37,401 nucleotides of DNA from Chlorobiales bacterium (GTDB taxonomy: Bacteria > Bacteroidota > Chlorobiia > Chlorobiales > JACMJS01). Below the pieces are notes generated by a model. That model was not told the origin of the DNA, did no database searches, and worked only from the letters and a program-made list of their open reading frames with translations. The translations under genes were made by a program, and so were the position numbers. Of the stretch, positions 1-37,401 are shown piece after piece. Location of the stretch: positions 1-37,401 of the forward strand of contig JACMJS010000079.1 of assembly GCA_014380515.1 (NCBI GenBank), given 5' to 3'. Positions within the stretch are counted from its first letter, which is position 1; each line of letters opens with the position of its first letter.

Positions 1-54
1 GCCAAAATGACACGCACCCGCAGCGATACATTTCCAACTCGACTGAGAATTTTT

Positions 55-1863
55 ATGTCCATCAACTATCTCAACGGCTACCGCCTCAAGCGCGCCATTC
101 TTGCCGGTTCCGAATCGGTAATTCTCCACAAAGATTACCTCAACAAAATCAACGTCTTTCCCGTCGCGGACGGCGACACGGGCACGAACATGGCCCTCAC
201 GCTCAAGTCCATCGCCGACGGCCTCTACGAGTGCGACGAAAGCACCATCGATAGCGTGGTGCGCTGCGCCGCCGATTCCGCCCTCACCGGCTCGCGCGGC
301 AACAGCGGATCGATCCTCGCCCAATTCTACCAAGGCATCTCCGATGGCCTCGCCGGACGCGAGCGTGCGGATGCCAAACACTTCGCCGAGGCCGCCGTGC
401 TCGCCAAAGAATACGCCTACGAATCAATGATGGAGCCGAAAGAAGGCACGATTCTCACTGTCATCCGCGATTGGTCGACGGGCATCACCAAGAGCGCATC
501 GGCGGGCAAAGATTTCAAAGCGATGTTCGCTGCCGCCCTTGCAGACGCCAAAGCCGCCCTCGCCCGCACGCCTGAGGAACTGAAAGTAAACGGCGAAGCG
601 ATTTTGAAAAAAGCGGGCGTCGTTGATTCCGGCGCGCAAGGCTTCGTCTCGATGCTCGAGGGCATCATGGACTTTATGAACAAAGGCACTTTGCGCGGCT
701 ATCTCCAGAAAAAAATCTTTTCCTTTTCCGATGATAAAGCCGCCAACGTTGTCGCCGATACCGACGCCATCACTTTTCAGTATTGCACCGAGTTCCTTTT
801 GGAAAACGGCCCCGACTTCGATAAGAAAGCCTTGCGCAAGGCGATTATTGATTACGGCGATTCGCTGATCATCGGCGGCTCAAGCACGAAAACGAAAGTG
901 CACATTCATACCAACGAACCACACAAGGTTTTTGAACTGGCAGAAAAATTCGGCGTGGCCAGCAAGCGGAAGTTTGAGGACATGAAAGCGCAGAATGAAG
1001 CGGCGTTCGGCAAGAAAGCGGCCATCGGCATCATCACCGATTCGACCTGCGATTTATCCGACGAGTATCTCGAAGCGAACGGGATTCGCATCGCGCCGTT
1101 GCATGTCTTTTTCGGTGAAGAAGAATTTTTAGACCGCGTAACGATTTCGCCCGCTGAATTTTATGCACGTCTCGCCACCGCGAAATCGTTACCGAAAACC
1201 TCGCAGCCTTCGACGGCCAGTTTCAAGCAAGTCTATGAAGATGCGCTCAGAACGAGCGAAAGTTTGATTTCGATTCACATCTCGAGCGGCATCAGCGGCA
1301 CGTATCAAAACGCCCGCACCTCGACGAAGTTTTTCAAAGACAAGAAAATCCTGACGATTGATACCAAGGGCACATCGATGATGATGGGTTTTATCATTCG
1401 TGAAGCGGTGAAGATGCGCGAAGCTCAGAAGTCCATCGAAGAAATTGCGGCGCGGCTGAACGAGATGGCGACCAAGATTAAAATTTACATGAGCCTTGAA
1501 ACGATTGACAACCTCGTCCGCGGCGGACGGCTTTCGGCGGCGCGCGGCTTCGTTGCAAAAATGTTACGCATCAATCCCGTCTTGGTGTTTGACGACAAAG
1601 GAAAAGTGGTGCAAGTCGCCAAAGGCATGGGACAGCGCGGCGCATTGGAGAAGGCGATTGAACTGACGCTGGAGCATCTGAAAGGGAAGACGGATTTGCG
1701 CGTGGCCGTTGTCTATGCCGATAAAACGGCGGGCGCGGAATATGCGAAGTCGCGGCTCATGGCGGCGTATCCCGATCTGAAGATCGAGATCAGTCAAATC
1801 TCACCGGTGCTCGGCACGTACGGCGGCAGCGGCACGACGGCAATCATTTCCTTCGCAGAGTAA
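55..1863 (+). CDS. DhaL(DAK2)-DegV fusion protein, fatty-acid-kinase FakA/FakB-like
   Basis: 602 residues from the ATG at 55. An in-frame ATG at 7 would add 16 residues that look unlike the family, and the family N-terminus (MSINYLNGYRLKRAILAG) fits 55. Residues 1-210 are a DhaL/DAK2 kinase domain with the metal/ATP motif DGDTGTN at 39-45. About 240-310 matches the FakA/YloV middle domain (GDSLIIGG, KVHIHTNEP). From 323 a complete DegV domain follows (TDSTCDLS, LPKTSQPS, SSGISGTY, RGGRLSAARG). In Firmicutes, FakA phosphorylates a fatty acid held by the separate DegV protein FakB; here both parts are one chain, so a self-contained fatty acid kinase is inferred. The C-terminal DegV motif, usually GxHxGPG, reads GTYGGSG, so the usual His is Tyr. 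A weak GAG lies before the start. The gene's own upstream region is outside the window. Confidence 0.88.
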   Translation: MSINYLNGYRLKRAILAGSESVILHKDYLNKINVFPVADGDTGTNMALTLKSIADGLYECDESTIDSVVRCAADSALTGSRGNSGSILAQFYQGISDGLAGRERADAKHFAEAAVLAKEYAYESMMEPKEGTILTVIRDWSTGITKSASAGKDFKAMFAAALADAKAALARTPEELKVNGEAILKKAGVVDSGAQGFVSMLEGIMDFMNKGTLRGYLQKKIFSFSDDKAANVVADTDAITFQYCTEFLLENGPDFDKKALRKAIIDYGDSLIIGGSSTKTKVHIHTNEPHKVFELAEKFGVASKRKFEDMKAQNEAAFGKKAAIGIITDSTCDLSDEYLEANGIRIAPLHVFFGEEEFLDRVTISPAEFYARLATAKSLPKTSQPSTASFKQVYEDALRTSESLISIHISSGISGTYQNARTSTKFFKDKKILTIDTKGTSMMMGFIIREAVKMREAQKSIEEIAARLNEMATKIKIYMSLETIDNLVRGGRLSAARGFVAKMLRINPVLVFDDKGKVVQVAKGMGQRGALEKAIELTLEHLKGKTDLRVAVVYADKTAGAEYAKSRLMAAYPDLKIEISQISPVLGTYGGSGTTAIISFAE

Positions 1864-1875
1864 GATTTAAATTTC

Positions 1876-1994
1876 CTGTCATTCTGAGCGTCAGCGAAGA
1901 ATCTGCATTTCACACCGCCGTTGTAGAGGCGAGGCCACAGAGCGTAAGCTCGGGGTGAACTCGCTATCGCCTCTACGAAAGCCCGGAATGACAG
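1876..1994. repeat. Intergenic nested palindromic repeat (REP/MITE-like)
   Basis: Nested inverted repeats are seen directly. The outer arms are CTGTCATTC (1876-1884) and GAATGACAG (1986-1994). The inner arms are GTAGAGGCGA (1923-1932) and TCGCCTCTAC (1967-1976). A small hairpin GAGC-GTAA-GCTC lies at 1940-1951. The same GAGC-N4-GCTC core occurs in the gaps at 33905-33948 and 36823-36896, which suggests one dispersed family. It sits just after the FakA/FakB-like gene and may also end its transcript, although no clear U-tract follows. Confidence 0.65.
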
Positions 1995-2010
1995 AAGATA
2001 TTTGCAGAAC

Positions 2011-2042
2011 TTTGGAAAGGCGGCGGTGCAAATTTATCTTTG
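2011..2042 (+). promoter_or_regulatory. Bacteroidota-type promoter of tRNA-Arg
   Basis: TTTG at 2011-2014, a 20-nt spacer and TATCTTTG at 2035-2042 match the Bacteroidota consensus TTTG-N19-TAnnTTTG. The expected transcription start lies about 17 nt before the tRNA, which suits a short pre-tRNA leader. Confidence 0.65.
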
Positions 2043-2065
2043 CATCCCGTTTTCAAAACGGGTAC

Positions 2066-2142
2066 GCACCCATAGCTCAACTGGATAGAGTATCAGCCTC
2101 CGAAGCTGGCGGTTGCAGGTTCGAATCCCGCTGGGTGCACCA
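2066..2142 (+). tRNA. tRNA-Arg (anticodon CCG), CCA encoded
   Basis: A full cloverleaf can be folded by eye. The acceptor is GCACCCA (2066-2072) with TGGGTGC (2132-2138). The D-arm is GCTC/GAGT. The anticodon stem TCAGC/GCTGG encloses the loop CTCCGAA, giving anticodon CCG (2100-2102), which reads CGG (Arg). The T-loop TTCGAAT is canonical. The discriminator is A2139 and CCA is genomically encoded at 2140-2142. The T-stem GCAGG/CCCGC has one A-C mismatch (2117/2129). Confidence 0.95.
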
Positions 2143-2230
2143 GATCGCAAACGCCGTCGCTGCTTGAGGGGTGCAGCGACGGCGTAGTTGCTTGAGGCTC
2201 GTTATGGTTCAAAGGCAAGTGAAATTTTTC

Positions 2231-3529
2231 TCAGGCGGCGCGATGCAACAAGAGCGGTTCAACAGACTGTCGGTTTTTTCCGATGAGAAAGTAGGTCGCC
2301 ATCGCGCCTTTGCCTTTGATTTCAATGTGCCCGCGCGCTTTGAAGGTGTGCGTTGTTTCCAGTTGCCGGTAGGTCGAAGCCGACACATGAATCCGTCCCG
2401 CCGTGCCGTGTGATTCCATGCGGCTGGCGACATTGACCGTATCGCCCCACAAATCAAACGCGAGTTTATGTTTGCCGATCACGCCCGCCACCACCGCGCC
2501 CGTATGAATCCCGATTCGAATTGAAAGTGTCGATCCGTGCCGCTGGTTGTAACGGGCAAGTGCGGCCTGCATTTCAATCGCCGTCTGCGCCGCTGCCGCT
2601 GCGTGATCTCTGTGTCCCGACCCGCGCCCGGAAAGTCCGCCCGCACACATATACGCATCGCCGATGGTTTTAATTTTTTCAAGGCCGTTGCGGTTGGTGA
2701 TGAGGTCGAAGAGGGAAAAAATATCGTTGAGCATGCCGACGACTTGCTCCGGCAACAGTTGCTCAGAAAGTTTGGTGAACCCAACGATGTCGGCAAAGAG
2801 CACGGTTGCATCAGGAATACTTTCGGCAATGACCTGTTGCGTGTCCTTCAGTTGCTCAGCGATGTGCGCGGGCAACATGTTGTTCAAGAGCCGCTCCGAT
2901 TTTTCCTGCGCCGCCTCAAGTTGCCGGTGCTGTGCGTCCAGTTCGCGCTTCTGCAAAAAATCCCTGCGGCCATAGCGTTCGAGCAGATAACTGGCAAAGG
3001 CGCCGGTGATGTTGGCCATCACCAACAGCGAGAGACTATTGGCGAGCACTTGCGGCTTCGTACTGCATACCGAGAAAGCAACCAGCGCATAGACGGTTGA
3101 AATCACCAGCGACGCGCCCGTCGCGTAAACAAACCGCAATCGCGCGAAAATGTAGGAGAACAGCAGCAGCAACAGGAAACTGGGGTAACGGTATTCAATC
3201 GTTTGCGGCATGACGGCGATCATCGCCACCGTACCAAGTCCGGCAATGATCATCGAAACAAACGTGAGTAGATGCACGATGCGTTTGGCCTGCGGCAAGA
3301 ACGTCAAGCCAAACAGGATGAGCAGTACCGGACAAACGACCGCATAACGAATCATTTGCACATCGTGCGCCGCCGCGCCGAAAAAAAGATTATCGCGGAT
3401 ACCGACCGAGCCGTAAAAAATCATGCCGAGCAGTGTAGCGATTCGCGTTTGCAAAACCGATTTGGCGGCGTAGTCCAAAACAAAAATCTGTTCCAATGCC
3501 GGTGTAAAGCGAAGTCTGAAGTTTTTCAT
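2231..3529 (-). CDS. Membrane-anchored class III adenylate cyclase
   Basis: 432 residues. Residues about 30-185 hold roughly six hydrophobic segments. A helical/coiled linker follows (190-225, KRELDAQHRQLEAAQEKSER), then a class III cyclase catalytic domain (about 233-418). Metal-binding Asp247 (FADIVGFT) and Asp291 (GDAYM) are present. The purine-specifying Lys in EKIKT (285/287) and Asp359 in FDLWG indicate ATP rather than GTP. The transition-state residues Asn366 and Arg370 in NVASR are intact, so the enzyme should make cAMP as a homodimer. The 6-TM part is probably sensory or anchoring; its ligand is unknown. It stands alone on the minus strand, with four 11-bp direct repeats about 80-120 nt upstream of its start that may be a response-regulator site. 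Confidence 0.9.
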   Translation of the reverse strand: MKNFRLRFTPALEQIFVLDYAAKSVLQTRIATLLGMIFYGSVGIRDNLFFGAAAHDVQMIRYAVVCPVLLILFGLTFLPQAKRIVHLLTFVSMIIAGLGTVAMIAVMPQTIEYRYPSFLLLLLFSYIFARLRFVYATGASLVISTVYALVAFSVCSTKPQVLANSLSLLVMANITGAFASYLLERYGRRDFLQKRELDAQHRQLEAAQEKSERLLNNMLPAHIAEQLKDTQQVIAESIPDATVLFADIVGFTKLSEQLLPEQVVGMLNDIFSLFDLITNRNGLEKIKTIGDAYMCAGGLSGRGSGHRDHAAAAAQTAIEMQAALARYNQRHGSTLSIRIGIHTGAVVAGVIGKHKLAFDLWGDTVNVASRMESHGTAGRIHVSASTYRQLETTHTFKARGHIEIKGKGAMATYFLIGKNRQSVEPLLLHRAA

Positions 3530-3607
3530 GGCAGCCGTTTGTTGAAGCCGGGTTTGATGGCGATGAGCTTTTCTACATCACAAAGTTCGGGAAAGCCCAC
3601 ACCGCAG

Positions 3608-3651
3608 TTGCCACAACCTTGTCAAAGAATTGTCAAAAAGTTGTCATAAAC
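3608..3651. promoter_or_regulatory. Four 11-bp direct repeats, Pho-box-like
   Basis: TTGYC recurs at exactly 11-bp spacing at 3608, 3619, 3630 and 3641. The units are TTGCCACAACC, TTGTCAAAGAA, TTGTCAAAAAG and TTGTCATAAAC. TGTCA followed by six A/T-rich bases at 11-bp period is the layout of the enteric PhoB box; read on the minus strand the units give TTGACA, close to the Bacillus PhoP box. The array lies upstream of the adenylate cyclase (starts 3529, minus) and just downstream of the macroglobulin terminator. The factor that binds is inferred, not shown. Confidence 0.5.
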
Positions 3652-3661
3652 GGTAAACAAA

Positions 3662-3688
3662 AAAAGGCGTGCTCATCACACGCCTTTT
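3662..3688 (-). terminator. Rho-independent terminator of the macroglobulin gene
   Basis: AAAAGGCGTG (3662-3671) pairs with CACGCCTTTT (3679-3688) around a 7-nt loop. On the minus strand the stem is followed by a run of seven or more T. It lies 20 nt beyond the minus-strand stop at 3708. Confidence 0.8.
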
Positions 3689-3707
3689 GCTTTTCAACGA
3701 AATGAAT

Positions 3708-6700
3708 TTATTTCGATGCGACGGTTTTCTCGCCGATGACGATGCGCTGCGTCGCCGTTCGGCCAAAGACTTCGGGGCGGTACATTTCTTCACCGTACGT
3801 CGGCGGCAAGGTAAATGTGCCGTAGGTCGTTGCCCGCGCGAGGTAACTGTATGTGTGCAAGCCCGTGCCGAGCCGCTCGGCGAAGAGGGTTACGCGGTCG
3901 TCCTTCAATTCGATGTGATCAAACTCATAGCCGCGCGGCGGCGCATATTCTCCGTCGCCTTCACCTTCGCTCATCTCACCTTCTCCGCCCGCATCCACAT
4001 TGCGGCTTGTGCTCGTGGCCAAGGTCGGATTGACGGCTTCGAAGCCCGCTGGAAGCGGATCATCAAGGGCAAAGAAGTTTCGCTCTTGCGACACCGCCAC
4101 GCGCAAGGTTACACGCACCAAGTCGCCAGCCTTGATCGTGCGAAGGCTGCGGGTGCTGCCGCCATCCAACGGTGAGATCATTTTCATCACTGAAATCCCG
4201 TTGTCGCGCGGACCCACGGCGTAGGTCGGGAAGTAGGAAAGCCGCAGGCCGTAGAATAATTTTCCCGCGCCGCTTTTCTCAATCGCAATGTCGCCCGATT
4301 TCACCGTCAGTTTGTCCATCGCCGTTTGCTTGACGACGGGCGTGAGCGAGCGGCCTTTGAAGGTTTCCTCAAGCAGCGTTTGCGAGGCGAAGGAAATCTT
4401 CGCACGGAAATCCGGCACCACGGTTTCGTACTTATTGAAGTAAGTATTCAAGGCATCGAGCACGAAGATATTTTCCTGGGTCGTCCGCCACCGCCCGTTT
4501 TTCTGCGTGCCTAGTAACCACGCGGTAATTTTATCGGCCATCGGCAAATTGACGTTCGCTTCCATCAAGCCCTGAAAGACCGTCGCCGTCGTCTTTACCG
4601 CCGAACCGAACGACCAGATGTAATCTTCTTCCTTGCCGTCCTCAAAGTGCGCGGTTGCATTCTCAACTTTAATCAGATTTAAAATTTCACCGCCGAGCGT
4701 TTGCACCCGCGCCGCACTTTTGCCTTGCACCGCGAAGGCTTTCAGCAAATACACTTTCGCATCGAGCGACAACCGGTTTTTGTTTTGATAGAGCAGTTCC
4801 GCCGTAGAGTTATCAAACTGATTGTTCAGCGCGAGCACATACAGCGAATACGATTTGTCCAATTCCAATGTGTAAGCCCCGTACGTCGTCTCGTCGGTTT
4901 TGCGGAGGATGGTTTTTAAGTATTCAAGGCCGCGATTTAAAACGTCGCGGTTGATAGCGTAGCCTTTCGCCGCCGATTTGGTGAGCGTGTAGGTGGCGTA
5001 AATCGACACGTAGTCGTAGGGATACGGGCTGCCGGGCCAATAGGAGAAGCCGCCGCCGGACGTTTGATATTTTTCAAACTCACCGAGTGTCTGTTCGATC
5101 ACCCGCTTCGTGTCCGCTTTCGTCTTGCCGAACGTGTCTAAATCAAACGACTCGATCAAATCCCCTGCAAGTACGATGGGCAATATCCGCGAGGACTTTT
5201 GTTCCAAGCAGCCGTACGGATACTCAAACAAATACGCCGTCGCTTCCCGCAGACCGACGAGCGCGGTGGATGACGCCTGCGCCGTGAAGCCGCCGAGACC
5301 CGCATAAATGTTATTCGGGATTTTCACTCTTTCTACCGATTTCGTTTCCGTTGATCCGAACATCGCCAGCGTCTCTTTGGTGTAGGGCACCTGCACCGGA
5401 ATTTTTTGTTCGAGCGCGTCTGAATTTCCCGCATCCGTCGTGGCGGAGAACTTAAACGTTGCAATGCCGCGCCCTTGAGTCTCGAACTTGAACCGCACTT
5501 CGCGCGTGTCGCCGCCTTCGAGCGACACCGATGAACTTGGTTCGCCGATGAGTTTCATCCCGACGACGTTCGCATTCACCTTTACCGTCGTTTTCGCTTT
5601 CGTGTAGTTGCTGACAACCACGCCCGCCTCGAACACATCGCCGATGCGTACGAAGCGCGGCAAGGCGGCGAGCATCGTGAGCGGTTTGTTGACCACGATG
5701 TCCGTCTTGGCCATTCCGAACGACGCATCTTTGGTTTGCGCCGCGGCCATGATTCGAAACGTCGTCAGGTTATCGGGTAATTTGAATTTCACTTTCGCGC
5801 GGCCATTCGCATCCGTAATCACGCGCGGATTCCAGTATGCGGTTGAAACAAACTTGCTGCGAACGTCCATACCGCCCGCCGAGCCGCCGCCGCCGCCGCC
5901 GCGGGCTTCACCTTTCTCGCCGTAGTTGCGCTGACTGATGAGATTGATGAGGCTTTGCGAGGTCGAGACGCCGAGCGGACGCTCACTGTAAAAATCATCA
6001 AACAAATCGGGCAGTTGATAGTTGATCAGGTTGAGCACGCCCGCATCGACCGCCGCAAGCACGACCTCGCCCGCAACGCCTTGTCCCGCCGCGTTCTTCA
6101 GCTCAATATCCACTTCAACCGTTTCTCCGTTTTGATATTCAGCCTTATTCGTCTTGACGCTGGCTTGCAAATGCTTCGTACCCGCATCGACCGAGAGTTT
6201 GACATATCCGATTTTAAATGACGGCTTGGCTAAATCTTGCTCGTCTTTGCCCGGCACGCCCGTGCGTCCCTTGATGAGCATCAGCGAGACATATACATTC
6301 GGCAAGTGCTCCGCCGTGATCGGAATTTGCACCGACGGCGCAGTTCCTTTGAGTTCAAACGTTTTTTGTTCGATGATGCCTTCGCGTTCGATGGTCATCA
6401 AACAGGTTGCGGTTTCGTAGGGCGATTGGATCATGAGTGTCGCCGTCTCGCCGGGCTTGTACCGGTTTTTGCTCGGCGTGATTTCCAAGCGGTCGTCATC
6501 ACTGCGTTCCCACGCGACATAACTTTTGCCGTAAACATACAAGTAGGCTTCGCTGCGCGCCGTGTTGCCTTTGGAATCTTTCGCTTCGCCGCGAATGAAA
6601 TAAAGTCCCGCACTTTTCGGCGTGAAGGATTTCGGCACGGCTTTATCGGTGGCGGTCGAAACTTTTTCGGTGAAAACCGTCGTGTCAATTTGTTGCGAAA

Positions 6701-9500
6701 CCCATTCATACCGTCCGCCCGCGCCCGCTTGCCGCACGCTGACCCATTGCCGCTTGACAACCTCAACCGTAACCGATTCGCTGCGTAATTTTTTCTCCGG
6801 CGTCATCGCCACAACATCGATGCCCAGCGCGGTGCCTTCCTTGATGAACGTCGTTGCGGGCTTGAGGCCGATGTAAAATTCCGCGGGGTGAAGTAGCACG
6901 CTCGCGCGTCCGGCGACGGTTTGCCGCGAGGCATCTGTAACTTCGCCTTCGAGCGTGAGCGTCGAGGGTTCGGTGATCGGGGTTTTGAGACCCAACGAAA
7001 CTTTGAACTGTCCGTTGTTATCGAGTTCGCCCGAACCGGCACCGAAGTCGTCGCCGGAGCGGTCGGTTTCGTTGCGATTCCACGCGAGTTGTTGCCAGAA
7101 GTATCCGTCGTAGCCATCGACTTCAAACGACGCGCGTGCTTTGCGTGTCAGCGACCAGTTTACTTTATCGCCCACCATCGCCGCGCCGAACAAATACCGC
7201 CCTTCGACGATGCCCTCAAACTTATCGCCGACATACACGTTCGGCGTCAGCGACTTGACCGTCGTTGCAAATGTCGCGGGGCGATAAGCCTCGACGCGGA
7301 AAGATTCAGTGGCGATGCTGCGCTCATCTTCACCTCCGAACGGTTGCGAAAGGTTCATCGAGTATTCACCGAGCGCGGCATTGGATTTCACCGCGAGCGA
7401 ATCGGCGAACGAACCGAAGTCGCCGTCAACCGTGATGGTCTTTTTAGAAACTTCTTCGTAGCGCGAGTTGCGAATCGTCAGATCGAACGTGCGCTTGGCG
7501 GCAACGACCCAACGGCTGCCGCGCAGTTCTTTGACGACGCCTTTAAAGAAAACGGTTTCGCCCGCGCGGTAAAGGCCGCGTTCGGTGTAGATGCGGGCGC
7601 GAAGCGTCGTCGGCGTGTAGCTGGGTTGATAGTCGAGATCGAAGCGGTAGGGCTGAATGCCGCTCTCGTAGGAGTTGCTGGTGTAGGCGATCTGGCCGTC
7701 TTTCTCGGCGAAGGCATAAAGATTGTCTTCGCTGCTCGCATAGCCCGCGCCGATGGTTTCGTAGGAAGGCACGTTGGCAATCCCGTTTTGATTCGTCGTG
7801 CCGCTCCATACTTTCCGGCTACCGACGTAAATGCTGACGCTTGCACCGGCGGCGGGCTTGGCATCTTTGAGCGTGGTAACGAACACAAGCGAACCGCCGC
7901 GCGCAAACTTTGCGGTTACACCGAGCGAGGTTACTTGAATAAAGGCTTTTTGAAAGCGGTTGTATTCGTCGTCGGTGCGGGTAGGCCATGTACGGCGGAG
8001 TTGTAAAAATACAAGGCCGGATTTACCGCCGCCGAGTGTCTCGTTCAAGTTGAAGCGCGAGACGCTGCCTTTATTTTTTTTCGGACCGCCTGCGATGCGG
8101 TGCGATGTAAAGTTCAAGCCGGTTGTGCCCTCGCTGCCGTTCCAGAAATTGCCGTTCTCTTTCGCCTTCAAAAATTGTTCAGGCGTCAGCACCGCCGATT
8201 CCAAAGTGATCGCACCGGTGTTGATGCTGCGCACGGGTATGTGCGAAAAGACATTCGAATCAGCCGTGCCGAAATCGTTTTCAACCACGCCGTAGCCTTG
8301 CGGAATCGAGGCTTGAGGATCATAGTCAAGGGCTTTGATCGTGATGCGAACGTCTTTGCCGAGTTTGTTGCCGAACCGGTCGGTGAGGTTTTGCGAAACG
8401 GTGAGCGTGTAAGTCGTCGATGGTTTGAGATCGAGCGAGAAATAGTGTGCGCGAGAGCCGTAGTCCGAATTATTTTCGGCTTTGGGAATATCTACTTTCG
8501 GCGTGATGCTGAGATTTTTAATCAGATCGGCACGCGACAGCGAGTTGGTGAACTCAAGTGAAAATCCTTCGTCAGCCGAAACGCTCAGTTCCGTTTTGCT
8601 TTTGTAATCGAAAACCTTGTAGGGTGCAAAAGTAAAACTGTATTTGTCTTTCGGGTGATTGTGCGTGAGCGTGTAGGTTTCGCCCGGCGTCAGTTTCGAT
8701 TGCGGTTTGAGGAACAGTAAGTTCTCCGCCGCGCCGTAACGCAAGATGTAGTTTTGCTCGTAGCCGCCTTGTTTCTTCTCATTTTCATCGACCATTTTTT
8801 TGATTTCATCGGCGGTTACGGTTCGCGCGGTGAAATTTGCGGCATTGCCTTTGGAATCAGCGACGGAAATGTTCGAAAGAAAATTAGGATTCGCTTTTTG
8901 ATTGAACCGTAAAATGAGTTCATCCTGAAGCCCCAGTTCGGTGTATGTGCCCGTCGGATATGTGCGGATGATTTGCGGACCCGGCGTATTGAACGTGAAA
9001 CTATAATCGCTCGTAAGGCTTTGGCCGGAAAAAGATTTTAATCCGGCGGATACTTTGGCGGTGTAAGTTGAAGCGTAGGGAAGCGTATCGTTCGGCGTGA
9101 AGATGAGCGTACGCGAACCGAGCCAGCGGTAAGTGCCTTTGAGTTCTTCGCCCTTTTTGCTTGCGCTCGCGCCATCCTTCGGATCGGATGTAATTTTTAA
9201 GTCGCCGCGCGTGGATTCCATCTGCGTCTCATCATTGATTTCAACGACGGGCTGATTGAACGTAACCGAGATCGTTTGCGATTCCGTGATCGAATTTAAA
9301 TCTCCCTGCGGCGATGCGGCGACGACGCCGAGCGTTTCGGAGGAAACCGAATCGGCGGTGGCGGTGGTGAGCGATCCCAACTGGCCTTCTTCAAACGGCG
9401 GAAACTGATTTTCATTTTGGCCGCCGCACCGCAGCGCAAACAGCGAAAGGCACAAAGTCGCTACAAGCCGTGCAGCGAAGCGAAGCGAAGGCATGTTCAT
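3708..9500 (-). CDS. Bacterial alpha-2-macroglobulin-like protein (YfhM type), probable lipoprotein
   Basis: 1930 residues from the ATG at 9500. The frame stays open to 9773, but that extension would run through a terminator and the promoter at 9593-9623, so 9500 is preferred. The N-terminus is a hydrophobic signal followed by Cys25 (FALRCGGQ), probably lipidated although the lipobox is atypical. Bacterial Ig-like (Big_5) and macroglobulin domains follow. A glycine-rich stretch around residue 1200 sits where the protease bait region is expected. The thioester motif CLEQ (Cys1431-Gln1434) is intact, as in protease-trapping members of the family. The presumed role is trapping foreign proteases in the periplasm by covalent capture. 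E. coli YfhM is paired with the penicillin-binding protein PbpC; no such gene is nearby. It is longer than YfhM (about 1650 aa), mainly in the N-terminal Ig-like part. Confidence 0.92.
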   Translation of the reverse strand: MNMPSLRFAARLVATLCLSLFALRCGGQNENQFPPFEEGQLGSLTTATADSVSSETLGVVAASPQGDLNSITESQTISVTFNQPVVEINDETQMESTRGDLKITSDPKDGASASKKGEELKGTYRWLGSRTLIFTPNDTLPYASTYTAKVSAGLKSFSGQSLTSDYSFTFNTPGPQIIRTYPTGTYTELGLQDELILRFNQKANPNFLSNISVADSKGNAANFTARTVTADEIKKMVDENEKKQGGYEQNYILRYGAAENLLFLKPQSKLTPGETYTLTHNHPKDKYSFTFAPYKVFDYKSKTELSVSADEGFSLEFTNSLSRADLIKNLSITPKVDIPKAENNSDYGSRAHYFSLDLKPSTTYTLTVSQNLTDRFGNKLGKDVRITIKALDYDPQASIPQGYGVVENDFGTADSNVFSHIPVRSINTGAITLESAVLTPEQFLKAKENGNFWNGSEGTTGLNFTSHRIAGGPKKNKGSVSRFNLNETLGGGKSGLVFLQLRRTWPTRTDDEYNRFQKAFIQVTSLGVTAKFARGGSLVFVTTLKDAKPAAGASVSIYVGSRKVWSGTTNQNGIANVPSYETIGAGYASSEDNLYAFAEKDGQIAYTSNSYESGIQPYRFDLDYQPSYTPTTLRARIYTERGLYRAGETVFFKGVVKELRGSRWVVAAKRTFDLTIRNSRYEEVSKKTITVDGDFGSFADSLAVKSNAALGEYSMNLSQPFGGEDERSIATESFRVEAYRPATFATTVKSLTPNVYVGDKFEGIVEGRYLFGAAMVGDKVNWSLTRKARASFEVDGYDGYFWQQLAWNRNETDRSGDDFGAGSGELDNNGQFKVSLGLKTPITEPSTLTLEGEVTDASRQTVAGRASVLLHPAEFYIGLKPATTFIKEGTALGIDVVAMTPEKKLRSESVTVEVVKRQWVSVRQAGAGGRYEWVSQQIDTTVFTEKVSTATDKAVPKSFTPKSAGLYFIRGEAKDSKGNTARSEAYLYVYGKSYVAWERSDDDRLEITPSKNRYKPGETATLMIQSPYETATCLMTIEREGIIEQKTFELKGTAPSVQIPITAEHLPNVYVSLMLIKGRTGVPGKDEQDLAKPSFKIGYVKLSVDAGTKHLQASVKTNKAEYQNGETVEVDIELKNAAGQGVAGEVVLAAVDAGVLNLINYQLPDLFDDFYSERPLGVSTSQSLINLISQRNYGEKGEARGGGGGGSAGGMDVRSKFVSTAYWNPRVITDANGRAKVKFKLPDNLTTFRIMAAAQTKDASFGMAKTDIVVNKPLTMLAALPRFVRIGDVFEAGVVVSNYTKAKTTVKVNANVVGMKLIGEPSSSVSLEGGDTREVRFKFETQGRGIATFKFSATTDAGNSDALEQKIPVQVPYTKETLAMFGSTETKSVERVKIPNNIYAGLGGFTAQASSTALVGLREATAYLFEYPYGCLEQKSSRILPIVLAGDLIESFDLDTFGKTKADTKRVIEQTLGEFEKYQTSGGGFSYWPGSPYPYDYVSIYATYTLTKSAAKGYAINRDVLNRGLEYLKTILRKTDETTYGAYTLELDKSYSLYVLALNNQFDNSTAELLYQNKNRLSLDAKVYLLKAFAVQGKSAARVQTLGGEILNLIKVENATAHFEDGKEEDYIWSFGSAVKTTATVFQGLMEANVNLPMADKITAWLLGTQKNGRWRTTQENIFVLDALNTYFNKYETVVPDFRAKISFASQTLLEETFKGRSLTPVVKQTAMDKLTVKSGDIAIEKSGAGKLFYGLRLSYFPTYAVGPRDNGISVMKMISPLDGGSTRSLRTIKAGDLVRVTLRVAVSQERNFFALDDPLPAGFEAVNPTLATSTSRNVDAGGEGEMSEGEGDGEYAPPRGYEFDHIELKDDRVTLFAERLGTGLHTYSYLARATTYGTFTLPPTYGEEMYRPEVFGRTATQRIVIGEKTVASK

Positions 9501-9592
9501 GTTGAATGGTTCGATTGAATAGTGAAATGTTGAGTTGCAACGAGTCAATGCGATTCTTCCGAGAGGTTTCGGAGAGGGCGGATGAAGTGCCG

Positions 9593-9623
9593 CAAATATA
9601 CACGCCGTTGCGCCTGAAATAAA
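9593..9623 (-). promoter_or_regulatory. Promoter of the macroglobulin gene
   Basis: On the minus strand TATATTTG (9600-9593) matches the Bacteroidota -7 box, with TTTA (9623-9620) 19 nt upstream, a 3-of-4 match to the -33 TTTG. The leader to the ATG at 9500 is about 85 nt. The -33 element abuts the helicase terminator. Confidence 0.55.
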
Positions 9624-9653
9624 AAAAGCCCGCTCACAACGAACAGGCTTTTT
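9623..9653 (-). terminator. Rho-independent terminator of the DEAD-box helicase
   Basis: Read on the minus strand, AAAAAGCC (9653-9646) pairs with GGCTTTTT (9630-9623), with further wobble pairing GTTC/GAGC inside, followed by TTTTTTTATTT. It lies about 160 nt after the helicase stop at 9814. Confidence 0.75.
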
Positions 9654-9738
9654 GCTTTTTAAAAAGCGTGCTATAAACGATCCCCGCTTTAGTTGAGCTT
9701 GACGAAACGGGTTTCGCAAGGCGAGGTGTCCGCAGGAC

Positions 9739-9804
9739 GGGGCGGTTGGAACGAATGCAATTTCTCCAACCACCCCTGCGCTCCTCCTTATTCAAGGCGG
9801 GGAG
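9739..9804. repeat. Intergenic double palindrome, dispersed repeat
   Basis: GGGGCGGTTGGA (9739-9750) pairs with TCCAACCACCCC (9765-9776) with one mismatch. It is directly followed by CTGCG and a second imperfect palindrome, CTCCTCCTTATTCAAGGCGG plus GGAG (9781-9804). The CTGCG plus CTCC-TTATTCAA-GGAG part recurs at 23981-24006 and, shortened, at 26254-26273, so this is a repeat family. It lies within 10 nt of the helicase stop. Confidence 0.65.
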
Positions 9805-9813
9805 TTAAATCAG

Positions 9814-11874
9814 TTAGGATTTCTTCGGGCGTTTGAAAATACTTTTCAAACCGTCAAACGCATTCTTGGCGGCGCCTTCAACATCGATCAGCTTGCGCCA
9901 ATCCTGCTCTGTGATTTCCTTGTGCTTCGGACGCTGGGGCACGGCGGAAAGCCCGTTGCCCGTGTTGCCGCCATTGCCACTGTCGCGGCGCGGGGTGCTG
10001 TTCGCCGAAGGCGTGTAAGGACGCTTTGCTCCGCCGTTCGGTCGTTCGCGGTTGCCGCCGCTGCGTGAATCAGGACGGACATTGCGATTGCCGCTACGCT
10101 GCTCGCCGCCTTGAACGCGGTTGCCGCCGCTGCCTTCGGTGCGCGTGCGGCTGTTTCCGCCGGTGCGGCCTTCACTCCGCGTGCCATTCCGGTTGCCGCC
10201 GACTTGACCTTGACTCCGGCCTTGCGTGCCGTTGCTGCGTCCTTGACCTTGACGCCGGTTCGCACCCTGAGCCGAGCCGGTTTTGCTGCCGTATCGGCCT
10301 TGACTTTTGCCTTTCGCATACCGGTCGCCGAGCACATATGCCAACGGAATCTCCGATGACAACGGTTGCACTTCGTCCGTGCCAACGGTTTGATTTTCAT
10401 TTACCGGCGGCACCGGCGACGTCACCGGTTTAACCGGCCTTGAAGATGAACGCGGTGCAAACGATCCTTCCGGGCGTCCTTCCTTCGAGTAAGGACGCTC
10501 ACTGCGGTTGTTGCTGCGTCCGCCGCCATCCCGGCGCGTGTCGCCCTGCCGGTTGTTATCGCGGCCTGCAGTTTTGCGGCGTTGGTTGTGCTCCTGCCGC
10601 TTCTCGCGGTGATGGGCTTGTTTGGAATCGTCGCCCTCGCCGGAAGATTGCGAGCCGTTGTGCAACTCGCCGCTCTGATCGGGAATCGCCGACTCCGGTA
10701 CCGGACGCGCCGAATAATTGAAGCCTTCGTACTTTTTGCGGTCGAGCCGCTTGCCGATAAACCGCTCGATGTTACGCATATGTTGTTCTTCGCCGTTCGA
10801 GACGAATGTAATCGCGTCGCCGGTGCTGGAGGCGCGTCCGGTGCGGCCAATGCGGTGGATGTAATCCTCTGCATATGTCGGCGTATCGTAATTGACGACG
10901 TGCGAGATACCATCGACGTCGATACCGCGGGCGGCGATGTCGGTTGCGACGAGCACGCGGAACTTGCCTTGCTTGAAACCATCAAGGGCGCGGCTGCGCT
11001 GCGCCTGCGTGCGGTTGCTGTGCAATGCTACCGCGCTGATGCCGCGCCGTTCCAACCGCTGCATGATGCGGTCGGCACCGTGCTTCGTGCGGCTGAAGAC
11101 GAGCACCTTGTCCATTTCTTCCGTCTTCAAAATGTGGTAGAGCAACTCCATCTTTAAATCCTGCGTGACGGGATAAATATGCTGCGTGATGCTCGTCGCC
11201 GGATTTTTTTGTTCGCCGACTTCAATCATCTGCGGATGCTTCATCACGGTGGAGGCGAGCGTTTGAAGTTCGCGCGGCATCGTGGCTGAGAAAAGCAAGG
11301 TCTGCCGCTCGGCGGGCATCATTGCGATAATTTTTTTGACGTCGTGAATGAAGCCCATATCGAGCATCCGGTCGGCTTCATCGAGCACGAGAATTTCGAC
11401 GTGGGAAAGATCGATACTGCCGCGGTTGATGTGATCGAGCAGGCGTCCGGGCGTGGCGATGAGAATATCGACGCCGCGCCGCAGGACTTTAAACTGCTGC
11501 TGGATATCGACGCCGCCATAGACGCAGAAACTGCGGACGCTCATAAAGCGGCTGTAGTTCTTGACGGACTCGGCAACTTGAGATGCGAGTTCGCGTGTCG
11601 GGGTTACAATCAGCGCGCGAAGCACGGTGTTACCGTCGCCGGCCTTGTGCGGTTTAGCGTCGCCATCGACGCTCGCGGGCGATGAAAGCCGGTTGAGCAC
11701 CGGCAGGACGAACGCGGCGGTTTTGCCGGAGCCGGTCTGAGCGCGACCGATAAGGTCTTTGCCGGAGACGGCGACCGGAATTGCTTTCGACTGAATATCG
11801 GTCGGTGCGGTGTAGCCGGTGGCTAAGATGCCTTGAACGAGCGTGTCGTTGAGGCCAAGTTTGTGAAATGCCAT
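9814..11874 (-). CDS. DEAD-box RNA helicase, RhlE-like, with long RGG-type tail
   Basis: 686 residues. All family motifs are seen: Q motif near 4-28 (FHKLGL..PTDIQ), motif I AQTGSGKT (45-52), Ia PTRELA (92-97), TPGR (141-144), DEAD (165-168), SAT (196-198), ARGID, and HRIGRTGR. A 20-residue insertion (about 65-83) lies between motifs I and Ia. From about residue 395 to the end the chain is low-complexity, rich in Gly, Arg, Asn and Ser (GGNRNG, RTGGNSR, SGGNR), an RGG-type tail that usually binds RNA or promotes condensation. The likely role is unwinding RNA in ribosome assembly or mRNA turnover, often important in the cold. Transcription probably starts near 12224 from the strong promoter at 12231-12261, leaving a leader of about 350 nt. 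Confidence 0.93.
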   Translation of the reverse strand: MAFHKLGLNDTLVQGILATGYTAPTDIQSKAIPVAVSGKDLIGRAQTGSGKTAAFVLPVLNRLSSPASVDGDAKPHKAGDGNTVLRALIVTPTRELASQVAESVKNYSRFMSVRSFCVYGGVDIQQQFKVLRRGVDILIATPGRLLDHINRGSIDLSHVEILVLDEADRMLDMGFIHDVKKIIAMMPAERQTLLFSATMPRELQTLASTVMKHPQMIEVGEQKNPATSITQHIYPVTQDLKMELLYHILKTEEMDKVLVFSRTKHGADRIMQRLERRGISAVALHSNRTQAQRSRALDGFKQGKFRVLVATDIAARGIDVDGISHVVNYDTPTYAEDYIHRIGRTGRASSTGDAITFVSNGEEQHMRNIERFIGKRLDRKKYEGFNYSARPVPESAIPDQSGELHNGSQSSGEGDDSKQAHHREKRQEHNQRRKTAGRDNNRQGDTRRDGGGRSNNRSERPYSKEGRPEGSFAPRSSSRPVKPVTSPVPPVNENQTVGTDEVQPLSSEIPLAYVLGDRYAKGKSQGRYGSKTGSAQGANRRQGQGRSNGTQGRSQGQVGGNRNGTRSEGRTGGNSRTRTEGSGGNRVQGGEQRSGNRNVRPDSRSGGNRERPNGGAKRPYTPSANSTPRRDSGNGGNTGNGLSAVPQRPKHKEITEQDWRKLIDVEGAAKNAFDGLKSIFKRPKKS

Positions 11875-12224
11875 TGAGAAATGATGTTATAAAGTAAATG
11901 CAAAACCGCAGCCGGTGCGAATCGCTGTGCGATTGGGTGTCGGTGGGCATAACGCGGCAGCCAAGGTGTGCAGAGCGGGGCATCACAAAAGCAAGATGAA
12001 TTAAATCAACCGGTGAAGGATTTGATAAAATTCGGATGCTCTTGGTGGAGATTGATGCAGGTAGCTCGCCGGTAAATGGGCTGGTGAGATGACCTTCGTT
12101 CGGACGAATGAACCGAAAACGGTTTCAGTGATGACCGCTGCGGGAAAAATTCTTCAACCGAAGTCCAAAAGGTTCAATCGAAGGAAGGTCCGAAGCGGGC
12201 TGCCAATGTGAATTGTAAATATTG
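11875..12224 (-). promoter_or_regulatory. Long 5' leader of the DEAD-box helicase mRNA
   Basis: About 350 nt without a convincing gene lie between the helicase start and its promoter. Short frames here are unlike any family I know. Long leaders on DEAD-box helicase and cold-shock mRNAs are known to carry autoregulation (for example E. coli deaD/csdA). A regulatory role here is inferred; I see no named riboswitch. Confidence 0.4.
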
Positions 12225-12230
12225 GCGACG

Positions 12231-12261
12231 CAAATATAGAAGATTGCTCCGCCAATGCAAA
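12231..12261 (-). promoter_or_regulatory. Bacteroidota-type promoter, perfect consensus, for the helicase
   Basis: On the minus strand, TTTG (12261-12258), an exact 19-nt spacer and TATATTTG (12238-12231) match TTTG-N19-TAnnTTTG at every fixed position. It faces the helicase gene and is the best phylum-level clue in the window. Confidence 0.7.
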
Positions 12262-12274
12262 TCTTCCGGTAAAA

Positions 12275-12550
12275 TTATTTCGCCGCATCCGCCGTGTCAG
12301 GCTGACAATGCTTGCACGCCGAAAGTCCTTTCGCAACGGCTTCATCAAGCGAAATAGGAATCATGCTTTGATTCAAGTGATAACACATCGCCTTGTGAAA
12401 CTTCATGCCGGATTTCGTTTTGTAGACGACTACGGATTTTTCCGACTGTTTGGCAACCGATAAATCAGCCGTAAAAAAAGGCTGGACTTGCGCGGGTGCA
12501 AAAAGCAAGGCCGCGAAACAAAGAATCGTGAGAAAGAAAAAAGATTTCAT
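12275..12550 (-). CDS. Small secreted protein with Ada-type metal-binding motif
   Basis: 91 residues. Residues 1-20 form a signal peptide (charged start, FFFLTILCFAALLFAPA). The mature part carries the pattern Y.TKSGMKFHKAMCYHLN..IPISLDEA....L.ACKHC, with Cys56, Cys79, Cys82 and nearby His52/His58. This is the Ada-like zinc-ribbon tail often found after bacterial nuclease or ComEC-like domains (consensus roughly YhrxxCryL...iPisleeA...gy.PCkvC). Here it is free-standing and exported, with no nuclease domain. Zn binding is inferred; the function is unknown. It sits between the helicase promoter and the Rad52-like gene's terminator, so it is probably its own unit. Confidence 0.75.
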   Translation of the reverse strand: MKSFFFLTILCFAALLFAPAQVQPFFTADLSVAKQSEKSVVVYKTKSGMKFHKAMCYHLNQSMIPISLDEAVAKGLSACKHCQPDTADAAK

Positions 12551-12605
12551 CGGTGGCGTGTGGGGAAAAATGATTCAGAAAAGAAAAATGATTCAGAAAA
12601 AATAA

Positions 12606-12635
12606 TGAGGGACGAAGCGAAATGCCCGTCCCTCA
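12606..12635 (-). terminator. Rho-independent terminator of the Rad52-like gene
   Basis: TGAGGGACG (12606-12614) and CGTCCCTCA (12627-12635) form a perfect 9-bp stem with a 12-nt loop. On the minus strand it is followed by TTATTTTTTCT. It lies 20 nt past the stop at 12655. Confidence 0.82.
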
Positions 12636-12654
12636 CAGCAATTAAAAACGCAGG

Positions 12655-13506
12655 TTACTTGGCTTGCAGTTCATCGATGAGCGCGCTGGCTTCCTTCTTG
12701 GAGAGACCTTTTTGAAGTCGCTCTTCGTAGGCTTCACGGTCGCGGTCGCCCAAATCTTTCAGGCTGAGCAGTTTCGTGATGAGCGAAACCTGTTTCTCGG
12801 TCGCAGGCACAGCATTGCGATGCACGGATGCGCTATCCGTTTCTGCGGGACGGTCGCCGGTGTTGTGCTCGCTCGGCTTGGCTGCCGGAGCGTTGATGGG
12901 TGCAGCGAACGGTGCCGGAACGGGTGCGTTGAAAGATTGCTCGCCCGCGTTGCCGTCAGCGAAATCGATATGCTCGTCCAAGCCCATCTTGCGATAAAGC
13001 CTGGCGATAATCGCTTCGTCCGATTCCTTGAAACGGTAGCGGTTCTCTAATTCAAACCACACGTTGGGCGTGGTGTAAAGGTAGCGTCCAATCCCGAACT
13101 CCGAGGCCGCACGCTTGAACGAATCGCTCGATGCGGATTTGAAAAGTTCAGACTTGGTAGCGTCGCCTGTCGCTTCGCCGTATTCGGAACGCACGATGGT
13201 TTCGGCCACATTGGAATCGGCGTCGCTGCCTTTGGCTGCGGCATCTAAAAGATGCTTGAGCGTGATGGTTGTTTTCACGACCACGCGCTGCGGTTCAGCC
13301 AGCACGACTTCCTTTTCGCTGTTCCACGCATAGCCGAACTCGGCGCAAACTTCGTCGAGCCGTTTTTGGGCGGTCTGCCGCTCAATGTAGAGCAGGGCGA
13401 TAGCGCGTTGTGAATTTTCCGGAGTGGAGTAAGAGTTTCCGATGCGGGTGGAAATCTCTGAAGCCTTGAAGGGACGCGTCAAGGCGCGCATTGCGTTGAT
13501 AATCAT
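12655..13506 (-). CDS. Rad52/Rad22-family single-strand annealing protein
   Basis: 283 residues. The signature lies near residues 120-145: KSASSDSFKRAASEFGIGRYLY, split here as KSASSDSFKRA and ASEFGIGRYLY. This is the hallmark of the Rad52/22 double-strand-break repair family of phages and bacteria (DdrA-like). A proline/alanine-rich linker follows (about 190-230), then a C-terminal helical module (ATEKQVSLITKLL ... SKKEASALIDEL) seen at the end of many phage annealing proteins. It likely anneals ssDNA in recombination. No RecT/exonuclease partner, integrase or phage gene is near, so it is either domesticated or the last trace of a mobile element. Start: ATG at 13506; Met6 is an alternative. 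Confidence 0.8.
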   Translation of the reverse strand: MIINAMRALTRPFKASEISTRIGNSYSTPENSQRAIALLYIERQTAQKRLDEVCAEFGYAWNSEKEVVLAEPQRVVVKTTITLKHLLDAAAKGSDADSNVAETIVRSEYGEATGDATKSELFKSASSDSFKRAASEFGIGRYLYTTPNVWFELENRYRFKESDEAIIARLYRKMGLDEHIDFADGNAGEQSFNAPVPAPFAAPINAPAAKPSEHNTGDRPAETDSASVHRNAVPATEKQVSLITKLLSLKDLGDRDREAYEERLQKGLSKKEASALIDELQAK

Positions 13507-13812
13507 CTTATACCTCGCTTGTGATATTGTTACTATAAATAAAATGAGACTATGTTACCTTTGCTACACTGTTACCAGTTCGCATCAGCGTTGTAAAGGT
13601 AAAAGGGTTATTCCCATATTTCCAAACATTGTTTCAAAATATTTTTATTCCATAGGGCGGCGGGGAAAGGTATGTTGCCGCAGAAAAAGCAGTTAAGTCG
13701 CCGAAATTTTTTTTGGATTTTTTTGCGGCGATGCTTTTCAAGCCTCGTCCAAACTGTTGTGAAAAGCAATTTTCATCATACTTCAACCTCGCAACGCCAA
13801 ACTTTTTCAACC
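13507..13812. promoter_or_regulatory. Divergent intergenic region with TGTTAC repeats
   Basis: 306 nt between the divergent Rad52-like gene and the SnoaL-like gene. TGTTAC occurs at 13528, 13553 and 13570. An inverted pair TTACCTTT (13555-13562) / AAAGGTAA (13595-13602) is also present. TACCTTTG at 13556-13563 fits a Bacteroidota -7 box on the plus strand but has no good -33 partner. An operator for one of the flanking genes is possible. No gene is seen. Confidence 0.35.
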
Positions 13813-14238
13813 ATGAAAACTATTTCGCTGATCATCTTACTTACTGCAATAAATTTTCCCGTGCACGCGCAACCCACATCGGAAATTCGAAAAGTTTTGG
13901 ACGCGCAAGTGGCGGCATGGAACGCGGGCGATGTCAAAATGTTTATGCAAGGCTACAATAATTCAGCCGCAACGACCTTCGTCGGCAAGAGCATCATGAA
14001 AGGCTATAAAGAAGTGTTGGATAATTATCTCAAACGCTACCCGACAAAGGCGGCGATGGGCACGCTTGCATTTAGTGATTTGGAAATTACCATACTTTCG
14101 GAAACGCACGCATCGGTCGTTGGCAAATGGAACTTGGTGCGCTCAAAGGAATCGGGCGGCGATGTAGGCGGCATCTTTACGCTGCTCTTCGAAAAAACAT
14201 CCGGCGGCTGGAAAATTATTTTAGATCATACCTCGTAG
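13813..14238 (+). CDS. Secreted SnoaL-like/DUF4440 (NTF2-fold) protein
   Basis: 141 residues from the ATG at 13813. The frame opens earlier (13672), but the signal peptide (MKTISLIILLTAINFPVHAQ) begins at 13813. The mature part is a single NTF2-like fold domain: the N-terminal helix IRKVLDAQVAAWNAGDVKMFM and C-terminal strand FTLLFEKTSGGWKIILDHTS are typical of DUF4440/SnoaL-like 3 proteins. The usual small pocket may bind a ligand, but the family includes enzymes and non-enzymes, so no reaction is assigned. Thirty-four nt separate it from the adenosine deaminase start. Confidence 0.8.
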   Translation: MKTISLIILLTAINFPVHAQPTSEIRKVLDAQVAAWNAGDVKMFMQGYNNSAATTFVGKSIMKGYKEVLDNYLKRYPTKAAMGTLAFSDLEITILSETHASVVGKWNLVRSKESGGDVGGIFTLLFEKTSGGWKIILDHTS

Positions 14239-14246
14239 CCGCGATG

Positions 14247-14254
14247 TATCTTTG
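14247..14254 (+). promoter_or_regulatory. Possible -7 box before adenosine deaminase
   Basis: TATCTTTG fits TAnnTTTG; there is no clear TTTG 19 nt upstream. It would start the mRNA only about 12 nt before the ATG at 14273. Confidence 0.35.
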
Positions 14255-14272
14255 CAAGAAACAACAGACGAC

Positions 14273-15367
14273 ATGCAAAAACTTTCCGAAGAAACGCTCC
14301 GGCAAATGCCAAAGGTGCTGCTGCACGAGCACTTGGACGGCGGCTTGCGTCCCGCTACCGTGATTGAACTCGCCAAAGATCAAGGCTACACCGCACTCCC
14401 CACCACCGACGCCACAGACCTCGCCGACTTTTTTTTCAAAGGTGCTAGCCGCGGCAGTCTGCCGGAGTATCTCGAAGGCTTCCGCCACACAACCGCCGTG
14501 ATGCAAACGCCCGAAGCCTTGGAGCGCGTCGCCTACGAATCGGTCGAAGACCTAATGCTTGACGGCGTGTGCTACGCCGAAATCCGGTTCTCGCCCGTCT
14601 TCCACACCGACAAAGGCATGCACTGGGAAGACATCGTGAAGGCCGTCCTCAAAGGCTTCGAGCAGGGCGAGAGTGAGTTCGGCACGAAAGTTCGTCTGAT
14701 CATCAGCGCGATGCGAAACATGAATTTGTCGGAGGACATGGCGCAACTAGCCATCAGTTTCCGCGACCGCGGCGTCGTTGGCTTCGACCTTGCGGGCGAA
14801 GAAGGCGGCTATCCGCCCAAGAAACACGTCGATGCGTTTCATTTTATTCAGCGCGAAAACTTCAACATCACCGTTCATGCGGGTGAAGCGTTCGGGAAGG
14901 AATCCATCTGGCAGGCGATTCAATGGTGCGGCGCACACCGCATCGGCCACGCCACGCGGCTCATCGAAGATATGGCGGTGCTCAACGGCGAGGTGATCAA
15001 GATGGGCACGCTCGCTCAGTATGTTTTAGACAAGCGCATCGCGCTCGAGATTTGTTTGTCCTCCAACATTCACACGGGCGCCGCGGAAAGTTTCGCCTTG
15101 CATCCGTTCTGGATTTTTCACAAATCAAAGTTCCGCACCACGCTCAACACCGACAACCGCCTGATGTCCAACACGACGATGACGAAAGAATACAAACTCG
15201 CGCATGAGTTTTACGGCCTCTCAATGGACGACCTCGAAAAAATTTCGATCAACAGCATGAAGAGCGCCTTCGTGCCCTACAGCGAACGCATCGAGATGAT
15301 TTACAACACCATCAAACCGCGCTTCGCCCTGTTGCGTGAGGAACTTTCGCTGCGCACCGTTTCCTGA
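14273..15367 (+). CDS. add: Adenosine deaminase
   Basis: 364 residues from the ATG at 14273. A TTG at 14252 is in frame but less likely. It is a metal-dependent amidohydrolase of the adenosine/AMP deaminase family, converting adenosine to inosine in purine salvage. Motifs in order: the zinc-ligand motif HEHLDGG near the start, HAGEA, IGHATRL, CLSSNIHTG and NTDNRLMSNTT; the last is typical of bacterial Add proteins and carries the catalytic Asp. The protein is full length and cytosolic. The stop is 10 nt before the first TPR histidine kinase, so the two are very probably cotranscribed. A link between adenosine level and that kinase's sensor is possible but unsupported. Confidence 0.93.
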   Translation: MQKLSEETLRQMPKVLLHEHLDGGLRPATVIELAKDQGYTALPTTDATDLADFFFKGASRGSLPEYLEGFRHTTAVMQTPEALERVAYESVEDLMLDGVCYAEIRFSPVFHTDKGMHWEDIVKAVLKGFEQGESEFGTKVRLIISAMRNMNLSEDMAQLAISFRDRGVVGFDLAGEEGGYPPKKHVDAFHFIQRENFNITVHAGEAFGKESIWQAIQWCGAHRIGHATRLIEDMAVLNGEVIKMGTLAQYVLDKRIALEICLSSNIHTGAAESFALHPFWIFHKSKFRTTLNTDNRLMSNTTMTKEYKLAHEFYGLSMDDLEKISINSMKSAFVPYSERIEMIYNTIKPRFALLREELSLRTVS

Positions 15368-15377
15368 GTTTCCGCCG

Positions 15378-17540
15378 ATGAGCGACATGATTCACAACCA
15401 CATCAACCTTATTGACGCCCTTGAAGCCGCACTGGACAAGGCCTCGGGACCGAACGCTCAAATTGCCGCCCGAAACAAACTCGCGTGGGAACTTCGGCGC
15501 AGCGATCCCGAGCGTTCGGTATCTCTGGCGTTGCAGTCGCTCGCGCAGACCGAAACCCTAGCCGATGATATTCTTGTCGCCGATGCCACCCGCGCGATTG
15601 CTTTCAACCATTCTTTGAAAGGCGATCTCTCCGAAGCCGTAAGATTGGCCACGGAAATAAAACAAATCTATGTGCAGCATGGCGACCACTATGGCGAGGC
15701 GTGGGCACTCTACATCCTCGGCTCCGTGAGCGAGAGGCAAAGCAATTATGAGGACGCCTTCAAACACTACGGGGAAAGTTTGAGCATTCAGCAGGCGATT
15801 AAAGACCGCGATGGCGAGGCAACCTCACTCATGGGCATTGCCACCGTTCATGCCCGCTCCGGTGAAGGTGAAAAAGGGCTTGATTATTACTATCGCAGTT
15901 TGCGGTTGCGCGAACAGTTGGATGATGTTCAGGGTCAAGGGCTTTCGTGGATGGGCGTCGGCATTGCGTGCTCGCAGATGGGCGATTACGCCGCCGCCCT
16001 CGATGCGTATCAAAAAAGTTTGAAGTTCATCAAGCAAACCAGCGACCGCCGAACCGAAGGTTTAATCTACATCAACATCGGCACCGTGCACGGGCGTCTC
16101 AATCAAGATGAAAACGCGCTCCGCTATTTTTCCGACGGCAAAAACATCTTCGACCGCTCCGGCAATAAACACGAGGCTGCACGGGCACTGCTCAACATGG
16201 GTATCGTTCACGCTCATCTGAAAGCATATCGGGAAGCGATTGCGGCGTTCGAAGGTAGCCTCGATGTGTTCAAAGCTACCGGCGACCGTGATGCACAAAG
16301 CGCGATATACAACTGTCTCGGCGATTTGAAGACCAGCGAAAAAGAGTATGATCAGGCAAAAGCCTTCTACGATCGCGCCCTCGACATCCGCACGGAGATC
16401 GGCAACAAACGCGGTCAGACGGAATCTTACAACAGTTTGGGTTTCCTGCTCTCAGCGCAAGATCGCCACGCCGAAGCCCGCGAACACTTTGAAAAAGCCA
16501 TAGAACTCGGCCTGCGTATCGGCATGAAAGATTTGGTACTCATTTCTTACGAACTCATCTCGCTCGCCTGCGAAAAGTTGGGCGATACCGCCGCCGCACT
16601 TTCGTATTACAAATCTTTTCACCGCCTCAAAGAAGAAATATTCAGCGAGCAAGCCGACCGGCGGATGAAAATTTTGATGGTTCAAGCGGGCGTCGAAAAG
16701 TCGCAAAAGGAAGCCGAACTCTACCGCGAAAAAATGGTGAGCCTCGCCGAAGCCAACATGATGCTCTACGAAGCGGGTCAACTCAAAACCGAACTGCTCT
16801 CGATAGCGGCGCACGATTTGAAAAATCCGTTGCAATCCATTCTCGGTTTCGCCGAACTGATTCGGGAAAACCTGACGGGCGCGAAAACTGCTACCGGGCA
16901 AGCCGGTACCGACATGCCGGTCGTAAACATGGCGACGCATATTACGGCGGCGTCGCAGCGGATGCTCGCGCTCATCAACGATTTACTGAGCGAGGCGTCG
17001 CTGGAAAGCCAGAGTTTGGAACTGCGTCAATCGCCGTTTGATTTAGTCGCAATGATTCGCAACGTGGCCGAAGCCGCCGCGCCGCAAGCGGGGCAGAAGT
17101 CGCAAACGCTGATTTTTGAAATGCCGGAAACCTTGATATTCACCGGCGACGCGGAACGGCTTCGGGAAGTCATTGAAAATCTCATCGGCAATGCGATCAA
17201 ATATTCGCCGGACGGCAAACGGATTTGGGTGAAAATTGAAAAAAGGATGAAGGATGAATCGGGAACGATGAAAAAAGAAAAAGAAGAAAATGAATTTCTC
17301 GAGTCATCCGTTATTCGCGTCAGCGTGCGCGACGAAGGACAGGGAATGAGTGCGGAAGATTTGAAAAAAGTCTTCGGCAAGTTTCAGCGGCTCAGTGCAA
17401 GGCCGACGGGCGGCGAATCGTCGACCGGCTTGGGACTTTCCATTGCCAAGCAACTGACCGAACTGCACGGCGGCACGCTCCGCGTAGAATCGGCGGGCGT
17501 GGGACTTGGCGCAACCTTCATCGCCGAACTCCCCGCCTGA
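15378..17540 (+). CDS. TPR-sensor histidine kinase 1 (cytosolic)
   Basis: 720 residues from the ATG at 15378. The first 420 residues are a series of TPR repeats (patterns such as YGEAWALYILGSVSERQ and EARALLNMGIVHAHL). A coiled linker leads to HisKA with His479 in AAHDLKNPLQS, then HATPase_c with N-box ENLIGNAIKYSPDG, G1 VRDEGQGM and G2 ESSTGLGLS. There is no signal peptide or membrane span, so the sensor is cytosolic and likely binds a peptide or protein. The signature FGKFQRLSARPTGGESSTG is shared with four other kinases in this window. An Arg/Lys/Glu-rich insertion (about 622-645) in the ATP-binding domain looks repeat-derived. There is no receiver domain and no adjacent regulator gene. 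It follows adenosine deaminase by 10 nt. Confidence 0.92.
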   Translation: MSDMIHNHINLIDALEAALDKASGPNAQIAARNKLAWELRRSDPERSVSLALQSLAQTETLADDILVADATRAIAFNHSLKGDLSEAVRLATEIKQIYVQHGDHYGEAWALYILGSVSERQSNYEDAFKHYGESLSIQQAIKDRDGEATSLMGIATVHARSGEGEKGLDYYYRSLRLREQLDDVQGQGLSWMGVGIACSQMGDYAAALDAYQKSLKFIKQTSDRRTEGLIYINIGTVHGRLNQDENALRYFSDGKNIFDRSGNKHEAARALLNMGIVHAHLKAYREAIAAFEGSLDVFKATGDRDAQSAIYNCLGDLKTSEKEYDQAKAFYDRALDIRTEIGNKRGQTESYNSLGFLLSAQDRHAEAREHFEKAIELGLRIGMKDLVLISYELISLACEKLGDTAAALSYYKSFHRLKEEIFSEQADRRMKILMVQAGVEKSQKEAELYREKMVSLAEANMMLYEAGQLKTELLSIAAHDLKNPLQSILGFAELIRENLTGAKTATGQAGTDMPVVNMATHITAASQRMLALINDLLSEASLESQSLELRQSPFDLVAMIRNVAEAAAPQAGQKSQTLIFEMPETLIFTGDAERLREVIENLIGNAIKYSPDGKRIWVKIEKRMKDESGTMKKEKEENEFLESSVIRVSVRDEGQGMSAEDLKKVFGKFQRLSARPTGGESSTGLGLSIAKQLTELHGGTLRVESAGVGLGATFIAELPA
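17241..17314. repeat. Repeat-derived insertion inside histidine kinase 1
   Basis: Within the ATP-binding domain the DNA reads AAAAGGATGAAGGATGAA, then a purine-rich run ATGAAAAAAGAAAA, ending in TCATCCGTTATTCG. It matches the insertion in the fifth kinase at 33466-33568 (shared ATGAAAAAAGAAAA and GAAGAAAATGAA), and its GGATGA/TCATCC ends resemble the intergenic repeat at 24036-24060. Confidence 0.5.
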
Positions 17541-17542
17541 CT

Positions 17543-17560
17543 TTCACGGCGAGCCGTGAA
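17543..17560. other. Small perfect hairpin between kinases 1 and 2
   Basis: TTCACGG-CGAG-CCGTGAA sits 2 nt after the stop of kinase 1 and is followed by TCTTTGG, a weak T-tract. It may be an attenuator or mRNA 3' end rather than a strong terminator. Confidence 0.35.
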
Positions 17561-17653
17561 TCTTTGGCCGCTTCCGCAGATCGCCAGCCTTCTTTTGCTC
17601 CGTGATTACTTTGCAAACCCAAACCGTTCCAAACGGGGTCAGTCCGTATCAAA

Positions 17654-19699
17654 ATGAATCTTCGATGGTTACCTGATTCCATATTTTCGGCGCGACCCGG
17701 AGCCGTGCGGCTGGTTGCACGCTCTGTGATACGCGGGGCGGCGTTTGGTTTGTGGCTCATCGCCGGTGTGCCGGTGATTGCCGCGGCGCAACAGTCTACA
17801 TCCGCCGACAGCCTGCTCCGGCGGCTTGCAGTGCTGACGCTGCCGGACACCGCGCGAGCCAATTTGCTCAACAACCTTGCCAGCGCGCTCGAATACCGTT
17901 CGCTCGATTCGTCGCTCCGCTATGCCCGCGAAGCGTTGCGGCTTTCCGACAGCCTGCGCTACGATAAAGGTCAGGCCTACGCGCGGCTCATTATCGGTTA
18001 CGATTATTATCAGCAAGGCCGCTACGATGTGGCGATGCAAGAATACGTCATCGCCAGCAATCTCTCCGAGCGGATCGGCTATACCTACATCGCCGCGTTC
18101 AGTCAGGCGGGCATCGGCAACATTTCCATGCAACAAAAAAAATTAAGCGACGCCCTTGCATATTATTTGACGGCGACCCGGCAGTTTCAGAAACTCGGCG
18201 ACCTCGACGGTCTCGAAACCATGGCGCTCAACATTGGCCGCATCTACCAGCAACAGAAAAAATTTGCCGAAGCCACCCGATACTTCGAACAAAGCGACAG
18301 CTTGGCCAAGATTTTAGGCGATCAAAGTGCCCGGTCATATGCCTTGCATTACATCGGGCTGACACTCGATGAACAGCAACAGTATCAAGCCGCGCTCACG
18401 TATCATTTGAACGCGCTCCGGCTCGCGCGGGCGGGCGGGGATAAACGCTATCTCATCACCGCGCTCATTACGCTCGGAGCGGCCTACGGCCAGCAAAAGA
18501 ATTATGCGGCGGCCATGCGTTATGCCTCGGAGGGATTGGCGAACGCCGAGACGAGCGGCTACGCGGGCGAACTCAAGGAAAGCTACCGCGTCCTTTATGA
18601 TCTGAACCAGCAGCAGGGAAACTTCAAAGCCGCGCTCGAATTTTATCAGCGATACACCGCCGCCAACGATTCGATTTTTTCCGACGAAAGCAACCGGCGC
18701 ACGCTTGAGTTACAAACGCGGTTTGAGACGCTTGCCAAAGAGCAGCAGATCGCCATTCTTCAAAAGTCAAATGAAGTGCAGTCCTTGGAGGGTGAGCGGC
18801 AGCGCAACGCACTCATCGGCGGTATTGCCTTCGCGGCGGCTTTGGCGTTGCTGTTCGCCAACCGCTACCGGCTCAAACGTCAAGTGGCTGATGCCCTGCG
18901 CGAAAAGAACGACGCGCTCACGCGGCTCAATCACGACCTCGCCGGCGCCAATCAACTCAAAACCGAACTGCTTTCCATCGCCGCACATGATTTGAAAAAT
19001 CCGCTGCAAAGCGTGATGGGGTTTTCCGAACTCATCCGCGAAAGCGAGCCGCCCGCATCCGCCGTCTCGGAGATGGCCGCCATGATTCGAACGTCGTCGG
19101 AGCGGATGCTGGCGATTATTTCCGATCTGTTGCAAACGGCGGCGATGGACTCGGGAAAATTAAATTTGAATCGCAGCCGCGTTGATCTGGCCGGTTTGGT
19201 GGAGGCTGCGGTGCGATACAACAGGCCGCAGGCCGCCAAGAAGTCGCAGCATCTCGACTTGTCGCTGGGCGCGGAGGATATGTCGGCCAGTGTTGATGCC
19301 GAGCGGATGCTCGAGGTGATTGACAATCTCATCAGCAACGCGATCAAATATACGCCGCAAGGCAAACGGGTTTGGGTGAGCGTAGCGCAGTTGCGACGCA
19401 CAGATGTTGGATTGCGCGTTCAAGAAGGAAAAAAACTTCAATCGGCAACCGGCGCGCCGCGCGCCGCAATTCGAATCTCCGTGAAAGATGAAGGGCAAGG
19501 ACTGACGGCGGAAGACATGACGAAAATCTTCGGCAAGTTTCAACGGCTCAGTGCAAGGCCGACGGCGGGCGAATCGTCGACCGGCTTGGGACTTTCCATC
19601 GTCAAGCAATTGGTTGAACTTCACGGCGGCAGCGTGCAGGCCGAGAGTGAAGGAAAAAATAAAGGCAGCACTTTCACGGTTGACCTGCCGAACGCTTAA
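17654..19699 (+). CDS. TPR-sensor histidine kinase 2 (periplasmic TPR, one TM)
   Basis: 681 residues. The N-terminus has a basic stretch followed by a signal sequence (GAAFGLWLIAGVPVIAAA, about 28-46). TPR repeats extend to about 340. A coiled segment follows, and one membrane span (about 384-402, LIGGIAFAAALALLFA). HisKA has His445 in AAHDLKNPLQS, and HATPase_c has ISNAIKYTPQG, VKDEGQGL and ESSTGLGLS. The TPR domain is therefore outside the cytoplasmic membrane, unlike its three neighbours: the same scaffold appears to look in the other direction. A 22-residue extra segment (about 577-600) sits in the ATP-binding domain where kinase 1 has its insertion, but with unrelated sequence. There is no receiver. 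It lies 28 nt upstream of kinase 3. Confidence 0.92.
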   Translation: MNLRWLPDSIFSARPGAVRLVARSVIRGAAFGLWLIAGVPVIAAAQQSTSADSLLRRLAVLTLPDTARANLLNNLASALEYRSLDSSLRYAREALRLSDSLRYDKGQAYARLIIGYDYYQQGRYDVAMQEYVIASNLSERIGYTYIAAFSQAGIGNISMQQKKLSDALAYYLTATRQFQKLGDLDGLETMALNIGRIYQQQKKFAEATRYFEQSDSLAKILGDQSARSYALHYIGLTLDEQQQYQAALTYHLNALRLARAGGDKRYLITALITLGAAYGQQKNYAAAMRYASEGLANAETSGYAGELKESYRVLYDLNQQQGNFKAALEFYQRYTAANDSIFSDESNRRTLELQTRFETLAKEQQIAILQKSNEVQSLEGERQRNALIGGIAFAAALALLFANRYRLKRQVADALREKNDALTRLNHDLAGANQLKTELLSIAAHDLKNPLQSVMGFSELIRESEPPASAVSEMAAMIRTSSERMLAIISDLLQTAAMDSGKLNLNRSRVDLAGLVEAAVRYNRPQAAKKSQHLDLSLGAEDMSASVDAERMLEVIDNLISNAIKYTPQGKRVWVSVAQLRRTDVGLRVQEGKKLQSATGAPRAAIRISVKDEGQGLTAEDMTKIFGKFQRLSARPTAGESSTGLGLSIVKQLVELHGGSVQAESEGKNKGSTFTVDLPNA

Positions 19700-19727
19700 C
19701 TTCTCCTCCTAACGTTTTTAATTCAAG

Positions 19728-21848
19728 ATGACTGTAAATACATCCGGCCTCGATGAAACGCTCGCATCCGCAGCGGGTTCAAGCGAAGCCAAACGGCTCA
19801 ACGATCAAGCCGCGGAACTGGCGCAGAACGATCCCTCGCGGGCACGCGCACTGGCCGAATCCGCCGAAGCCCTTGCGATCGAGTATCACAGCGTAGCCGC
19901 ACTCGCCCAAAGTTTGGCGACGCAAGCGTACTGCAATTATTTACTCTCCAACTACGAACACGCTTTATCGCAATCGTTTTTGGCGCTCTCCAGCTTTCAA
20001 TCGGTACGCGACGCGAAGGGCGAACTTTTCGTGCTCAAAAACATCGGCAACGTTTATCACCGCATCGGCGACTACAGCAAGTCGCTCCGCTTTCAGGAAC
20101 GCAGTTTAGACCTCGCCCGCCAATTGGGCGAGCGGCGCGAAGAAGCCGCTGCGCTCAACAACATCGGCGGCGTTTATATCTCGCTCTCCGATCACGCCGC
20201 CGCGCTCGAATATCTTTATGAATCGCTGACGCTCTTGCAGCGGCTCGGCGAACGCGCGCTTCAAGCCAGCACGCTCGGCAACTTGGGCGCAGTCTATGAA
20301 TATCTCGACGACGACCGCAAAGCCCTTGAGTGTTACGACGAAGGTCTTTCGCTGACGAGCCGCACCGGCACGACGCCCATCGAAGCCTTGCTCTTGCGGA
20401 ACAAAGCGAAAGTTTATGAGAAGCACGGCGACTACGAAGCCGCACTGTCGTTTTATCACCAGAGCCTCGATATCCGCCGCGCGATCGGCGATAAGCACGG
20501 CGAAGCAAGTTCCTTGCACGGCGTCGCGGGCGCCTATCTGAAACTGGGCGACTACGCGCAGGCCACGCATTTTTTCGGGCAGTCGCTTTCGCTGCGCTGT
20601 TTCATCGGCGACCGGATGGGCGAAGCCGAAGTGCTGCTCGACATCGGCAAACTGTGCCTCAATCAACCGCTGCTCGAACTGCCCAAAGAACTACTCATGC
20701 AATTGGCGCCGGGCAAAGCGGCCAAAGTTTCCGAATACTGTTTGCTGCGGTCGCTTGCGGGCGCGGAGGCGGCGGGCGTTAAGCGGACGCTTTATCAAGC
20801 GTCGCAATTGCTCGCGGAGTTTTATGAGCAGCAGGGCGATTACGGCAAAGCGATCATGTACCTGAAAAAATATCACGCCGCCGAGCGCGAAATTTTCAAC
20901 GACGAACAATCGCAGCGGACGCGCGCCCTTCGAAACACCTTCGATATTTCGCAGGCCAAAAAAGAATCGGAAATTTTCCAACTGCGCAACGAGAAACTCA
21001 CGAAAGCCAACGACGCGCTCGCCGAAGTCATCTATCAGTTGGAACGCTTGAAAGTTACCGCCGAAGCGCATCGCAAGGCGGCGGAAGACGCGAGCGCGTT
21101 CAAGTCGGAGTTTCTCGCCATCGCCGCTCACGATTTGCGCAACCCGCTTTCGGCCATCAACGGTTTCGCCGAACTGATCCGTGAATCCGAGAGCCTCGGT
21201 TCGGTTAAGAACATGGCGGAAATTATCGGACAGTCGTCGGGGCAAATGTTTTCGCTGATCAGTGATTTGCTCCGCACTGCGCAATTGGATGCGGGAAAGT
21301 TGGAACTGCGGAAGTCGCTGGTCAACTTGTCGCTGCTGGTGGAATATGCGGTGTCGCGGGTCGAACCGATGATTCAAAAAAAATCGCAGCGGATCAACTT
21401 AAGCGTCTCGCCGAACGTGCGGTTGCTCATTGACGAAGAGCGGATGCGCGAAGCGATTGACAACATCATCGGCAACGCGGTCAAGTATTCGCCGCAGGGC
21501 AAAACGATTTGGGTCAGTCTCGCGCGCGGCCACCGGTTCAATCCGCACACCGAAGCCGACGCCGAAAAGCTTTCCGTTGCCGCGCCCGAACTCACGCCCG
21601 AAGTGCAGCAGGTCGTCCGCATCGAGGTGCGCGATGAAGGACAGGGACTTGATCTGGACGATCTTAAAAAAGTCTTCGGCAAATTTCAGCGGCTCAGTTC
21701 GCGTCCGACGGGCGACGAGAGTTCGACCGGCTTGGGACTTTCCATCGTCAAGCAATTGGTCGAACTTCACGGCGGCAAAGTGTGGGCGGAGTCGCAAGGC
21801 AAAGACATGGGCTCCGTGTTCATCATCGAATTGCCGGTGTATGAATAG
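19728..21848 (+). CDS. TPR-sensor histidine kinase 3 (cytosolic)
   Basis: 706 residues without signal peptide or membrane span. At least seven TPR repeats fill residues 30-390 (for example NNIGGVYISLSDHAAALEYL and HGVAGAYLKLGDYAQATHFF). A coiled linker (LEFYEQQ..., AHRKAAEDASAFKSEF) leads to HisKA with His468 in AAHDLRNPLSA, followed by HATPase_c with IGNAVKYSPQG, VRDEGQGL and ESSTGLGLS. It is the most diverged member in the H-box (LRNPLSA rather than LKNPLQS). A 25-residue acidic insertion lies before the G1 box. No receiver or partner regulator is adjacent. It is probably cotranscribed with kinase 2 (28-nt gap). Confidence 0.92.
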   Translation: MTVNTSGLDETLASAAGSSEAKRLNDQAAELAQNDPSRARALAESAEALAIEYHSVAALAQSLATQAYCNYLLSNYEHALSQSFLALSSFQSVRDAKGELFVLKNIGNVYHRIGDYSKSLRFQERSLDLARQLGERREEAAALNNIGGVYISLSDHAAALEYLYESLTLLQRLGERALQASTLGNLGAVYEYLDDDRKALECYDEGLSLTSRTGTTPIEALLLRNKAKVYEKHGDYEAALSFYHQSLDIRRAIGDKHGEASSLHGVAGAYLKLGDYAQATHFFGQSLSLRCFIGDRMGEAEVLLDIGKLCLNQPLLELPKELLMQLAPGKAAKVSEYCLLRSLAGAEAAGVKRTLYQASQLLAEFYEQQGDYGKAIMYLKKYHAAEREIFNDEQSQRTRALRNTFDISQAKKESEIFQLRNEKLTKANDALAEVIYQLERLKVTAEAHRKAAEDASAFKSEFLAIAAHDLRNPLSAINGFAELIRESESLGSVKNMAEIIGQSSGQMFSLISDLLRTAQLDAGKLELRKSLVNLSLLVEYAVSRVEPMIQKKSQRINLSVSPNVRLLIDEERMREAIDNIIGNAVKYSPQGKTIWVSLARGHRFNPHTEADAEKLSVAAPELTPEVQQVVRIEVRDEGQGLDLDDLKKVFGKFQRLSSRPTGDESSTGLGLSIVKQLVELHGGKVWAESQGKDMGSVFIIELPVYE

Positions 21849-21873
21849 ATTTTTTCTTTGTGTCACTCCGGTC

Positions 21874-21932
21874 AAGTCGCAATGACCGCGAAATGGAAAA
21901 ACGTCTTATTGTGATTGCGACTTTTGTTTTTA
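21874..21932 (+). terminator. Terminator-like structure between kinases 3 and 4
   Basis: AAGTCGCAA (21874-21882) pairs with TTGCGACTT (21915-21923), followed by TTGTTTTTAC. The 32-nt loop is large for a classical terminator, so this is a moderate call. It would split kinase 4 from kinases 2-3. Confidence 0.45.
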
Positions 21933-21981
21933 CAAATCCCCACCTCTGCGCAACCAGCACAATTTTTTACGATCACCATCC

Positions 21982-23973
21982 GTGCCCGATTTAAAATCGC
22001 CGCCGAAACTCTCTTCGGCTGTTCAGCAACTCCGCGAGAAACTCCGCACCTTGGAGCCAGGCAGCGAGCGCGCCGATGTGCTCAACCTGATCGCGGCGGA
22101 ACTCAAATACAGCGAACCGCTTCGCGCGCAAGACGCCGCCAAAGAATCCTACGCGATTTCAACCGCGCTCGGATACACCCGAGGCGCGGCCTACAGCCTC
22201 ATCAACAGCGGCTACGCGGAGTGGCGGCTCGGTTTGTTCGGCAGCGCGCTCACCAAATCGCTCGATGCCCTTTCACACTTTGAACAGACCGCCGATAAAT
22301 ATGGTGAGGCCGACGCGCTCAATACCATCGGCCTGATTAGCAATTCGCTCGGCGACGGCGAAAAGGCAATGCACTACTACGAACAGTCGCTGAAAATCCG
22401 TGAAGCCACCGGCGACCGGCAAGGCATGGCGGTTTGTCTCAACAACATCGGTGAGTTTCACCTCAGCAACGGCGACTATGCGGGCGCACTCGAGTGTTAT
22501 ACGCAAAGCCTGAAACTCAAGGAAGGCGACGGCGGCTGGGGACGGGCACGGGCGTTGAGCGGTCTCGGTCTCGTCTACCTGAAAATGGGCGACGCCGCCA
22601 ATTCGCTGCGTTTCTACACCGACGCGCTGCGGCTGCGCGAGGAGATCGGCGACGTCGCCGGTCAGGCCGCATCGCTCAACAGCCTTGCGACCGTCTATCA
22701 GCACGGACACGACCTTGCAGCGGCGGAAGAACATTACTTGCAAAGTTTGAAAGTGTGCGAAGGCGAAGACCTCCGCACCGAGTATGTAGAAGCGTTGCTC
22801 GGTTTGGGAATGCTGTTTACCGAGTCGCATAAAACCCAGCGGGCGTTGCAGTACTTGCATCAAGCGTTGGCCGTGCCCAAGTCGGCGGCGGGCACGGAAG
22901 AAAACGTCAAGGAACTTACCGCATATGTGCATGGCGCCTTGGCCGATGCCTACCGGCAGGCCGGAGATTATGCGAGCGCGTTGGAACACTTCGAACGCTA
23001 TCATACGCTGGAGAAAGAATTCTTTAACGACGAAAGCGCGCGCAAAACACGTTTGCTTCAACTGCGCTATGAAGCCGAGCGACTCGCCCGCGAAACCGAG
23101 CAGCGACGCACCGAAACGAATTTGCTTAAAACGAAAAACGAGGAACTGGCCGAAGCCTTGCGCGAAACCGAACGGCAACGCGCCGAAGCCGAATGGCAAC
23201 AAGCCGAGGCGGAACGTCAACAGGCCGAAGCCGAGCGTCAGCACCGCGAAGCGGAACGGATGCGCGGCCTTTCGGAAAGCGCAAGTCAACTCAAAACGGA
23301 ATTGCTCAACATCGCCGCACATGATTTGAAGAATCCGTTGCAATCGATTTTGGGATTTGCCGACTTGCTGCGCGAAACGATTGAACAGGAAGAAACCCAA
23401 AACCTGCCGCTCAAGGCGATGGCCGGATCGATCTTCACATCGTCGCGACGGATGCTTTCGCTGATCGATGGATTGCTTGAGGCCGCGACCGTCGAGAGCG
23501 ACCGGTTCGAAATTCATCCGATGCCGATGGACTTCGCCGCGTTGGTGCGCACGCTCGTCAGTTCGATGGAGCCGCTCGCGGAGCGCAAACAGCAATCGAT
23601 CATCCTCACCGCGCCCGAAAGCCTGATGTTGACCGCCGATGCCAAGTGGCTGATGGACGCCGCCGAAAATCTTTTGAGCAATGCGATCAAATATTCGCCG
23701 CCGGGCAAACGGATTTGGGTGGATGTACTTCGCAACGCAACGCAAGCCGAACTCCGCGTGCGCGACGAAGGGCCGGGACTCGGTGAAGACGATTTGAAAA
23801 AAGCCTTCGGCAAGTTTCAACGTCTTTCGGCAAGGCCGACGGGCGGCGAATCATCGACCGGCTTGGGACTTTCCATCGTCAAGCGGCTTGTAGAACTGCA
23901 CGGCGGCAAGGCATGGGCGGAATCGGACGGCAAAGAAAAAGGCGCGACGTTCGTGCTCACATTGCCGGTGTGA
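21982..23973 (+). CDS. TPR-sensor histidine kinase 4 (cytosolic)
   Basis: 663 residues, starting at GTG (21982): no upstream in-frame ATG exists and the next Met lies deep inside the TPR region. TPR repeats run from about 20 to 360 (LNTIGLISNSLGDGEKAMHY, LNSLATVYQHGHDL). A strong coiled coil follows, built from four 7-residue units (397-424). HisKA has His447 in AAHDLKNPLQS; HATPase_c has LSNAIKYSPPG, VRDEGPGL and ESSTGLGLS. It lacks the insertion before the G1 box that its three neighbours carry, so it may show the ancestral form. No membrane segment and no receiver. Last of the four tandem paralogs. Confidence 0.92.
   Translation: MPDLKSPPKLSSAVQQLREKLRTLEPGSERADVLNLIAAELKYSEPLRAQDAAKESYAISTALGYTRGAAYSLINSGYAEWRLGLFGSALTKSLDALSHFEQTADKYGEADALNTIGLISNSLGDGEKAMHYYEQSLKIREATGDRQGMAVCLNNIGEFHLSNGDYAGALECYTQSLKLKEGDGGWGRARALSGLGLVYLKMGDAANSLRFYTDALRLREEIGDVAGQAASLNSLATVYQHGHDLAAAEEHYLQSLKVCEGEDLRTEYVEALLGLGMLFTESHKTQRALQYLHQALAVPKSAAGTEENVKELTAYVHGALADAYRQAGDYASALEHFERYHTLEKEFFNDESARKTRLLQLRYEAERLARETEQRRTETNLLKTKNEELAEALRETERQRAEAEWQQAEAERQQAEAERQHREAERMRGLSESASQLKTELLNIAAHDLKNPLQSILGFADLLRETIEQEETQNLPLKAMAGSIFTSSRRMLSLIDGLLEAATVESDRFEIHPMPMDFAALVRTLVSSMEPLAERKQQSIILTAPESLMLTADAKWLMDAAENLLSNAIKYSPPGKRIWVDVLRNATQAELRVRDEGPGLGEDDLKKAFGKFQRLSARPTGGESSTGLGLSIVKRLVELHGGKAWAESDGKEKGATFVLTLPV
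23170..23253 (+). repeat. Four 21-bp repeats encoding a heptad coiled coil
   Basis: Four consecutive 21-nt units encode ERQRAEA, EWQQAEA, ERQQAEA and ERQHREA (residues 397-424 of kinase 4). Each is one coiled-coil heptad, so gain or loss of a unit would preserve both frame and helix phase between sensor and kinase core. Confidence 0.75.
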
Positions 23974-23984
23974 ACCCCTCTGCG

Positions 23985-24006
23985 CTCCCCTTTATTCAAA
24001 GGGGAG
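23985..24006. repeat. Intergenic palindrome, dispersed family member
   Basis: CTCCCCTTTATTCAAAGGGG plus AG, preceded by CTGCG, lies 11 nt after the stop of kinase 4. It is a more perfect copy of the element at 9777-9804. As an RNA hairpin it could protect or end the transcript, but there is no U-tract. Confidence 0.65.
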
Positions 24007-24035
24007 AGTGATTAAAGGTAAATCCGTTTGTCGGG

Positions 24036-24060
24036 CCTCATTCCTCATTCTTCATTTTCC
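24036..24060. repeat. Short direct repeat, CTCATTC type
   Basis: The run CCTCATTCCTCATTCTTCAT followed by TTTCC is, on the reverse strand, GGAAAATGAAGAATGAGGAA... It resembles the repeat-like inserts inside kinases 1 and 5. The remaining part of the 265-nt gap 23974-24238 holds the palindrome above and the promoter below. Confidence 0.45.
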
Positions 24061-24116
24061 TGTCGTAACGCTTTCCTTAACGCCGCATCGCTCCGTCTTA
24101 ACGCCTGCTTTAACGC

Positions 24117-24144
24117 TTGCCCCTGCGCCCCGCCCGTAAATTTG
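24117..24144 (+). promoter_or_regulatory. Probable promoter of the VWA lipoprotein gene
   Basis: TTG at 24117-24119, a 17-nt spacer and TAAATTTG at 24137-24144 fit the Bacteroidota pattern. The leader to the ATG at 24239 would be about 90 nt and contains a good ribosome binding site, GGAGG at 24229-24233, 5 nt before the ATG. Confidence 0.5.
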
Positions 24145-24238
24145 CCTCATCAACCTTGACGCGATTGCCACCGGCGGCATCTAACCGGTAGCATGGTGTC
24201 AGGAATTTTTTTAACACATATCCAAAACGGAGGCAATT

Positions 24239-26212
24239 ATGTTGCAGGAAAAAAAGCAATCAGGAAAACTGAAATCCGAACGGAGGCAGGAAAACTGCTC
24301 TGAACCCCGCCAACTTTCGAAGGCGATGAATCTTGAAAGCGGTTACCGCCGCAGAGCCGCAAATCTGGCAAGCGTGATCGGCGCGATGGTTTTAGCCGCC
24401 GTGTTTTATGCGTGCGCGCCGCACAGCGAAGACGCACCCGTCATCAAGCCGCGTCAGGTTACGGGCACAACCGAACTCGCTCCGCCATCCTCTAAAAAAC
24501 CAACTTCCAAACCGACGACTGCTGAAACCGCGGACGACAAAACGCCCAAAGACAATCAGCAAACCGGCGGAGACCTTAGCAGCACGCGAATCGGCGCTGT
24601 GATGCGTTCCCTCCCGGAAGCCGAGCAATTGGGGAACACCGGCGTCGGTACCGGCGAAGGCGGATCAAGCGGCACCGTCGGCGGCGGACGCGGCGTGATC
24701 GGTGCGCCTTCGCCAATCCGTTATTCGAAGATAGATGCCCGTGATCGTGAAGGAGACGCCAAGTATTCCCGCGTGCCGGAAACGGCGTTCAACACGGAAG
24801 AATACGGCGTGATCGTTGAGAATGAATTTTTGGACGCCAAAGAAAACGCACTCTCGACGTTCTCCATCGATGTGGATGCCGCCTCCTACGCCAACATGCG
24901 CCGCTTCCTGACCCAAGGCGCGATGCCGCCTAAAGATGCGGTGCGCACCGAAGAACTCGTCAATTATTTCGACTATGATTATCCCGAGCCGGACGATGAG
25001 CATCCGTTCTCGATCACGACGGAAATGGCGGAGTGCCCGTGGAACAGCAGGCATAAACTGGTGCACATCGGATTGCAAGGCAAGCGTATTGCGACGGAAA
25101 ATCTGCCGCCCTCGAACATCGTCTTTCTCATCGATGTCTCAGGATCGATGGAAGATGAAAATAAATTACCGCTCCTCAGACAAGCCTTTGCACTGCTGGC
25201 GGGACAGTTGCGCGAGAAAGACCGCGTGTCGATGGTTGTCTATGCGGGCAGTGCGGGCGTCGTCCTGCCGCCGACGTCGGGCGCGAACAAACGCAAGATT
25301 TTAGAAGCTCTCGAGAAACTGCAGGCGGGCGGATCGACCGCAGGCGGCGAAGGCATTGAACTCGCGTACAAAATCGCCAAAGAGAATTTCATCGAAGACG
25401 GCAACAACCGCGTGATCCTTGCGACGGACGGCGACTTCAACGTCGGCACTTCGTCGGACGGCGATCTTGTCCGCTTGATCGAAAAGAAACGTGAATCGGG
25501 AATTTTCCTTACCGTGCTCGGTTTCGGAATGGGCAACTACAAAGATTCCAAGATGGAGCAACTCGCCGACAAGGGCAACGGCAACTCGGCCTATATCGAT
25601 AACATCATGGAAGCTCAAAAAGTATTGGTGAGTGAATTCGGCGGCACGCTTTTTACAATTGCCAAAGATGTCAAAATCCAAGTCGAGTTTAATCCGGCCA
25701 AAGTTCAGGATTACCGCTTGGTCGGTTACGAAAACCGGATGCTGAAAAAAGAAGATTTCAACGACGACAAAAAAGACGCCGGCGAAATTGGTTCGGGACA
25801 CAGTGTAACCGCGCTCTATGAAATCGTACCCGTGGGTGCCGAAGCGAAATCGAAGCCGGTTGATCCGCTGAAGTATCAAGCAAAGCAACAGGCTTCGGAG
25901 ACCGATGAAATGATGACGGTCAAGTTCCGCTACAAAGACCCGAAGGGAAGCACGAGCAAACTGATAACGAAAGTTTTGAAAGACGAATCGCGCGCGCTGC
26001 TGCAAACTTCGGAAAACTTCCGCTTCTCGGCGGCGGTCGCGGAGTTCAGCCACATTCTGCGCGATTCCAAATTCAAAGGTGAAGCGACCTACGCCGAAGT
26101 GCTCGCGCTTGCCAAAGGCGCGAAAGGCCGCGATGATCAAGGCTACCGCGCGGAGTTCATTCGCCTCGTCCAGATGGCGCAATCGCTCGGTGCGAGCGCG
26201 ATGAAAGAATAA
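24239..26212 (+). CDS. YfbK-like von Willebrand factor A lipoprotein
   Basis: 657 residues. The ATG at 24239 has a clear Shine-Dalgarno (GGAGG, 5 nt away), unusual here; ATG 24326 would give a more compact signal peptide. A hydrophobic stretch ends in FYAC, the probable lipidation Cys at about residue 60. A Thr/Lys-rich then Gly-rich linker follows. The VWA N-terminal region (FSTFSIDVDAASYANMRRFL) precedes a VWA domain with an intact MIDAS: DVSGSM from Asp299, a downstream GGSTAGG Thr, and TDGDFN. The C-terminal part matches the DUF3520-type tail of E. coli YfbK. VWA proteins bind partners through a metal ion; the partner is unknown. It is monocistronic by context: own promoter, and a terminator at 26368-26413. 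Confidence 0.9.
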   Translation: MLQEKKQSGKLKSERRQENCSEPRQLSKAMNLESGYRRRAANLASVIGAMVLAAVFYACAPHSEDAPVIKPRQVTGTTELAPPSSKKPTSKPTTAETADDKTPKDNQQTGGDLSSTRIGAVMRSLPEAEQLGNTGVGTGEGGSSGTVGGGRGVIGAPSPIRYSKIDARDREGDAKYSRVPETAFNTEEYGVIVENEFLDAKENALSTFSIDVDAASYANMRRFLTQGAMPPKDAVRTEELVNYFDYDYPEPDDEHPFSITTEMAECPWNSRHKLVHIGLQGKRIATENLPPSNIVFLIDVSGSMEDENKLPLLRQAFALLAGQLREKDRVSMVVYAGSAGVVLPPTSGANKRKILEALEKLQAGGSTAGGEGIELAYKIAKENFIEDGNNRVILATDGDFNVGTSSDGDLVRLIEKKRESGIFLTVLGFGMGNYKDSKMEQLADKGNGNSAYIDNIMEAQKVLVSEFGGTLFTIAKDVKIQVEFNPAKVQDYRLVGYENRMLKKEDFNDDKKDAGEIGSGHSVTALYEIVPVGAEAKSKPVDPLKYQAKQQASETDEMMTVKFRYKDPKGSTSKLITKVLKDESRALLQTSENFRFSAAVAEFSHILRDSKFKGEATYAEVLALAKGAKGRDDQGYRAEFIRLVQMAQSLGASAMKE

Positions 26213-26224
26213 CCCGAACCCTCT

Positions 26225-26360
26225 GTCCGCTTCGGGCGGACATCTCCCTTTAATCAAAGGGAGAAGTGGGTGAAGGCAATTTTCTTAACCTCGTTTTCTA
26301 CACCGCGCATTTTAACGCTGTCCCCTTTACCAAAGGGGACGTTCCGCTAGCAAGCGGGAC
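26225..26360. repeat. Cluster of four small palindromes
   Basis: GTCCGCTTCGGGCGGAC (26225-26241), CTCCCTTTAATCAAAGGGAG (26254-26273), GTCCCCTTTACCAAAGGGGA plus C (26320-26340), and the imperfect GTTCCGCTAGCAAGCGGGAC (26341-26360). The second and third share the CCC-TTT-AAA-GGG design of the repeats at 9781 and 23985. They sit downstream of the VWA gene and before its terminator. Confidence 0.65.
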
Positions 26361-26367
26361 AGAGGTT

Positions 26368-26413
26368 TCCGTCCGTTTCAGTGCTCCCCGCGCCGGAACG
26401 GACGGATTCTTTT
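26368..26413 (+). terminator. Rho-independent terminator of the VWA gene
   Basis: TCCGTCCGTT (26368-26377) pairs perfectly with AACGGACGGA (26397-26406), followed by TTCTTTTT. The stem is 10 bp with a 19-nt loop. It stands 155 nt beyond the stop and separates the VWA gene from the GH13 gene. Confidence 0.65.
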
Positions 26414-26487
26414 TGGTGTATTAGGGGCGGCAAAAATCATCACTGCCGCAATCGTCCTTTGACCCAAAAACCTAAAACCATATCACC

Positions 26488-28140
26488 ATGGCTCAGATTG
26501 AGTTCAAACTCTTTGCCCCGAACAACAACGCCGTGTCGCTCAAGGGCGACTTCTCCGATTGGAAAGACATTCCGATGACGCGCGGCGACGACGGTAATTT
26601 CCGCACCAGCGTTGATCTCGCCGACGGTCGCCACCTCTATAAATTTCACTTGCAATCCAAAAGTTGGTTTTTCAAACCCGATCAATGGGTCGATGTCGTT
26701 GATCCTTACGCGACGGCCATCGACAAAAATTCACAGTGCGGCGCAATCAACGTTAAAAACGGTCAGCGAATCATCGATGAATACGTCTGGCGGCACGACG
26801 ATAAGCCCTTGCCTTCCGATCACGAACTCGTGATCTATGAATTGCACGTCGCCGATTTTTCCGGCGGCGAACCGGACGCCTACAAACGCGGCAAATATGA
26901 AAACGTGGTCGAGAAGCTGGATTACCTCACGGGTCTCGGCATCAATGCGATTGAACTCATGCCCATCAAAGAATATCCGGGCGACTACGGCTGGGGCTAC
27001 AACCCGCGACACTTCTTCGCCACCGTTTCGTCCTACGGCGAAACTTACGACCTCAAACATCTCGTCGATGAATGCCACGCCCGCGGCATCCGCGTCATTA
27101 TGGACGGCATCTACAGCCACGCCGAATCCGAATCGCCGCTCACGCAAATCGATCACGACTACTGGTTTCATCACGACCCGCAAGACAAGGAAAATAATTG
27201 GGGGCCGGAGTTCAACTATGAATTTTTCGATGAACGCTTTCACACGAAACCCGCATGGACGTTCATCCGCGATTCGATTTGCTTTTGGATTCAGGAGTAT
27301 CACATCGATGGTATCCGCTACGACGCCGCGCGGCAGATCAACAGTTTTGAGTTCATGCACTTCATCGTTCAGGAAACCAAAAAGGAAGCGGGCATGAAAC
27401 CGTTTTACAACGTCGCCGAATTTCTCCCGCAGAACCCCGCCGTTACCGGCCCCGACGGCCCGATGGATGGCGCGTGGCACGATAATTTTTATTACCGCAT
27501 CACGGAGCACCTTACCGGAAAAACGTTCGATATCGAAGGCTTGAAAACCGTTATCGATGCCAAACGCGAAGGCTTTCCCGGCGCAACGAATGTGGTGAAC
27601 TACCTCACCAACCACGATCACAACCATCTCATGCCCGACCTCGCTGACGCCGGACTCTTTGACGACGCGGCCTTCCGGCGTGCAAAACTCGGTTCGGCGA
27701 TTTTGATGACCGCCGTCGGCATCCCGCTGATCTGGATGGGCGAAGAGTTCGGCGAGTATAAATACAAGTCGGAAAGCGAAAGCAAGATCGAGTGGGCACT
27801 CTTGGGCAACGATCAAAACCGCAGCCTCTTCGAACATTACAAAGGGCTGATCGCGCTGCGCAAAAATAATCACGCGCTTTACACCGAGAACATTACGTTC
27901 TTCCATGAAGACGCGGAAGCCAAAGTGCTGGCGTACGTGCGGTGGAATGACGAAGGCTCGAAGGTCGTCGTGATTCTGAATTTCTCAGGACAATTCCTCG
28001 GCAACCACACGATTCCGAACTTTCCTGACAACGGCAAGTGGCGCGAATGGACACGCAGTTTTGACGTAGAGTCCGGTGATGGAAAACTCACGATTGACTT
28101 GCCGGAATACGAAGCCAAAGTACTCGTCTGGCAATCATAG
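26488..28140 (+). CDS. GH13 alpha-glucan enzyme with N-terminal CBM48/Ig-like domain (branching-enzyme/TreZ-like)
   Basis: 550 residues. Residues 1-90 are an E-set/CBM48-like domain (VSLKGDFSDWK, GRHLYKF). The (beta/alpha)8 barrel carries all four GH13 regions: DGIYSH (Asp206), GIRYDAA with nucleophile Asp279, NVAEF with acid/base Glu311, and LTNHDHN with transition-state Asp377. A C-terminal beta-sandwich ends the protein. The catalytic set is intact, so it acts on alpha-1,4/1,6 glucans; whether it is a branching enzyme, a trehalohydrolase (TreZ) or an amylase cannot be settled here, and no glgA, treY or treS neighbour helps. No signal peptide: cytosolic glycogen or trehalose metabolism is likely. 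No Shine-Dalgarno is seen. Confidence 0.85.
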   Translation: MAQIEFKLFAPNNNAVSLKGDFSDWKDIPMTRGDDGNFRTSVDLADGRHLYKFHLQSKSWFFKPDQWVDVVDPYATAIDKNSQCGAINVKNGQRIIDEYVWRHDDKPLPSDHELVIYELHVADFSGGEPDAYKRGKYENVVEKLDYLTGLGINAIELMPIKEYPGDYGWGYNPRHFFATVSSYGETYDLKHLVDECHARGIRVIMDGIYSHAESESPLTQIDHDYWFHHDPQDKENNWGPEFNYEFFDERFHTKPAWTFIRDSICFWIQEYHIDGIRYDAARQINSFEFMHFIVQETKKEAGMKPFYNVAEFLPQNPAVTGPDGPMDGAWHDNFYYRITEHLTGKTFDIEGLKTVIDAKREGFPGATNVVNYLTNHDHNHLMPDLADAGLFDDAAFRRAKLGSAILMTAVGIPLIWMGEEFGEYKYKSESESKIEWALLGNDQNRSLFEHYKGLIALRKNNHALYTENITFFHEDAEAKVLAYVRWNDEGSKVVVILNFSGQFLGNHTIPNFPDNGKWREWTRSFDVESGDGKLTIDLPEYEAKVLVWQS

Positions 28141-28160
28141 AACTACGCGAAACCGCGCAC

Positions 28161-28198
28161 GAAAAAACCGTTGTCTCCTGTACGACAACGGTTTTTTC
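28161..28198. terminator. Bidirectional terminator between convergent genes
   Basis: GAAAAAACCGTTGTC (28161-28175) and GACAACGGTTTTTTC (28184-28198) form a perfect 15-bp stem with an 8-nt loop and T-runs on both strands. It serves the GH13 gene (plus) and the double-receiver gene (minus). Confidence 0.92.
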
Positions 28199-28225
28199 TT
28201 TTCCATGAATCATTAAAAGCAGACT

Positions 28226-29164
28226 TTAATACGTCGGGCGCATCTGCAAGCGTTTGCGGGCGGCGGCCAGCGCATGCGCCAGTGAAACATTTGCGCTCAA
28301 AGCGGCGGGCGACAGCGGCGAGACGATGGGCGTGATGCGCAGTGAACTCTCCTCAGCCACCGGCTCGGTTGATACCCGGGCGAAATGCTTTTCAATCGCC
28401 AACTTCAACGAATCTTGAATCGCCTTGCGTTGAAACGGCTTGATGAAATAGCGGAACACCTGACCTTCGTTGATCAGGCGGATCGCCGTCTCCGAATCCT
28501 GACTGTCGCTAATTAAAATCGGCACGACGTCGCGGCATTGCTCGTGAAGCAACACCAGAAAATCAACACCGTCGGCATCGGCGAGATTGACTTCCGTGAT
28601 GAGCGCGGCGACGGGCGTTGTCGTGAGCACCTTGAACGCCTCACTGACCGAACCCGCCAAATGGACTTGATAATCTTGCGCGAACAAATCATTGAGCGCG
28701 GCCAGATGCAGATGATTGGTGTCAACGAAAAGGACGTGAGGTTTTGATGACGGCGCGGGCTTGGGCGAAACGGCATTGCGGGCTTTCTGAAAGCGTTCGT
28801 TCATTTCGCAGCCGAGCGCGATCGTTTCGCGCAGCCGGTCGGTGTTCCATGGCTTGCTGACGAATCGAAACACTTCGCCGGTATTGACCGAATTGATAAT
28901 GCCTTCAAGATCGCTGTAGCCAGTAAGTAAGATGCGGATGATGTCGGGATTGATTTCTTTGACGTGCCGCAAGAGTTCGTGGCCGAGCATCTCCGGCATC
29001 CGCTGATCGCTGACGATGACTTGCACGTCGTTTGCTTTGATAAGATCAATAGCGGTGTAGCCGTTTTGCGCAGTAAGGATATTGTAATGACGTTGAAAGG
29101 CGAACGAGAGCGCGGAAAGTATCGGCTGCTCGTCGTCGACAAATAAAATGGTTTGCTTCTTCAT
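28226..29164 (-). CDS. Tandem double-receiver response regulator without output domain
   Basis: 312 residues. Receiver 1 (5-125) is complete: acidic pair Asp10-Asp11, phosphoacceptor Asp53 in VSDQRMP, Thr81 in LTGYSD, Lys104 in SKPW. Receiver 2 (142-262) is degenerate: one of the acidic pair is lost (FVDTN), Glu191 stands where the phosphoacceptor Asp should be (ITEVNL), Ser replaces Thr, and Lys in IKPF remains. The last 50 residues are an Ala/Pro-rich tail, with no DNA-binding, HD-GYP or GGDEF domain. It probably passes phosphate or a conformational signal to other proteins, with receiver 2 possibly locked in an active-like state by Glu. The GAF histidine kinase gene lies 98 nt upstream on the same strand and is its likely partner. 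Confidence 0.88.
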   Translation of the reverse strand: MKKQTILFVDDEQPILSALSFAFQRHYNILTAQNGYTAIDLIKANDVQVIVSDQRMPEMLGHELLRHVKEINPDIIRILLTGYSDLEGIINSVNTGEVFRFVSKPWNTDRLRETIALGCEMNERFQKARNAVSPKPAPSSKPHVLFVDTNHLHLAALNDLFAQDYQVHLAGSVSEAFKVLTTTPVAALITEVNLADADGVDFLVLLHEQCRDVVPILISDSQDSETAIRLINEGQVFRYFIKPFQRKAIQDSLKLAIEKHFARVSTEPVAEESSLRITPIVSPLSPAALSANVSLAHALAAARKRLQMRPTY

Positions 29165-29262
29165 TGCGAAAAATTGTTTTCTGATAAAAGATTTTTATCG
29201 CCGTTTCATCGCTATTAACAGGGCTATTGCCGTTTGCGTTGCGGCGGTGTAGCAAGCGAGGC

Positions 29263-30990
29263 TTAGTCGGCAAAAATATCTGCACTTTTTTTCTTGCCGT
29301 CCGTCTGAAACGGCGGCTTGGGCAAGGCCGGTTCGGGTGCCGCCGCGGTGGGTTCATCGGCAAAGAGCGTGCTCGGCTGCAATGTCGCTTCGGCGGCGAT
29401 AGGCAGTTCGATTTTGAATGCCGTGCCTTCACCCACGGTGCTGGTTACGGAAATCTTGCCGCCGTGCTGCGCGATGATTTTATAGGCGATTGAAAGTCCA
29501 AGCCCCGTGCCTTTGCCGACGGGTTTCGTCGTAAAGAACGGCTCGAAGATTTTTTTCAGATTTTCCGGCGCGATGCCGTGGCCGTTGTCCGAAACTTCAA
29601 TCACTACGCGGTCGCCGTCGGTTGTGGTCGTCAGCGACGTCGCAATCGTGATGCGTCCGCGGGTGCCTGCCTTTTCAGTGCCGGTGCGGTCGCTGGCTTG
29701 TGCGGCGTTCGTGATGAGGTTGAGAAAAACTTGGTTGAGCTTGGCCGGATAACATTTGACGAGCGGCAAATCGCCATAGTACTTGACGACATCAATGCGG
29801 TGCTTGAGCAAGTTGCCCGCAATTTTCAGCGACGAATCAAGCCCCGAGTTGAGGTCGGCTTTTTTCATATCGGCTTCGTCGAGCCGCGAGAAATCTTTGA
29901 GGTTGAGGATCAAATCTTTGATGCGGTCGATGCCATCGATGGATTCGCGGAAACGGTCTTGAGCCAAATCATAAAAAGCAGCGTCGGCGTCGGCGAGCAT
30001 CGCTTCGTTATCTGCGACTTTGGCGGCAAGCGCGTCGTAGTCGCCGGTGGTCAGCAAGTGCTGCATCGTGCGGAAGGAATCGATCAGCGTTTTCATTTCC
30101 GTGTGCAGTTCGCCAAGTTCGGCCACGTTGCTGCGGACGTAGCCGAGCGGCGTGTTGATCTCATGCGCGAGACCTGCCACCATTTGCCCGAGCGACGCCA
30201 TCTTTTCGGATTGCACCAATTGATCTTGCGTCGAAGTCAGGGTAGAAAGCGTTTCCTCCAGCCGCGTGTTTTTCCGCGTGAGTTCCATCTGCTTGCGCCG
30301 CAATTCCAGCCGGGCGGCAACTTCGGCGGCGAGCGTTCGCAGCGATTCCTTTTGCATCTCCGAAAGCTGTTGCGGTTCGGGACTGATCACGCACAGCGTA
30401 CCGAGATTGTAACCGTCGGCGTTGGTCAGCGGCGCACCGGCGTAGAAGCGGATGTGCATGTCGCCGGTTACCAGCGGATTGGCGACGAAGCGCGGATCGT
30501 TGAGGGCGTTGGGAATTTCGAACACTTTCTCCTCCATAATCGCGTGCTGACAAAAGGAAATGTCGCGCGGCGTTTCGGTGGCGTCCGTACCGACTTTGGA
30601 TTTGAACCATTGCCGGTCTCCGTCAATCAGGCTCATCAGCGCAACGGGCGTACCGCAAATTTGCGAGGCCAGTTTCGTCAGCGCATCAAATTCGGCTTCG
30701 GCCAAAGTGTCCATCACGTTGTAACTTTCAAGCGCGGCCAGTCGCTCGGTTTCATTGGCCGGAACCGGCAACGGATCGGTGGAAGGCAATACTACCGGTG
30801 GAACTACGGGGGATTGAACGGCCTGAGGCGATGATTGAGGCGAAGGCCTAGCGGCCTCGGCGGAAAGCGATGCCGCGGCCAGAGGGCGGCTTTCGGTAAC
30901 GGCGGAATCAACGGCGGATTTTTTGGCGAAGAAGTTTTTGAGAGGAGCGAGCCACGGTGTCGATAAAAAGGCCATGCGGAATCGGTTCAT
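29263..30990 (-). CDS. GAF-domain sensor histidine kinase
   Basis: 575 residues, ATG at 30990 (Met6 is an alternative). A Pro/Ala/Ser-rich low-complexity stretch (35-80) precedes a GAF domain (about 95-235; [31 protein letters not shown]). A coiled segment follows, then HisKA with His276 in [11 protein letters not shown], then HATPase_c ([30 protein letters not shown]). No membrane span: a soluble sensor, ligand unknown. The core differs from the five HDLKNP-type kinases in this window, so it belongs to another subfamily. The C-terminal tail is Pro/Ala-rich. It is the upstream half of a kinase-regulator pair with the double-receiver gene at 28226. Confidence 0.9.
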
Positions 30991-31332
30991 GTTAGATTTG
31001 ACACAAGGGGGCTAAGGCTGCAAGCAACAATTAGAATGCCAAAGCGTTTCAACCCGGACCTTAAAATCAATCTTCGACATAAGACATGGCGTTACAGGCG
31101 GCTGTGCGCTTCACTTACACGGAATAAACCGTATCGTTATTCATCAGGATGGTCTTGCCGTGAGGGCGCAACATGCTACTTTTCGTGGGATGCCGCCGTT
31201 ACTTTTCACCTCAAAGGTTACGAGAGGTAACGGCAGCCTGATGCCACCATTGTCGCAACGCCCAACATATCGTGTTTCCACAATTTTCTCGGAATCGTTT
31301 TCACTTCAAATTCAAACCAACTTCATAAAACC
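30991..31332. other. Intergenic region between divergent genes, no gene seen
   Basis: 342 nt. A 64-codon frame at 31036 has no recognisable features and is probably chance. TAGATTTG at 30993-31000 fits a plus-strand -7 box but lacks a -33 partner and overlaps the kinase start. An inverted repeat GCCGTTAC (31195-31202) / GTAACGGC (31227-31234) with a 24-nt spacer lies about 100 nt before the enoyl-CoA hydratase and could be an operator. Confidence 0.4.
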
Positions 31333-32112
31333 ATGACATACAAGAACATCATCGTCCGCCGTGAAGCCGCGGATAAAATCGCGGTCGTGCAACTCAATCG
31401 TCCCGAAGTGCTCAACGCCCTAAACCTTGAATTGATGACGGAACTGATCGAGGCATTGGAAGGACTCGATAAAGATGCGGAAGTAAATTGCATCGTGCTG
31501 ACGGGCAACGAAAAAGCTTTCGCCGCCGGTGCGGACATCAAGGAAATGTCGGGCGAGAGTGCGGTCGGGATGCTGATGCGCGATCAATTTGAAAAGTGGA
31601 ATAAAATCCGGGCGTTGAAGAAGCCCGTCGTTGCGGCGGTGTCGGGCTTCGCGCTCGGCGGCGGCTGCGAACTCGTCATGCTCTGCGACATCATCATCGC
31701 CAGCGAGACGGCGAAGTTCGGCCAACCGGAAATCAACATCGGCGTCATTCCGGGTGCGGGCGGCACACAAAGACTCACCCGCGCGATTGGCAAAGTCCGC
31801 GCGATGGAACTGATCCTGACCGGAAGATTTATCGACGCCGAAGAAGCGTTGCGGCTCGGCCTGATCAACCGTATTCTGCCGGTAGAATTTTATTTGAGCG
31901 AGGCGTTGAAACTCGCCAAAGACATTGCATCCAAGCCGCCCGTCGCCGTGCGCTTGGCGAAAGAATCCGTGCTGAAAGTCTATGACGGAAGCTTGGATGA
32001 CGGCCTCGATTTCGAACGTAAAAATTTCTATTTGCTCTTCGCCACCGACGACATGCGCGAAGGCATGACGGCTTTCACCGAGAAACGCAAACCCGTCTGG
32101 ACGGGACGCTGA
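31333..32112 (+). CDS. Enoyl-CoA hydratase
   Basis: 259 residues, the normal length for a crotonase. Both acid/base glutamates of true hydratases are present: Glu113 in GGGCELVM and Glu133 in GQPEINIG. The oxyanion-hole segments AFAAGADIKEM and the GGG loop, and the family signature GVIPGAGGTQRL, are intact. It should hydrate short-chain 2-enoyl-CoA to 3-hydroxyacyl-CoA in beta-oxidation or butyryl-CoA-type metabolism. No other fatty-acid gene lies beside it. Cytosolic. No Shine-Dalgarno is evident. Paralogs of this fold vary in substrate, so chain length is not assigned. Confidence 0.92.
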   Translation: MTYKNIIVRREAADKIAVVQLNRPEVLNALNLELMTELIEALEGLDKDAEVNCIVLTGNEKAFAAGADIKEMSGESAVGMLMRDQFEKWNKIRALKKPVVAAVSGFALGGGCELVMLCDIIIASETAKFGQPEINIGVIPGAGGTQRLTRAIGKVRAMELILTGRFIDAEEALRLGLINRILPVEFYLSEALKLAKDIASKPPVAVRLAKESVLKVYDGSLDDGLDFERKNFYLLFATDDMREGMTAFTEKRKPVWTGR

Positions 32113-32199
32113 TTTGAAAAAGGCTTGCGGCAGCCCGTAAATAAAGGCGCGAACCGCAGGTATTTGCCCCGTCAAAAGATGAATCCGCGTCGCCGGTGC

Positions 32200-32207
32200 T
32201 ATATTTG
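32200..32207 (+). promoter_or_regulatory. -7 box of the 6-TM histidine kinase gene
   Basis: TATATTTG matches TAnnTTTG exactly, with no good -33 element. It would put the transcription start near 32214, which rules out the GTG at 32196 as the translation start and supports the ATG at 32253. Confidence 0.45.
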
Positions 32208-32252
32208 GCTCAGAGATTTAGTGAACACTTGAACGGCTTCCCCCAAGAACAG

Positions 32253-33842
32253 ATGATTGACACCGTGTTTCAACGCTTGCAGCAATCGTGGCGGCGGGCG
32301 ACGCTTGCGTCGCTCGAAGCTTCCTACCGCGCGGGTTTTCTGGCGGAACTGGCCGTGAGCAATCTGGCTCGCGGCCGGGTGTTTTCGTTGTTGCTCGCCC
32401 TGCTGCACCTCCCGCTCGTCTATCTCGATCTTCAGCGCGTTAATCCCTCGCAAGGCTACACGTATCTTTTTTATATGCACCTTGCCGTGATCGGCGGGTG
32501 CGCGGTGCTCGCCGCACTGACATGGCTCGCAAGGCCGAAGTCCGTCAAGGAAATAACGGCGTGGCATCAAACGCTCGGCGTACTTTGCGGCGCGGTTTTA
32601 CTTTTATGGACGGCGGGCGTTTCCATCGTCGATCAATTCATTCACGGCGAAATTACGGTCTACATCATCGGCGCATTCGGCATTGCGATTGCATTTCTCT
32701 ACCGCACACGCACCAGTTTCATACTCTACTTCGTTTCGTATCTCGTGCTCATTGTTGGGTTGATGCAAGTGCAAGCCGACCCTGATAAACTGACCGGCAA
32801 CCTCACCAACGCCACCGCACTTGCGGTGCTTGCTTTTATTCTTTCGCGCGTGGTATTTGTCGGACAAATGCAAAGTTACTATACCCGCAAGCGCGAAGAG
32901 GATTTGCGCATCGTCGTCGAAGAACAGGCGATGCACTTGCTCCGCGAAAACGAACGCGCCGAAATCGCGCTAAAAAAATCGGGACAGTTGAACGACGATC
33001 TTGAAGCGAGCAATCTTGCCCTGCGTGAAGCCAACGAATTGAAATCCGAACTGCTCTCCATCGCCGCGCACGATTTAAAGAATCCGTTGCAAACCATCAT
33101 GGGCTTTGCTGAACTCTTGATCTCCGAACCCGGCGCGTCGTCCGCGACACGCAAGAAACTCGGCGTCATTTCGGAATCATCGAACCGGATGCTTTCGCTG
33201 ATCAACGAACTGCTGATGAACTCCGCCCTCGACAGCGGTAAAATCGAACTCAACAAATCGGAAATTTATCTTGAGCGGTTGGTCGGATTCATCGCGCTGG
33301 GGCAAGAGCAACTCGCGTCGCGCAAGAATCAAAAAATTATTCTTCAGGCCGATAACGCCTGCATGGTTCATGGCGACGAAAGCCGTCTCCGCGAAGTCAT
33401 TGAAAATCTTGTGAGCAACGCGATCAAGTATTCGCCGCACGGTAAAACGATTTGGGTCAAGGTTGAAAAAGGGATGAGGGATGCGATTGAGCCTGCCGAA
33501 ATGAATTTCGGGGGAAGGATGAAAAAAGAAAATGAAGAAAATGAACTTCATTCTTCATCCTTTATTCGCGTGAGCGTGCGCGATGAAGGCCCCGGGCTGA
33601 CGGACTTGGACAAGCAAAAAATCTTCGGCAAGTTTCAACGCCTCTCGCCGCGTCCGACGGGCGGCGAAAGTTCATCAGGACTTGGCCTCGCCATCGTCAA
33701 GCAATTGGTCGACTTGCACGGCGGCCATGTCCGCGTCGAAAGCGAGTGGGGCAAAGGCTGCACCTTCATCGTCGATCTGCCCGCACTGCGTCCCCTCATC
33801 GCCGCCGAAACCGCGAAGCAATCCGCATCGCCCGCCGCATAA
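32253..33842 (+). CDS. Histidine kinase 5 with six-TM sensor
   Basis: 529 residues from the ATG at 32253 (a GTG at 32196 overlaps the likely promoter). Six hydrophobic spans lie between about 40 and 210 (for example FSLLLALLHLPLVYLDL, LGVLCGAVLLLWTAGVSIV). A coiled linker follows, then HisKA with His273 in AAHDLKNPLQT, and HATPase_c with VSNAIKYSPHG, VRDEGPGL and ESSSGLGLA. The catalytic core is the same family as the four TPR kinases at 15378-23973, but the sensor is a membrane bundle. A 27-residue extra segment in the ATP-binding domain (about 405-438) shares sequence with that of kinase 1. No receiver domain or adjacent regulator. A different N-terminus on the same core indicates domain shuffling. 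Confidence 0.9.
   Translation: MIDTVFQRLQQSWRRATLASLEASYRAGFLAELAVSNLARGRVFSLLLALLHLPLVYLDLQRVNPSQGYTYLFYMHLAVIGGCAVLAALTWLARPKSVKEITAWHQTLGVLCGAVLLLWTAGVSIVDQFIHGEITVYIIGAFGIAIAFLYRTRTSFILYFVSYLVLIVGLMQVQADPDKLTGNLTNATALAVLAFILSRVVFVGQMQSYYTRKREEDLRIVVEEQAMHLLRENERAEIALKKSGQLNDDLEASNLALREANELKSELLSIAAHDLKNPLQTIMGFAELLISEPGASSATRKKLGVISESSNRMLSLINELLMNSALDSGKIELNKSEIYLERLVGFIALGQEQLASRKNQKIILQADNACMVHGDESRLREVIENLVSNAIKYSPHGKTIWVKVEKGMRDAIEPAEMNFGGRMKKENEENELHSSSFIRVSVRDEGPGLTDLDKQKIFGKFQRLSPRPTGGESSSGLGLAIVKQLVDLHGGHVRVESEWGKGCTFIVDLPALRPLIAAETAKQSASPAA
33466..33568. repeat. Repeat-derived insertion inside histidine kinase 5
   Basis: AAAAAGGGATGAGGGATG at the left and TTCATTCTTCATCCTTT at the right form an imperfect inverted repeat around a purine-rich run containing ATGAAAAAAGAAAATGAAGA. 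All is in frame within the ATP-binding domain. It is homologous to the segment at 17241-17314. Confidence 0.5.
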
Positions 33843-33904
33843 CTAACTCCCCCTCGCCCCCTCATCCGAAATTTATTTCGGCAAGCTCAATAGAGGGAAT
33901 GTAT

Positions 33905-34024
33905 AGCGAGCCTGACGAGCTATTGCTCGTGGGGACGGGGGGCGACCCATAGCATCCCGCACTGACAACCCTATGTCAGCAGTCTTCGAAAAGATATTTC
34001 ATTATTTGACATAGTAACCGGCAT
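33905..34024. repeat. Intergenic palindromes before uvrB
   Basis: AGCGAGCCTGACGAGC-TATT-GCTCGT (33905-33930) contains the hairpin ACGAGC/GCTCGT and resembles 36831-36856 (AGCGAACTTGATGAGC-TAAC-GCTC). A separate perfect inverted repeat CTATGTCA (33971-33978) / TGACATAG (34017-34024) lies 90 nt before uvrB and could be an operator; it does not match a LexA box I recognise. Confidence 0.5.
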
Positions 34025-34114
34025 GAAACCATCGCAGCCTTTTTTATATTCCCCGCTCGATTCCTTCTGCATTAGTGCAACCCTGTTATTTCAAAACTCA
34101 AACTTGACATCTCG

Positions 34115-36166
34115 ATGATTACCGGCAGAGAAAAATTTGAAGTCGTTAGTGAATATCAACCGACGGGCGATCAGCCCAAAGCCATCGCCGAACTGACCGA
34201 AGGCATCTTGCGCGGCGATAAATATCAAACCTTGCTCGGCGTAACCGGCAGCGGCAAAACTTTTACGATGTCGCACGCGATTGCCAACGCGGGTAAACCC
34301 ACGCTCGTCATCAGCCACAACAAAACCTTGGCCGCCCAACTTTACGGCGAGTTCAAACAGTTTTTCCCCAACAACGCCGTCGAATACTTTATCAGTTACT
34401 ACGATTTCTATCAGCCCGAAGCCTATATCCCCACGACGGATAAATACATCGCCAAAGATTTTCGCATCAACGACGAGATCGACCGCTTGCGATTGAAAGC
34501 AACCAGTTCGCTTTTGTCGGGACGCAAAGACGTCATCATCGTCAGCAGCGTCTCGTGCATTTATGGTATCGGCTCGCCCGATGAATACGCCGCGCAGATG
34601 ATCATGCTCGAAACCGGCATGGAAAAATCGCGCAAGCAATTACTGAACGAACTTGTCTCAATCCACTATCTGCGCAACGACATGGATTTTACCCGCGGCA
34701 AGTTTCGCGTCCGCGGCGACATTGTAGACATCGTTCCGGCCTACGAACAGTTCGGCGTTCGCGTGGAATTTTTCGGCGATCAAATCGAAAAAATTTCGCA
34801 GTTCAAATTGGAATCGGGCGCGACCACCGACGTGATTCCAAACATCACCATCTATCCCGCCAAACACTTCGTGGCGATGGAAGAAAATTTACACCGCGCG
34901 ATCAAGTCCATTCAGAAAGAACTTTACTGGCGGCTCGGCGTCTTGCGCGATGAAGGCAAATACCTTGAAGCGCAGCGTCTCGAAGAACGCACGAAGTATG
35001 ACATCGAAATGATCCGCGAACTTGGCTACTGTTCCGGCATCGAAAACTATTCGCGGCATCTCTCGCAACGCAAAGAAGGCGAGCGACCCTCTTGTTTGCT
35101 CGACTACTTCCCGAAAGATTTCTTGCTCGTGATGGATGAATCGCACGTCTCGTTGCCGCAAATCCGCGCGATGTATTCCGGCGACCGTTCGCGCAAAATG
35201 GTTTTGGTCGAACATGGTTTCCGTCTGCCGTCCGCACTCGACAACCGTCCGCTGAAGTCCGAAGAGTTCGATAATCTCACCCCGCAAGTCGTGTATGTCA
35301 GTGCGACGCCCGGGCCGGTGGAATTAGAGCGTTCCGGCGGCGTGATCGTCGAGCAACTCATCCGCCCGACGGGCTTGCTCGACCCGCAGATCGAAGTGCG
35401 TCCGGTAAAAAATCAGATCGATGATTTGCTGGAGGAAATCCGCAAGCGCACCGCGATGGGCGACAAATGTTTGGTGATGACTTTAACCAAACGCATGTCG
35501 GAAGATTTGCAGGACTACTTGGAAAAGCTCGGCGTCCGCAGTCAGTATTTGCATTCGGAAATCAAAGCGCTCGACCGCGTGCAAATCCTGCGCGACTTGC
35601 GGATGAACGAATTCGATGTGCTCGTCGGGGTGAACTTGCTCCGCGAAGGCATTGACTTGCCGGAAGTTTCGCTCGTCGCCATTCTCGATGCGGATAAAGA
35701 AGGATTCCTCCGCGACCGGCGTTCGCTCTTTCAAATCTCAGGACGTGCGGCTCGAAACGTGCGCGGCCTCGTGGTGTTCTACGCCGATAAAATGACGGAC
35801 TCGATGAAAGTCGTCATTGAAGAAACCGGAAGGCGGCGCGGGGTTCAGGAAGCGTATAATGAAGCCAACGGGATTACGCCGCGAACGATCCAGAAGTCGA
35901 TGGCGCAAGTGATCACCTCAACGAGCGTCGCCGACGCCGGTCAGCGGCTGCACCGCGACCGGGCGCGGATGGCGGGCAGCGCGGAGAACAAACTTTCGGC
36001 GATCATCGGACAGATGACCGCGGAAGATAAAATGCAGATGATGGCCGAGATGCAGGCGGAGATGGACGCGGCGTCGGAGCAGATGGAATATGAAAAAGCC
36101 GGATACCTGCGCGATGAAATTCTGCGTCTGCAAAAATCCATCGAAGAAACCGAACCAACGAAATGA
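34115..36166 (+). CDS. uvrB: UvrB, excinuclease ABC subunit B
   Basis: 683 residues, the usual length. Motif [11 protein letters not shown] near 45-55, the beta-hairpin damage-verification segment ([19 protein letters not shown], about 90-110), DESH motif II, the domain around MYSGDRSRK, helicase motifs V-VI ([17 protein letters not shown] type; QISGRAARN), and a C-terminal UVR domain ([25 protein letters not shown]) that contacts UvrC. With UvrA it locates bulky DNA lesions and with UvrC makes the dual incision of nucleotide excision repair. uvrA and uvrC are not in the window. A small TPR gene follows 39 nt downstream and may be cotranscribed. Confidence 0.98.
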
Positions 36167-36205
36167 TCGGGAAATAATTTTAAACCACAACCTTAATTAA
36201 AACCA

Positions 36206-36814
36206 ATGCCTGAAACCTTAGAAGCCTCTGAACCCGGCGCCTCTGCCGAAGAACCACGGCGCACGATTCCTGAATTGGATGCCGCGATCATGGCCGATCC
36301 GAAAGACGTCAAAGCGTATTTCGAACGCGGTCTGTTGAAAGCCGAAGCCCAACTGACCGGCGAAGCCATCGATGATCTTTCAAAAGCCATCGAGCTGAAG
36401 CCGGATTTGATCGAAGCCTACAGTGCCCGCGGCTTGGAACTGTTGTATCGCGGCGAACTCGCCGATTCACTCCGCGATTTCAGCACCGTCCATAAAGCCG
36501 CACAGGCCATGGGCATGAGCGACGTCGCAACGCTTTTCAATCTCGGTCTCGTCTATTCGCAGATGCCGGGCAAATACAAAGAGACGTTTCATTACTTCGA
36601 AAAAGCGATCAAAAACAATCGCGGGTTGCTCGTCAACTATTACAAGTCCGGCGGGGACGATCCGACCGTAGCACGCCTGATGACGCTGCTTGAGAACACG
36701 CTCGCCAAACTTTCGGACGATCTGGCCGCCAATCCGAAAAACTTTTACATCAAACAACTCTACGATTTCTTAAATGAAATCCAAACGCAGGCGAAAGCGG
36801 CCGCGGGGAAATAA
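36206..36814 (+). CDS. Small TPR-repeat protein
   Basis: 202 residues, no signal peptide or membrane span. About three TPR units are visible: AYFERGLLKAEAQLTGEAIDDL followed by SKAIELKPDL, AYSARGLELLYRGELADSL, and ATLFNLGLVYSQMPGKYKE followed by TFHYFEKAI. The C-terminal third is helical. TPRs bind proteins or peptides; no partner can be named. Its position 39 nt after uvrB suggests cotranscription, not necessarily a shared function. Confidence 0.82.
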   Translation: MPETLEASEPGASAEEPRRTIPELDAAIMADPKDVKAYFERGLLKAEAQLTGEAIDDLSKAIELKPDLIEAYSARGLELLYRGELADSLRDFSTVHKAAQAMGMSDVATLFNLGLVYSQMPGKYKETFHYFEKAIKNNRGLLVNYYKSGGDDPTVARLMTLLENTLAKLSDDLAANPKNFYIKQLYDFLNEIQTQAKAAAGK

Positions 36815-36822
36815 TCACCGGA

Positions 36823-36896
36823 GGGGCGACAGCGAACTTGATGAGCTAACGCTCAATGTCGTCGCCCGTCTTCAGGGCAACCACAAGGGATTGCCC
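36823..36896. repeat. Intergenic palindromic repeat, GAGC-N4-GCTC family
   Basis: GGGGCGAC (36823-36830) pairs with GTCGCCC (36861-36867), enclosing TGAGC-TAAC-GCTCA. A second hairpin GGGCAA/TTGCCC (36875-36880 / 36891-36896) follows at once. It is related to 33905-33930 and, by its core, to 1940-1951. Confidence 0.6.
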
Positions 36897-36932
36897 CTAC
36901 ATCGCATAAAAAACGTTTGTGTAAAAAAACAG

Positions 36933-36960
36933 AAAAGGGCGACACAACGGTCGCCCTTTT
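36933..36960. terminator. Bidirectional terminator between convergent genes
   Basis: AAAAGGGCGAC (36933-36943) and GTCGCCCTTTT (36950-36960) form a perfect 11-bp stem with a 6-nt loop. T-rich runs follow in both directions. It ends the minus-strand receiver gene and probably also the uvrB-TPR unit. Confidence 0.88.
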
Positions 36961-36984
36961 TATTTCGATGATGCCTTGTAAAAC

Positions 36985-37401
36985 CTATTGCTTCTTGCGC
37001 AAGTCGCTGAGGGCTTTGAGTTTATCGAGTGTGCCTTGCGGCGCGGTCTCCGCCGAAGCGGGCGCGGGTGTTTCCGCAGCGGGCTTGGATGCCATCGCAC
37101 CAAGGCTTGCGTTACCGCGGCTTTTAAGCCCGCTATCGATGCGGCGCCGATATTCGGTGACGGCTTCGGCAAGTACTTCGCGCAGCGCTTTACCGTCCCA
37201 TGGCTTTTGGATGTAACGGAAAATTTGACCTTCGTTGATCAGTCGTACGATGTCTTCGACGTCGGTGTAAGCGGTCATTAAAATTTTCGGAACCATCGGG
37301 GTAACGTCTTGCGACTCGACCAAAAAATCCGCGCCTGATTTTTTCGGCATGCGTTGATCGCTGAGCACGACGGCGACGAACGCATCTTCGCGCAACACCG
37401 C
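36985..37401 (-). CDS. Response-regulator receiver protein, 5' end beyond the window
   Basis: Partial: the N-terminal part, including the acidic pair, lies past 37401. Visible are the phosphoacceptor region LSDQRMP, TAYTD (the conserved Thr), RLINEGQIFRYIQKPW (conserved Lys), and a Pro/Ala-rich tail (ASKPAAETPAPASAE) ending in KLKALSDLRKKQ. No output domain follows the receiver. It is of the same SDQRMP...KPW subfamily as receiver 1 at 28226-29164, which suggests paralogs. Confidence 0.85.
   Translation of the reverse strand, partial: AVLREDAFVAVVLSDQRMPKKSGADFLVESQDVTPMVPKILMTAYTDVEDIVRLINEGQIFRYIQKPWDGKALREVLAEAVTEYRRRIDSGLKSRGNASLGAMASKPAAETPAPASAETAPQGTLDKLKALSDLRKKQ

Follow-up and report, generated by a model that had tools for sequence, protein, structure and literature searches.

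Four adjacent TPR-sensor histidine kinases in a Chlorobiales genome belong to a lineage-specific expansion of orphan kinases

The four consecutive histidine kinase genes K1–K4 (Table 1) belong to a genuine expansion of orphan kinases specific to this lineage, and their array is of a known kind, not a new type of system. Going by sequence comparisons, we lean towards the reading that they are orphan members of an expanded and dispersed family, that their TPR sensors would be switched by ligands, and that K1, K2, K4, the fifth member K5 and several paralogs elsewhere in the genome would share one or a few regulators. The window, i.e., the whole stretch of DNA analysed, is the complete contig C126 (37,401 bases) of a draft genome of 3.57 Mb in 420 contigs.

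Table 1. Kinase, receiver and flanking features of the window
Feature	Coordinates	Strand	Description	Basis
ada	14252..15367	+	adenosine deaminase homolog, directly upstream of K1	Pfam
K1	15378..17540	+	cytosolic TPR-HisKA-HATPase_c kinase, 720 aa	Pfam, structure model
K1 alternative GTG start	15336	+	would overlap ada	
K2	17654..19699	+	signal peptide, extracytoplasmic TPRs, one TM, HisKA-HATPase_c, 681 aa	Pfam, hydrophobic spans
K3	19728..21848	+	cytosolic TPR-HisKA-HATPase_c kinase, 706 aa	Pfam
K4	21982..23973	+	cytosolic TPR-HisKA-HATPase_c kinase, 663 aa, GTG start	Pfam
REC-REC response regulator	28226..29164	-	most likely dedicated partner of the GAF kinase, not of K1–K4	Pfam, paralogous pairs
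GAF kinase	29263..30990	-	GAF-HisKA-HATPase_c, different family from K1–K5; directly upstream of the REC-REC gene	Pfam
K5	32196..33842	+	6-TM sensor, HisKA-HATPase_c, same catalytic family as K1–K4, 548 aa	Pfam, hydrophobic spans
Receiver fragment	36985..37401	-	truncated by contig end	Pfam

An earlier note on this DNA had described four consecutive full-length paralogs with TPR repeats, HisKA and HATPase_c domains and a common motif, with neither a receiver in them nor a regulator gene among them, and Pfam bears this out: all four match TPR_12 (E from 5e-19 to 4e-47), HisKA (5e-11 to 2e-15) and HATPase_c (6e-24 to 8e-26), share FGKFQRLS.RPT..ESSTGLGLS and have no match to a receiver domain. 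Its division into three cytosolic proteins and a second one with a signal peptide and one membrane span agrees with the hydrophobic spans, which begin near residues 24 and 384 in K2 and are absent from K1, K3 and K4; by prediction the K2 TPR superhelix lies outside the membrane and the other three are cytosolic. The fifth paralog with a 6-TM sensor was likewise recovered as K5, which combines the same catalytic core with six hydrophobic spans and has no TPR match in Pfam. All five kinases are of class I (HisKA), each with an AAHDL[KR]NP H-box, an N box, DEGxG and a G[TS]GLGL-type G2 box (5 of 5), and none is a hybrid, since Pfam finds neither receiver nor Hpt domains in K1–K5. The intergenic gaps are 10 bp between ada and K1 (from the ATG at 15378), 113 bp between K1 and K2, 28 bp between K2 and K3 and 133 bp between K3 and K4, with 265 bp from K4 to a YfbK-like vWA gene; promoter and terminator scans gave signal about equal to that in shuffled sequence. 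By simple arithmetic, 18 family genes placed at random among about 3000 would yield roughly 0.1 adjacent pairs and essentially zero runs of four; the K1–K4 array is thus non-random. Antisense to K4 there is a 515-aa open frame (22273-23820, minus strand), probably a codon-bias effect.

Searching the genome with the K1 core gave about 18 close family members plus more distant kinases; genome totals were 54 HATPase and 70 receiver matches. Outside the array, TPR sensors occur in C100, C382, C391a, C184, C181 and probably C72, 7TMR-DISM sensors in C47 and C373, Reg_prop with Y_Y_Y in C391b (and, by similarity, C41), and membrane-span sensors in K5, C352, C374 and C218. A second tandem pair of the family is located on C391. 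The only family member in this genome adjacent to a receiver is C181, whose neighbour is a REC-LuxR gene (the listed ORF overlaps the end of the kinase). The TPR sensor type is also joined to a GGDEF output, in C399, which matches a TPR-GGDEF protein of a relative (G002) at 37% over its length.

Members of the TPR-kinase profile (E ≤ 1e-60) were found in 12 of the 98 genomes of the order, belonging to three families (the window's own genome, nine of family f2 and two of f3), and in 0 of 86 genomes of family f4; with the catalytic core alone as query, each f2 genome had 13–32 members. Among the matches listed for relatives, at least 13 places had two members within 6 kb (two of these are one pair, seen again in a contaminated assembly) and seven or so were true head-to-tail neighbours; the matches listed contained no further run of three or four adjacent members. 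A receiver lay in the same or a neighbouring ORF for 10 of the 78 family kinases in the fetched relative loci, a lower bound, as receivers were scored with a small receiver profile; a dedicated regulator for each kinase, which the earlier note had named as the pattern that would speak against its idea of many sensors feeding shared receivers, is accordingly seen in a minority of these genes. Hybrids of this family were seen in relatives only, as TPR-kinase and receiver fusions in G001 (L080:3648) and G011 (L078), the former running on, by sequence, into an output domain of LuxR type. TPR sensors recur near ada, with differing output: the gene beside ada encodes a TPR-GGDEF diguanylate cyclase in G001 and G002 (L117:12491-14239, L123:8741-10561) and another TPR kinase in G004 and G019. 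Outside the order, strong core matches in 297 genomes of the phylum lay in single large open frames of 1054–1557 aa. A scan of genome contigs with K1 gave only a weak match, in a Lachnospiraceae contig. A search of the literature on TPR kinases from this bacterial group found nothing to the point.

The idea that several sensors feed shared receivers has indirect support, from the specificity residues discussed below, whereas the receivers that the earlier note had named, at 28226 and 36985, do not hold up as targets. K1–K4 are orphans in that the nearest receiver, the two-REC protein at 28226, lies three genes past K4 on the opposite strand, together with a kinase of its own. Neither named receiver has a further Pfam domain, which agrees with the output-less proteins described before, although the one at 36985 is cut by the contig end. 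The adjoining GAF kinase, absent from the earlier note, heads a kinase-then-REC-REC pair that exists in at least seven genome copies including the window's (L043, L164–L168 and 28226-30990); the paralogs of the window's pair (at least six) are 48–56% identical to it in the kinase and 37–51% in the regulator. On this adjacency and the paralogous pairs we reject the 28226 receiver as the partner of K1–K4, and that the array should feed the two window receivers, for which its proximity (4–13 kb) could be cited, is highly improbable when the first of them sits directly downstream of a same-strand kinase whose pairing is repeated across the genome. The second REC of the 28226 protein has Glu at the phosphoacceptor Asp site (LITEVNL); this residue is E, D or N in the paralogs.

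Six HisKA positions set partner choice, and the B. subtilis orphan kinases KinA (TAGFQL) and KinD (TGGFQL) converge on one receiver (PMC6136694). At these positions K1, K2, C72, C47 and C100 all read QSGFEL, one change separates them from K4 (QSGFDL), K5 (QTGFEL) and C373 (QSGFRL), and K3, with two of the six changed (SAGFEL), is the odd one among K1–K4. We take the positions to be H+7, +8, +11, +12, +14 and +15, having matched the KinA residues of that study to the KinA sequence. Within the array, identity at the six positions is 75%, compared with 44% when six variable core positions are drawn at random (P = 0.024) and 61% at other helix-1 positions, with P from 0.015 to 0.055 across tests of the excess. 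The regulator-paired C181 kinase, in contrast to these orphans, reads SSNFYL, which also speaks for a shared output of the orphans. This match, of the Spo0 many-to-one type, is the main evidence for convergence, of modest strength, and suggests that most of the array kinases report to the same few regulators; such residues can also stay similar by descent alone. The opposite arrangement would be a set of insulated orphans, each with its own distant regulator and no convergence. Orphan regulators that could take the phosphate are present under either reading: 30 receiver matches lie more than 3 kb from any HATPase match (NtrC-, OmpR- and LytTR-like proteins among them, as read from sequence) and are candidates. 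That they are about as many as the kinases without a nearby receiver (27) would suit insulation. The specificity residues of K3, C184, C391a and C352 diverge, as insulation would have it, while five kinases identical at six of six positions argue against it, and on balance we consider insulation unlikely.

As to how the array arose, the earlier note had proposed tandem duplication with sensor swapping, and the two halves fared differently. In a careful maximum-likelihood tree of 64 kinase cores, K1 groups with the dispersed C72 and C382 (support 96/86) and K2, weakly, with C41 (89/80), K3 and K4 fall elsewhere with weak support, and forcing a K1–K4 clade costs 55.6 log units (AU p = 0.018); a tree in which the four are not each other's close relatives, which the note itself had set as contrary to its idea, is thus largely what the 64-row analysis returned. 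From this tree we take the array, without certainty, to be old rather than recently duplicated. A quick 86-row tree did not reject the clade (p = 0.84), although it was badly searched (the constrained tree outscored the free one), and placements were unstable both there and with FastTree. Recent local tandem amplification, the copies swapping sensors later, would account for four adjacent genes of one strand and one architecture and is compatible with the 86-row tree; it fits poorly with identities of just 47–55% among the K1–K5 cores and about 23–31% among the array sensors, as well as with the placement of K1 in the 64-row tree, and we regard it as unlikely. The array itself we read, without certainty, as a local collection of old, diverged members. 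Sensor mixing is supported by the quick 86-row tree, in which TPR, Reg_prop and 7TMR sensors are interspersed among the kinases and at least 11 changes of sensor type are needed. Tracts of 100 nt at 90–92% identity between genes that are 61–65% identical overall (K5/C382, K1/C47, K5/C100 and K1/K2) suggest recombination between paralogs, although some of the tracts fall in strongly conserved motifs.

For the shared regulator that we favour, one candidate emerged from relatives. The closest relative sequence to K2 (62%) and K3 (56%) is the TPR-kinase-REC-LuxR fusion of G001, whose REC-LuxR part has one homolog in the window's genome (E ≤ 1e-8), namely the C181 regulator, at 54% identity; this weakly favours the C181 NarL/LuxR-type protein as a candidate shared regulator. 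The specificity residues of the C181 kinase (SSNFYL) are unlike those of the array and count against its regulator as the common hub; a relative from G007, also regulator-paired, has SSHFYL. A universal role for the order was rejected: three genomes of genus g5, with 15–20 family kinases each, have no NarL-type regulator, and the C181 protein is therefore no general hub. Because the assembly is in 420 contigs, distant partners are not reliably locatable.

A structure model of K1 (mean pLDDT 83.6, pTM 0.59) has paired TPR helices to about residue 401, a single helix from 404 to 506 that is continuous with that of the H-box, and an ATPase domain. The natural folds closest to it are the TPRs of LGN/Pins for the sensor and, for the core, HK853 of Thermotoga maritima, a class I kinase among the nearest solved cores by profile and by fold. 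LGN/Pins proteins have 40-residue repeats and bind partner proteins; unlike K1–K4 they are eukaryotic scaffolds without a kinase domain, and HK853 differs in having no TPR sensor. We infer that the TPR groove would bind a protein or peptide, that this ligand would alter the helix leading into the H-box helix, and that the altered helix would switch autophosphorylation. From K1, K2, K4, K5 and the dispersed C72, C47 and C100 the phosphate would go to one common distant regulator or a few, through which the cell might sum many inputs. The HATPase domain has an in-frame insert between two strands in K5 (33456-33575, plus strand), at 17261-17324 and in C382 (L034); in the K1 model the insert loop (626–642) has pLDDT < 50. 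In K5 and C382 the insert contains a dispersed 27-nt palindromic repeat, GATTGAGCCTGCCGAAATGAATTTCGG, of which the genome has seven further copies, several lying outside any ORF of at least 90 aa.

The earlier note had known of no described system of this kind, a view that comparison with sporulation and myxobacterial kinases does not sustain. On average, 46% of bacterial two-component genes are orphans (PMC4603909). The sporulation orphans (KinA–KinE to Spo0F/Spo0A, and those of Desulfotomaculum) resemble the array in combining varied sensors with near-identical specificity residues; they differ in having scattered genes, many with PAS domains, and a known receiver, whereas here four genes are adjacent, the sensors are TPRs and the receiver is only inferred. 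Myxobacterial two-component sets share with this genome large numbers of unpaired, often cytosolic kinases and complex clusters, and differ in that here one catalytic family is involved, its TPR form limited, among the genomes searched, to three families of one order. A wider proposal, that at least a dozen orphans sharing a catalytic family but differing in their sensors (TPR, 7TMR-DISM, Reg_prop and others) form a single large many-to-one network in a group of non-Chlorobiaceae relatives of the green sulfur bacteria, that constrained specificity residues and recombination among paralogs keep it together, and that arrays like this one are its local clusters, is conceivable and we put it forward tentatively, as something that may well prove wrong. 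The many-sensor idea is plausible and testable. If the residues predict rightly, these kinases are a natural paralog set with about 50% core identity, different sensors and one regulator interface, useful for testing how a kinase family expands without insulating crosstalk, and they offer a clean sensor-swap series on one catalytic core (TPR inside or outside, 7TMR-DISM, propeller).

Upstream of the array, the window also holds a large bacterial alpha-2-macroglobulin gene (3708-9773, with bMG3, MG2, A2M and bMG10 domains) and a Rad52/Rad22-family gene (12655-13506, E = 1.6e-9).

Follow-up and report, generated by a model that had tools for sequence, protein, structure and literature searches.

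Probable in-frame gain of nested palindromic repeats at one loop of three paralogous histidine kinases in a Chlorobiales genome

Short palindromic repeats, nested one within another in two of the cases, were quite probably gained in frame at the turn preceding the G1 box of three paralogous histidine kinases, K1, K5 and a kinase on contig C382 (hereafter C382), in an uncultured relative of the green sulfur bacteria, the order of which is taken as Chlorobiales. The window, i.e. the whole stretch of 37,401 nucleotides that was analysed, is contig C126 of a draft genome of 3.57 Mb in 420 contigs (97% complete). Its relevant features are as follows.

15336..17540, + strand: kinase 1 (K1), TPR repeats, HisKA and HATPase_c (translation; Pfam)
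17241..17316, + strand: K1 loop insert, a GGATGA-type palindrome with arms at about 17245-17265 and 17296-17316 (hairpin z; K5 match)
17654..19699, + strand: kinase 2 (K2), long loop without repeat, control (L015; loop fold z -0.58)
19728..21848, + strand: kinase 3 (K3), long loop without repeat, control (L016; loop fold z 0.94)
21982..23973, + strand: kinase 4 (K4), short loop, uninserted state (alignment; Pfam)
32196..33842, + strand: kinase 5 (K5), HisKA and HATPase_c (translation; Pfam)
33464..33568, + strand: K5 loop insert, outer arms at 33464-33479 and 33553-33568, inner hairpin at 33531-33552, nested module Y
33488..33511, + strand: module Y in the K5 insert (TGAGCCTGCCGAAATGAATTTCGG), in frame (exact module match)
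33866..33889, - strand: module Y, intergenic copy just 3' of K5, in opposite orientation

The kinase assignments have the support of Pfam matches, both for K1 (PF02518, E 3.6e-25; PF00512, E 3.4e-11; TPR models also match) and for K5 (PF02518, E 9.5e-27; PF00512, E 1.3e-14). A protein search of the same genome gave 24 matching stretches, from which 16 kinases were aligned, a weaker one (L027, 36% identity) being omitted; the loop between the strand containing IWV and the G1 box is long in nine of the 16 and short in seven. Recounting from the W to the G1 box reproduced the lengths given in a sequence-only reading of this DNA, i.e. 34, 37, 40, 15, and 42 residues for kinases 1 to 5. That reading had also described repeat-like inserts, beginning with GGATGA-type units and ending in TCATCC, at 17241-17314 and 33466-33568, and these sequences are as described; translated in frame, the K1 insert reads KRMKDESGTMKKEKEENEFLESSV. 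In a whole-genome search the K1 and K5 inserts, previously noted as similar, matched with 84% identity over 58 nt (E 8.5e-12), so the likeness is not due to chance. The proposal of an insert in two paralogs is therefore correct as to K1 and K5, both of which are real, but its count is short, a third insert being present in C382, which has a composite insert in common with K5 (90% identity over 80 nt).

All three inserts fold as long hairpins, with z -3.70 for K1 (none of 200 shuffles as good), -4.08 for K5 (one of 200), and -3.24 for C382; extending the windows slightly, into the flanking strands, weakens the signal (K1, -2.6/-2.5; K5, -3.2/-3.1). The K5 and C382 inserts are composite, in that a separate palindrome, module Y, is nested in frame inside the GGATGA palindrome; module Y is missing from the K1 insert. 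In K2 and K3 the loop is long only, with no repeat signature by loop folding or codon alignment, and in the kinases on C100 and C41 it does not form a palindrome (z 0.35 and -0.68). The C41 loop was considered as a second repeat, of TGCGAAT type, and rejected, there being no good copy elsewhere. At the gathering threshold, Rfam assigned no family to the inserts, its matches being limited to tRNAs and a cobalamin riboswitch.

Copies of the element were sought elsewhere in the genome, as the earlier reading had suggested, and are present, including, as module X, in a second gene (see below). The 24-nt pattern of module Y, allowing up to two mismatches, has 26 matches in the genome and none in reversed controls, and a 21-nt part of it, allowing up to three, occurs at 18 places (reversed control, 0). 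The K5 copy is identical over 27 of 27 nt to an intergenic copy on contig C69 (E 3.4e-7), and the copies that were inspected are mostly intergenic, typically enclosed by a larger palindrome, CCCCCTTTGA[Y]ATAAAGGGGG. The flanks of Y pair with each other (stem score at least 6) in 11 of 20 distinct copies, compared with 2.3% of 5,000 random intergenic places; thus Y is often located in the loops of other palindromes. Palindromes with the GGATGA architecture fill three tRNA spacers (z -3.5, -2.8, and -2.6), their tie to the kinase inserts being one of architecture and weak by alignment (E 0.3-4). Clusters of GGATGA type are rare, four having been found in 755 kb, compared with zero or one in each of five simulations, with the qualification that two of the stretches scanned were chosen because they contained hits and that one of the four clusters is chance-like. 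A further pattern, GGATGANGGATGA, gave 39 matches compared with one in its reversed control; it was dropped as evidence for two reasons, namely that the reversed pattern, which includes TAG, is itself depleted in genes and that many matches fall in long open frames. The run of CTCATTC at 24036-24060, comprising three CCTCATT heptads between K4 and the next gene, had been likened to the inserts; this kinship is not supported, the run being a single arm with no paired partner that was missed by the word-cluster scan.

The manner in which the three kinases came to share their inserts was addressed by aligning the nine long-loop kinases codon by codon and comparing loop and flank identity over all 36 pairs (p values uncorrected for multiple tests). 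The loops are more alike than the flanks in only three pairs, i.e. those among K1, K5, and C382: K5/C382, 84/99 (0.85) in the loop compared with 372/645 (0.58) in the flanks (p 5e-8); K5/K1, 59/75 (0.79) and 401/648 (0.62) (p 0.002); and K1/C382, 52/75 (0.69) and 403/645 (0.62), which alone is not significant (p 0.15). Codon agreement, counted at identical residues with Met and Trp excluded, follows the same pattern, with identical codons at 21/23 loop compared with 61/108 flank positions for K5/C382 (p 0.001), 13/13 compared with 68/119 for K5/K1 (p 0.001), and 11/12 compared with 70/121 for K1/C382 (p 0.018). The loops are thus closer than the flanks even at synonymous positions, which argues that the sharing is recent and occurred at the level of DNA, because recent DNA sharing would give such codon agreement and selection on the peptide would not.

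A variant of this explanation, rather than an exclusive rival to it, is that only the loop was converted from whichever kinase first acquired the repeat, the palindromes serving as the guiding homology. Such conversion is plausible, if short of probable. The entire composite is common to K5 and C382, so that separate arrivals are not required; against this, there is no converted tract in the adjoining flanks, the near-flank identity of K5 and C382 (0.70) lying inside the range of other pairs, and conversion would still require an initial in-frame insertion. The earlier suggestion that a repeat entered one kinase and was then copied accordingly stands as to the in-frame entry of repeat DNA; as to what followed, copying between the kinases and separate arrivals are both possible, the tree setting the three kinases apart and a single clade not being rejected (p-AU 0.268).

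By contrast, it is very unlikely that the three kinases simply inherited the insert from an ancestor that they share, with selection on the peptide maintaining it. A forced clade of K1, K5, and C382 was not rejected (p-AU 0.268; 0.17 for K5 with C382), but the flank DNA is 58-62% identical compared with 69-85% for the loops, the synonymous agreement is in the loops and not the flanks, and the loop-free tree sets the three kinases in three places, K1 with K4, C382 with the C41 kinase, and K5 with the kinases C100/C391a, with weak to moderate support. Convergence of low-complexity sequence, in which replication slippage generates Lys/Glu-rich linkers whose AAR, GAR, and ATG codons mimic a repeat, is very unlikely. 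The K1 and K5 loops do encode MKKEKEENE-type stretches and carry small tandem units; the 84-90% identity over 58-80 nt, the excess of codon identity over the flanks, the pairing of arms beyond that of dinucleotide shuffles, and the exact 27-nt copy of an intergenic palindrome largely refute this proposal for K5 and C382. Finally, although repeats provoke misjoins and the draft is in 420 contigs, an assembly or binning error is scarcely credible: the inserts of about 75-150 nt preserve the reading frame of all three genes, which lie on two contigs, the kinase motifs on both sides are intact, and ordinary reads are in general long enough to span repeats this short.

In the preferred explanation, i.e. 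in-frame gain of nested palindromic repeats, the elements would have moved or been copied in the form of DNA hairpins, whether through strand switching, recombination between copies, or some transposase, and the survivors would be only those copies that kept the frame in a tolerant surface loop. Were this so, the insert peptide would probably be near neutral rather than functional. The Y1-transposase model (PF01797) has no match in this genome (97% complete) and is present in five of 14 control genomes, so no carrier enzyme can be named.

An independent second case of a palindrome in a gene is provided by module X, a 32-nt element of two adjacent hairpins that interrupts, without loss of frame, a UbiA-family gene on contig C123 (PF01040, E 2.1e-20). 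With its flanks as a query, X matched the genome at 13 further sites with E up to 1, mostly spacers. All seven relatives compared (seven genomes) are shorter by 9-14 residues at this site, and would be the nearest available equivalent of an empty site. The insert region of the UbiA-like gene folds weakly (z -1.80), and the flanks of X do not pair (none of seven at a stem score of at least 6), so that nesting in the loops of other hairpins is counted for Y only. A census of seven palindrome families over 121 stretches (1,162,277 bases, partly selected for hits and without the C382 kinase) gave 95 seed copies outside and 21 inside crude open-reading-frame calls. Just two of the latter, Y in K5 and X in the UbiA-like gene, are located over 300 nt away from each end of the gene; the others, which are nearer the ends of calls or in small calls, may lie in wrongly called genes.

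The K5 catalytic region was modelled with AlphaFold2 (mean pLDDT 88.3; most of the domain above 85), the top fold matches of the model being histidine kinases such as HK853. The loop (residues 149-175, pLDDT about 50) is predicted to be a disordered turn that joins two strands of the HATPase domain (residues 139-148 and 176-184) and immediately precedes the G1 box. In kinases elsewhere the span at this position is mostly 33 residues; long loops are frequent in Chlorobiales and also occur here and there in Kapabacteria and Ignavibacteria. Since long loops are already present in relatives, the site is old and predates the repeats; the repeat content is new, because module Y (24-nt pattern, up to two mismatches) is absent from the 97 other genomes of the class. 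The alternative that the insert is an old, conserved part of the protein is thus correct for its length, which is old in the order, and not for its content. Among the 40 genomes of relatives searched, none of which is from the same family, an empty orthologous kinase site was not found.

The possibility that this surface loop is an insertion hot spot was examined by folding 51 distinct kinase loops spanning at least 40 residues, with 204 windows taken from these open frames as controls. A z below -2.5 was obtained for six loops, compared with two controls (Fisher p 0.001), and five loops and no controls are below -3. The six are those of K5, C382, L050, L056, L041, and L198, the last four being from other genomes; K1, at -2.48, falls just outside. 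Without the three loops of the present genome, the comparison is 4/48 with 2/204 (p 0.013). Palindromic DNA at the kinase loop in other genera suggests a tolerant landing site. As a hot spot, the loop has evidence in its favour that is suggestive and short of proof, namely the predicted disorder and the recurrence of palindromes. The broader proposal, that palindromes have landed again and again at the pre-G1 turn of the HATPase domain across Chlorobiota kinases, with older inserts decaying into ordinary linker, is put forward tentatively and with some doubt; if true, selfish hairpins would have repeatedly diversified one surface loop of a signalling family. The loops L050, L056, and L041, from three relatives, form strong hairpins whose sequences are not visibly akin to the repeats of the present genome.

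By analogy, the closest precedent would be the Rickettsia palindromic elements, which, according to PMC3767692 and PMC10969869, are palindromes of roughly 100-150 bp found in frame inside genes, and which, according to PMC3767692, encode segments in solvent-exposed areas. The kinase inserts resemble them as hairpin-forming palindromes (z -3.2 to -4.1) and in lying in frame within otherwise intact genes, as does the UbiA-like insert. As to exposure, the K5 segment is a low-confidence turn between two strands in the model, and may be exposed. The kinase inserts differ in that the host is of the Chlorobiota and not the Rickettsiales, in being composite, in that the same turn is hit in three paralogs, and, as far as Rfam indicates, in sequence. 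REPs and bacterial interspersed mosaic elements, REPs being treated in PMC3733652 and PMC2817692, are likewise intergenic palindromes of 20-40 nt (Y, 24 nt; X, 32 nt), also found in tandem; unlike in REP/RAYT systems, the present genome has no match to a Y1/RAYT-type transposase and some copies are inside genes. The double-hairpin and repetitive hairpin-forming elements of fungal and sponge mitochondria, which occur in spacers and genes according to PMC2800124, are similar in being very short hairpins in such places, X being a double hairpin; the genome here is bacterial, and the likeness is one of description. Coxiella QMITE1 and ERIC are described in PMC10969869 as small repeats, non-autonomous, through which genes gain peptide sequence. 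The likeness to such in-frame MITE fusions lies in this addition of peptide; neither a terminal inverted repeat plus target-site duplication nor a parent IS was identified for the present inserts.

Palindromic inserts that keep the reading frame have been described mainly in Rickettsiales, and the present cases are from another phylum; no report of such repeats in Chlorobiota was found in the open-licence literature searched. Several inserts occur in one paralogous family and at the same structural position, and related copies stand between genes of the same genome, a combination that makes it testable whether small repeats seed new protein loops. A further question is whether loops seeded in this way later turn into ordinary sequence.

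Several other observations concern the repeats elsewhere in the genome. A variant of Y, TGAGCTTGACGAAATAAATTTCGT, occurs in tandem, in two to three copies 23 nt apart, at L268 6956-7106, C194 5136-5205, C374 7045-7091, and C414 331-377, the C374 pair being enclosed by a larger palindrome. Nested palindromes are also present at C407 1975-2013 (L232/L258), at C420 26057 (L231), and at L257; in these, a Y-type hairpin holds part of module X, or a look-alike, in its loop and is itself in the loop of a larger hairpin. A small open frame of 120 codons (L070 2609-2968, contig C5) holds both X and Y. Several other intergenic palindrome families are abundant, among them GTAGGGGCGAGGCATGCCTCGCCCCTAC, CTCCCCTTTGTTAAAGGGGAG, and TGTCATTCTGAGC...GAATGACA, the first of which starts with GTAG, as does a REP superfamily that appears in the title of PMC3733652. 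Examples of such families within the window are at 1877-1980, 9693-9806, 23970-24017, and 26216-26367.
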